DNA of 43,043 nucleotides. Origin: Pseudonocardiales bacterium. Its GTDB lineage: Bacteria; Actinomycetota; Actinomycetes; Mycobacteriales; Jatrophihabitantaceae. The stretch covers positions 1 through 43,043 of the forward strand of contig JAVEET010000344.1 of the NCBI GenBank assembly GCA_030840295.1. The letters are read 5' to 3'. Below the pieces are notes generated by a model, which saw only the letters and a list, made by a program, of their open reading frames with translations, had not been told where the DNA came from and searched no databases. Each line of letters opens with the position of its first letter. Within the stretch, counting starts at the first letter, position 1. Below, one piece after another: positions 1-43,043 of the stretch. The translations under genes were made by a program, and so were the position numbers.

Positions 1-331
1 CCAGGGCCGCCGCGACATGCACCTGCAACGCGGTAAGACCTGCGGCACTGATCAACGTGCCGGTGCTGTGGGCCAACCCGGTCGCCACCGCTACCAACAC
101 GGTCGCGGCCAGGACCACCGACATCAGATGGTGCGACCGTCGACGACGTAGACCGCGGCGAACGATCGTGGACTTCCACGGGACCAGCAGCAACACCGCC
201 ACGCCGACGATTCCGTGCACGACCACCACGAAACCCGCAATGCCGCTCCCGACGAGAAACGTCGCGGCGCCGGTCACCCCTGCCCCAGGTAGCAGCACCA
301 GCAATGCGAGGTTCGTCGACCGCCCGGCCAC
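1..331 (-). CDS. Membrane protein N-terminus, probably molybdopterin-dependent oxidoreductase (partial)
   Basis: This reverse-strand reading frame runs off the left edge of the window, so only about 110 residues are visible. After a start like VAGRSTNLALLVLLPG it shows at least three hydrophobic stretches separated by a basic loop (VPWKSTIVRRGLRRRR). A third segment ends in HSTGTL...LQVHVAAAL. This pattern resembles the cytochrome-b-like N-terminal membrane part of actinobacterial membrane-anchored molybdopterin (sulfite-oxidase-type) oxidoreductases; that identification is from memory of the family and the catalytic domain is outside the window. GTG at 331 is chosen because hydrophobic coding begins there. 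A TATCGT box (338-343, reverse strand) would place transcription start at that GTG, so a leaderless message is possible. The frame stays open upstream to about 515, so an earlier GTG cannot be excluded. Confidence 0.5.
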   Translation of the reverse strand, partial: MAGRSTNLALLVLLPGAGVTGAATFLVGSGIAGFVVVVHGIVGVAVLLLVPWKSTIVRRGLRRRRSHHLMSVVLAATVLVAVATGLAHSTGTLISAAGLTALQVHVAAAL

Positions 332-525
332 GGCACAACGATAGGCCTTCGCCGGCAGCTCAAGGCCGGTGCCGCTGTCTCGACCGTGGTCGTGAGGGTG
401 CGCAGTTCGTCGATGTCGGTTGCGGCGCACCCTGCGCCGACGGTCGGAGTCCACCAGACGTTCCACCTGGCGGTGCAGCCCCTTGCTGAAAGGCGTTCGC
501 GTGCCGTCAGCAGACGGTCAGCGGG

Positions 526-2577
526 CTACCACCGCGTCGGCGCTGGCGGCACCACCACGTGCGGACGGTCGTCGCACGTGATGGTGTTCGGCAGCTCCCA
601 GGGAGCGAGCCAGCCGCCGTCATTGCCGCCGAGGTCCATTAGCGAGAACTCCGAGCCGGCCGATGTGAAATGGAACGATCCGCAGTTGTTGACGCCGACC
701 GCGCCGACGTTGCGCGCATCGACGTTGTCGAAGGATGCGGATCCAGCGGCACGGGCGCTGACCACCGAGGTGCCGGTGCCGTCGACCTTGACGTCCTTGA
801 AATGGATATTCGTTATCGAGTACAGGTCCTTCACCGGAAAGTCACTGACCAGCATGATCGCGTTGTAGGTGTTGTCGAGGAAGTTGTCCCCTAACACTTC
901 GACGTCGGCGTCGATGTTCTTCTCCAGCGCATAGAACCAGATCGACCCGAGACCGATATTCCAGTTCAGCTCGAAGGTGCCGGCGCGGACCGTGGTGTTG
1001 TTGGTAATCCACACATGTCCGGTGAACGCCTCAGCGCCGAAGCGCGATCCGAGCTGAATACCGCTGCCCTCACGGATAGGGTCCGCGACGAGGTTGTTCG
1101 AGATCGTGTTGTCCGTGCCGCCGTAGAGGGCAATGCCATTGGCAAGCACCGGCGTCTGCACAGTGTTGTGGTCGAATGTGTCATTGGCGTTCTGGGTCTT
1201 CTCGGACCACATGGCGAGGCCGTCGTCACCGGTGTTACGGATGAAGTTGTTCGACACGACCGAGTGCGTGACGCCGGTGTGGAAGTTGACGCCATCCGCG
1301 AGCTGGTCGGCGATGACACTGTTCGAGATGCGCACGTTCGTCATCGGTCCGTCGAGCCAGATGCCCACCTTGGTGTGGTGGATGTACAGGCCGTCGATGG
1401 TGGAGTTGTTCAATGCTCCACCGATGCCGTTCACCTGGTCGGTGTCGACGCGTTCTTCGACGTCGCCCTCGATCGCAAACCCGGACAGGTGGACGTTGGT
1501 GCTGCCACCTACCGACGCGTCCTTGCCGTAGAAGCCGACGCCCGTGTGCACCGAACCGTCGGCAGCGGGCGTGCTGAGCGTGACCTGGTGACCCTTGATG
1601 ATGGTGTACCAGCTGCCGGCACCCTCGATGGTCACGTCGTCGACGACGATATGACGGTTGATCTGGTATGTGCCCGGCGGGACATAAACTCTGAGGTGCA
1701 TGCGCTTGGCAAAGGTGATCGCCTTGTCGAACGCCTTGGCGGAGTCACGCCGGCCCGAGGGGTCGGCTCCGAACAGCAGTACGTTCGCCGCGGTTCGGTC
1801 GGCCTGCGGCCGGTCCACGAGCTCCGAGTCAAGCAGGTCGATGGTCGTTCGTGCGGGGCCGCCGGCCGGAGCCGTGAGCCGCAGCTTGCTACCTGCCGGA
1901 TAGCTGCGGCCGAGCAACAGTCGTTGTTCGTCGTAGAAGTGATTCGGACGGAACGGCGTCGTGATCGCAGGGGTTGGCGTCGTCGCCGCCGGCACGCAGG
2001 AGCACTCGGTGATCCACCAATCCGGATGCAGGAGTCCGGCGTTCGGGTCGTTGGAGAATGGATACTGGTTGTACAACCACGCGTATTGCGATGTGAGGGT
2101 CATCGACTTGCGGTGGCCGCTGTTGACCGTGACGTCGAGCGGGGCGGTGATGCCGCCGCCATTGGGCGCGTCCGGGATGCTGTAGCGGACTGTGATCGCG
2201 TTCGCCGCGCTGGGCAAGGTGAATTCCACGTACTGCCCCGGCGCCAATGTGACCGCCTTACGGCCGGACGCCTCCGCCGGCAGCGTGTACGCAGAACGGT
2301 CCGGGCCTATGACCGCGCCGTTCGTAGCGGCGTTCTCCGCCTCCTGCTCAGCGAAGTCGACCGTGGCGCCTCGACCGGCGACGAGCGAGGGAGCCAGGGC
2401 GGCCCGGGTCACCGACGGGACAGCGAGGCCGTGCGTGGCGGCATCAGCCGAGGCCGTCCTCGCGCCAGCGGCGAGGCTTGTACCGACGAGGACCACCGCC
2501 GTCACGGCGGCCGCCACGACGCACCGCGACGAGCCGGCGAGACGCCTGCCGTCGGATCCGAAGATGCTGCGTGGCAT
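526..2577 (-). CDS. Secreted right-handed beta-helix glycosidase-like protein with N-terminal CBM (GH87-like)
   Basis: About 683 residues. The start at 2577 is preferred over an upstream in-frame start at 2682 because it directly precedes a signal peptide (MPRSIFGSDGRRLAGSS, then a hydrophobic AAAVTAVVLVG core) and has GAGGT about 7 nt upstream. Residues ~60-250 look like a carbohydrate-binding beta-sandwich (QEAENAA..., PGQYVEFTLPSAANAITVRYS). Residues ~260-640 form a pectate-lyase-like helix beginning LLFGADPSGRRDSAKAF and VYVPPGTYQINRHIVV, followed by repeated N-rich turns. The segment NTGDDGLAMWSE near residue 450 carries a paired Asp and recalls GH87 alpha-1,3-glucanases (mycodextranases). 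The expected role would be extracellular alpha-glucan cleavage. GH87 assignment is from memory of family motifs; a generic PbH1/pectate-lyase-superfamily protein is the alternative. It stands alone, with no obvious operon partner. Confidence 0.7.
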   Translation of the reverse strand: MPRSIFGSDGRRLAGSSRCVVAAAVTAVVLVGTSLAAGARTASADAATHGLAVPSVTRAALAPSLVAGRGATVDFAEQEAENAATNGAVIGPDRSAYTLPAEASGRKAVTLAPGQYVEFTLPSAANAITVRYSIPDAPNGGGITAPLDVTVNSGHRKSMTLTSQYAWLYNQYPFSNDPNAGLLHPDWWITECSCVPAATTPTPAITTPFRPNHFYDEQRLLLGRSYPAGSKLRLTAPAGGPARTTIDLLDSELVDRPQADRTAANVLLFGADPSGRRDSAKAFDKAITFAKRMHLRVYVPPGTYQINRHIVVDDVTIEGAGSWYTIIKGHQVTLSTPAADGSVHTGVGFYGKDASVGGSTNVHLSGFAIEGDVEERVDTDQVNGIGGALNNSTIDGLYIHHTKVGIWLDGPMTNVRISNSVIADQLADGVNFHTGVTHSVVSNNFIRNTGDDGLAMWSEKTQNANDTFDHNTVQTPVLANGIALYGGTDNTISNNLVADPIREGSGIQLGSRFGAEAFTGHVWITNNTTVRAGTFELNWNIGLGSIWFYALEKNIDADVEVLGDNFLDNTYNAIMLVSDFPVKDLYSITNIHFKDVKVDGTGTSVVSARAAGSASFDNVDARNVGAVGVNNCGSFHFTSAGSEFSLMDLGGNDGGWLAPWELPNTITCDDRPHVVVPPAPTRW

Positions 2578-2653
2578 TCGATGACCTCGCTTCTTCCCGA
2601 AATGGAGGGTCCCGCCGGGAGCTCGGCCGAGCAACCCAAGAAACGGTGAGGTG

Positions 2654-2682
2654 AACTTAGGACGTCTGTAGACCTTTCGCAA
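2654..2682 (-). promoter_or_regulatory. Candidate sigma-70-type promoter for the beta-helix gene
   Basis: On the reverse strand TTGCGA (2677-2682) and TAAGTT (2654-2659) are separated by 17 nt. That gives a 5' leader of about 70 nt before the start at 2577. AGACC (2670-2674) and GGTCT (2684-2688) form a small inverted repeat around the -35 box. The match to consensus is moderate and no activity data exist. Confidence 0.35.
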
Positions 2683-2864
2683 GGGTCTGCCATCAATATT
2701 CAGAGAGATAGCTCAACATTGCGCGCTCTAGTTGAAAACTTGCGAGTCATGTCCTGCTACCGGGTCATCCGGTCTTCGTCGCCCAGCATGCGACGGCGAC
2801 TTGTTGCGCACATGCCTACAACGTCGGCACGGCATTGCCGAGGGTGCCGATCTCGATGCCGCGG

Positions 2865-2898
2865 AACGCAGCTATGTGGTTAACGCAGCTATGTGGTT
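2865..2898. repeat. Perfect 17-bp tandem duplication
   Basis: The sequence AACGCAGCTATGTGGTT occurs at 2865-2881 and again immediately at 2882-2898 with no mismatch. It lies in non-coding sequence. It is most simply a replication-slippage duplication; a paired binding site is possible but has no other support. Confidence 0.9.
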
Positions 2899-2987
2899 GA
2901 GGTGATCACGCGTTGGCTCCAACGCGAGACCGCGGGAGAGGACGCTCGCTCGACGCCGTGACCGTTCTCATCGACCACTGGCGACAG

Positions 2988-5435
2988 TCAGAGCGGGCGA
3001 GGCTCGGTCCGAGTAGGACCTGCATCAGGTCGCAGCCCGAAATCCTTCATCGACGCTTGACGGATGGGGAGATCTTGGTGTTGCTGCAGCCACAAGTTGA
3101 ACTCGTCGGCCGGAAGCGGCCTGCTGATGAAGAAGCCTTGGGCCAGGTCACAGCCCAAGTGGTAGAGCTTCTCGAGGGCTGCTTCGGTCTCGATGCCTTC
3201 GGCGACGACGGTCAGGCCGAGGTTGTGACCGAGGTCGATGACCGATCGCACGATGGCGTCGTCGGTGTGTTCGCCGAGATTGGTGATGAAACTGCGATCG
3301 ATCTTCAGTTCGGTCACGGGCAGGTTCTTCAGGTAGGCCAACGAGCTGTAGCCGGTACCGAAGTCGTCGATCGACAACGTGACACCCGCCCGTCGTAAGC
3401 GATACAGCGCGTTCCTGGCATATACGGTGTCGATCATGATCGTGCTTTCGGTCAACTCCAGCGTCAACAGTCGAGCAGGCAGACCCCGCTCGGCCAACAA
3501 CTGTTCGACCATCGCGGGAAACGCCCGGTCCTGCAGGCAGCGGGCCGACACGTTAACGGCGACGGGCACCTCCCTGCCACTGGCGAGCCAATCTCGTTGC
3601 TGATCCAGCGCCAGTTGCAGCACCCGGCGGGTCAACGGACTGATGATGCCGCTCTCTTCGGCCGACTGGATGAAATCGCCGGGCGGGATGAAGCCACGCT
3701 CCGGGTGCCGCCAGCGCAACAGCGCCTCGACCCCATACAGCGTCTCGTTCTCGACGCTCACCTTCGGCTGGTAATGCAGGACGAGCTCATCGGTCCTGGA
3801 CAGGGCGGTCCGCAGGTCAGCCAGCAAAGACAGTCGCGCGGGGGTAGTGGTGTTGTCGCCGGCCCGGTAGAAGCGGAAGGGCTGCTGCGCTCTCCTGGCT
3901 CCATACATCGCGATATCGGCGCTCTGGAGCATCTGTTCGGCCGAGGAGTGGTCACTGGCCATTGCAATCCCGATCGTCGCCTCGACCGCAAAACTGACCC
4001 CCTCGAGCAAACACGGGTTCTGCAGCGCCTGGCCCAGCCGCTCGACGGTCCGGGTCGCTGCCGCGACGTCGACGCCCGGCAACAGGAGAGCGAACTGGTC
4101 TCCATCGACCCGGGCCAGAGTCGCCTCGGGTGGCAGAGCCGCCGTGAGCGTCTCGGCAACGTGAATCAGCAGCTGATCGCCGTAGCAATGCCCGAGAGTC
4201 GCGTTCACCTGCCTGAACCGGTCCAGGTTCAGCAGCAAGACTGCGCAGCCGCCGTACGAACGCCGGCGCTGGAGTTCGGCTTCGATGCACGGGACCAGGT
4301 GGCCACGGTTGGGCAGGCCGGTCAGGGCATCATGGGTCGTCTGATGCTCCAGCCGCCGTAGCGCATGGCCCACCGTGCGCAGCAACGCCTGGTTCTCCCT
4401 GAGGGCAACCAGTTGCCGGAAAAGGAGCAATAGCGCGATCCCGGTACACACCAGCCTGGTCGGCTGGGTCGGCGGGGCGCCCGTAATGACCTTGCTCAGC
4501 ATGAAGAGGAACACCACGATCGCGGGCCCGTAAGGCAGCGCCATACCCATCCAGTGCGGCCCAAGCTCCCGCGGCAGTAACTCTTGCTCAGATACTGGCA
4601 ACAGCGCCTCGCGGCGGGACCGTCGTGCCGCGACCATGATCAAGCAGAACGCCGCGGGCCAACCGGCGGCCAACCAGGCCCATTGCGAAGACGCGTCGCT
4701 GGCAGCCAGATACGAGTACGCACCGTCGGAAACGGACAACGCCAGCATCGAGATCGCGAGCGGGCCGAGCACTCCCCGTCCCGGCCGAGACTGGCGCGAC
4801 AGCAACAGCAGCGCGACCGTAGCCAGCGCGATGTCACTGACCGGATAGGCCAACGACAACCCCATCCACAGCCCCTGGCCCCGGGTCGCGACCAGGTCGC
4901 CGAGGCCGGTCTGCAGCGACAGCACGACGAGCGAGCTGGCGATGATCAGACCGTCGAACACGAACCGGGTCCGCGACTGGTCACGATCGCCGTAGGGCAC
5001 CATCAGCAGCGTCAGCATCGCGGCCAGCGGCAGCAGCAGGAACCCCAGGTCCGCGGGGCCGGGAAACGCGACTTCCCGGTTTCGCAGCAGCACGTCGTAA
5101 CAAGTCAGCAGCTGACCCATCGACCAGCCGGCCAGTCCAACGGAAAGCGCCCACCAGCCCAGCCGGCGGGAACCGCTATGGTGCCGTGCGGTGATCGCGC
5201 ACATCACCGCCGCGGCCGCAGCGGTCAGCAGCTCAATGACGTTATCGAGCGCATCCCACAGCCGGTCACCACCCCAGCCGCGCGACGACCACACCACGTA
5301 GAGAACCAGCAGGCTCGCACCCGTCAGCCACAACCAGCCCGTCGTCCGCCCCTCGGTGTTGGACCGTGGCACCAATTCCTCAGGTCCGCCCGAGAGCTCC
5401 CTGCGCCGCGGACGCAGGGTGGCTTGCAGGAACAT
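2988..5435 (-). CDS. Membrane GGDEF/EAL protein, probable c-di-GMP phosphodiesterase
   Basis: About 815 residues. The ATG at 5435 is preferred to the TTG at 5495 because GGAG lies 7 nt upstream. Residues ~30-310 contain a series of hydrophobic segments forming an N-terminal membrane sensor region. A GGDEF domain follows (HDALTGLPNRGHLV; signature RVDGDQF near 444) in which GGDEF is replaced by DGDQF, so cyclase activity is doubtful. The EAL domain is intact: EALLRW near 571, DDFGTGYSS near 693, and ELKIDRSFI and VVAEGIETE further on. Known EAL chemistry is hydrolysis of c-di-GMP to pGpG; degenerate GGDEF domains often act as GTP-sensing regulatory modules. It is preceded by a 237-nt spacer and appears monocistronic. 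A link to the exopolysaccharide locus 18 kb away is possible but unsupported. Confidence 0.9.
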   Translation of the reverse strand: MFLQATLRPRRRELSGGPEELVPRSNTEGRTTGWLWLTGASLLVLYVVWSSRGWGGDRLWDALDNVIELLTAAAAAVMCAITARHHSGSRRLGWWALSVGLAGWSMGQLLTCYDVLLRNREVAFPGPADLGFLLLPLAAMLTLLMVPYGDRDQSRTRFVFDGLIIASSLVVLSLQTGLGDLVATRGQGLWMGLSLAYPVSDIALATVALLLLSRQSRPGRGVLGPLAISMLALSVSDGAYSYLAASDASSQWAWLAAGWPAAFCLIMVAARRSRREALLPVSEQELLPRELGPHWMGMALPYGPAIVVFLFMLSKVITGAPPTQPTRLVCTGIALLLLFRQLVALRENQALLRTVGHALRRLEHQTTHDALTGLPNRGHLVPCIEAELQRRRSYGGCAVLLLNLDRFRQVNATLGHCYGDQLLIHVAETLTAALPPEATLARVDGDQFALLLPGVDVAAATRTVERLGQALQNPCLLEGVSFAVEATIGIAMASDHSSAEQMLQSADIAMYGARRAQQPFRFYRAGDNTTTPARLSLLADLRTALSRTDELVLHYQPKVSVENETLYGVEALLRWRHPERGFIPPGDFIQSAEESGIISPLTRRVLQLALDQQRDWLASGREVPVAVNVSARCLQDRAFPAMVEQLLAERGLPARLLTLELTESTIMIDTVYARNALYRLRRAGVTLSIDDFGTGYSSLAYLKNLPVTELKIDRSFITNLGEHTDDAIVRSVIDLGHNLGLTVVAEGIETEAALEKLYHLGCDLAQGFFISRPLPADEFNLWLQQHQDLPIRQASMKDFGLRPDAGPTRTEPRPL

Positions 5436-5672
5436 CGTCGGTCTCCAGTCTGGTAAACGTCCCGATGGCATCAGGTGCGACTGCGCTCCCCACAACGCAT
5501 GCTCAAGTATAGTCCATGTTAGCTTTTATGGGCATTAAACACACGTCCCACGCCGTAACGATCAGGTATGAGGCGTTTGTGCCTTCCGACGGGCACGATG
5601 GGCGAACGGCGAGCACCGTGACCCAACAGCCCGGCAGCTACTGAGCCGACCGGAGTCCGGGCAGGATCGACA

Positions 5673-6638
5673 CTATTGCCCGGCCGTGAGCCTCAGCTGG
5701 GCTCGCGCCGTCTCGCGACCGGAGTTGTCGATGACCCGCGCGTTTACTGCGAGGCCGTCAGTTTCGTTGGCGCCGTCGAGTTCAGCCAGCACGTGCATCC
5801 CCTGATCCTCATACAGCGGCGCGACGAGCCGGTACTCGAAGGTGCACGATCTCGACGCCGCATTCCCCGCAACGCGCAATGCGTCAGCCGCGGTCTCCGC
5901 CATGAGCAGCGCTTGCAGGGGACCGTGCACCACGAGGCCGGGGTGGCCCTCAACCTCCCGGGCGTAGGTGCGGTCGTAATGGATCCGGTGAGCGTTGTAC
6001 GTCAACGCCGAGAATCGAAACAGCAACGTTGCATCGATGGTCACGGTGCGAACCGCGGACGCGGAGGCAAGCGCCGCTCCGAGCACGTTCGATTCCATCG
6101 CGGACACCGAATTCGGCTGAGGCTTCGGACTGGCGGAAGCAGCCGGTGTCGGAGTGGAAACCGCGGGAAGGTAGACGATGTCTCGCTCGTCTACCAAGAC
6201 ATCGAGGCCTCCCGTTGAAATCGTGCTGCGAGTAGTCACGAACTGCATGGGGCCGGCCCGACCCGTCCGGACTCGCTCCCCAGTGACCTCGGTGAGGATG
6301 CGCGCCTGCTCGCCGATGCGCGGGCCCGCAGTCGGTGTCGGTGTCGCCTCACTGTGCGGCCGGGGCAGTAGCGTGACCCGGCCGCCGGCAAACATGCGGC
6401 GCATGCCGGGCTGCGGCGAAGCCGGAATTCCGTGCTTCGGGTGTCCGTCGGCCCCGATGTCGCGCTGGGCCGGTCGGGCCAGGAAATAGCAAAAGTGCCA
6501 CGCCAATGGCAGCGGTTCGCCGGCGATCAGGTCGACAGTTCGTCGATCCAGCAGCTGAGCGATGGCGTGGGCACGGTCTGCATCGAAGCAATCGTCAGCG
6601 GTCATTACAGCGCTCGTGGTGCTCTCGGTCCGAGACAT
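5673..6638 (-). CDS. MaoC-like hydratase, mesaconyl-C4-CoA / itaconyl-CoA hydratase family
   Basis: 321 residues, start supported by AGGAAGG upstream of ATG 6638. It has a double hot-dog layout: an N-terminal FAS1-like dehydratase half containing VDERDIVY, a hallmark of 2-methylfumaryl-CoA/mesaconyl-C4-CoA hydratases, and a C-terminal MaoC half containing FRFSALTYNAHRIHYD with the hydratase Asp/His region and GLVVHGPLQALLMAE. The two halves are joined by a Pro/Thr/Ala/Ser-rich linker (TPTPAASASPKPQPNS). The family adds or removes water at branched C5 dicarboxyl-CoA thioesters. It lies 55 nt downstream of the GntR gene and in line with a CitE-like lyase. That context suggests itaconate/mesaconate-type acyl-CoA breakdown as in RipB-RipC systems. 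The substrate is inferred, not shown. Confidence 0.75.
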   Translation of the reverse strand: MSRTESTTSAVMTADDCFDADRAHAIAQLLDRRTVDLIAGEPLPLAWHFCYFLARPAQRDIGADGHPKHGIPASPQPGMRRMFAGGRVTLLPRPHSEATPTPTAGPRIGEQARILTEVTGERVRTGRAGPMQFVTTRSTISTGGLDVLVDERDIVYLPAVSTPTPAASASPKPQPNSVSAMESNVLGAALASASAVRTVTIDATLLFRFSALTYNAHRIHYDRTYAREVEGHPGLVVHGPLQALLMAETAADALRVAGNAASRSCTFEYRLVAPLYEDQGMHVLAELDGANETDGLAVNARVIDNSGRETARAQLRLTAGQ

Positions 6639-6693
6639 CCAGTCGCCTTCCTGGTGGGCTTTCGCTCGCGGACGACCTTACGGGGCCACTGAA

Positions 6694-7431
6694 TCAGCGC
6701 GGATTGCGGCGCAGCGTCACCCGATACGAGTAATGTTCCGGCAAGAAATGGCTGATCGCGAGCTCGACGGCATTCCCCTCTTCGTCCTTGTACAGACGAT
6801 CCACCCGAAGCACCGCACCCCTCGCCGAGGCACCGAGGTACAGGCGTACGTCCTTGGGGGCGGTAACCGCAGTGATCACCTGCTCAGCCGTCGTGATCGG
6901 CCTTGCCATGCGCTGATCCAGCAGACCGATCACCGTGTCGGTCGTGCGCGCTCCACGGGTCTTCAACACCCGGACGTCTTTGAGTAGATTTCCCACCCCG
7001 ACCGGCAGATACACGCTGGTGAGGCAGAAGACGGTGCCCTCATGCTCGCGCGTGAAACGAAGGGTCGAGACGTCCGGCTCAGAAGTGCTCAAACGCTCAG
7101 CTGCGAACTTGTCGGTGCAGGTTTGCATGGGCGCAACGACCTGCAGCTGGGTGTCCTGCGACAGCCCCATCAGGTCCTTTACCGATCCGATGTGCCTCAT
7201 GTACGGGCCCGGCCCATCCACCGCGAAGGTGCCCCTGCCGGCGACACGGTAGATGACTCCGTCAGCGACCAATTCCTGCATAGCCCGCCGCACGGTCTGC
7301 CTGGACACGCCGTGCGACTCCGCAAGCTCGAGCTCCGTTGGCAACGCTTGGCCCTCGGCGAAGCGCCCTTGCCGCAGCGACAGGCGCAGCGCGTCAGCAA
7401 GCTCGCGGTACGCGACAGCACGAGCAGGCAT
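6694..7431 (-). CDS. GntR/HutC-family transcriptional regulator
   Basis: 245 residues with a strong AAGGAG ribosome site before ATG 7431. The N-terminus is a GntR winged helix (YRELADALRLSLRQGRF, LPTELELAESHGVSRQTVRRAMQELVADG, YRVAGRGTFAV). The C-terminal ~150 residues form a UTRA ligand-binding domain (VDRLYKDEEGNAVELAISHFLPEHYSYRVTL). HutC-type members usually repress a neighbouring catabolic operon and are released by a pathway intermediate. The gene sits between the CitE-like lyase upstream and the MaoC-like hydratase downstream, all on one strand, so it probably controls them and perhaps the divergent lactonase. I could not pick out a convincing HutC-type operator by eye. Confidence 0.88.
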   Translation of the reverse strand: MPARAVAYRELADALRLSLRQGRFAEGQALPTELELAESHGVSRQTVRRAMQELVADGVIYRVAGRGTFAVDGPGPYMRHIGSVKDLMGLSQDTQLQVVAPMQTCTDKFAAERLSTSEPDVSTLRFTREHEGTVFCLTSVYLPVGVGNLLKDVRVLKTRGARTTDTVIGLLDQRMARPITTAEQVITAVTAPKDVRLYLGASARGAVLRVDRLYKDEEGNAVELAISHFLPEHYSYRVTLRRNPR

Positions 7432-7544
7432 GTCGTCTCCTTCGGACTTCAGCTCACCTCAACGGTGTCGCAACCTAGGACAGTACTACGATCGATTGGC
7501 CTTGGTCTTACAGCACAAAGTCGGCCTACAAGGTGGCCGCCGGC

Positions 7545-7615
7545 CTAGGGAGCCGGACTAGGGAGCCGGACTAGGGAGCCGGACTAGGGAGCCGGACTAG
7601 GGCGCCGGACTAGGA
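7545..7615. repeat. 13-bp tandem repeat array across the 3' end of the CitE-like gene
   Basis: The unit CTAGGGAGCCGGA is repeated head to tail at 7545, 7558, 7571 and 7584, then a variant with GGCGCC at 7597 and a partial copy at 7610. The lyase stop codon (TAG on the reverse strand, 7584-7586) is part of the fourth unit, and its last codons are made of repeat sequence. Because 13 is not a multiple of three, a change in copy number would alter the C-terminal reading frame. Confidence 0.92.
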
Positions 7616-8492
7616 TGCGGCGGGCACGCTCGATGACGGGCCTGTCGATCATCTGGCCGTCGGCCGCGCTCGCTCCTGCTCCCGACTGTTCGGCTTTGAG
7701 TAGGATGTCCCGCGCCCACGCGATCTGCTCAGCGCTGGGTTGAAAGGCGGCCGCGACCGGGGCGAGCTGCGCCGGGTGAACACAGAGCTTGCCGCCGAAG
7801 CCGAGCTCTCGCGCTCGGTTTGCCGCCGCGGCGAGTACCACGGGGTCATCCAGAGTGGTGGTGACTCCGTCGACGGGAGCCGGTTTGCCCGCCACCCTGG
7901 AGGCCATGACCAAAGTGGAACGTGCGAACAGCAGGCTGCTGTCGGTTTCTTCGGCACCGATATCGCTGGTGAAATCGATCGAACCGAAGGCCACCCGGTC
8001 CACGCTGTCGCATTCAGCAATGTCGTAGGCACGGTGCACGCCACGAGCGGTTTCGATCAGGGCGACGAGGCCACGGCCCTCGCCCAACCGCCGGCCGAGA
8101 GAGTGCAGGGCGGCAGGGACCTCCGCCTTGGGCACGACGAATCCGCGCAGCCCGGCCAGCTTGTACAGCATGCTGACATCCTGGTCGTACCACTCGGTGT
8201 CGACGCCGTTGATGCGTACCCACGCCACGCCGCCGTGGGACAGCCACCACTTGACGTCTGAACGCGCCCGGCTCTTGTGCTCGGGGTCGACGGCGTCCTC
8301 GAGATCGCAGATAACCTGATCGGCCCCGCTGGCTCGTGCCTTCTCGAAGCGTTCGGGTCGGTTGCCCGGGACGAACAACCAGGTGCGGGCGTCGGCGACC
8401 CCGGTTGGCTCCGATGGTGTCAGCGGGTCGTTGGTGGTCCCGGGATAGTTGTCCCGCTGCCCGGCGGCAACACCGTCCGACTGCTCTGCCAA
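7584..8492 (-). CDS. CitE-like HpcH/HpaI-family acyl-CoA lyase (citramalyl/malyl-CoA lyase type)
   Basis: 302 residues. The family signature TWLFVPGNRPERFEKA and ICDLEDAVDP opens the barrel, and the metal ligands are present as Glu in VALIETARG and Asp in AFGSIDFTSDIG. GKLCVHPAQL is the typical C-terminal loop. Family members cleave or form malyl-, citramalyl- or 3-hydroxy-3-methylglutaryl-type CoA thioesters in a Mg-dependent Claisen reaction. With the MaoC-like hydratase it matches the hydratase-plus-lyase half of itaconate/C5-dicarboxylate degradation; no CoA transferase is in the window. The start is TTG at 8492 with AAAGG about 8 nt upstream, and no better ATG was found in frame. The last nine or so residues (VRRPSPAP) come from a 13-bp tandem array. 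Confidence 0.85.
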   Translation of the reverse strand: MAEQSDGVAAGQRDNYPGTTNDPLTPSEPTGVADARTWLFVPGNRPERFEKARASGADQVICDLEDAVDPEHKSRARSDVKWWLSHGGVAWVRINGVDTEWYDQDVSMLYKLAGLRGFVVPKAEVPAALHSLGRRLGEGRGLVALIETARGVHRAYDIAECDSVDRVAFGSIDFTSDIGAEETDSSLLFARSTLVMASRVAGKPAPVDGVTTTLDDPVVLAAAANRARELGFGGKLCVHPAQLAPVAAAFQPSAEQIAWARDILLKAEQSGAGASAADGQMIDRPVIERARRILVRRPSPAP

Positions 8493-8674
8493 CTTCGTTA
8501 CCTTTACCGTTCAGTTCGCCACCAATATGTACGGCCATTTACGCACGCCGGGACGGCAGAGTCAAGTGCGGCCATTATGGCAATATGCTCATCGCTGAAT
8601 CCCTCAGCGAGGGCACCGGGCGCTCGAGCACACAATTCAGCTGCACGACAGACTATGGGACCAGGTGAGCCGGT
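8493..8674. promoter_or_regulatory. Divergent control region between lyase and lactonase genes
   Basis: This 182-nt gap separates two divergent starts and must hold promoters for both. It contains the odd palindrome GCCATTATGGC (8571-8581), which is a candidate operator for the nearby GntR protein. No clear -35/-10 pair stands out. Confidence 0.4.
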
Positions 8675-9610
8675 TTGACGCAGAGCGAGAAGGGGCTTAC
8701 CGAGTGGGTGGCCCAGCCCGCGACCGATCTCAGATCCGAGCACGCCGAGGGGCCCTGTTGGGATCCTCGACTCGATGCCCTGCTGTGGGTGGACCAGTTC
8801 GACGGCATCGTTTACCTTGCCAACTTTGACCACGCCGACCGGCAGCTGCAGATTCGTCACCGCTATCAGGTGGGATCGCCCATAGGTGCGGTCGTTCCGT
8901 GCGCCGCTCAGGGGTCAGGTTGGCTCGTGGCCTGTGCGGAGGGCTTCGCTCACCTCACCGAGAGCGGGGGCGTGACCCTCCTCGGGCAACCGGAGGCTGG
9001 ACGCGACCAGGCCATTCGGATGAACGACGGCAAATGCGACCCTCAGGGCAGGTTCTGGGCAGGAAGCATGGCGTGGAGCAAGCAGGCCAAGGCCGGCTCG
9101 CTGTACCGGCTCGACGAACGACTCGACGTGCGCACCATGCTGGCCGGGACGACGATCTCCAATGGTCTGGCCTGGGCTGCCGACGGCGCCACCATGTACT
9201 ACATCGACACCCCGACGCGCCGAGTGGATCGTTTCGGCTTTACCGCAAGCGGGGAACTACGGGATCGCCGAGTTGCGGTGGCGATTCCTCCGGGCGACGG
9301 CGAGCCGGACGGCATGTGCATTGACCAGCGTGGCAACCTGTGGATCGCTCTGTGGGGTGGCTCCTCAGTGCGTTGCTATTCCCCTGATGGCGTTCTGCTC
9401 GCTGTGGTAGCCGTCGACGCGCCGCAGGTCAGCAGTTGTGCCTTCGGCGGCCCGACGAATCGCACACTCTTCATCACGACCTCCCAGGAGGACATGGACG
9501 AGGTAACCCGCCGAACTCACCCGCAATCCGGCAAGGTGTTCTGCGTGGACCTAGATGTGGCCGGCTCTCCCACGTCGACCTTCACCGGGACCTTCCCTGC
9601 GGCATCCTGA
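8675..9610 (+). CDS. SMP-30/gluconolactonase/LRE-family lactonase
   Basis: 311 residues, reading TTG at 8675 with AGGTGAG upstream; an in-frame GTG about 12 codons later is an alternative. Six-bladed propeller landmarks are in order: a metal-binding Glu in EHAEGPCWDPRLD, MNDGKCDPQGRFWAGSM, an Asn in TTISNGLAWAADG, and an Asp in GEPDGMCIDQRGNLWIALWG. These residues form the divalent-metal site in SMP-30 and gluconolactonases, which hydrolyse sugar or hydroxyacid lactones. There is no signal peptide, so it should be cytosolic. It is divergent from the CitE-like lyase and may belong to the same catabolic unit. The actual lactone cannot be read from sequence. Confidence 0.85.
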   Translation: MTQSEKGLTEWVAQPATDLRSEHAEGPCWDPRLDALLWVDQFDGIVYLANFDHADRQLQIRHRYQVGSPIGAVVPCAAQGSGWLVACAEGFAHLTESGGVTLLGQPEAGRDQAIRMNDGKCDPQGRFWAGSMAWSKQAKAGSLYRLDERLDVRTMLAGTTISNGLAWAADGATMYYIDTPTRRVDRFGFTASGELRDRRVAVAIPPGDGEPDGMCIDQRGNLWIALWGGSSVRCYSPDGVLLAVVAVDAPQVSSCAFGGPTNRTLFITTSQEDMDEVTRRTHPQSGKVFCVDLDVAGSPTSTFTGTFPAAS

Positions 9611-9955
9611 ACCTGATCGGTATGTGCGGCTCGCCCGGCCTAGGCGAAACCGCCTTTGGGGTGGGTCTCGACGTCGACCGGCCTCAGGGACCACACTGAC
9701 GCTGCGGACAAATGTCAGCACCAAGACTGCATCCACAACGCGGTGCTGAGCTGCTTCCGAATGCGGAGGAGGCCGATACTGCAGGGCGCACGCCGGCCAG
9801 GCGTCGGATCATCAGACAGCCGCGGAATGAGCGGACCGCGGCCGGGCCTTTGAACGCTCGGCTGCGCCGAGACCCTAACTTTCCTGGACGCGGGGCCTAA
9901 GCTCGGTGGCGGCAGCCGAACAGTCGAGCGACGCCGTTCTTGCGAGGGGCCTGCG
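9611..9955. other. Gene-free stretch before the acidic protein gene
   Basis: About 345 nt without a supported gene. Short frames on both strands lack ribosome sites and give Arg/Pro-rich translations typical of noise. A TAAGCT element at 9898-9903 lies about 50 nt before the next start and could be a -10 box, although the -35 position (CTAACT) is poor. Confidence 0.5.
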
Positions 9956-10315
9956 ATGACCGAATTTCCCGACGATATCGATGCCCGCGATGCCGATGCC
10001 CAGCGCGGTGCCGATACCCGCGCTTTCGATGCAGGAGGAGATGCTTCGGCGATGACTAGCGGCATGGGCACCGGCAACGACGAAAGCACGCCTGGCGAGG
10101 AGCTCTCCGAAGGCCCTACGTCGGCGGAGGACAGGATGCTGCTCTCGGAGCTCGAGACCTCCGGTGAGGGCGAGGTCGTCGACGAGGAAGCGAATCCTGT
10201 GGAGGAATCCGCGGCGATGAGCCGAGCAGTGGACGATGACGCGCCGCTGCCAGGTAGACCGACGCCGCCGGGCTCCGACCCCGACACCCCTCGATTCAGC
10301 TCCGCCAGCTCCTGA
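9956..10315 (+). CDS. Small acidic hypothetical protein
   Basis: 119 residues, ATG 9956 preceded by GAGGGG at a good distance. The protein is very rich in Asp, Glu, Ser and Gly, has no hydrophobic segment and almost no aromatic residues, so it is probably soluble and disordered. It carries no domain I recognise. It is convergent with the Pit transporter gene and its stop codon lies in a 15-bp tandem repeat array. Function unknown. Confidence 0.6.
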   Translation: MTEFPDDIDARDADAQRGADTRAFDAGGDASAMTSGMGTGNDESTPGEELSEGPTSAEDRMLLSELETSGEGEVVDEEANPVEESAAMSRAVDDDAPLPGRPTPPGSDPDTPRFSSASS

Positions 10316-10371
10316 CGGGACAGCGCCTGACGGGACAGCGCCTGACGGAACAGCGCCTGACGAGACGGCGG
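10312..10371. repeat. 15-bp tandem repeat array between convergent genes
   Basis: Four head-to-tail copies of CTGACGGGACAGCGC occupy 10312-10326, 10327-10341, 10342-10356 and 10357-10371, with changes in the last two. The first copy contains the TGA stop of the acidic protein gene (10313-10315), and each unit repeats that TGA in the same frame because the unit is a multiple of three. The array ends 4 nt from the stop of the opposing Pit gene. Confidence 0.92.
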
Positions 10372-10375
10372 GGTG

Positions 10376-11374
10376 TCACAACCCGATCGGTCTGAGCAGG
10401 AAGTAGATCAATGCGGCCGACGCCGCCGATGCCGGGATGGTCAGCACCCAAGCGCCGACAATGTTGCCGACCACTCCCCAGCGCACCGCCGACAGTCGCC
10501 GGGTTGCTCCGACGCCCATGATGGAGCCGCTGATGACGTGGGTGGTCGAGATCGGCAGTCCCAATTGAGACGCTCCCAGCAGCACACCACTTGCCACGGT
10601 CTGGGCTGCGAACCCACTGACCGGGGTCAAGGCGTAGATACGCCGACCGATTGTGCGCATGATGCGCCAGCCGCCGGAGTAGGTTCCCGCCGAAATCGCG
10701 GCGGCCGCAGCGAGAATCACCCAGAGCGGTATGCCCTCGGAAGGGCTCAAGTGCCCGGACACCACCAATGTCAGCGCGATAACACCCATCGTTTTCTGGG
10801 CATCCTGCGTTCCATGAGCAAAGGCCATGGCGGCAGCACTGATGATCTGAGCCGAGTGAAAGCCGCGCTGTGCGCGGCGGAAATTCGCCCTGCGAAAGGT
10901 CCACAGGATGGCGATCATGAACAGGTAGCCCAGCACGATCCCGCTCAGCGGGGAAATCACCATAGGCAGGACGACTTTCTCGAGCACGGCCGTCCACTTG
11001 ACACCCTTGGCCCCGGCCAGGGCGCCGCCGATGAGACCGCCGATCAAAGCATGTGACGACGAGGAGGGCAGGCCCAACCACCAGGTGCCGAGGTTCCACA
11101 ACACCGCGCCCAGCAGGGCCGCGAGGACGATTCGTAGTCCGTCGCGGCCGGCCGGGCTTTCGATGATCCCTGACCCGACCGTCGCGGCCACCTTGGTCGA
11201 GATCAGCGCTCCGAGCACGTTCATCACCGCGGCCATGGCCAGCGCGACCCTCGGGGAAAGGGCACGGGTCGAGACGGTGGTGGCGATCGCGTTGGCCGAG
11301 TCGTGGAATCCGTTCGTGTAGTCGAAGCCCAGCGCAATCAGGATGATGATGACTGCCAGGGCCGTTTCGCTCAT
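10376..11374 (-). CDS. pit: PiT-family low-affinity inorganic phosphate transporter
   Basis: About 332 residues from ATG 11374, chosen over an upstream in-frame start because MSETALAVIIILIALGFDYTNGFHDSANA is the usual family N-terminus and CAGGG precedes it. The PiT signature GFHDSANAIAT recurs inverted in the second half as AFAHGTQDAQKTMGVI, the two duplicated PD001131-like motifs. Roughly ten hydrophobic segments are visible. PiT proteins import metal-phosphate complexes with protons across the plasma membrane. The gene is 43 nt downstream of a DUF47 gene, the normal pairing. It is convergent with the small acidic gene. Confidence 0.95.
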   Translation of the reverse strand: MSETALAVIIILIALGFDYTNGFHDSANAIATTVSTRALSPRVALAMAAVMNVLGALISTKVAATVGSGIIESPAGRDGLRIVLAALLGAVLWNLGTWWLGLPSSSSHALIGGLIGGALAGAKGVKWTAVLEKVVLPMVISPLSGIVLGYLFMIAILWTFRRANFRRAQRGFHSAQIISAAAMAFAHGTQDAQKTMGVIALTLVVSGHLSPSEGIPLWVILAAAAAISAGTYSGGWRIMRTIGRRIYALTPVSGFAAQTVASGVLLGASQLGLPISTTHVISGSIMGVGATRRLSAVRWGVVGNIVGAWVLTIPASAASAALIYFLLRPIGL

Positions 11375-11417
11375 CCGGTGACCCTGCGGGGTCGCGCGTC
11401 GGCCACCGGCATTCTCG

Positions 11418-12035
11418 TCACGATTCCTTGACGGCGATCGTCTCCACCGCATGCGCCACATGCTCGAGCGCATCGGCGGCTTCCTCGAGCTGATCCGCGA
11501 CCTCGCGCAGTTTCAGCATCCGCAGCAGGTCGTATTCACCGCTGAAGAACTGCGAAAGCAGCTTGCGATACACCTGATCTGCTTCGTTCTCGAGCCGGTT
11601 GACCTCGATCCAGTACGGTTCCAGATCCTGCAGCGTGCTCAACCGGTCCATAGCTTCGGCAGTTTCGCCACAGGCGCGTTGAAGTAGCCGGATCTGATCG
11701 TTCACCAACAGCGGCAACCGCCCCACCTCTGCAACCACCAGGAAATCAGTGGCCTCGTCCAGCGCGTCGACTACGTCGTCGAGCGAGCCGGCCAATCGAT
11801 AGATGTCATCACGATCGAAAGGGGTCACGAAGCTGGAATTGAGTTGGCGGAGGATGCGATGCGTGATCGTGTCACCGTTGTGTTCCAGATCCGTCATCGC
11901 CGCAGCAAGCGACGATCGAGACGTCGCCGGGTCGAGCAGACCAATAAGCAGATCCCCGGCCGCGGCCACGTTGCGCCCGGCTTCGGCCAGCAGGTCGAAG
12001 AACTCCGAATTCCGGGGCTTCAATCGCAAAGCCAT
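11418..12035 (-). CDS. DUF47/PhoU-like protein, Pit accessory
   Basis: About 205 residues from ATG 12035, with AGGGG about 7 nt upstream; the longer in-frame extension to 12203 lacks family similarity. The protein is all-helical with the family features FFDLLAEAGRN, DLEHNGDTITHRILRQLNSSFVTPFDRDDIYRLAGSLDDVVDALDEA, and VNRLENEADQVYR. These Asp/Glu-rich motifs match the PhoU-type metal-binding repeats. DUF47 proteins are encoded beside pit genes and are thought to modulate PiT uptake. The pair is surely one transcript, with DUF47 first. Confidence 0.92.
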   Translation of the reverse strand: MALRLKPRNSEFFDLLAEAGRNVAAAGDLLIGLLDPATSRSSLAAAMTDLEHNGDTITHRILRQLNSSFVTPFDRDDIYRLAGSLDDVVDALDEATDFLVVAEVGRLPLLVNDQIRLLQRACGETAEAMDRLSTLQDLEPYWIEVNRLENEADQVYRKLLSQFFSGEYDLLRMLKLREVADQLEEAADALEHVAHAVETIAVKES

Positions 12036-12312
12036 GCCAGCACCCCTGCTCCACGCGCACGCCCGGAACCGGCTTACCTGCTGAGCCGCCTCGACGCTAT
12101 CCCCCGATTCCGCAGCTGGCAAGCCACCATGCCGCCCGCCACCAACAATGACAACAGTCCAACCGTGGACGACTGCGCACCGCGTGGCTGAAACTCCGAG
12201 CACCCAGTAGCGTTCAGCTGTACTCGAGCAGGTGCCGGCGGACAGTGCGAAGCGCCGGTCACCGGCTGATGTCGTTGCACCAACGCGCTTTACTCAAACC
12301 GAGGGCGGCTTG

Positions 12313-12984
12313 ATGAGACCCACGAGCGAGGTCATGGCGGGTGATGAGTTCGTGGTCCTCTGCGACGACGGCGGCCGCGCCATCGGTACCCAGTCCAAGG
12401 CCACCGTGCACCATGCCAGCACGCCGCTGCATCTTGCGTTCTCCTGCTATGTCTTCGACGACGCCGATCGGGTTCTGGTCACCCGCCGGGCCACCGGAAA
12501 ACCGACCTGGCCCGGGGTCCGGACCAACAGTTGCTGTGGCCATCCGCTACCGGACGAGCCGATGGCCGATGGGATCGGACGCCGGCTCCGTCACGAACTC
12601 GGTCTGACCCCGGTGCGGTTGGACCTCGTCCTTCCGACCTTTCGCTACCAGGCGATCATGACCGACGGGACGATGGAGAATGAGCTGTGCCCGGTGTACC
12701 GGGCTGTCGTCGACGCTGCCGACCTGCAGCCCAACACAGCCGAAGTGGCCGACGCCTGGTGGCAGACCTGGCCGGAATTCAACGCCACCGCTGCCGATCC
12801 GGACGACGTGCTGTCGCCGTGGAGCTCGACCCAACTTGCCGCTCTGCGCCAGCTCGGCAGTGACCCGAGGCGCTGGCCACCAGCCGACCGGTCGCTGCTA
12901 CCGGCCGCAGCTCTCTGCGATCGTCGTGGGCGCCCGGAGCGCCGTGGGGAGCGGGGGCACCCCACGGCGGGACCGGCCTCATAG
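12313..12984 (+). CDS. idi: Type I isopentenyl-diphosphate delta-isomerase
   Basis: About 223 residues from ATG 12313 (GAGGGCGG just upstream); an ATG at 12334 is also possible. It interconverts IPP and DMAPP for isoprenoid synthesis. The Nudix-like fold shows HLAFSCYVFDDADRVLVTRR, the catalytic Cys in TNSCCGHP, and the catalytic Glu in MENELCPVYRA; metal-binding HHASTPLH is present. Type I enzymes usually end soon after the tryptophan-rich C-terminal helix, but here there are about 25 extra Arg/Gly/Pro-rich residues (CDRRGRPERRGERGHPTAG). A perfect 10-bp hairpin lies inside that extension. No isoprenoid partner gene is adjacent. Confidence 0.93.
   Translation: MRPTSEVMAGDEFVVLCDDGGRAIGTQSKATVHHASTPLHLAFSCYVFDDADRVLVTRRATGKPTWPGVRTNSCCGHPLPDEPMADGIGRRLRHELGLTPVRLDLVLPTFRYQAIMTDGTMENELCPVYRAVVDAADLQPNTAEVADAWWQTWPEFNATAADPDDVLSPWSSTQLAALRQLGSDPRRWPPADRSLLPAAALCDRRGRPERRGERGHPTAGPAS
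12940..12969 (+). terminator. GC-rich hairpin in the 3' end of idi
   Basis: CGCCGTGGGG (12940-12949) and CCCCACGGCG (12960-12969) are perfect complements around a 10-nt loop. There is no T-run, as is common for actinobacterial terminators. It lies before the idi stop (12982-12984), so the hairpin is translated. Confidence 0.5.
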
Positions 12985-13121
12985 TTATGGCACGCCGAGC
13001 ACCACGGCCGCTATCGGACCTTGGTCCTAGTACCTCCAGCAAGCCGCTAGTACCCCTCTATTGTGACTGGCCCGAGGTAATCGCCGCGGCGCCTGATCCC
13101 AGGCACGGAGCCACGGCTTGA

Positions 13122-13189
13122 ACCTGGCGAGCCTGGTGGGGACCCGGTGAACCTGGTGAACCTGGTGAACCTGCCCAACCTGGTGAACC
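13122..13189. repeat. Degenerate 9-bp repeat (ACCTGGTGA) upstream of the TIGR03118 gene
   Basis: Copies or near-copies of ACCTGGTGA lie at 13122, 13131, 13142, 13151, 13160, 13169 and 13178. A 2-nt phase break follows the second copy. The array ends about 55 nt before ATG 13244, within the likely leader or promoter. The forward frame through it would read repeated Asn-Leu-Val, but it has no ribosome site and collides with the real gene. Confidence 0.85.
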
Positions 13190-13243
13190 ATCCCGCGCTG
13201 CGCTACGTACCAACAGATTGGCCAATGTCCACCTGGAGGTGCC

Positions 13244-14389
13244 ATGTCTGTGTCTTCCCATCCCATCCGAGCGGTCGCCGTTCTCGCCGCTGCCGCATCG
13301 AGCCTTGTACTGGTTGCGCCCACCGCAGCCGGTGCCGAGAACCGCCATAGGGGCGAGCATCACGGAAACCGGCTAGCCGTAAGCCAGGTGAACCTAGTGT
13401 CAGATCTGGCCACAGTCGGTGCGTCGGTCGTCGACCCCGACCTGGTCAACCCCTGGGGTCTCGCCCTCGGACCGACATCGCCCCTGTGGTCGGCTAACAA
13501 CGGGACCGATACCGCGACCCTGTACAGCTCAGCCGCCGGGTCCAGCACCGCGGCCAAGGTCTCGGCCGTCCGGGTGACCTTCCCCGACAAGCCTGAACTA
13601 CCCACCGGCCAGGTGTTCAACGGCACCACCGGATTCGTCCTCACGCAAGGCACCGCGAGCGCACCGGCACGGTTCCTGTTCTCCACGCTCACCGGCCGGA
13701 TCGAGGCCTGGGCTCCGGGTGTCGACCCCGCGCAAGGCAACGCCGAGACCAAGGCGACGGTCCCCGGCGCCGCATACACCGGTCTGGCTCTCGCGGTCGC
13801 CAGCTCTGGACCACAGTTGTACGCGGCCAACTTTGCACAGGGCACCGTGGATGTCTTCGATTCGACCTTCACCTTGCAGAGCCATACCGGGGCTGCTTTC
13901 CATGATCGCAAGCTTCCGAAGGGCTACGCGCCATTCGGGATTGCGACGCTGAACGGCAACATCTTCGTGGCCTACGCCAAGGTCGATCCGGTGACACACC
14001 GCAACGCGGTCGGCCGGGGCCTTGGTTTCGTCGACGAATTCACCCCCGAGGGCCGGCTGATCAGTCGAGTTGCGGCACGGCAATCGCTCAATGCGCCATG
14101 GGGTCTCGAGATCGCGCCGCCCAGCTGGGGCGAACTCGCCGGTGACCTGCTGGTCGGCAACTTCGGCGACGGCCGGATCAACGTCATCGAGCATGACCGG
14201 CACGGCCGGTTCGGCGATGAGATCGAAGGCCAACTGCGCAACAGCAGTACTGGCAAGACCTTGGTCATCCCCGGTTTGTGGGCGTTGCTGAGGGGGACAG
14301 CGAGCACCGGCGGAGCCGATTCGGTCTGGTTCAGTGCCGGCATCGACAACGAACAACACGGGCTGATCGGCGTCCTGCGAAAGCCCTGA
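13244..14389 (+). CDS. Secreted TIGR03118-family beta-propeller protein
   Basis: 381 residues; GGAGGTG precedes ATG 13244. An N-terminal signal peptide (RAVAVLAAAASSLVLVAPTAAGA) predicts export. The mature part has the TIGR03118 pattern: LVSDLATVGASVVDPDLVNPWGLALGPTSPLWSANNGT, FNGTTGFVLT, FLFSTLTGRIEAWAP, GYAPFGIATLNGNIFVAYAK, and NAPWGLEIAPPSWGELAGDLLVGNFGDGRINV. These are repeated propeller blades. The biochemical function of the family is not known to me. The gene stands alone between two hairpin-bounded regions. Confidence 0.85.
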   Translation: MSVSSHPIRAVAVLAAAASSLVLVAPTAAGAENRHRGEHHGNRLAVSQVNLVSDLATVGASVVDPDLVNPWGLALGPTSPLWSANNGTDTATLYSSAAGSSTAAKVSAVRVTFPDKPELPTGQVFNGTTGFVLTQGTASAPARFLFSTLTGRIEAWAPGVDPAQGNAETKATVPGAAYTGLALAVASSGPQLYAANFAQGTVDVFDSTFTLQSHTGAAFHDRKLPKGYAPFGIATLNGNIFVAYAKVDPVTHRNAVGRGLGFVDEFTPEGRLISRVAARQSLNAPWGLEIAPPSWGELAGDLLVGNFGDGRINVIEHDRHGRFGDEIEGQLRNSSTGKTLVIPGLWALLRGTASTGGADSVWFSAGIDNEQHGLIGVLRKP

Positions 14390-14441
14390 TGCAGCTCGAA
14401 GTAGCAGGCGCGTCCTGAACCGCGCCGACAGTAGGAACGGC

Positions 14442-14469
14442 GCCGCCGCGTCCAGGCCACCGCGGCGGC
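14442..14469 (+). terminator. GC-rich hairpin after the TIGR03118 gene
   Basis: GCCGCCGCG (14442-14450) pairs perfectly with CGCGGCGGC (14461-14469) around a 10-nt loop, about 50 nt after the stop at 14389. There is no T-tract. Placement between two forward genes fits a terminator. Confidence 0.5.
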
Positions 14470-14518
14470 CCGCTGCGTCCCGCTGCGTCCCGGAGTAGGT
14501 TGCGATCCGGGAGGTGCC

Positions 14519-14749
14519 ATGGGTGACATCGCCGAATCCGACCGACCAGCTGCCGTACCGGCCGCCGATCTCGAGTACGACCTGGCCCACGAGGCGCCGC
14601 TGTCAGCCGACGAGACCGACCGTGATCCGGCGGAACGTGGCGTGGACCCGGATGAGCCGCGGCACGTCCACGTTGTGACCGAGACGGCCTACGACGGCGG
14701 TGACTACGGATACGACCTGGCCCACGACGTGCCTGGCCGCTGGGAGTAG
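14519..14749 (+). CDS. Small acidic hypothetical protein with YDLAH repeat
   Basis: 76 residues with an excellent GGGAGGTG site before ATG 14519. A TAGGTT box at 14496-14501 may be its -10 element. The sequence is acidic, lacks membrane segments and contains two related pentapeptide-centred motifs, EYDLAHEAPL near the N-terminus and GYDLAHDVPG at the C-terminus. I do not recognise the family. Its neighbours give no functional hint. Confidence 0.6.
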   Translation: MGDIAESDRPAAVPAADLEYDLAHEAPLSADETDRDPAERGVDPDEPRHVHVVTETAYDGGDYGYDLAHDVPGRWE

Positions 14750-14862
14750 CAGCCGCGCTTACCGGGGCAACAACGAACTCGGCGTGAGCTCGCCGCGATA
14801 GCCGCAATGGCCCCCGGGCAATGATCGGGAGCGCAGCGAGGCGGTACGGCAAACTGGGCGGC

Positions 14863-16011
14863 ATGAACTCGACGCGCCTCACCTCGCCGCCTCGTCCGCT
14901 GTCCTTGAACGGCCGGCCGCTCGGCGCCGTCGGCCGGGTTCGCATGTACGTCTGCGGCATCACCCCCTACGACGTTACCCACCTCGGCCACGCATCGACT
15001 TATCTCTGGGCCGACCTCGCGGATCGGGTGTTGACCTGGCAGGGCCACACCGTCACCGTCGCCCGCAACATCACCGACGTTGACGACGTGCTGTTCGCCG
15101 AGGCTCAGCGCCGCGGTGAATCGGCGACCATGCTCGCTGCCATGCAGCGAGCCTCGTTCGAGGCCACCATGTCCAGCTTGCGGGTACGTACCCCGGACCA
15201 TCAGCCGAGCGCCGCCCAGGCCATCGGTCACGTCGTCCAACTGGCGGCCGCTCTGCTCGCACACGACCGCGCCTACCTCCGTGACGGCAGCGTCTATGCG
15301 CGCACCTCGCACGCCGCAGCGGCACTGGGCCTGGACGAGGCGACAGCCATCGCCCTGGCCACCGAATATCGCGATGGACCGGACGATCCGCGCAAGGACC
15401 ATCCACTGGATGTCGCGGTCTGGCGTGCCACCACCAACGGGGCGTCAACCATCGACCACCCGGAGGTGTCCTGGCCGAGTCCCTGGGGGCCGGGTCGCCC
15501 CGGCTGGCATGCCGAGTGTGCCGCAATGGTGCTGGCTCTTTACGGTCCCTCGGTCGACCTGCATTGCGGCGGAGCCGATCTGGCCTTTCCGCACCACGCC
15601 TGCGAGAGCGCACTGGCCGAGGGCGCCACCGGGGTCACCCCGTTCGCGCGCGCCTGGCTGCGAGCGGGGACGGTGCAGCTGGACGGCGCGAAGATGGCTA
15701 AGTCCGCCGGCAACCTGGTGCTGGTCGATCAGCTGCTTCACGACTATCCCGCCGCTGCCGTCCGGTTGCTCTGCCTGAACCGCCGGTGGGCCCAACCGTG
15801 GTCCTACACCGGCGCAGCACTCGACGAGGCCGCCGGGCTGCTCGATCAGCTCTACTACGCCGCCGGCAAACCGGACACCGGCACCGCAGCCGAATCATCG
15901 GTCGCCGACGTCCTACTGACCGACCTCGACGTGCCGGTGGCGATCGCTCTCGCGATAGAACAGGGCGGTAGCACCGCCCGGACCGTGATCGACGTCCTGG
16001 CGCTCAGCTGA
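14863..16011 (+). CDS. MshC / cysteinyl-tRNA synthetase-like cysteine ligase
   Basis: About 382 residues from ATG 14863; an ATG at 14821 in the same frame is the alternative. The class-I synthetase core is present: zinc Cys in MYVCGITPYD, the HIGH-equivalent THLGHASTY, NITDVDD, DPRKDHPLDVAVWR, WHAECAAM, FPHHACESA and the KMSKS-equivalent KMAKSAGN. The protein lacks the C-terminal anticodon-binding domains of CysRS. It resembles MshC, which joins Cys to GlcN-inositol in mycothiol synthesis (PSPWGPGRPGWH and GNLVLV are MshC-like). HIGH, KMSKS and PHHE sites are slightly altered, so a paralogue with another amine acceptor is possible. It ends 17 nt from the convergent LysR gene. Confidence 0.8.
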   Translation: MNSTRLTSPPRPLSLNGRPLGAVGRVRMYVCGITPYDVTHLGHASTYLWADLADRVLTWQGHTVTVARNITDVDDVLFAEAQRRGESATMLAAMQRASFEATMSSLRVRTPDHQPSAAQAIGHVVQLAAALLAHDRAYLRDGSVYARTSHAAAALGLDEATAIALATEYRDGPDDPRKDHPLDVAVWRATTNGASTIDHPEVSWPSPWGPGRPGWHAECAAMVLALYGPSVDLHCGGADLAFPHHACESALAEGATGVTPFARAWLRAGTVQLDGAKMAKSAGNLVLVDQLLHDYPAAAVRLLCLNRRWAQPWSYTGAALDEAAGLLDQLYYAAGKPDTGTAAESSVADVLLTDLDVPVAIALAIEQGGSTARTVIDVLALS

Positions 16012-16028
16012 GCCGTTACCTCACGAGC

Positions 16029-16982
16029 TCACCGAGTCCGGGCACGATTGACGGCAAGGGCGATGAGGTCACGCACCGCGCCGGCCGGTGGCGTCGGCCC
16101 ACCGCGCCATACCGCTCGCAACGTCCGCTCCAGCCCTAGACCGTCAGTGGCGACCGCTTTCAGCCGTCCGGCGCTGAGATCGTCCTGGACCGCCAGCTCG
16201 CTGAGCACCGCCGGTCCGGCCCCGGCGATCACCGCAGCCCGCACCGCCGAGGTTGTGGACAGGGCCAGTGCAGGAGGGGCTAGCGGATAGTCGGTACCCA
16301 GCACCGCGTACAGCGCAGCGTCCAGGGCATGTCTGGTCCCCGATCCCTCCTCCCTGGTCACCAACGAGGTCCGAGCGATTTCGGCCGCAGCGAGCGGCCT
16401 CCCCCGGCGCGCCCAGCGATGGTCCGGCCGGACGACGATGAGCAGCCGGTCCCGTCCCACGGCCCGGGTCCGCAGGCCCCGCGGAGCCGCGGGTCCCTCG
16501 ACGAAGCCGACATCCGCCGAACCGTCACGGACCCGGGCCGCCACGGTGTCGCTGTTGGTCGCCTCGAGCGTCACCTCGGTGCGTGGCTGGGACCGGCGGG
16601 CCGCCTCGGCGTTGAGCGCGACCAGCCAGCCCGGCAGTAGCTGCTCGGCAATGGTGAGGCTGGCGCTCACCCGAAGCCGGATCTGGCGATCATGTCGCAG
16701 GGATGCCAGTCCGGCGTCGAGTTCGGCGGCGAGCTCGACCAGCCTGGCGGCCCATTCGGCCACCACGATCCCGGCGGGAGTCAGCGTCGAACCACGCGCC
16801 GTCCGGGTGACCAGGCCAACACCGGTCTGGGCCTCGATGGCGGCAATCCGTGCCGATACCGCCTGCTGGCTCACGCCCACCTCGGCGGAGGCCGCGTTGA
16901 GGCTGCCGGTCCGGGCCACCGCCAGCAGGACCTCGAGCGCATCGAGATCCGGTAGGTGCGTACTGAGCACGCGCTCCCCCAT
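16029..16982 (-). CDS. LysR-family transcriptional regulator
   Basis: About 317 residues from ATG 16982. A TTG at 17003 is in frame but abuts the inverted repeat next to it. The N-terminal helix-turn-helix is clear (LEVLLAVARTGSLNAASAEVGVSQQAVSARIAAIEAQTG), followed by a LysR substrate-binding domain with LRVSASLTIAEQLLPGWL. It is divergent from a TDT-type anion transporter with a perfect inverted repeat in the short intergenic gap, the classical layout for a LysR protein controlling its neighbour and itself. The inducer is unknown, though the partner suggests a small anion such as a C4-dicarboxylate, sulfite or similar. Confidence 0.9.
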   Translation of the reverse strand: MGERVLSTHLPDLDALEVLLAVARTGSLNAASAEVGVSQQAVSARIAAIEAQTGVGLVTRTARGSTLTPAGIVVAEWAARLVELAAELDAGLASLRHDRQIRLRVSASLTIAEQLLPGWLVALNAEAARRSQPRTEVTLEATNSDTVAARVRDGSADVGFVEGPAAPRGLRTRAVGRDRLLIVVRPDHRWARRGRPLAAAEIARTSLVTREEGSGTRHALDAALYAVLGTDYPLAPPALALSTTSAVRAAVIAGAGPAVLSELAVQDDLSAGRLKAVATDGLGLERTLRAVWRGGPTPPAGAVRDLIALAVNRARTR

Positions 16983-17004
16983 CTGGTCCGCCCCGGTTAC
17001 CAAT

Positions 17005-17028
17005 CGAGGTTGTAACCCTACAACCTCG
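17005..17028. promoter_or_regulatory. Perfect 10-bp inverted repeat, probable LysR operator
   Basis: CGAGGTTGTA (17005-17014) and TACAACCTCG (17019-17028) are exact reverse complements around ACCC. It contains TTGTA-N4-TACAA, close to the T-N11-A style of LysR sites. It sits about 23 nt from the LysR start and about 43 nt from the transporter start, where it could control both. Confidence 0.7.
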
Positions 17029-17070
17029 AGCGGCTACTGAAGGGACCGGCGGCGCGGCAGTGTGGACAGT

Positions 17071-18249
17071 ATGACTACGAGCACCGCCACTGAGTCGATC
17101 CAACGCGACCCTGAGGTCCTGCTGGACGCACCCCAGCCCGGCCCGCCTCGGCGACGGCCACCATTCGGCCTGCTGTCCGATCTCGATCACCCCGGCCAGG
17201 TCTTCGCCAACCTGACGCCGAACTGGTACGCCTCGATCATGGGTACCGGCATCGTGGCCGTCGCGGCGGCCACCCTGCCCGTGCAGTTCGCCGGCCTACG
17301 GCCGGCCGCGACGGTGATCTGGGCTCTGGCGGCCGCGCTGCTGATTGCCTTGACCTCAGCGACGGCGATCCACTGGGTGCGCTACCCGGCGACCGCCCGC
17401 GGCCACGCATCTCACCCGGTCATGGTGCACTTCTACGGCGCGCCGCCAATGGCCATGCTGACGGTCGGCGCGGGGACCGTACTGCTCGGCCCGAATGTGC
17501 TGGGGCTGCGTCTGGCCGTCGACATCGACTGGGCGCTCTGGTTCGGGGGCACGCTTACCGGCTTGGCGACCGCAGCGATCGTGCCGTATCTGATGTTCAC
17601 CCGGCACCAGATCGGGGCGAGGGGCGCCTTCGGTGGCTGGCTGATGCCGGTTGTTCCACCGATGGTGTCAGCATCCACCGGGGCCCTGCTCGTTCCGCAC
17701 GCCGCGGCGGGACAGGCCCGGCTCACGCTGCTGCTGGCCTGTTATGCCATGTTCGGATTGAGCCTGTTCGCGTCCGTGATCGTGATCGGCCTGATCTGGT
17801 ACCGACTGGCCGTTCACCAGGTGAGGGAACCTCGGATGGTGCCGACGTTGTGGATCGTCCTGGGCCCACTCGGCCAATCCATCACCGCGGTCAACCTGCT
17901 CGGCGGGGTCGCCCAACAGGCGCTGCCCGCGCCCTACGCTGACGCGCTGCGCACCTTCGGCGTCCTCTACGGCGTCCCGGTGTGGGGATTCGCCCTGTTG
18001 TGGGCGCTCATCGCCGGCGCTATCACCATCCGCACCGCGCGGAGCGGACTGCCGTTCTCGCTCACCTGGTGGTCATTCACCTTTCCGATAGGCACCTGCG
18101 TCACCGGGACGGCCGGCCTCGCCCTGCATACCGGAGCCGACCTGTTCCGCTACACCGCGGTGCTGTTCTACGCCGGACTCGTCGCGGTCTGGCTGCTGGT
18201 AGCGGCCCGCACCGCACAGTCCAGCCTGCGGGGACGGCTGTTCCAGTGA
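17071..18249 (+). CDS. TDT/SLAC1/TehA-type anion transporter
   Basis: About 392 residues from ATG 17071; GTG 17062 in the same frame is also possible and neither has a strong ribosome site. Around ten hydrophobic segments follow a ~50-residue cytosolic tail. Family marks include FANLTPNWYASIMGTGIVAVA at the first helix, HFYGAPPMAMLTVG, LMPVVPPMVSAS, and TWWSFTFPIGTCVTGTAGLAL near the end. The family (C4-dicarboxylate/malate transporters, TehA, plant SLAC1, fungal Ssu1 sulfite pumps) moves small anions across the plasma membrane. It is divergent from a LysR gene that probably regulates it and 9 nt before a ClC gene, so the two transporters may share a transcript. Confidence 0.88.
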   Translation: MTTSTATESIQRDPEVLLDAPQPGPPRRRPPFGLLSDLDHPGQVFANLTPNWYASIMGTGIVAVAAATLPVQFAGLRPAATVIWALAAALLIALTSATAIHWVRYPATARGHASHPVMVHFYGAPPMAMLTVGAGTVLLGPNVLGLRLAVDIDWALWFGGTLTGLATAAIVPYLMFTRHQIGARGAFGGWLMPVVPPMVSASTGALLVPHAAAGQARLTLLLACYAMFGLSLFASVIVIGLIWYRLAVHQVREPRMVPTLWIVLGPLGQSITAVNLLGGVAQQALPAPYADALRTFGVLYGVPVWGFALLWALIAGAITIRTARSGLPFSLTWWSFTFPIGTCVTGTAGLALHTGADLFRYTAVLFYAGLVAVWLLVAARTAQSSLRGRLFQ

Positions 18250-18258
18250 TCAGGGAAG

Positions 18259-19647
18259 ATGGGCCGCATGGTCGAGCGCCGGCAGAGCAGCGAACGGCTA
18301 CGGGTCCCCCAGCCGGTCATCAAAAGGCGGCTTCCCTCCGGCCGCGGCGCGATGGAGCAACCGAACAACACCAATGACGGTGCCGCGGCTCTGACGCCAC
18401 GGTTCTGGTGCGCCGTCGCTGGGACCGGTGTCGCGACGGGGCTGTTCGGCGACCTCATGATGGCGATTCTGTTTGCGGTCCAGCGCTGGGCGTTCGGCTA
18501 CTCGACCGGCAGTTTCCAGGCCGCTGTACAACACGCATCGGGCGTACGTCGAATGGTGTCGCTGCTGGTCGCCGGGGCCTTCGGAGGTACCGCCTGGTTC
18601 CTGTTGCGTCGCGTTACCAAGGGTCGACAGTCCGAGATCGACGACGCATTGTGGTCGGGCACCGGAACGCTGTCCTTCCGCCGCAGCCTGGGCACCTCGG
18701 TGATCTCCGAAGTGGTGATCGGGATGGGTGCCTCGCTGGGACGAGAAGCGGCTCCCAAGCTCCTCGGCGGCGCCTCGGGCAGTTTCCTGGCCGGCTGGGT
18801 GGGGCTTTCCCCCGCGCAGCGAAGGCTTTTGGTGGCCTGCGGCGGTGGCGCCGGACTCGCTGCCGTGTACAACGTCCCGCTCGGCGGCGCATTGTTCACC
18901 GCTGAGATCCTGTGCGGCAGCATCACGCTGCCGACGATCCTGCCGGCTCTGGCGTGCTCATCGATCGCGACACTGACCGCTTGGCTCTACCTGCCGGCCA
19001 GCCCGACCTACGCCGACGTTCCGGCCTACCACTCCAGTAGCTCGATCGTGGTGTGGTCGCTCGTGGTCGGTCCCATCGTGGGTGTGCTGGCCGCAATCTA
19101 CATCCGGCTCATCGGCTGGCTCTCCCATCACCGGATCACCGGGACCAAGGCCATCCTCGCGCCACTCGTGGCCTTCGGCGTCCTCGGTCTGATCGGGCTG
19201 GCCTACCCACAGCTGTTCGGTAACGGCAAGGACATCGCGCACGACATCTTCCTCGGGCTCGGTAGCTTTCCCTTGCTGCTCGCGCTGTTTCTCCTCAAGC
19301 CATTGGTGACGGCGCTCTGTTTGGGCAGTGGGGCCTCGGGTGGTCTCTTCACGCCCGTGATGAGCTCTGGCGCGTTGCTGGGTGGGCTCCTCGGCCTGGC
19401 CTGGACCCACCTGTGGCCTGGCTCGGCGGTCGGCGCGTACGCCATGGTCGGTGCCGCGGCAATGATCGGCGCGGCCATGCAAGCCCCGCTCTCCGCGCTG
19501 GCCCTGGTCCTGGAACTCACCCACAGCGGGTTTCAGCTGATGGTGCCGATGATGCTCGCGACCCTGGTCGCCACCGCCGTCACCCGCCACCTCGACGGGT
19601 ACTCGATCTACACGGCGCGCCTACCTGCGGCGACACCGTCCGTCTAA
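18259..19647 (+). CDS. ClC-family chloride channel/transporter
   Basis: Up to 462 residues; ATG 18259, 18268 or 18352 could be the start, the last giving a normal short cytosolic N-terminus. ClC selectivity motifs are recognisable: SGTGTLSF (GSGIP region), GASLGREAAPK (the GREGP glutamate gate region with Glu kept), and GSGASGGLFTPVM (GxFxP). About a dozen hydrophobic segments are visible and there is no CBS domain. ClC proteins conduct chloride or exchange it for protons. The gene is 9 nt after the TDT transporter, consistent with co-transcription for anion balance. Confidence 0.93.
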   Translation: MGRMVERRQSSERLRVPQPVIKRRLPSGRGAMEQPNNTNDGAAALTPRFWCAVAGTGVATGLFGDLMMAILFAVQRWAFGYSTGSFQAAVQHASGVRRMVSLLVAGAFGGTAWFLLRRVTKGRQSEIDDALWSGTGTLSFRRSLGTSVISEVVIGMGASLGREAAPKLLGGASGSFLAGWVGLSPAQRRLLVACGGGAGLAAVYNVPLGGALFTAEILCGSITLPTILPALACSSIATLTAWLYLPASPTYADVPAYHSSSSIVVWSLVVGPIVGVLAAIYIRLIGWLSHHRITGTKAILAPLVAFGVLGLIGLAYPQLFGNGKDIAHDIFLGLGSFPLLLALFLLKPLVTALCLGSGASGGLFTPVMSSGALLGGLLGLAWTHLWPGSAVGAYAMVGAAAMIGAAMQAPLSALALVLELTHSGFQLMVPMMLATLVATAVTRHLDGYSIYTARLPAATPSV

Positions 19648-19648
19648 T

Positions 19649-19668
19649 CGCGTCCGGTACCGGGCGCG
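19649..19668 (+). terminator. Near-palindrome directly after the ClC gene
   Basis: A 20-nt, almost perfectly self-complementary sequence around CCGGTACCGG starts right after the stop codon at 19645-19647. As a terminator it would have a tight or absent loop, so the call is weak. Confidence 0.3.
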
Positions 19669-19832
19669 ACGCGTTCGCCGGTGGCCGCCCCGCCTTTGGC
19701 GTGGTCGGCCTACGCATTCCGCATGAGGTCGTGCGAGCGCCCCTGTCCGACGCTGGACCCCACCTGAAGCGGCCGGCCACGGGAGTCCAGTGATGCCCCC
19801 GGACCCCGCTTCCGCGCGATGGGGGATATTCG

Positions 19833-22373
19833 ATGATGTTGCGGAGATGCTTCACGGCGACGGCCTGCGCCGCGGCGGTGATCGCCGCGATCGGATTCGC
19901 GATTCCCCCCGCCACCGCAGCGGTCAGCACGATCCTCGTCGGAACCGCGAACTGTTCTGACCTCGGGACGGGCACGGCGGCGCAGCCGTACTGCACCCTG
20001 GCCAAGGCCGCATCGAAGGCGACCAGCGGCCAGACCGTCGAGGTTGCCGCCGGTACGTACGCCGGCGGCGCGACCGTGGCGAACTCCGGCGTGGCCGGCG
20101 CACCCATCACCTTCAAACCGGCTGCCGGGGCAGCCGTGACGGTGAGCGGCGGCACGAACGGCTTCCGGATCAACGCCAAGAGCTACGTGACCGTCCAGGG
20201 CTTCTCGATAACCGGGACCAGCTCATACGGGATCGCCGTGCTGGATTCCAACAACATCACCCTGAGCGGGAATGTCGTCACCCACGCCGGAGACGTCAAC
20301 GCGGTGCCGCCGCTGATCGCCTACGGCATATACCTGAGCGGCACCACCAACTCCCTCGTCTCGGGCAACCGGGCCGACAGCAACAGCCACTCCGGGATCT
20401 TCGTCGGCGCCGGAACGGCAAACGTCACAGTCCGGGGCAATGAAGCCAGCTTGAACGCCTCGCTCGCGGCGGGTCCGCCCGCGGTCGGACGGCAGGCCAC
20501 CGGCATCACCGTGATCGGTCCCGGCAACTCGATCGTCGGCAACGTGGTGCACGACAACGAGGACAGCGGCATTCAGGTCTACCCGGTAAGCAACACCCCG
20601 ACCGGCGGTATCACCCGCGGGGGGGACAACACCCTGGTCGCCGGCAACGTCTCCTACAACAACGGCGACCACGGCATCGACAACCGGGATGTCAACGGTG
20701 GCCGCATCATCGGCAACACCATCTACCGCAACTGCACGTCCGGTATCAACATCGAGGGCGTCTCCCTCGGCTACCTGGTCGAGAACAACATCGCGGTCGA
20801 CAATGCGGTCCTTCCCGCCTACCAGGGCATCGCGTGCACCCGTCGCACCGGAAACATCGGAGTCTGGGACAGCTCGACCGCAACCGTCGACTTCAATCTC
20901 GTCCAGTTGAGCACAGCGGGCAACCTGTACGTCTATCACGGGGTCAGCTACAGCTCGATTTCCGCGCTGCATGCCGCAACCGGCCAGGAATCCCACGGGC
21001 TGCAAGCCAATCCGAAATTCACCGACGCCGCCGGGTGGAACTTGGCCCTCGCTGCCGGCTCGCCGGCCATCGATTCAGCCGACTCCGCCGCGAGCGGGCA
21101 GCCCGGCAGCGACGTGCTCGGCCATACCCGCATCGACGATCCGGCTACCGACCCCAACAGTGGGTCCGGCCCCCGCAGCTTCGATGACCGGGGTGCCTAC
21201 GAATTCTCCCCCACGGTGGCCGCCCCACCCGGCGGTTCGCTGCACCCGGTGCTGCCGGCCCGGATCCTCGACACCAGAAGCGGAAACGGCGCTGTGCGGG
21301 GGGCGGTGCCGGCTGGTGCCACCCGGGTTCTGCAGGTCAGCGGGCGGGGCGGCGTGCCGACAAATGACGTGATCGCGGTCGTCATGAACGTCACCGTCAC
21401 CGCACCGCGAGGTTCAGGTTATGTAACCGTCTATCCGAGCGGGGCCACGCCGCCCGCCTCGTCCAACCTGAACTTCGTGGCCGGCCAGACCGTGCCGAAC
21501 CTGGTCACGGTGGCGCTCGGACTCGGGGGCCAGATCACTCTGCGCAATGGCTCGAGCGGCACCGTGCAGCTGATAGCCGACGTGTCAGGGTGGTTCGGCA
21601 CTCCGGCCACCTCCGCCGGCCCCAGCGGCCGGTACAACGCCACCGGCCCGTTCCGGCTACTCGACACCCGCGCCTCCAAGCCCATCGCCGGCGGCCAGAC
21701 GGTCGAACTGCAGGTCACCGGACGATCCGGCAACGCTGCATCCGTGCCCGCAACCGGCGTCTCCGCCGTGGCCCTCAACGTCACCGTGACCGCTCCAACG
21801 ACCGGCGGCTACGTCACGGTGTTTCCCAGCGGAGTGAGCCTGCCCAACACCTCAACGCTCAACTACGTCCCGAAACTGACCAGGGCCAACCGCACCATCG
21901 TCGGCGTCGGCATCGGCGGCAAGGTGAGCATCTTCAACTCCAGCGGTGCGACCCAGGTGATCATCGACGTCATGGGCTGGTTCACCGACACCTCCTCCGG
22001 TGGTACGGGAGCAACGTTCGTCCCGCTCGCGACGCCACAACGCCTGCTGGACAGTCGGACTGGTAGCCCGTGGACGGCAGCCTCGGCCCGCACCTTCGCG
22101 GTGGCCGGAAGTGCCGGTGTGGCGGCGATGACGTCGGCCTTCCCGCCGAAGGCGGTACTCGCCAACGTCACGGTGACCCGCCCGTCCACCTCGGGCTATC
22201 TGACCGTGTACCCGGGCGGAACGCGGCCAGGCACCAGTGACCTGAACTGGACGAAGGGGCAGACCGTCCCCAACCTGACGGTTGCCGGCCTCTCTCCTGG
22301 CGGCGCGCTGACGATCTTCAACAGCAACGGACAGGTCGACGTCATTCTGGATGTCTTCGGCTGGTTCGCCTGA
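19833..22373 (+). CDS. Secreted right-handed beta-helix protein with three C-terminal LDTR/DVxGWF repeats
   Basis: 846 residues; GGGGGAT precedes ATG 19833. A signal peptide (ATACAAAVIAAIGFAIPPATAA) is followed by a parallel beta-helix (residues ~30-460) rich in N-turns such as NNITLSGNVV, VHDNEDSGIQV and NNGDHGIDN, ending PRSFDDRGAYEF. The C-terminal part holds three ~125-residue copies starting near 470, 600 and 729. Each runs from a LDTR/LDSR motif through GYVTVYPSG and TVPNL to DVxGWF, a repeat common in actinobacterial exported proteins. The helix domain is closely similar to that of the gene at 40498. Such helices bind or cleave polysaccharide, and its position before the polysaccharide operon suits a surface role. 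No catalytic residues can be assigned with confidence. Confidence 0.85.
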   Translation: MMLRRCFTATACAAAVIAAIGFAIPPATAAVSTILVGTANCSDLGTGTAAQPYCTLAKAASKATSGQTVEVAAGTYAGGATVANSGVAGAPITFKPAAGAAVTVSGGTNGFRINAKSYVTVQGFSITGTSSYGIAVLDSNNITLSGNVVTHAGDVNAVPPLIAYGIYLSGTTNSLVSGNRADSNSHSGIFVGAGTANVTVRGNEASLNASLAAGPPAVGRQATGITVIGPGNSIVGNVVHDNEDSGIQVYPVSNTPTGGITRGGDNTLVAGNVSYNNGDHGIDNRDVNGGRIIGNTIYRNCTSGINIEGVSLGYLVENNIAVDNAVLPAYQGIACTRRTGNIGVWDSSTATVDFNLVQLSTAGNLYVYHGVSYSSISALHAATGQESHGLQANPKFTDAAGWNLALAAGSPAIDSADSAASGQPGSDVLGHTRIDDPATDPNSGSGPRSFDDRGAYEFSPTVAAPPGGSLHPVLPARILDTRSGNGAVRGAVPAGATRVLQVSGRGGVPTNDVIAVVMNVTVTAPRGSGYVTVYPSGATPPASSNLNFVAGQTVPNLVTVALGLGGQITLRNGSSGTVQLIADVSGWFGTPATSAGPSGRYNATGPFRLLDTRASKPIAGGQTVELQVTGRSGNAASVPATGVSAVALNVTVTAPTTGGYVTVFPSGVSLPNTSTLNYVPKLTRANRTIVGVGIGGKVSIFNSSGATQVIIDVMGWFTDTSSGGTGATFVPLATPQRLLDSRTGSPWTAASARTFAVAGSAGVAAMTSAFPPKAVLANVTVTRPSTSGYLTVYPGGTRPGTSDLNWTKGQTVPNLTVAGLSPGGALTIFNSNGQVDVILDVFGWFA

Positions 22374-22389
22374 TCCATCGTGTCCAGAA

Positions 22390-22416
22390 CGGGCCGGTTG
22401 CACCTGAATCGGCCCG
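22390..22416 (+). terminator. Stem-loop between beta-helix and regulator genes
   Basis: CGGGCCG (22390-22396) pairs perfectly with CGGCCCG (22410-22416) across a 13-nt loop, shortly after the stop at 22373. There is no T-run. It may be a terminator or an attenuator limiting read-through into the regulator gene. Confidence 0.4.
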
Positions 22417-22477
22417 CTGTCCGAGTTCCACCATTTGCATGATGTGGTGCCGCCGATGCCAAGGGAGAGTGGGGTTC

Positions 22478-23158
22478 ATGGAGACGGTCCGCATCCTGGT
22501 GATCGACGACCACCCGCTGTTCGCCGAGACGCTGGCGGCTCGACTGGGCAGCGAGCCCGACCTGGTCGTGCCGGCTATCGCCGACGGCGCGGATCGCGCG
22601 CTGGGACTCATCGAGGGCGAGCAACCTTCGATGCTCCTGCTCGACTACAAGCTGGGCCGCGAGAACGGTCTGAACGTGCTGCGGGCGGCGCACCGACGGC
22701 ATCCGGCGGTCAAGGTCATCATGCTCAGCGCGATGAGTGAGGCCCCGACGGTCGTGGAGGCCATGCGGTGCGGGGCCAAGGCCTGGGTTCCGAAATCGGT
22801 AGATTCCAGGGAACTGATCCGCATCATCCGGTTGGTGGCACGCGGAGGCTGCTGGCTTCCCGAGGAGTGTCTGGGTCCGGTCCTGGAGCGACTCCTTGTC
22901 GCGCCGGACCTGGTCTCCGACGTGCTGATATGTCTCACCGCGCGGGAGCGTCAGATCCTGCAATGCACCGTCGACGGGGTGTCGCGGGCCGACATCGCGA
23001 CCTCGCTCTTCCTCTCGCCCAACACGGTGCGGACCCATACCCAGAATCTGCTGGCCAAGTTGCATTGCCATTCACTGTTGGAGGCCGTCGCCCTGGCGCG
23101 CCGCAACGGCATGCAGCCGACCCCGGGCGCCACCGCGTCGTCGCTGAGCTCTCACTGA
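22478..23158 (+). CDS. NarL/LuxR-type response regulator (orphan)
   Basis: About 226 residues from ATG 22478, with GGGAGAG and GGGG upstream; an earlier in-frame start at 22439 adds 13 residues without a clear ribosome site. The receiver domain has acidic pair DD at 10-11, phospho-acceptor Asp 56 in LLLDYKLG, and Lys in VPKSVD. The C-terminal helix-turn-helix (LTARERQILQCTVDGVSRADIATSLFLSPNTVRTHTQNLLAKL) is of NarL/FixJ type. No kinase gene is next to it. It is directly upstream of the exopolysaccharide operon, whose leader contains three phased CGTAGT elements, so it is a prime candidate to control that operon. Confidence 0.93.
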   Translation: METVRILVIDDHPLFAETLAARLGSEPDLVVPAIADGADRALGLIEGEQPSMLLLDYKLGRENGLNVLRAAHRRHPAVKVIMLSAMSEAPTVVEAMRCGAKAWVPKSVDSRELIRIIRLVARGGCWLPEECLGPVLERLLVAPDLVSDVLICLTARERQILQCTVDGVSRADIATSLFLSPNTVRTHTQNLLAKLHCHSLLEAVALARRNGMQPTPGATASSLSSH

Positions 23159-23230
23159 TCCCTTCACCGTCGGTAGTTGAAGCGCTGGCCGCTATGCCGA
23201 CCATGCCGCGACCCCTCCTCCTCCAGCCGA

Positions 23231-23268
23231 CGTAGTGGTAACCCGCATATGGCGTAGTAGAACGTAGT
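23231..23268. promoter_or_regulatory. Three helically phased CGTAGT repeats ahead of the polysaccharide operon
   Basis: CGTAGT occurs at 23231-23236, 23253-23258 and 23263-23268, on the same strand, with start-to-start spacing of 22 and 10 nt (two turns and one turn). A TAACGT box at 23303-23308 could be the -10 element of the operon promoter with no good -35. An activator bound at the repeats would then sit upstream of RNA polymerase. The rest of the gap (23159-23349) shows nothing else. Confidence 0.5.
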
Positions 23269-23349
23269 GCCGCCGCTCGATCCCACAAGTCGTTCTGCTT
23301 TCTAACGTCGGTGCCATCAACCAATGCGACACATGGGGGGTGGCCAACG

Positions 23350-24660
23350 GTGGAGATCGATGAGGTCATCGCACGGCTCACACGGCGATACTGGCCGGTG
23401 CTACTGGTGGCCATACTGGCGCCGATCGTGACGGTCGGGATGCTGGTCTCACGACAGCCCAAGGTCTACACCGCCCAGGCGCGGGTCGCTGTGTCGGCCG
23501 AAGTACCAAAGTCCGCAGCCGAGGCCTCCGGACTGGTCAGTCAGGTCGCTGCTCTGGCCACCAGCCGTGATCTGGTATCCCGAGCGCTCAGTACGGCCGG
23601 CGTCACCACCCGGGACGCCGATGCGGTGGCCACGAACGATGTTGCGGTGACCGGTAACGGGACATCGGCCGTGGTGACCATCGCGGTGACCGATCGCGAC
23701 GCCGCGGCGTCGGCCAGGCTGGCCGCGGCACTTGCCGACGAGGTCAACACGGCGTTCAACGATTCCCGTATCGGCAACCTGCCATCGGTCATCGCAGGTG
23801 TCGACAGGCAGCTCACTGATCTCGCGACCCGTCGCGCACCCATCGCGGCGGCCCTGTCCAGGAGCGCCGCCGGGCGCACGCCTGATCCGAAATTGCCGTT
23901 GCTGCAGAGCCAGCTCGCCGGTGTCGACACCCTCATCGCCGACCTGTCCTCCGACCGGAACCGGCTCTCCGAGCAGCTGGCCGCAGCCGGAAACGCCTCG
24001 GTCGTGGCCACCCCGCAGACTCCGAACCAGCCCAACTCCAATGGCATGGTCCCCAAGGTTGCCCTCAGCGGAATTCTGGGCCTGGTCCTCGGCCTGATCA
24101 TCTCCGCGGTAGCCGAGACGGTCCGCCCGACGGTGTCCGGGGCCGCGCGCCTCGGACGCCTGCTGACAGTGCCGTTGCTGGGTCGTCTCGATGCCAACCC
24201 GGCGGTCCTGCACGCCCTCGGACGACGCGTCCGGTTGGCCGCGCGCAAGGCGGCTGTCACTCAGGTCGTGGTCACCAGTGCCTCCGGCAAGCCGGTGCCG
24301 GAATGGGTGGTCGACCGGTTGGGCTCCGTGGTCCTGCAGCCGCTACAAGGATTCGGCCAGGCTACGGTGGCGTCCGAGATGGTGTTAAGCGCGGTGGCGC
24401 CGCCGAACGGAAGCCATCCACCGGCCCTTGCCACAACGGAGGGACACCCCGAGCAGCCCTCCCAGACCGGACAGATCTACGAGGTCGGAACCCTCGACGA
24501 GCTGAGCACAGCAGGGGAATCGGCACCGATCGGCGTCCTGGTCCTCGCCGGCGGGACCGTGAACGCCAACGCCGTGCACGAGATCCGGGATTTGCTCAGC
24601 GCCTCTGGCTGGCCGCTGCTCGGTGTCGTGGCACATCCTCGGTTCGGACGCCGGCCGTGA
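23350..24660 (+). CDS. Wzz/YveK-type polysaccharide chain-length or co-polymerase protein
   Basis: About 436 residues from GTG 23350, chosen because GGGGGTGG lies 6-7 nt upstream; the ATG at 23311 is in frame but poorly placed. The layout is that of a Wzz-domain protein: a first membrane helix (YWPVLLVAILAPIVTVGMLV), a long extracytoplasmic region with coiled-coil character, and a second helix near 240 (ALSGILGLVLGLIISAVAE). The ~190-residue cytosolic tail lacks a Walker A motif, so it is not a fused BY-kinase, and its partner kinase is not seen. Wzz proteins set polymer length with Wzy. First gene of the operon, overlapping the next by GTGA. Confidence 0.8.
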   Translation: MEIDEVIARLTRRYWPVLLVAILAPIVTVGMLVSRQPKVYTAQARVAVSAEVPKSAAEASGLVSQVAALATSRDLVSRALSTAGVTTRDADAVATNDVAVTGNGTSAVVTIAVTDRDAAASARLAAALADEVNTAFNDSRIGNLPSVIAGVDRQLTDLATRRAPIAAALSRSAAGRTPDPKLPLLQSQLAGVDTLIADLSSDRNRLSEQLAAAGNASVVATPQTPNQPNSNGMVPKVALSGILGLVLGLIISAVAETVRPTVSGAARLGRLLTVPLLGRLDANPAVLHALGRRVRLAARKAAVTQVVVTSASGKPVPEWVVDRLGSVVLQPLQGFGQATVASEMVLSAVAPPNGSHPPALATTEGHPEQPSQTGQIYEVGTLDELSTAGESAPIGVLVLAGGTVNANAVHEIRDLLSASGWPLLGVVAHPRFGRRP

Positions 24661-25784
24661 CCGCGACGATTACCGGTGTCCCTTTCGCGCAGCCGTCCTA
24701 CGCACCGGGCGCCCGCGAGGCAGCGCTGCGCGTCATAGACTCCGGTTGGACGACGACCGGCGCCGAATGTGCCGCCTTCGAAGAGGAATTCGCCGCCTAT
24801 CTCGGCGTGGACCACGTCGTCGTGATGTCCTCCTGCACCCAAGCACTCGAGCTCAGCCTGCGTGCCCTACGACTGCCGCCGGGTGCGGCCGTGCTCACCC
24901 CCAGCCTCACGTTCTGTGGGGCCGTGGCCGCCATCGTGCATGCGGGCCTGCGGCCGGTGCTGGTGGATGTCGACGAAGACTCCCTGGTGCCGGACGAACG
25001 AGCCGTGGCGGCGACGGTCCGGCGCGTCGGCAAAGTGCACGCGATGGTCGTCTGTCACCTCGGCGGTTACCCCGTCGACATAAACCGGCTGGCCGGGGCC
25101 GCGGGACTGTCCCGTCACCGAATCGTCGAGGACGCCGCCCATGGGCCCGGTGGCGGCATCAACGGACGGGACTCCCAGGCTGCTTGTTTCAGCTTCTACG
25201 CGACGAAGAATTTGCCGATCGGCGAAGGCGGCGCAGTCGCGACCTGCGATCCCGAACTGGACGCCTGGCTTCGCTCGGCACGCCTGCACGGGATGACCAA
25301 GGATGCCTGGCGCAGGTACCTGCCTGGTGGCAGCTGGCGTTACGACGTAGCCAGCATCGGATTCAAGGCCAATCTGACCGATCTGCAAGCCGCGATCGGC
25401 CGCGCCCAGCTTCAGGCCGTGGATGCGTGGCAGCAGCGGAAAACCCTGCTGGCGGCGCGTTATGACGCCGAGTTGGGACACCTGCTCCGGTTACCGAGCC
25501 GTAGTGAGGGCCACGCCTGGCACCTCTACCAGGTGCGGGTGCCCGGGCGAGATGAGCTCGCGCGTGAACTCGCCGCGGCCGGCATCGGCAACTCCGTCCA
25601 TTTCATACCCGTACATCAGCTCACCGCCTTCGCCGCGCTGCTGGGCGCGGACGAATGTCAAGCCTGTCCGGTGACCGACCGGGTAGCCGACGAGCTGCTG
25701 TCCCTTCCGCTCTATCCGTCGCTTTCCGACGGTCAGCAATCTGCCGTCATCGACGCAGTCGTCGCCGGCCTTCGGAGGTCCTGA
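24657..25784 (+). CDS. DegT/DnrJ/EryC1-family sugar aminotransferase
   Basis: About 375 residues. GTG 24657 overlaps the previous stop as GTGA, and similarity starts there (ITGVPFAQPSYAPGAREAALRVIDSGWTTTG). PLP-enzyme landmarks are present: SSCTQALELSLRAL, the phosphate/Asp region IVEDAAHGPGGG, and the Schiff-base Lys in SFYATKNLPIGEGGA, then SIGFKANLTDLQAAIGRAQL. The family transaminates keto-sugar nucleotides to amino sugars. Immediately downstream is a CapD-like dehydratase that could supply the 4-keto sugar. Together they predict an amino-deoxy sugar in the polymer. Confidence 0.93.
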   Translation: MTATITGVPFAQPSYAPGAREAALRVIDSGWTTTGAECAAFEEEFAAYLGVDHVVVMSSCTQALELSLRALRLPPGAAVLTPSLTFCGAVAAIVHAGLRPVLVDVDEDSLVPDERAVAATVRRVGKVHAMVVCHLGGYPVDINRLAGAAGLSRHRIVEDAAHGPGGGINGRDSQAACFSFYATKNLPIGEGGAVATCDPELDAWLRSARLHGMTKDAWRRYLPGGSWRYDVASIGFKANLTDLQAAIGRAQLQAVDAWQQRKTLLAARYDAELGHLLRLPSRSEGHAWHLYQVRVPGRDELARELAAAGIGNSVHFIPVHQLTAFAALLGADECQACPVTDRVADELLSLPLYPSLSDGQQSAVIDAVVAGLRRS

Positions 25785-27271
25785 TGATAGGTATCAACCG
25801 ACCCAATCCCCATCGTCAGTTGCGTGGCAGTGGCCTGCCGACCTTGATCATCGGCGCCGGCCAGGCCGGGCGAGCGGTTGTTCGCGCCATCCGCGGCAGC
25901 CATGGTTACGGACTGAATCCGATTGGGTTCCTCGATGACGATCCGAGGATCCGGCGGGCGGTCGGACTGCCCGTCCTCGGCCGGACCGGCCAGCTGTCGT
26001 CGGTCGCTCAGCGCTGCGGCGCCCGGGCTGCTCTGATTGCGATGCCCTCAATGCCGCAGGCCCGCATCGCCGAGCTGATCGAGGAGGCCGCCTGCGCCGG
26101 GCTCATGGTGCGCTACCTCCCCTCGTTCCTGTCCGCGGTCGAGCGGGACATGCGGCTGTCCGACCTGCGCGGGCTACGGGTCGACCACCTGCTCGGACGC
26201 GACGAGATCCACATCGCCTCGGACCGCGCCTGCAATCTCATCCATGGGCGGCGGGTGCTGGTCACGGGCGCCGGCGGATCCATCGGCTCCGAACTGTGTC
26301 GTCAGATCTCCCGCTTCGAACCGGCCGCGCTCTTCATGCTCGATTACGATGAATCGAACCTGCATACCCTGCAGCTCGAACTCACCGGCGCCGGCCTGCT
26401 CGACTCGGACGAGATCATCGTGGCCAACATCCGGGACCGGCATCGAGTTCACCAGGTGTTCTCCCAGACCCGGCCTGACCTGGTGTTCCACGCGGCCGCG
26501 CACAAACACCTGCCCTTGCTGGAACGCCACCCGTGCGAGGGCGTGAAGACCAACGTACAGGGCACCAAACACCTGGTGGACGCCGCCATCCGTTACGGCG
26601 TCGAACGGTTCGTCCTTATCTCAACGGACAAAGCGGCCGATCCATCCTCTGTGCTGGGAGCGACCAAGCGGCTGGCCGAGATGGTGGTCCAGGACAACGC
26701 CGGCGGTCCTACTCGCATGGCCTCTGTCCGGTTCGGCAACGTGCTCGGCTCCCGCGGATCGCTGCTGGCCGTACTGGCCAAGCAGATCGTCGCCGACCGC
26801 AGCGTGACGGTCACCCACCCGGACGTGACGCGGTTCTTCATGACGGTCGAGGAAGCGGTCTCGCTCGTTCTGGAGGCGGCCACCATGTCGGAACTGGCCG
26901 AAACCTTCGTCCTGGACATGGGTGAAGCGGTGTCCATCGTGGACCTCGTCTACAAGTACGCCGAGGAGCTTCACCTCTCCGACGTGACGATCAGGTTCAC
27001 CGGCCTGCGCCCGGGTGAGAAGCTCAACGAAAAGGTCTTCTCCGACGCCGAGCTCCGGCTGAAGACGGCACACCCGAAGATCTGGGCCACTCGCGGAGCC
27101 GAGCTGCCGCCGGGCCTGACAGAGCGACTGGAGCAGTTGTTCGCCTCAGCCGAGATCAACGACGCCGAGGGCAGCCGGCAGCTGCTCCGCGAACTACTTC
27201 CGGAGTACCTGCCGACCACGTATCCGCGGACGCCGGCCAGTGTCGGCGCGCCGTACCCGGACGGGTTCTGA
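25784..27271 (+). CDS. CapD/FlaA1-like nucleotide-sugar 4,6-dehydratase, soluble form
   Basis: About 495 residues. ATG 25784 overlaps the previous stop (TGATG) with GGAGG ahead of it. An N-terminal Rossmann-like domain (LIIGAGQAGRAVVRAI, IGFLDDDP) of the type that follows the membrane part in CapD is retained, but the usual four N-terminal membrane helices are absent. The catalytic short-chain-dehydrogenase domain starts near 160 with VTGAGGSIGSELCRQI, followed by HAAAHKHLPLLE, ISTDKAADPSSVLGATKRLAE, RFGNVLGSRGS and TGLRPGEKLNE. Family members convert UDP-GlcNAc or similar to 4-keto-6-deoxy sugars. It pairs with the aminotransferase upstream. Confidence 0.92.
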   Translation: MIGINRPNPHRQLRGSGLPTLIIGAGQAGRAVVRAIRGSHGYGLNPIGFLDDDPRIRRAVGLPVLGRTGQLSSVAQRCGARAALIAMPSMPQARIAELIEEAACAGLMVRYLPSFLSAVERDMRLSDLRGLRVDHLLGRDEIHIASDRACNLIHGRRVLVTGAGGSIGSELCRQISRFEPAALFMLDYDESNLHTLQLELTGAGLLDSDEIIVANIRDRHRVHQVFSQTRPDLVFHAAAHKHLPLLERHPCEGVKTNVQGTKHLVDAAIRYGVERFVLISTDKAADPSSVLGATKRLAEMVVQDNAGGPTRMASVRFGNVLGSRGSLLAVLAKQIVADRSVTVTHPDVTRFFMTVEEAVSLVLEAATMSELAETFVLDMGEAVSIVDLVYKYAEELHLSDVTIRFTGLRPGEKLNEKVFSDAELRLKTAHPKIWATRGAELPPGLTERLEQLFASAEINDAEGSRQLLRELLPEYLPTTYPRTPASVGAPYPDGF

Positions 27272-28251
27272 TGCCAAGCGGACAACTCACTACCGCCGGC
27301 GAAATCGTGGCTGTGCACAGCGAGGGCGCCAGAGCGCATCACCTGATCGAGCGTGCCGCCGGCGGCGGACTCGCACCATTGGGTTCCGAGCGGCCGACCG
27401 TCGTCCTCGAGCTACAACAGACCCGGGAGGCCTTCGCCACCAAGGGTCTTCGTCCGGTCACCCGTGGCACGTCCAGCGACGGTATGCGCACGGTGATCGG
27501 CAACGCCTGCGGGTCCGGATTCGACCTGCAGGCCGAGGTCACCGACGACCTGCTGCGGGTGGTCGCGCGATACCGGCCCCATCACCCGACGCGGGCGGCC
27601 AATACCGTGCTGGCCGGACGATTCGGTCTGCTGGCCGGCCAGACACTGCTGCACTACCCCGCCCTGTGGCGAGCGGGCTGGCGGGGACGCGTCCCTTTGC
27701 ACGCCGCGGTCTGCGCCACGGCCGGGAGGGTGGTGATGCTGGCCGGTCCCGGTGGCGTCGGCAAGTCGACCCTCATCGGCCGGGCCGCCCGCGACGGGGC
27801 AAGGACGACCGCGGACAACCTGTGCGTCGGCGACGGGGTCGAGTGCTTCGGACTGGCCGAGCCGTTGCGCCTGGACCCGACCGACCCATCGCAAGGCGGC
27901 CCGGCCCGGACCACGTCACACGGCCGGTCCGTCGCGACGTTACCCGGCCGGGTCAGCGGGCTGCTCCCGGATCTGGTGGTCATGCTCGAGCGTGGGCCGA
28001 CCAATGACATCGCCGAGGCCAAATCGGCCGACGCCGCGCGGGTGCTGGTCACCGGCACCTATGCCGCCGGCGAACTCCGCCGGTACTGGCAATTCGCGGC
28101 CACCATGGCGCTGGCCACCAACATCGGCTGCGCCCATCCGGCCGTCGATGCCGTCGCAGGCGCCTACGCCGATCGACTGCCCTGCCTGCGGGTCCGGGTC
28201 GGCGACGGCGAGCACGTGAGCTTCAGCCAGATCTGTGAGGGGAAATTATGA
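27271..28251 (+). CDS. HPr kinase-like P-loop kinase
   Basis: 326 residues; ATG 27271 overlaps the preceding stop (TGATG). The N-terminal ~120 residues are of no recognised family. The C-terminal half is a P-loop domain of HprK type with LHAAVCATAGRVVMLAGPGGVGKSTL near 159-168, then TTADNLCVGDG in the place of the second metal-binding segment. The HPr-type K/S-phosphorylation signature is not evident, and no HPr is encoded here. Such HprK-related kinases occur in polysaccharide and peptide-modification clusters, where substrates may be sugars or peptides. Its substrate here is unknown. Other P-loop nucleotide-dependent functions are possible. Confidence 0.7.
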   Translation: MPSGQLTTAGEIVAVHSEGARAHHLIERAAGGGLAPLGSERPTVVLELQQTREAFATKGLRPVTRGTSSDGMRTVIGNACGSGFDLQAEVTDDLLRVVARYRPHHPTRAANTVLAGRFGLLAGQTLLHYPALWRAGWRGRVPLHAAVCATAGRVVMLAGPGGVGKSTLIGRAARDGARTTADNLCVGDGVECFGLAEPLRLDPTDPSQGGPARTTSHGRSVATLPGRVSGLLPDLVVMLERGPTNDIAEAKSADAARVLVTGTYAAGELRRYWQFAATMALATNIGCAHPAVDAVAGAYADRLPCLRVRVGDGEHVSFSQICEGKL

Positions 28252-29525
28252 GCCACAAGCTGCGGGTGGCCACCGTCATCACCCGGATGACTGCCGGTGC
28301 CGGCGGTGTCGCCTTGCGCGGCGCGATGGGCCTGGACCCTTGCGACTACGAGGTGACCATCATCGCCGGTGGCACCGGATTCGACGGCCGGCGCTCGGAC
28401 CGGGGCTCGCCCGACATCCTGTTCGGAGCGGACGCGGTGGCCGGCGCCCCTCCCGGAGACCTGCTCGCGGCGGCAGCCGCGGCCGGCCTGCAGGTGGCAC
28501 GGGTGCCGCGGCTGGTCTCGCCGATCTCGCCTCGGCTGGATCATCAGGCACTGCGGACGCTGACCGACTTCATGGCCCACAACGGATTCGACGTCGTCCA
28601 CACCCACAGCGCGAAGGCCGGCGCACTGGGCAGAATCGCAGCCCACCGTACCGGCGTACCGAGAATCGTCCATACTTACCACGGCTTTCCCTTCCACGAC
28701 CAGCAGTCGAGATTGCGGCGGGCCAGCTACATCCGGCTGGAGCGCTGGCTCGGCCAACGGACGGATGCGGTCCTCGCGGTGGGCGCTGCCGTGGCTGCCG
28801 ACACCGCCCGCCTGGGGCTCATTTCTCCGGAGCGGATATGCACGATCTCACCCGCGGTCGATCCGCCGACCGGCACTCCGGGTACGGCGGGGCGCGCCGC
28901 CGCCAGGCGCAGGCTGAACGTGGCTCCCGGCGTCCGCGTGGTCGGAACCGTAGGTCGGGTCGACTACCAGAAGGCGCCGGAACAATGGGTGGACGCGCTG
29001 GCCCAGATCGCCAGTGACGACGTCTGGGGCGTCTGGATCGGTGACGGTCCGCTGCGCGAGAAGTTGCTGTCTCGGGTTCGCCGGCGGGGTTTGACCGATC
29101 GCTTCCTCTTTCTCGGCCATCGCCCGGACGCCACCGCGATCATGCCGGCCTTCGACGTATTCATGATGGCCAGTCGATACGAGGGACTGCCGTGCGTGAT
29201 CGCCGAGGCCATGCAGGCCCACGTCCCTGTCGTCGCCACCGCGGTCAACGCGGTGCAGGACCTGGTCATCCCGGGCGTAACGGGTCTGCTCGTCCCTGCC
29301 AATGAACCGCCGCTACTGGCCCGATCGGCGGCATTCCTGCTGGACAACCCCAGCACCGCGCGCCGGATGGCCGACGCCGCATTCAACAGCCTCGGAGACC
29401 GGTTCAGTGCCCATGCGCTGGGCGAACTACTGGACCAGACCTACCGCGCCGGATCAGTTCGGACCACGACCGCGGCCCGGCCCGAACCGCGTCCCCGAAG
29501 GAGCGTGCAATGGACCTCACTCTGA
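28248..29525 (+). CDS. GT4-type glycosyltransferase
   Basis: 425 residues, ATG 28248 overlapping the previous stop (ATGA). GT-B features: an N-terminal domain with RVATVITRMTAGAGGVALRGA and VVHTHSAKAGALGRIAA plus HTYHGFPFH, and a C-terminal domain with VVGTVGRVDYQKAPEQWVDAL, FLGHRPDATAIMPAFDVFMMASRYEGLPCVIAEAM, the EX7E-type glutamate region of GT4 enzymes. It should add a sugar from a nucleotide donor to the lipid-linked repeat unit at the inner membrane face. It overlaps the RtcB-like gene by 16 nt. Confidence 0.92.
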   Translation: MSHKLRVATVITRMTAGAGGVALRGAMGLDPCDYEVTIIAGGTGFDGRRSDRGSPDILFGADAVAGAPPGDLLAAAAAAGLQVARVPRLVSPISPRLDHQALRTLTDFMAHNGFDVVHTHSAKAGALGRIAAHRTGVPRIVHTYHGFPFHDQQSRLRRASYIRLERWLGQRTDAVLAVGAAVAADTARLGLISPERICTISPAVDPPTGTPGTAGRAAARRRLNVAPGVRVVGTVGRVDYQKAPEQWVDALAQIASDDVWGVWIGDGPLREKLLSRVRRRGLTDRFLFLGHRPDATAIMPAFDVFMMASRYEGLPCVIAEAMQAHVPVVATAVNAVQDLVIPGVTGLLVPANEPPLLARSAAFLLDNPSTARRMADAAFNSLGDRFSAHALGELLDQTYRAGSVRTTTAARPEPRPRRSVQWTSL

Positions 29526-30925
29526 TCTCCAGCAGCCAGGTGTTCGACAGCCCCGAGCTGCCCGCGAACCCCGACGTGCTGGCCGCCCTGCACGCCCGGG
29601 TCGCGGATGCCGATCTGGCAGCACCGCCGGTCGTCCTGCCGGATTTTCATCATAAGTCGAAAATGGAACTGCCGTCCTCGGTCGCCATCGCGACGCTCGG
29701 AACAGTCCGCCCGACCCTGACTTCGGCGAGTGTGAACTGCGGTATGGCGCTGCTTACCCTCGATACCGACCGGCCGAATGATCAAGCAGTGGCGGAGTTC
29801 TACCGCCGAGTGCGGGAGCGGTATCCGTACCCGACGAGGAATCACGGTGAGCTGAGCGCGGCCGAAGTGCGGCGAGCGGCCGTCGACGGCGCCCGGTTCG
29901 CGGGCGAGCGCTGGCAGGTGGATGCGGAGGAATTGCAACGCATCGAGGAGAACGGGCGCATCGACCTCGAGCGTTACGGCGGGGGCGACCGGCTCCTCAA
30001 GGAGCTGCCGAGCCTGCTGTTCCAACTGGCCCGGTTGCGCTTCGGAACCGTTGGCCCCTCGAACCACTTCATCGAACTGCAGGAGGTCGAGGAGATCCTC
30101 GACGAGCCAACCGCCACCGCGCTCGGCGTCAAACAGGGCCAGCTCACCCTGCAGTACCACGCCGGCGGTGGTGTGCTCACCGGCGAGATCGGCGCGTTGT
30201 TCGGCCGCCGCATGCACTATCCGCGGCAGCTACGGATGGCGATGGCCGTACAGAAGCCGCTGTACCACCTGGCTTCGGCCCGGTCGGTCCACGAGCTACG
30301 CGAGCGGCTTTCGCTCTATTTCACCAGCAGCTGCCCACCGGTCGCGCGCCATAGCGCCGAAGGCGAACGGCTCATGCTGGCCAACGCGGCCGCGATGAAC
30401 TACGGCTTTGCCTTCCGAGTGGCCACGTATGCCGCATTGCGAACCATCGCCGCGCAGGTGTTCGGCGCGAACACCCAGCTTGTGGTCGACTCCCCGCACA
30501 ACTCCATCTACGAGGAACCCACAGCGGCCGGGATGGCGGTGGTGCACCGACACAATGCCTGCCGCGCCTACCCGGCCGAGATGATGCCCGCAGGCACGGT
30601 ATTCGGTCGCACCGGCCAGGCCGTGCTGCTCCCGGGGACCCACCGGACCTCGTCCTATCTGGCGGTCGCCGGTCCGGATTCGGCGCGCAGCCTGTATTCG
30701 GCTTGCCACGGGGCCGGCACGGTTATCGACGATTTCCTCGCCCGCGGCTTGTCGGCAAAGCACCGTGATGGACACAGCACCCGACGGTTCCGGTACTCCG
30801 ATGCTGCACCGCTGCAGTCCGATCACCTCGACGACAACGGTGTCAACGCCGCGCTGGGCGTGCTCCAGCGGCATGGCCTGGTCCGGCCCGTTGCCAGGAT
30901 GCGGCCCTTTGCCGTCCTTAATTAG
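29510..30925 (+). CDS. Divergent RtcB-like RNA-ligase-family protein
   Basis: 471 residues; GAAGGAG is 6 nt before ATG 29510. RtcB landmarks run in order: VVLPDFHH (41-48), SASVNCGM (72-79), GPSNHFIELQEV (182-193), LQYHAGGG (214-221), ANAAAMNYGFAFR (291-303), DSPHNSIYEE (327-336), VVHRHNACRAYP (344-355), GQAVLLPGTHRTSSY and SACHGAGT (397-404). Compared with my memory of RtcB, the metal-binding Cys and His positions and the guanylylated His (H400) are kept. The Asp of DxxCG is Ser 74, the Arg after the HxGSR motif is Gly, CHGAGR ends in Thr, and the terminal Lys of VVKG is replaced by Asn 471. Canonical RtcB joins 3'-phosphate and 5'-OH RNA ends using GTP and Mn. In this locus its job is unknown and altered or lost ligase activity is likely. 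Confidence 0.85.
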   Translation: MDLTLISSSQVFDSPELPANPDVLAALHARVADADLAAPPVVLPDFHHKSKMELPSSVAIATLGTVRPTLTSASVNCGMALLTLDTDRPNDQAVAEFYRRVRERYPYPTRNHGELSAAEVRRAAVDGARFAGERWQVDAEELQRIEENGRIDLERYGGGDRLLKELPSLLFQLARLRFGTVGPSNHFIELQEVEEILDEPTATALGVKQGQLTLQYHAGGGVLTGEIGALFGRRMHYPRQLRMAMAVQKPLYHLASARSVHELRERLSLYFTSSCPPVARHSAEGERLMLANAAAMNYGFAFRVATYAALRTIAAQVFGANTQLVVDSPHNSIYEEPTAAGMAVVHRHNACRAYPAEMMPAGTVFGRTGQAVLLPGTHRTSSYLAVAGPDSARSLYSACHGAGTVIDDFLARGLSAKHRDGHSTRRFRYSDAAPLQSDHLDDNGVNAALGVLQRHGLVRPVARMRPFAVLN

Positions 30926-30956
30926 CCTTAGCCACGATGGGGGAACGGCGACCGTG

Positions 30957-31397
30957 ATGAGCGATCGACTGAACAGCTCGGCCGACACTGCCGGCACACC
31001 GCCCTGGTCGGACCCGGCGGCCCGCTGGCTGCTGCTCGCGCCGACCGGCACGGTGGGAGTGCGGGTCGAGGATCGGCACACCGCCATCCGGAGGCTGCGA
31101 GGGCTGCCCGCGGGCAGTCCGGTTGCCATTGTCGGGTCCCGCACGATCCGAACTATCGCACGGCAAAGTGAGGTCGATGCCGGCCAGACCTTTCTCGTAC
31201 TACCCGGCCTCGATCTGCCCGTAGCGGTGGCGGCGCCCGGCCCCGGCCTGAAATGGGTGGCCAACTCGGTGCTCACCGTGCCCAGCGGACGGTACCGAGG
31301 TCACCTGGTCGCGACCTGGGCCGTGCACCTCGCCCGCCGGGCGCCCTGGTTGCTGCGGGCGGTCGGTGGCCGCGTGTTGCTCGGGAGTCGTCGATGA
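30957..31397 (+). CDS. Unknown protein between RtcB-like and kinase genes
   Basis: About 146 residues; GGGGGA precedes GTG 30954/ATG 30957, about 30 nt after the RtcB-like stop, the one non-overlapping junction in the operon. The sequence is mixed alpha/beta with GTVGVRVEDRHTAIRRLRGLPAGSPVAIVGSRTIRTIARQSEVD and a final basic-hydrophobic stretch (ATWAVHLARRAPWLLRAVGGRVLL) that could touch the membrane. I do not recognise a family. It overlaps the APH-fold kinase gene by 4 nt, so the two products may work together. Confidence 0.75.
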   Translation: MSDRLNSSADTAGTPPWSDPAARWLLLAPTGTVGVRVEDRHTAIRRLRGLPAGSPVAIVGSRTIRTIARQSEVDAGQTFLVLPGLDLPVAVAAPGPGLKWVANSVLTVPSGRYRGHLVATWAVHLARRAPWLLRAVGGRVLLGSRR

Positions 31398-32686
31398 CCG
31401 CGGCACGCCGGCCGGCCAAGGCCACACCGGCTCAGCCGGTTAAACGCATCCCGGCTCAGCCCGCCAAACGCACCGCCGCTCAGCCCGCCAAACGCATCCC
31501 GGCTCAGCCGGCCAAACGCATCCCGGCTCAGCCCGCCAAGCGCACCCCGGCTCAGCCCGCCAAGCGCACCGCCGCTCAGGCAGCGGCAGCGGCAGCGGCA
31601 GCGGCAGCGGCAGCGGTTGAGCAGACTCCGGATCCGCAGCAGCAATCGCGGCCGTCGGCTGACTTAACCAGCCGGCGCCGGACCACTCTCGGCGGTATGC
31701 CGCTGACGACGCTGGCGCAAGCCCTCGCGCGGCCGGGGTTACATCCGGTGCTCCTGGCCGGCTCACGCGATCCGAATGCCAAGTTGACCGTGATGCTGAT
31801 CGACCGTTGGGGGCCGGCCTTCGCGGTGAAGGTGGCCACCACCCGGTTGGCGGCCGACGTCGTCCAGACCGAGGGAGAACTGCTCTGCGCCTTGCACGCC
31901 CGGGGGCTGGGCACGCTCGGCGCGACGGTGCCACGGCCGGTGGGATTCCTCGATGCGGACGGGCTGCCGGCCCTGGTCACGGGTGGGCTGCTGGGCACCC
32001 CGATGGCGGTCAGCTATCACCAGTGGCGCCACACCGCACGGCGACGCCGGGTGCGTGCGGACTTCGTCGCCGCCGGAGGCTGGTTGACCAGCTTCCAACG
32101 CCAGACCGCCGGCCCCCGGCAAGGTGTCATGCTGCTGGATTCAGCGCTCACTCGGATCGAGGAACGCTTTGGTGCGCAGGCAGAACTGCGGCGGCGGCTG
32201 CGCCCGATAGCGGATCTGCTCGCCAGCCAGGCCACCCCCCGGACCGCCGTGCACGGTGACTACTGGTTCGGAAATCTGCTTTTCGATCGCGGTGCAGTAG
32301 TCGGTGTCGTCGATTGGGAAGCCAGCGCCTTGTCCGGCGAGCCGTTGCGCGACGTGGCCAGATTCGCGGTCAGCTATTCGCTCTACCTCGACCGGCACGT
32401 ACGACCAGGGTCGAAGGTTCCGCACCATGCCGGCCTTCGTGCCGACAGCTGGGGCGCCGGATTGCTCTATGCCGTCAACGGATCCGGGTGGTATCCGGAT
32501 CTGGTCCTGGGATTCTGCCGTGAGGCATTGACCAACCTGGGAGCCGATGGGGCCTGCGCCCGTGCCCTGCTGGTCGCCGGCATCGCCGATGTGGCCGCCA
32601 CCGCCGACCATCCCGAATTCGCTCGGGCCCACCTCGATCTGCTGAGCCGCGTGCACCTGGCGCCGCCGCCAGCCCGCCGGCCATGA
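31394..32686 (+). CDS. APH/choline-kinase-fold phosphotransferase with histone-H1-like N-terminal tail
   Basis: 430 residues; ATG 31394 overlaps the previous stop (ATGA). Residues 8-63 are seven 8-residue repeats of the form AKR(T/I)(P/A)AQP, followed by 12 alanines. That tail looks like the basic Lys/Pro/Ala tails of histone H1 and actinobacterial HupB. The rest is an aminoglycoside-phosphotransferase-like kinase: AFAVKVATTRL (nucleotide Lys), Brenner motif VHGDYWFGNLLF near 286 with catalytic Asp and Asn, and VVDWEAS near 306 with metal Asp. This fold phosphorylates small alcohols, sugars or lipids. Here a sugar or lipid-linked intermediate is a reasonable guess; resistance is unlikely given the operon. 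No Dxx missing residue is evident. Confidence 0.8.
   Translation: MTAARRPAKATPAQPVKRIPAQPAKRTAAQPAKRIPAQPAKRIPAQPAKRTPAQPAKRTAAQAAAAAAAAAAAAVEQTPDPQQQSRPSADLTSRRRTTLGGMPLTTLAQALARPGLHPVLLAGSRDPNAKLTVMLIDRWGPAFAVKVATTRLAADVVQTEGELLCALHARGLGTLGATVPRPVGFLDADGLPALVTGGLLGTPMAVSYHQWRHTARRRRVRADFVAAGGWLTSFQRQTAGPRQGVMLLDSALTRIEERFGAQAELRRRLRPIADLLASQATPRTAVHGDYWFGNLLFDRGAVVGVVDWEASALSGEPLRDVARFAVSYSLYLDRHVRPGSKVPHHAGLRADSWGAGLLYAVNGSGWYPDLVLGFCREALTNLGADGACARALLVAGIADVAATADHPEFARAHLDLLSRVHLAPPPARRP
31415..31615. repeat. 24-bp coding tandem repeats followed by a hexamer array
   Basis: Seven 24-bp units begin at 31415, 31439, 31463, 31487, 31511, 31535 and 31559, each coding AKR(T/I)(P/A)AQP or a close variant. 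From 31581 to 31615 the sequence is a GCAGCG hexamer repeat coding alanine. Both parts keep frame when copies are gained or lost, so tail length is likely to vary among strains. Confidence 0.93.
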
Positions 32687-33969
32687 CCGTGGTCGCTGTA
32701 CCAGCTGCACTCCAAGCAGCGGTGCCCTCGACGCAGGAGACCGGTTTCTCGATACGCCGTCAACTCACTTATGGCGTCATCGTGTTCGCGATCTCGTCGC
32801 TGCCACTGCTGCGCCCGGCCGGACCCGGGAATACCGGACTGGCCGACGTGGGGCTGGTCATTGCGGTGCTGATCACCGCCCTCTGGCTATCGGGTCATGG
32901 CCACCGGGTGTACCTGCCCTACCTGTGGCCCGTGCTGATCACCATCGCCGCCGGCTCCCTGGCCGCCCTGCACGCCAAGGGAGACCCGCTGGCCCTGCTT
33001 CAGGACGCGTTCGTCTTCTCATGGTCCATGGCAGTGGTGAATCTGGCGCGCGATCCGCGATCGCTACGGGTACTCGTCCGGGCCTGGGCCTTCAGCGGCG
33101 TGATCTGGGCCAGCCTGCTGATCGTCGGCGTCTCGATCGGACTCCCCTGGCTGGCCGGTACGTCCGCTCGGGATGGCAGCCGAGCTTCCTTCACGCTGGG
33201 AGATCCCAACCTGGCGGCGAGTTACTTCCTGTGCGCGTTGCTGGTGCTGCGCGCCTGCCAGCAACCTCGGCGGCGGTCACGGCGCTATCTCTGTTGCACC
33301 ATCCTGGTCGTAGCACTCTGCTTGACCCTGTCCAACGGCGGCATACTCACCTTGATTCTGGCCACCGAGCTCGGCTGGATCTTCGGTATCGGCCGCCGGC
33401 GCGGTCTGGCGCCCGCGGTAGCAGTGGCATGTGTACTCATCGCCGTCAGCACCGTCGGTGCCTTGACGATCGACCTGACCGCCCTTTCGGACCGGGCCCA
33501 ACAGTCGACGCCGTTGCTTCGCGATTCGATAGGCCGCCAGGGTGAAAGCGGCGGCAGCCGGAGCACGCTGATCAAGGACGAGCTGCACATCTGGTTCACC
33601 AGCGACACGGTGCTCGGTATCGGGCCAGGTGAGACGAAGCTACGACTGGCCGGGGGGAATTCTTCCTACTCCAAGGAGGCCCACAACGACTATCTCGCGT
33701 CGCTGGTGGAACGGGGCGTGCTCGGGGCGCTCGGGCTGCTGGCCCTGATCGTGGCCCTCGCCGTGAACGCCCGCCGCATCGCGCGGCCCGGTGCGCTACC
33801 GCCGGCCTACGTCGCGGTGGTTCCTCGACCCGAACTGCTCGGAGCCCTGCTCATCGCGATCGGTGCGTCCGCGAGCCTGTACGAGGTGTTGCACTTCCGC
33901 CATATCTGGGCGGTGTTCGGGCTGATCGCGGTGCTGGCAATCGCGGCACGCCGCGGTCATCAGCCGTGA
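32683..33969 (+). CDS. O-antigen polymerase/ligase-family membrane protein (Wzy-like)
   Basis: 428 residues; ATG 32683 overlaps the previous stop (ATGA). About ten to eleven hydrophobic segments span the protein. A large external loop near residues 255-330 contains SRSTLIKDELHIWF and KEAHNDYLASLVERGVLG, the typical Wzy/WaaL Pfam motif with the conserved His. The family polymerises lipid-linked repeat units at the outer face of the membrane. With Wzx, Wzz and the initiating transferase in the operon a Wzx/Wzy-dependent route is well supported. Confidence 0.88.
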   Translation: MTVVAVPAALQAAVPSTQETGFSIRRQLTYGVIVFAISSLPLLRPAGPGNTGLADVGLVIAVLITALWLSGHGHRVYLPYLWPVLITIAAGSLAALHAKGDPLALLQDAFVFSWSMAVVNLARDPRSLRVLVRAWAFSGVIWASLLIVGVSIGLPWLAGTSARDGSRASFTLGDPNLAASYFLCALLVLRACQQPRRRSRRYLCCTILVVALCLTLSNGGILTLILATELGWIFGIGRRRGLAPAVAVACVLIAVSTVGALTIDLTALSDRAQQSTPLLRDSIGRQGESGGSRSTLIKDELHIWFTSDTVLGIGPGETKLRLAGGNSSYSKEAHNDYLASLVERGVLGALGLLALIVALAVNARRIARPGALPPAYVAVVPRPELLGALLIAIGASASLYEVLHFRHIWAVFGLIAVLAIAARRGHQP

Positions 33970-35237
33970 CCGCCGAACTGGTGGCCGGCGGAGCGCCGGC
34001 CAGGGCAGGTCTGCGTAAGGTGTTCGCCGGTAACGTGGCGGCGCGGCTTGCCGCATTGCTGGCTCTTGCCGTCGGCACGGTTCTGGTGGCCAGAGTCGGG
34101 GGTCCGGATCTGGTCGGCGGATTCACCTTGTTGCGGGTGCTTCCCGGTCTGGCTGGCGTGCTGGCGGCGGCCGGCCTGCCGGGCGCGGTGCCGTTCTTCC
34201 TGTCCGCACAAGGGGATAACCCAGCCCTGCGGTCGACCTTGGTGACCCTGACCGGGCTCGGGGCGCTGGTCGGTTGCCTGGGATGGCTGGTGTTCGCCCC
34301 GCTACTCCATGCCACCTTCTTCCAGACCTGGTGGGTCGGAATCACCTTCGGCTGTGCCGGTGCGGTGTTCAGCCAGCTGTTCGTCGCGGTGGGGAAGGCC
34401 ATGCTGCAGGGCATCGGGGACTTCCGCGGCGCGAACGTCGCGATCGTGGCCGAGGAGGTCAGCTACCTTCCCGTGTATCTGGCCCTCATCGCGTTCGGGC
34501 GGGGCATGGGCCCGGTCCTGATAGCGCTGATCCTGGCCGACCTGTTGGTGGCGATCGGGATCGCCGAGCGACTTCGCCGCCGGGAATTCTTCCGGGGTTG
34601 GGCGCGACCGGATGCCAAACTGGCCCGGAGCATCTGCAGCTACGGCTCGCGCGGGCAACTGGGCGGTGTGATGTCGTTGATCAACCTGCGGCTGGACGTG
34701 GCCGTCCTCGGGGCCATGGCTGGTCCGGCCGTCCTCGGTGTGTATGCGATCGCCAGCAAGTACGCGGAACTGCTCCGGCTACCGGGTCTCGCCGTGACCT
34801 ACGTCCTCTATCCGGTCTTCAGCCGGCACAGTCGGCAAGCCGTGACTCAGCGGACCAAGTCCCTGCTGCTGCCGGCCCTGGGCCTCACCGCGGGTGCGGC
34901 GATTCCGCTGGCCGCCGGCGCGGGCATCATTCTGCCTGCGTTGTATGGCAAATCTTTCGACGGGGCGATCGGCCCGACCTGGATCCTGCTCGCAGGTCTG
35001 CTCGGCGAGGGCGTCACCGGCCTGATCACCGCCTACCTGTACGGCATCGGGCGCCCCGGACTCAACTCGCTGGCGATCGGTATCGCGGTGCTGGTCACCG
35101 TGGTCGGCGACCTCCTGCTGATCCGGCCGTTCGGCGTGACCGGAGCCGCGGTCGCATCGGCCGCGGCGTACCTTGCGACCACGGCTACGCTGCTGATCCT
35201 CTTCCGACATCAGCTACGGCCGAGGGAGGAATCATGA
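33966..35237 (+). CDS. Wzx-like polysaccharide flippase (MATE/PST superfamily)
   Basis: 423 residues; GTG 33966 overlaps the previous stop (GTGA). About twelve hydrophobic segments, starting with RKVFAGNVAARLAALLALAVGTVLVARVGGPDLVGGFTLLRV. LRLDVAVLGAMAGPAVLGVYAIASKYAELLRLPG and ALYGKSFDGAIGPTWILLAG are typical of polysaccharide biosynthesis flippases. It should move undecaprenyl-linked repeat units across the membrane for Wzy. It overlaps the lipoprotein gene by 4 nt. Confidence 0.9.
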   Translation: MTAELVAGGAPARAGLRKVFAGNVAARLAALLALAVGTVLVARVGGPDLVGGFTLLRVLPGLAGVLAAAGLPGAVPFFLSAQGDNPALRSTLVTLTGLGALVGCLGWLVFAPLLHATFFQTWWVGITFGCAGAVFSQLFVAVGKAMLQGIGDFRGANVAIVAEEVSYLPVYLALIAFGRGMGPVLIALILADLLVAIGIAERLRRREFFRGWARPDAKLARSICSYGSRGQLGGVMSLINLRLDVAVLGAMAGPAVLGVYAIASKYAELLRLPGLAVTYVLYPVFSRHSRQAVTQRTKSLLLPALGLTAGAAIPLAAGAGIILPALYGKSFDGAIGPTWILLAGLLGEGVTGLITAYLYGIGRPGLNSLAIGIAVLVTVVGDLLLIRPFGVTGAAVASAAAYLATTATLLILFRHQLRPREES

Positions 35238-36367
35238 GTCTCGACTCAGGACGCCCCCCGATCACGTCGATGGCGCCGCACTGCACCGGCACCGTCAGCA
35301 GAGCCCTCACCGGCACCGTCAGCAAGGCCCTCGCTGGAACCCTGACGACGGTGTTGGTCGTGCTGATGGCCGCCGGTTGTCATTCCTCGACGCCGCTGGC
35401 GCCCACCTCGCAAGCGGCGACGACCCGGCCCCCGACCGGAACATCGTCCAAGGTGGTACTACCGCCGGCCACCGGTGACTACGCCGACGCGATCAAGATC
35501 GCCGTGCGGCACGGACTGCAGGTTTGGCTGGAATCCGATCTGGTGAAGCGGTGGCAGGCGGGACCGGGTTCCTTCGAGTCTGCCCTGCGCCAGCTCGGCT
35601 CGCTCGCCGCCATCCCGGGGGTGCGCGGGATCAAGATCGCCGACGAAATGGGATATCACGACGGCCTGTCCAGCGCGGCCCGGATCAAGGCTTTCCTCAA
35701 CGCGGCCTATGACGGCCTGCAGCGCTATGCCCCCGGGAGACCGCTGCTGGTGGACATGATCGTGCCGAGCCTCGGTTGCCTGCCGGACCAGCAACCGCCG
35801 TTGCTCTGGTCGACGGAGTGCCAGGTCAAGGCCGACGGCCAGTATCCCCAGTTGACGCTGGCGAGCGTGACCAGCTACCTGCGAATGCGCAGGCTCTCGG
35901 TACTGGATGTGTCCACGGGCCTGCTCCCGGACTCTAGCTACATCGGCTGGGGTGCCACCCGGGACATTGCTCAGACCAAGGCCTGGGCCAAGCTCAAGGC
36001 GCTGGGCTGGGCATCACTGGTGACCTTGCACGCGCGTAAAGCCCTGGCGCATCCCGGTGACTACGCGAAATCCGAGTCCGAGGCCCAAGCAGATCTGCAC
36101 ACCTGGGTCGACCTGCCGCTGTCGGACGGTGCGCAGGCCATAGATGTCTGGACCTGGCGCCAGGGCTATCAGGGAGCCGTCAACCGGCTGCTCGATCCGG
36201 GTTTGAAGCCGAATGCACTCTGGACGGGCCTACAAGCCCGGCGCGCGGCGGGGGCGACCTTGTTCACTCATCTGTCACCGCACTCGCTCGAGGTGAGCCT
36301 GGACGCTGATCTGGCCATGCTGGCGAAGGTCTTTTCGGCCGTCTTCGTAGCGGCGGGAACGGGGTGA
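35234..36367 (+). CDS. Lipoprotein with glycosidase-like (TIM-barrel-like) domain, unknown family
   Basis: About 377 residues; ATG 35234 has GGAGGAATC upstream and overlaps the flippase stop. The N-terminus has a hydrophobic core TTVLVVLMAAGC with a lipobox-like Cys, then a Ser/Thr/Pro linker. The body has alternating helix/strand character with VRGIKIADEMGYHDG, RPLLVDMIVPSLG, LDVSTGLLPDSSYIGWGAT, WASLVTLHARKA and AIDVWTWRQGYQG. That pattern suggests a TIM-barrel glycoside hydrolase with Asp/Glu at strand ends, but I recognise no GH family. Placement just before the initiating transferase in the operon implies trimming, releasing or modifying the polymer outside the cell. Confidence 0.75.
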   Translation: MSLDSGRPPITSMAPHCTGTVSRALTGTVSKALAGTLTTVLVVLMAAGCHSSTPLAPTSQAATTRPPTGTSSKVVLPPATGDYADAIKIAVRHGLQVWLESDLVKRWQAGPGSFESALRQLGSLAAIPGVRGIKIADEMGYHDGLSSAARIKAFLNAAYDGLQRYAPGRPLLVDMIVPSLGCLPDQQPPLLWSTECQVKADGQYPQLTLASVTSYLRMRRLSVLDVSTGLLPDSSYIGWGATRDIAQTKAWAKLKALGWASLVTLHARKALAHPGDYAKSESEAQADLHTWVDLPLSDGAQAIDVWTWRQGYQGAVNRLLDPGLKPNALWTGLQARRAAGATLFTHLSPHSLEVSLDADLAMLAKVFSAVFVAAGTG

Positions 36368-37020
36368 CGGCCGTGGCATCGATCTCCCCTAGTCCGGCCC
36401 GGCGAGCTCTGGACGTGCTACTGGCGGGCTCAACGCTCGCCGTCTGCGGTGCTCCCCTGTTGCTGCTGATGTTGGCAGTCCGGCTGACCAGCCGTGGCCC
36501 GTCGCTGTTCAGTCAGCGGCGGGTTGGCCAGGGCGGCCGGCCGTTTCGGATGTACAAGCTGCGGACGATGCGGACCGGCCTGGCCGGGCCGGACGTGACG
36601 GCCACCGGCGATGCCCGGATAACCGGGTTGGGACGAGTGTTACGTCGTACCTCACTGGACGAGCTACCCCAGCTGTGGAACGTGTTGCGCGGTGAGATGA
36701 CCTTGGTCGGGCCGCGACCGGAAACCCTGGGCCTGGCCGAGCGTTATCCGCCGGAGTGCCGGTGGATCTTCGACCACCGGCCAGGGCTCACCGGCCCGAC
36801 CCAGGTCCGGATGCGGGATTCCTCGGTGCTGCCGGCCGGCCCCGTCGACGTGGAGCACTACCTGAAGGTGCTGGTACCGGCTCGGACGGCGGTCGATGCA
36901 CTGTTCCTGCAGCGTCCTACGCTCGGCGCGACCTTGAGCGTGCTGGCTGACACGATTCGTCATCTGTCGGGTCGGCAGGTACGAGCCGCCGCACCGACAG
37001 CGGCCCGCACCGAGCATTGA
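36364..37020 (+). CDS. Initiating sugar phosphate transferase (WcaJ/PssY-type polyprenyl glycosyl-1-phosphate transferase)
   Basis: 218 residues; GTG 36364 overlaps the previous stop (GTGA). It is the compact catalytic form: one membrane re-entrant helix (LLAGSTLAVCGAPLLLLMLAV), then RRVGQGGRPFRMYKLRTM, the catalytic DE in LDELPQLWNVLRGEMTLVGPRPE, and RPGLTGPTQV. The enzyme loads the first sugar phosphate onto undecaprenyl phosphate. It is the last gene of the operon and its final ~100 nt are antisense to the end of the MBL-Rieske gene. Confidence 0.93.
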   Translation: MTAVASISPSPARRALDVLLAGSTLAVCGAPLLLLMLAVRLTSRGPSLFSQRRVGQGGRPFRMYKLRTMRTGLAGPDVTATGDARITGLGRVLRRTSLDELPQLWNVLRGEMTLVGPRPETLGLAERYPPECRWIFDHRPGLTGPTQVRMRDSSVLPAGPVDVEHYLKVLVPARTAVDALFLQRPTLGATLSVLADTIRHLSGRQVRAAAPTAARTEH

Positions 37021-38536
37021 TGCACTCGCCGGTGCTGAGATCGAAGGAAAAGTTGTGGCCCAGGCAGTGCAGCACCCCGTCGGTGATCACCGCGCCGACG
37101 GCCAGGTCCTCACCGGCGTGCGGGCAGTACCGGTCGATCTCGTAGTCACCGAGGACGATACGTTCCTGCTCGTCGCGACCGGTCTCGTACTGTTCCACCG
37201 CGAGCAGCGCCGGTTCATTGGCGTGCTTGAGCAGACCGATCAGGTAGTCGTTGTAACGGTCCGGATCACGCCGAGCTTGCAGGCGTAACGACAGGAGCAC
37301 GTCCTCCCAACCGATCCGGCCTTCCAGTACCGCTCGCAGCCATCGGCCGGCCACCGTGAAGGTGTACTCCGGTGCAGCTGTCCCACCGTCCAGATCGACC
37401 CTGATGCCCTCGGCATCCATCCGGACATCCCAGTCACCGCCGTGCGGCCCAGTGACGCTGAAACGCACCGTCATCCCGATCCGGGTGAGGAAGTACGGGG
37501 ACAGGGCACCGAGGCGACTGAAGTGCGCGGCGAAGTCGCGGCCAAGGCCGGCGCCGGGTTGCGGATGCGAGTCATACACAGCAGCCAGGGCCGTGCTCCG
37601 GTCGGCGGCGTAGTCGTCGAAGTATCGCTCCAGACCGGCGCCGTCCTGCCCTTGCGTGTAACTGAAACCGGCCGAGACCGGGTCCGGCGTCATCTCGCCG
37701 GTGGAGAGCTCGACGGCATCACCGGGACGGAAGCTCTGCCAGCGCTGATCGGGAAGATGGTCCTGCAACCAGTCCCGGGCCTGCTCGGCGTCGGGGAAGA
37801 TACCCGGCGGCCGCAATGAGGCGTTGAACCGTCGTAGTGAATCGTCGAGAAAACATGGCGGTCCGGCGAAGGGCACCGCCAGCCGCGGCTTGGTCGCTCG
37901 CACCAATCGCTGAACGGCCCGCAGCTTGGAGATCCGCTTCTGCTGCTCGATCTCGGCACGCACGTCATCGGGATAGCCGTAACAGATCGGGTGCCAGGAC
38001 GCGCCGGACGTCTGCAACGCCATCACGTCGAGCGCGCCGCCGACGAGGTGCGAGGCACGGCGGGCTTGCGCGGCCGTCAACCGCGCGTCGTTGCAGTCGA
38101 GGACGGAATAGCCGTCCGCCACAATCAGGAAGGCCGCATCGTTGCACATCGGAGACTGCTCCGGGATTGCGGTGATCCAGGATCCCTTGGTATCCAAGGC
38201 GAACAGCTCCCACGGTTCGAGCTCGACGATGTTGGCGACGCCGCCTGAGCGGAGCCGGTCGGCGAACGTGGGCGACGGATACCTGGGAATGAGCACCCGG
38301 GTTCGGGCCGGCAGCCGGGTCAGCACGGAGAGATCCATGTGGTCCAGATGCTCGTGCGAGACCGCGACCCAGTCGACGTCCAACAGTTCCTCGGCATCGA
38401 GGTGGTCGTTGCGAGGAAACTGATGCCATGAGCCGAGGAACGCCCCGGTCTGCGCCAACCATGGGTCGGCGAGCAGCCGAAAGCCGGACGCCCGCACTGC
38501 CAGCCCGGCATGCCCGAGGAAGGTAAGCGTTGGCAT
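36917..38536 (-). CDS. Metallo-beta-lactamase-fold protein with C-terminal Rieske [2Fe-2S] domain
   Basis: 539 residues from ATG 38536. N-terminal MBL fold: TFLGHAGLAVRASGFRLLADPWL and metal motif SHEHLDHMDLS, with VLDCNDARL further on. A middle region (~300-440) of no clear family includes RFSVTGPHGGDW and YTFTVAGRWLRAVLEGRIGW, which looks SCP2/sterol-carrier-like. The C-terminal ~75 residues form a Rieske centre: YCPHAGEDL (Cys-X-His), then LHCLGHNFSFDLSTG (Cys-X2-His). An MBL plus Rieske combination is known from CMP-Neu5Ac hydroxylase (CMAH), though there the Rieske part is N-terminal. A role in oxidising a sugar of the neighbouring polymer is an attractive but unproven idea. Confidence 0.85.
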   Translation of the reverse strand: MPTLTFLGHAGLAVRASGFRLLADPWLAQTGAFLGSWHQFPRNDHLDAEELLDVDWVAVSHEHLDHMDLSVLTRLPARTRVLIPRYPSPTFADRLRSGGVANIVELEPWELFALDTKGSWITAIPEQSPMCNDAAFLIVADGYSVLDCNDARLTAAQARRASHLVGGALDVMALQTSGASWHPICYGYPDDVRAEIEQQKRISKLRAVQRLVRATKPRLAVPFAGPPCFLDDSLRRFNASLRPPGIFPDAEQARDWLQDHLPDQRWQSFRPGDAVELSTGEMTPDPVSAGFSYTQGQDGAGLERYFDDYAADRSTALAAVYDSHPQPGAGLGRDFAAHFSRLGALSPYFLTRIGMTVRFSVTGPHGGDWDVRMDAEGIRVDLDGGTAAPEYTFTVAGRWLRAVLEGRIGWEDVLLSLRLQARRDPDRYNDYLIGLLKHANEPALLAVEQYETGRDEQERIVLGDYEIDRYCPHAGEDLAVGAVITDGVLHCLGHNFSFDLSTGECINARCGPLSVRRLVPADPTDDESCQPARSRSRRA

Positions 38537-38582
38537 ATACCGAGAGTGACGGCTCCGCGCACCCGCTGTATCGACAACCGGA

Positions 38583-38597
38583 CGTAGCCGAGCTACG
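38583..38597. promoter_or_regulatory. Perfect inverted repeat CGTAGC-N3-GCTACG
   Basis: CGTAGC (38583-38588) and GCTACG (38592-38597) are exact complements around CGA, in the 246-nt gap between the MBL-Rieske gene and the two-component pair. The CGTAG core is shared with elements ahead of the polysaccharide operon and the second beta-helix gene. GATACCGAA also occurs twice nearby (38618-38626, 38644-38652). Confidence 0.45.
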
Positions 38598-38664
38598 CGG
38601 TATGCAGGAACCGGATAGATACCGAATCGTTACCTAATCGCAGGATACCGAAGTAAATATTCCG

Positions 38665-38692
38665 TTGTGTTTCGCGGTTCGCGAGGTATGGT
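38665..38692 (+). promoter_or_regulatory. Candidate promoter of the two-component operon
   Basis: TTGTGT (38665-38670) and TATGGT (38687-38692) are 16 nt apart. The spacer contains the palindrome TCGCG-GTT-CGCGA (38672-38684), placed where a bound repressor would block polymerase. Further down, AAGTGTTCC (38710-38718) and GGAACATTT (38730-38738) form an imperfect hairpin just before a ribosome site. Confidence 0.45.
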
Positions 38693-38739
38693 TTCCGTCA
38701 GTGAACGTTAAGTGTTCCTGAACGGGGAGGGAACATTTG

Positions 38740-38808
38740 ATGAAGTGTGCGGCTGCCCCGGGCCAATGGTCGGGGGGCCGTTATGCATACCGAGATCAGG
38801 CCGGCTGA
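38740..38808 (+). CDS. Possible 22-codon leader ORF overlapping the kinase start
   Basis: ATG 38740 has a strong GGGAGGGA ribosome site, better than that of the kinase, and encodes a 22-residue peptide (MKCAAAPGQW...RDQAG) ending at TGA 38806-38808. It overlaps the kinase start codon at 38783 in another frame. It could couple translation of the kinase or be chance; the alternative is that the kinase itself begins at GTG 38747. Confidence 0.3.
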   Translation: MKCAAAPGQWSGGRYAYRDQAG

Positions 38809-39553
38809 GGTTCCGCCGCCACAGATCCAGTCGGCGAGTTACCTCGTGCCGGTGCCGGACACGGAGCCCCCCGGATCGGTTCCGCCGATAATGTCGGACC
38901 GTCCGCCTTCCCAGCTCAGCCGCATCCGCCACGACATCCAGCATGAGCTGGCCACCATCATGCTGCTGGCGGACGTGGTGGTGCAGTCCTCGGACGTGGG
39001 CACGGTGAGCAAGAACCGGATTCTGCAACTGGGCCGCGAGGCGAACTGGTTGAACCAGTTACTGGGTGCCTACGACGACGCGACCAAGCAAAGCAGTCCC
39101 GAGGAATGGACGCCACCCGCCTCGTCCGTGCGGGTGGACATCCTGGTCGGCGAGGTGCTGGCCGCCCTCAGCCTCACCAGTACCAGCCGGGTCCGATTCA
39201 CCTCGGTTCCCGCCTGGACCTGGGCCAACCGGCTGGCCATGTGGCGAGCACTTCGGAACCTGTTGGACAACGCCTTCCGGGCTGTGGGAGAGGCCGGGCA
39301 GGTAGATGTATCGGTGAACCTCGCTCCGGACGGCGTCGTGGTGGAGATCGACGACAACGGGCCCGGATTCGGTTTGGGACCCAGGGGTTTCGCGTCCCTG
39401 GGCCTCGGGATCGTCCAAGACTTCGCGGTGGAGCGGGGTGGCCGGGTGGAGATCGCGCCGGGACATCTCGGCGGCAGTTGCGTACGCCTGTTGCTGCCGG
39501 CCGTCAGCGTGCTGCCAGACTGGGCCGACGATCCGGAGCAGAACGTCAGCTGA
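38783..39553 (+). CDS. Soluble sensor histidine kinase
   Basis: About 256 residues from ATG 38783 (GGGGGG upstream); GTG 38747 is in frame. There is no membrane segment or signal peptide. After a Pro-rich N-terminus (1-43) comes a dimerisation/phospho-acceptor helix RIRHDIQHELATIMLLADVV with likely His 54, then a HATPase domain with N-box LRNLLDNAFRAV, G1 VVEIDDNGPGFG and G2 SLGLGIVQDFAVERGGRVEI. The kinase must sense a cytosolic signal or a partner protein. It is followed after 55 nt by a NarL-type regulator, forming a two-component pair. Confidence 0.88.
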   Translation: MHTEIRPAEVPPPQIQSASYLVPVPDTEPPGSVPPIMSDRPPSQLSRIRHDIQHELATIMLLADVVVQSSDVGTVSKNRILQLGREANWLNQLLGAYDDATKQSSPEEWTPPASSVRVDILVGEVLAALSLTSTSRVRFTSVPAWTWANRLAMWRALRNLLDNAFRAVGEAGQVDVSVNLAPDGVVVEIDDNGPGFGLGPRGFASLGLGIVQDFAVERGGRVEIAPGHLGGSCVRLLLPAVSVLPDWADDPEQNVS

Positions 39554-39608
39554 GCGCAAGTACGGCCGAAACCGTGCCGTTGGCTGAAGTGTCCCGGGGG
39601 GATCACCG

Positions 39609-40319
39609 ATGCAAGTATTACTATGTGACGATCACGCAGTCTTCGCCGAATCGTTGGCGCTGGTTCTCACCCGCGCCGGATTCTCGGTGGCCGGCGTCAC
39701 CCAGCATCCGGAGCAAGCGCTCGAAGTGCTCGGCCGGACCGCCGTCGACGTGTGCGTGCTCGACCTCATGTACAGCGACTCCGCCTCCTACGGATCACCT
39801 CCGAGAGGCTGGGCAGTACCCGATGATCCTTTTACCTCCTCGGTTCTGGGGCGGCTGCCGGAACTCCTGGGAGCCTCGCCTACCACCCGCTTTTTGTTGT
39901 TGACCGGGTTCGTGGGCGGCGATCTCATCGCTACGGCCGAGGCTGTGGGAATCGCCGGCATCATGAACAAGGGCTGTCACACCAAGGACATCGTGGCCGC
40001 CATCGAGCGGGTTCACGCCGGTCAGCGGTTGATGGCACCCAAGACCAGCCCGGCCTCCGGCGTGCACGTCGCCAACCTGACCGAAGCCCAGCGCATGGCC
40101 AAGTTCCTCACCCACCGGGAACGCGAGGTGCTCGGCCACCTGGTGACCGGAGCGGATACCACGACCTTGGCCAAGACCATGGGCGTCAGCTGGACCACGG
40201 CGCGCAGCCATGTCCAGAGTGTCCTCAGCAAGCTCGGTGCACATTCGCGTCTGGAGGCTGTGACATCCGCCGTCCGCAACGGCGTCGTCAGTGGTGAAAC
40301 CGGCCGATGGCTGCTCTGA
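39609..40319 (+). CDS. NarL/LuxR-type response regulator of the kinase pair
   Basis: 236 residues; GGGGGGATC precedes ATG 39609. The receiver has CDDHAVFAESLALVL, probable phospho-acceptor Asp 52 in VCVLDLMYSD, and a Lys in IMNKGCHTKD. About 25 extra residues (SASYGSPPRGWAVPDDPFTS) follow the phospho-acceptor, unusual for this fold. The C-terminal helix-turn-helix reads LTHREREVLGHLVTGADTTTLAKTMGVSWTTARSHVQSVLSKL. Likely co-transcribed with the kinase. It resembles the orphan regulator at 22478 in fold and in its place beside a CGTAGT-bearing control region. Confidence 0.9.
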   Translation: MQVLLCDDHAVFAESLALVLTRAGFSVAGVTQHPEQALEVLGRTAVDVCVLDLMYSDSASYGSPPRGWAVPDDPFTSSVLGRLPELLGASPTTRFLLLTGFVGGDLIATAEAVGIAGIMNKGCHTKDIVAAIERVHAGQRLMAPKTSPASGVHVANLTEAQRMAKFLTHREREVLGHLVTGADTTTLAKTMGVSWTTARSHVQSVLSKLGAHSRLEAVTSAVRNGVVSGETGRWLL

Positions 40320-40359
40320 CTTCGCGCAAACCCGCGGGACACCTGCTGTAAACCCGCAA

Positions 40360-40378
40360 ACTACGTAGTGCAAGTAGT
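40360..40378. promoter_or_regulatory. ACTACGTAGT palindrome and half-site ahead of the second beta-helix gene
   Basis: ACTACGTAGT (40360-40369) is a perfect 10-bp palindrome, followed by AAGTAGT (40372-40378) about one helical turn on. AAACCCGC also occurs twice upstream (40328-40335, 40350-40357), 22 nt apart. The region lies between a response regulator gene and the beta-helix gene starting at 40498. Confidence 0.5.
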
Positions 40379-40497
40379 CGGCCATGATCTGGTGGCCGGT
40401 TCGAGGAATGCCCACACTGGGACGGGGTTTCCCGGGCGGGCGGAGCCACCGCCGCTTCGATGTCACCGGACCCGTCCAGTACGAAGCGGGGTCAGTC

Positions 40498-42789
40498 ATG
40501 GCGCGACTCGTATCGGCAGCGATGGCCTTGGGAGTGGCGCTGATCTACGCCGGGCTCACCGCGGTGACGGCACATGCGGCGGTCACCACCCTGTACGTGG
40601 GCGGCGCAGGCTGCTCGGACACCGGAACCGGCAGCGCCGCCCAGCCGTTCTGCACGATCATCAAGGCTGCCACCGTAGCCACCGCCGGCCAGACCGTACT
40701 GGTGTCCGCAGGCAGCTACCAAGGCCCTATCGCGGTCAAGAACTCCGGAGCGGCGGGCAGCCCCGTGGCGTTCCAACCGGCCGCCGGTTCGAGCGTTACG
40801 GTGCGCGGCGGCCAGTACGGCTTCTCGCTGTCCGCCAGGTCTTTCGTCACCATCAGCGGATTCACCATCACCGCCACCACTCGTAGCGGCATCCAGGTCA
40901 GCTCATCGGATCACATCACCATCTCGGGCAATACCGTCACCGGTTCCGGCGCGCCGGTGAGCGGGCAGATCGCCGCGGGCATCGCGCTGTCCAACACCTC
41001 GACCTCGACCGTGACCGGCAATACCGTCGACAACAACAGCGATTCCGGGATTTTCCTCTCTTCGGGCACCACCAACACCACGGTGAGTTTCAACGAGGCA
41101 AGCGGAAACGCCAACGGCTACCAACGTAACGCCAACGGGATCAACGTGATCAGTCCCGGCAACTCCATCATCGGCAACGTGCTGCACGACAACGAGGATT
41201 CCGGCCTGCAGTTCTATCCGGGTGGCAACAACAACCTGGCCGCCCTGAACGTCTCCTATAACAACGGAGATCACGGAATCGATGATCTGAACGTCACCGG
41301 CGGGCGTCTGATCGGTAACACCATCTACCACAACTGCACCTCGGGCATCAATGTCGAGGGCACCTCGGGCAACTACCTGGTCGAGAACAACATCGCGGTC
41401 GACAACGCCGTTTATCCGGCGTACAAAGGCATCTCTTGCAGCCGACGCGCTGGAAACATCGGGATCTGGGACTCGGCTCCGTCGAGCACGACGGTGAACA
41501 GCAATCTGGTCAGCCTGTCCAAGTCCGGGACAATGTACGTTTTCGGCTCCTCGTTCAGCACGCTGGCCACGATGCGTGCGGCGACCCATCAGGAGCAGTC
41601 TGGCCTGCAGGCGGATCCACAGTTCGCCGGGGCGGGCTCCGGAAACTTCCAGCTGACCGCGGGCTCGGCTGCGATCGACTCAGCCGACTCCGCGGCATCC
41701 GGCGAGCAGGACGCCGACGTCCTCGGGCACAGCCGGGTGGACACGGTCGGCACGCCGAACACCGGCTCGGGCCCGCGGGCCTTCGACGACCGGGGCGCCT
41801 ACGAGTTCGGTGGCGGCGGGACACCACCACCCCCGCCACCACCACCGCCGCCACCACCACCGCCGCCACCACCACCGCCACCACCGCCACCACCGAATAA
41901 CCCGCCGGTCGCGCGGCTGAGCGTCAGCCCGGCCTCGGGCACGGCGCCGGTCGTGGTAACCGCGAACGCCTCGTCCAGCACGGACCCGGAGGGTCAGCCG
42001 CTCAGCTACCGCTTCGACTTCGGCGACGGCATCGTGGCCGGCCCGCAGAGTTCGGCAACCGCCACCCACACCTACGGCGCCGCCGGCAATTACCAGGTCA
42101 GTCTCACGGCCACCGACAGCGGCGGCCTCTCGTCTTCGGCTACGGCGTCGGTGAACGTCGCGCGCCCTGCGACCGCACCGGTCAAGTACATCGGTCAGAT
42201 CGCCACCAATTACTCGACCAACCGGCACACGAGTGGGTCGGTAACGGTATGGCGTACCGGCGGGGTGACGGCCGGAAACCTGATGGTGGTGACGGCGAGC
42301 CTGACGGGCACCACCGCAGGTACGGTTTCCGGGACTGACAGTGCGGGAGACGCACTGACCGTGGCCAGTGACATCCTCGACGCAACCGGGCACCGGCTGA
42401 TCGTGCTTTCCGGCGTGGCCAACACCGGGCTGGCGCCGAATCAGACGGTGACGGTCAGTTTCCCGTCCGCCGCGACCTATCGAATCACTGCTGATGAGGT
42501 ACAGGGCGCCTCGGTGCCCGACGCCCATGCCGAGGCCGCCGGTACTTCAACCGCCTTCTCCTCAGGAGCGACTCCCAGCACCGCGGCTGCTGACTTCGTG
42601 TTCAGCACGGTAGGCGCGTACTCAGGGTCGGCGCCGGCCTGGACCGCGGGCTGGAGTGCCCAGTCCAGCTATGCAGTCGGAACGGACTACCTGGGGCGGG
42701 CGTACCAGGTCACTTCGGGACCCGGCAGTTTCACCGGATCGGGCACGACATCCGGCAGCTGGCTCGCCGCCACCGTCGCATTCCGGTGA
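40498..42789 (+). CDS. Secreted right-handed beta-helix protein with polyproline hinge, PKD domain and C-terminal beta domain
   Basis: About 763 residues from ATG 40498 (GGGGTC upstream); an in-frame ATG at 40384 precedes no sensible leader. The signal peptide (LVSAAMALGVALIYAGLTAVTAHA) leads into a parallel beta-helix closely related to that of the gene at 19833 (shared LVENNIAVDNAV, SGINVEG, DHGID, SFDDRGAYEF style segments). At 443-466 there are 24 consecutive prolines. Then a PKD domain (PVARLSVSPASGTAPVVVTANASSST, YRFDFGDG, THTYGAAGNYQVSLTATDSGG) and a C-terminal ~200-residue beta-sandwich of unknown family. Likely exported polysaccharide-binding or -cleaving surface protein; enzymatic residues not assignable. 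Confidence 0.85.
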   Translation: MARLVSAAMALGVALIYAGLTAVTAHAAVTTLYVGGAGCSDTGTGSAAQPFCTIIKAATVATAGQTVLVSAGSYQGPIAVKNSGAAGSPVAFQPAAGSSVTVRGGQYGFSLSARSFVTISGFTITATTRSGIQVSSSDHITISGNTVTGSGAPVSGQIAAGIALSNTSTSTVTGNTVDNNSDSGIFLSSGTTNTTVSFNEASGNANGYQRNANGINVISPGNSIIGNVLHDNEDSGLQFYPGGNNNLAALNVSYNNGDHGIDDLNVTGGRLIGNTIYHNCTSGINVEGTSGNYLVENNIAVDNAVYPAYKGISCSRRAGNIGIWDSAPSSTTVNSNLVSLSKSGTMYVFGSSFSTLATMRAATHQEQSGLQADPQFAGAGSGNFQLTAGSAAIDSADSAASGEQDADVLGHSRVDTVGTPNTGSGPRAFDDRGAYEFGGGGTPPPPPPPPPPPPPPPPPPPPPPPPNNPPVARLSVSPASGTAPVVVTANASSSTDPEGQPLSYRFDFGDGIVAGPQSSATATHTYGAAGNYQVSLTATDSGGLSSSATASVNVARPATAPVKYIGQIATNYSTNRHTSGSVTVWRTGGVTAGNLMVVTASLTGTTAGTVSGTDSAGDALTVASDILDATGHRLIVLSGVANTGLAPNQTVTVSFPSAATYRITADEVQGASVPDAHAEAAGTSTAFSSGATPSTAAADFVFSTVGAYSGSAPAWTAGWSAQSSYAVGTDYLGRAYQVTSGPGSFTGSGTTSGSWLAATVAFR
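41824..41895 (+). repeat. CCA/CCG repeat coding 24 prolines
   Basis: Seventy-two nt of CCA, CCG and one CCC codon code an uninterrupted proline run, with a partly periodic CCACCACCACCGCCG sub-pattern. It forms a rigid spacer between beta-helix and PKD domains and is prone to length change. Confidence 0.95.
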
Positions 42790-42812
42790 CTGAGGGCCTC
42801 TCGGGCCGCCGT

Positions 42813-42833
42813 CTAAGCTGATCCGCAGCTTAG
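42813..42833. promoter_or_regulatory. 8-bp inverted repeat just before the DyP gene
   Basis: CTAAGCTG (42813-42820) and CAGCTTAG (42826-42833) are exact complements around ATCCG. It overlaps a TAAGCT -10-like box and abuts the AGGAAGG ribosome site, so it may be an operator or a 5' hairpin. A terminator for the preceding gene is the alternative, but there is no T-run. Confidence 0.5.
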
Positions 42834-42847
42834 AGGAAGGTTCGCGG

Positions 42848-43043
42848 GTGGCTACTGCTCAATTCGGCATCTTCGCGGTGGGTACGTCGTCGCATTGCTA
42901 TCTCGAATTCAGGGCCCGCCCTGAGGTCACCGCCGACGATCTGATCCGCGCAGTGGCGGATCTCGAGGAACCGCACACCACGGTGGGTGGCGTCAACCTG
43001 GTGGCGGGGATCCGTCCGTCGCTGTGGTCGGCGGTGGCGCCCC
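42848..43043 (+). CDS. DyP-type heme peroxidase (N-terminal part)
   Basis: GTG 42848 has AGGAAGG about 7 nt upstream and the frame stays open to the window edge. About 65 residues are visible: AQFGIFAVGTSSHCYLEFRARPEVTADDLIRAVADLEE, then TTVGGVNLVAGIRPSLWSAVAP. This is the usual N-terminus of dye-decolorizing peroxidases, where the first ferredoxin-like domain begins and the GIRPSLW motif is well conserved. DyPs oxidise aromatic dyes and lignin-like compounds and are often loaded into encapsulins. The catalytic Asp and heme His lie outside the window. Confidence 0.8.
   Translation, partial: MATAQFGIFAVGTSSHCYLEFRARPEVTADDLIRAVADLEEPHTTVGGVNLVAGIRPSLWSAVAP

Follow-up and report, generated by a model that had tools for sequence, protein, structure and literature searches.

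A divergent RtcB-fold protein of actinobacterial polysaccharide loci, possibly a histidine-based nucleotidyltransferase

RtcB ligases and related activities

RtcB is known for ligating RNA during repair and splicing, and the contributions of several active-site residues have been established for the P. horikoshii and human enzymes. In the former, the D95A variant has lost ligation and its guanylylation of the RNA 3'-phosphate is rescued by Archease; D65A and H404A are not rescued, and K480A is active with Archease and, with ATP, exceeds the wild-type rate by about a third (PMC3973293). In human RTCB, D119A gives weak guanylylation and no ligation, strong guanylylation needs all of the metal ligands including Asp119, and Lys375 (equivalent to P. 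horikoshii Lys351) and Asn354 contact the leaving phosphate derived from GTP (PMC10944509). Members of the family can also stop at capping: as cited in PMC10630183, E. coli RtcB caps DNA to give DNA3'pp5'G, and M. xanthus RtcB3 caps a 5'-phosphate.

We found no publication that places RtcB in polysaccharide synthesis, which, with partial coverage of the literature, is weak evidence of absence. A paper on P. aeruginosa RtcB has the T6SS/T3SS switch as its subject. A branch of the family tied to polysaccharides would show that His-GMP chemistry, or at least the fold, has been recruited to a different polymer. Here we describe a candidate for such a branch, starting from the RtcB-like protein (RtcBL) encoded in a 43,043-nt stretch of DNA from a Pseudonocardiales bacterium (the window).

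The RtcBL gene and its product

RtcBL is a protein of 471 aa encoded at 29510–30925 on the forward strand, and was assigned by its match to PF01139, by structural similarity and by clade support. The ORF begins with ATG, with GGAG a few bases upstream, and overlaps the preceding GT4 glycosyltransferase gene by 16 bp, which makes coupling of the two in translation plausible. Such coupling had been claimed in a preliminary description of the sequence; the overlap is compatible with it at this locus, but it is not universal, the gene following a dehydratase gene in Nocardioidaceae and Kribbella. The RtcB scaffold motifs reported there are all present in the translation and in order (PDFHH, VNCGM, SNHFIELQE, YHAGGG, NYGFAFR, PHNSIYEE and CHGAGT), and the C terminus reads AVLN.

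Profile search and structure prediction, both of which had been suggested as checks, agree with the family assignment. Residues 40–470 match PF01139 at E = 1.3e-45 (156.8 bits; cut-off 27), and RtcB chains of the PDB, including 1uc2, are matched at E = 1e-23; scores against the NCBIfam RtcB equivalogs lie below their curated cut-offs (73 bits against 407 for NF007153 and 45.4 against 271.8 for TIGR03073). An AlphaFold model built from a 41-sequence alignment (pLDDT 87.9, pTM 0.90) gave Z scores of 33.6–39.1 in structural comparison with ten RtcB entries and 4.1 with the best unrelated structure, and an earlier model, based solely on 17 clade members, agreed on the fold with lower confidence. 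As modelled, RtcBL has an RtcB fold, the match being far above chance. The fold is shared over nearly the whole length with the ligases P. horikoshii PH1602, T. thermophilus TTHA1785 and human RTCB, with ∼21–26% identity in structural alignments.

A polysaccharide operon

The gene belongs to a run that extends in one direction, on the forward strand, from 23311 to 37020, and most of its members overlap by a few bases. It opens with a Wzz-like chain-length protein (23311–24660; PF02706, E = 4e-4; homologues in relatives), a DegT/DnrJ/EryC1/StrS sugar aminotransferase (24657–25784, the start being inferred from the sequence within an ORF that opens at 24303; PF01041, E = 4e-87) and a FlaA1/PseB-like nucleotide-sugar 4,6-dehydratase (ORF 25655–27271, of which the true start may be later; PF02719, E = 2e-96). 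There follow an HprK-like P-loop kinase (27271–28251; TIGR04249 and TIGR04352 at E = 1e-6 and 2e-5, below their cut-offs), the GT4 glycosyltransferase (28248–29525; PF13692, E = 7e-28) and RtcBL itself. Downstream lie a small protein of 146 aa (30957–31397; no Pfam match, homologues in relatives), an APH-family kinase (31394–32686; PF01636, E = 1.8e-15, and conservation), a Wzy-type polymerase or O-antigen ligase-like protein (32683–33969; PF04932, E = 7.5e-12), a Wzx-type flippase (33966–35237; PF01943, E = 6.7e-11), a lipoprotein-like or secreted protein (35234–36367, start inferred; no Pfam match, homologues in relatives) and an initiating sugar-phosphate transferase (36364–37020; PF02397, E = 7e-45).

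The catalytic set of the APH kinase is conserved (K146, E160, HGD at 287–289, N294 and D307). In relative L116 the kinase and the small protein share one open frame (9782–12640). The small protein was considered as a candidate Archease and rejected, given this joined frame, the lack of a Pfam match and the absence of Archease from the source genome. Pfam and profile scans of the operon genes matched no known nucleotidyltransferase family, Rfam and tRNA scans of the window matched no RNA gene, and promoter and terminator scans showed no excess over shuffles.

A distinct and rare clade

Nineteen complete orthologues were found, all in Actinomycetota, with hosts in Pseudonocardiales, Dactylosporangium, Nonomuraea, Kribbella, Nocardioides/Marmoricola and other members of the phylum. 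The scans covered Actinomycetota, and the clade may extend beyond it. The resulting 20 complete members were placed in a tree with 32 further RtcBs, a number of them encoded in the same genomes, and a single branch with a support of 100/100 and a length of 3.0 changes/site separates the 20 from the rest. Carriers of RtcBL are rare, with four in a phylum-wide sample of 396 genomes and two among the nine genomes of the source organism's own genus. No tblastn match at 1e-40 was found in PLSDB, and spread by plasmids was rejected on this basis.

Comparison of the source locus with a close relative (L004) gave a dN/dS of 0.087, and RtcBL is under purifying selection. Its distances correlate with those of neighbor genes (r = 0.57–0.97), which common descent of the hosts could also explain. 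Another RtcB, its gene divided between the ends of two contigs, is encoded in the source genome and has all key residues, and RtcBs with all key residues occur in several other carriers. RtcBL forms a divergent subfamily within an established fold, and a change of function is plausible for it.

The active site

Residues are given in P. horikoshii numbering, in which the guanylylated His404 corresponds to His400 of RtcBL. Across all 52 sequences compared, the 20 clade members and the 32 other RtcBs, Asp65, Cys98, His203, Phe204, Glu206, His234, His329, Ser385 and His404 are invariant; in the clade, Asn202 is kept in 19 of the 20 and Asn330 in 18. The metal-A ligands (Cys98, His234 and His329) are intact in every member, and the metal-B set is incomplete, with Cys98 and His203 present and Asp95 replaced by Ser or Ala throughout. 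Equally uniform (20/20) are the changes of Ser237 and Arg238 to Gly, Lys351 to His or Tyr, Arg408 to Thr or Ser, and the C-terminal Lys480, a guanine contact, to Asn, His, Arg or Thr. RtcBL is like the RtcB ligases in its nucleophile, its metal-A ligands and most of its nucleotide pocket; the comparison proteins, by contrast, have Asp95, Ser237, Lys351, Arg408 and Lys480 without exception, and Arg238 in 31 of 32. The lone deviation, a Leu, is in L111 of Dactylosporangium fulvum, a very divergent protein and one of four RtcB-family genes in that genome.

Further features set the clade apart. The Gly-rich loop is altered from GxGxPIGG to KSKMELPSS, a clade-only insertion has invariant K249, P250 and H253, and Pro55, Ser57, Arg177, Gln215 and Asp441-Asp442 are constant, as is Lys49 in 18 members. 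The substitutions listed in the preliminary description are each real and clade-wide, although that list missed the replacement of Lys351, the changed loop and the insertion. Recovery of the lost residues by a better alignment was considered and rejected, the columns being anchored by the invariant NCG, HxG and HGAG and consistent in all 20 sequences; the alternative raised at the outset, a canonical RtcB with all residues recoverable, is not what the tree or the alignment gives.

Such an ordered replacement suggests a changed substrate more than it suggests decay. A pseudoenzyme that binds metal or nucleotide and gives the polysaccharide machinery a structural or sensing component would account for the loss of several ligation-essential residues from every member. 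This reading is the poorer fit, since the nucleophile and the metal-A ligands never vary, most of the nucleotide pocket is likewise unchanged, the substitutions are ordered and run through the whole clade, and dN/dS is about 0.09; we consider it unlikely. The intact metal ligands also accord with an enzyme in which a Cys/His metal center performs sugar or nucleotide-sugar chemistry (hydrolysis, epimerization or transfer) with no nucleotide of its own, and the clade constants Pro55, Ser57, Gln215, Lys249 and His253, with near-constant Lys49, hint at a remodeled pocket. An enzyme of this kind, however, would have no need for invariant Phe204, Glu206 and Ser385 or for the nucleophile His404, and we regard it as a fairly unlikely alternative.

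Linkage to polysaccharide synthesis

All 20 clade members sit in polysaccharide loci of one type, within which the position of the gene varies: it follows the GT4 gene in loci of the source type and the dehydratase gene in Nocardioidaceae and Kribbella, and stands beside Wzx in the two genomes of family f31. This variation argues for a functional link between RtcBL and polysaccharide synthesis and against a fixed pair of neighbors. A separate clade, every member of which lies in a polysaccharide locus and carries the same substitutions, is the pattern that had been named beforehand as support for a new function.

An APH-family kinase with the full catalytic set is present in every RtcBL locus long enough to show one. 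Gene co-occurrence was assessed for the HprK-like gene only, which was found in exactly three of 61 relatives, the same three that carry RtcBL; in the phylum sample it was found in two genomes, both of them carriers, and two further carriers had no match. Absence of RtcBL from the same operon of related genomes had been named as evidence against its significance. Most genomes of the genus do lack it, but they lack the HprK-like partner as well, so that this is not the absence that was meant. Archease (PF01951), missing from the source genome, is present in one of the 12 carrier genomes searched.

The linkage at every locus bears on the possibility that RtcBL continues to ligate or cap RNA, for example in repair under envelope stress, and that the place of its gene in the operon is incidental. 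The fold would allow this, and in Nocardioides sp. Soil774 (L103) the clade member is the sole RtcB-family gene found, with no canonical RtcB detected. Against it stand the constant association with polysaccharide genes, the loss of ligation-essential Asp95 from all 20 members and the residue-complete RtcBs encoded elsewhere in the source genome and several other carriers, and we judge it very improbable. A branch tied to polysaccharides would mean that some genes annotated as "RtcB family" are wrongly taken for RNA ligases.

A proposed role in nucleotidyl transfer

By analogy with the characterized enzymes, the clade appears to keep the residues for loading the histidine and for passing the nucleotide to a phosphate, without those for sealing. 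It is possible, at somewhat less than even odds, that part of the RtcB family has given up RNA as a substrate and now serves exopolysaccharide assembly as a histidine-based nucleotidyltransferase or else a phosphodiester synthase. More specifically, we propose that RtcBL is a nucleotidyltransferase that acts through a histidine-NMP on a phosphorylated sugar, with kinases of the operon as partners, and assign this reading a probability of a little under 0.4. RtcBL would then be a catalytically active enzyme that derives from an RtcB ligase and is dedicated to exopolysaccharide synthesis of the Wzx/Wzy type. With metal A assisting, His400 would attack an NTP and form His-NMP, from which the NMP would pass to a phosphate; the second half-reaction, sealing to a 5'-OH, would have been lost. 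The acceptor may be a sugar carrying a phosphate, or a comparable building block, produced by the APH-type kinase, the HprK-like kinase or both, and the product, X-PP-N, would resemble an NDP-sugar donor, perhaps for the GT4 enzyme, giving a pathway order of kinase, RtcBL and GT4.

Several lines of evidence are consistent with this proposal. His404, Asp65, the metal-A ligands, His203, Phe204, Glu206 and Ser385 are invariant in the clade, and Asp95, Arg238, Lys351, Arg408 and Lys480 are uniformly lost; P. horikoshii D95A still guanylylates with Archease and K480A, active with Archease, can use ATP (PMC3973293), human D119A guanylylates weakly without ligating (PMC10944509), and capping is the end point for some relatives, as cited in PMC10630183. 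The polysaccharide setting of all loci, the retained APH catalytic set, the restriction of the HprK-like gene to RtcBL carriers among the 61 relatives, the low dN/dS and the lack of a match to a nucleotidyltransferase family among the scanned operon genes point the same way. The proposal has two named weak points, namely the replacement in all 20 members of Lys351, whose human equivalent binds the leaving phosphate, and the absence from 11 of 12 carriers of Archease, which rescues D95A in vitro. Furthermore, the human enzyme needs Asp119 with the other metal ligands for strong guanylylation (PMC10944509), and housekeeping genes could supply UDP-sugars to the remaining enzymes of the operon, such that the pathway demands no extra nucleotidyltransferase.

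The two kinds of kinase in the operon could also serve a complete RtcB cycle on glycans, in which a sugar phosphate is converted to X-PP-G and attacked by a hydroxyl to give a phosphodiester-linked polymer, a phosphodiester also being the native RtcB product. The loss from every member of Asp95, essential for sealing in the P. horikoshii and human enzymes (PMC3973293, PMC10944509), makes such a ligase decidedly unlikely. Of the readings offered in the preliminary description, a repurposed nucleotidyl-transferring protein fits the site pattern best; that much stands, while the function itself is something that we infer.

From the residue pattern and context, we propose that RtcBL works like a sugar-phosphate nucleotidyltransferase without belonging to that family; MurU has a different nucleotidyltransferase fold. 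The likeness to the AmgK/MurU pair of peptidoglycan-sugar recycling (PMC5371407) is one of proposed logic only, a sugar kinase followed by a nucleotidyltransferase. The proposed half-reaction would be common to RtcBL and the capping enzymes M. xanthus RtcB3, likened here by its reported activity, and E. coli RtcB, in which, as cited in PMC10630183, an NMP is passed to a phosphate without sealing; unlike the proposed RtcBL, these act on nucleic acid. If the proposal is true, an RtcB-fold enzyme would take part in carbohydrate biosynthesis and provide a new chemical route to activated sugars, and the clade would offer naturally occurring variants in which guanylylation may be uncoupled from sealing.

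Adjoining genes

Adjoining the operon on the reverse strand (36917–38536) is a gene whose product has a metallo-beta-lactamase-like domain at its N terminus and a Rieske domain at its C terminus. The gene is kept in the loci of seven relatives, and the protein, from its resemblance to CMAH and NamH, is possibly an N-acetyl-sugar hydroxylase. The operon is flanked by genes for two related right-handed beta-helix proteins on the forward strand (19833–22373 and 40384–42789), the second with a PKD domain, and homologues of these are found at many of the loci in relatives.
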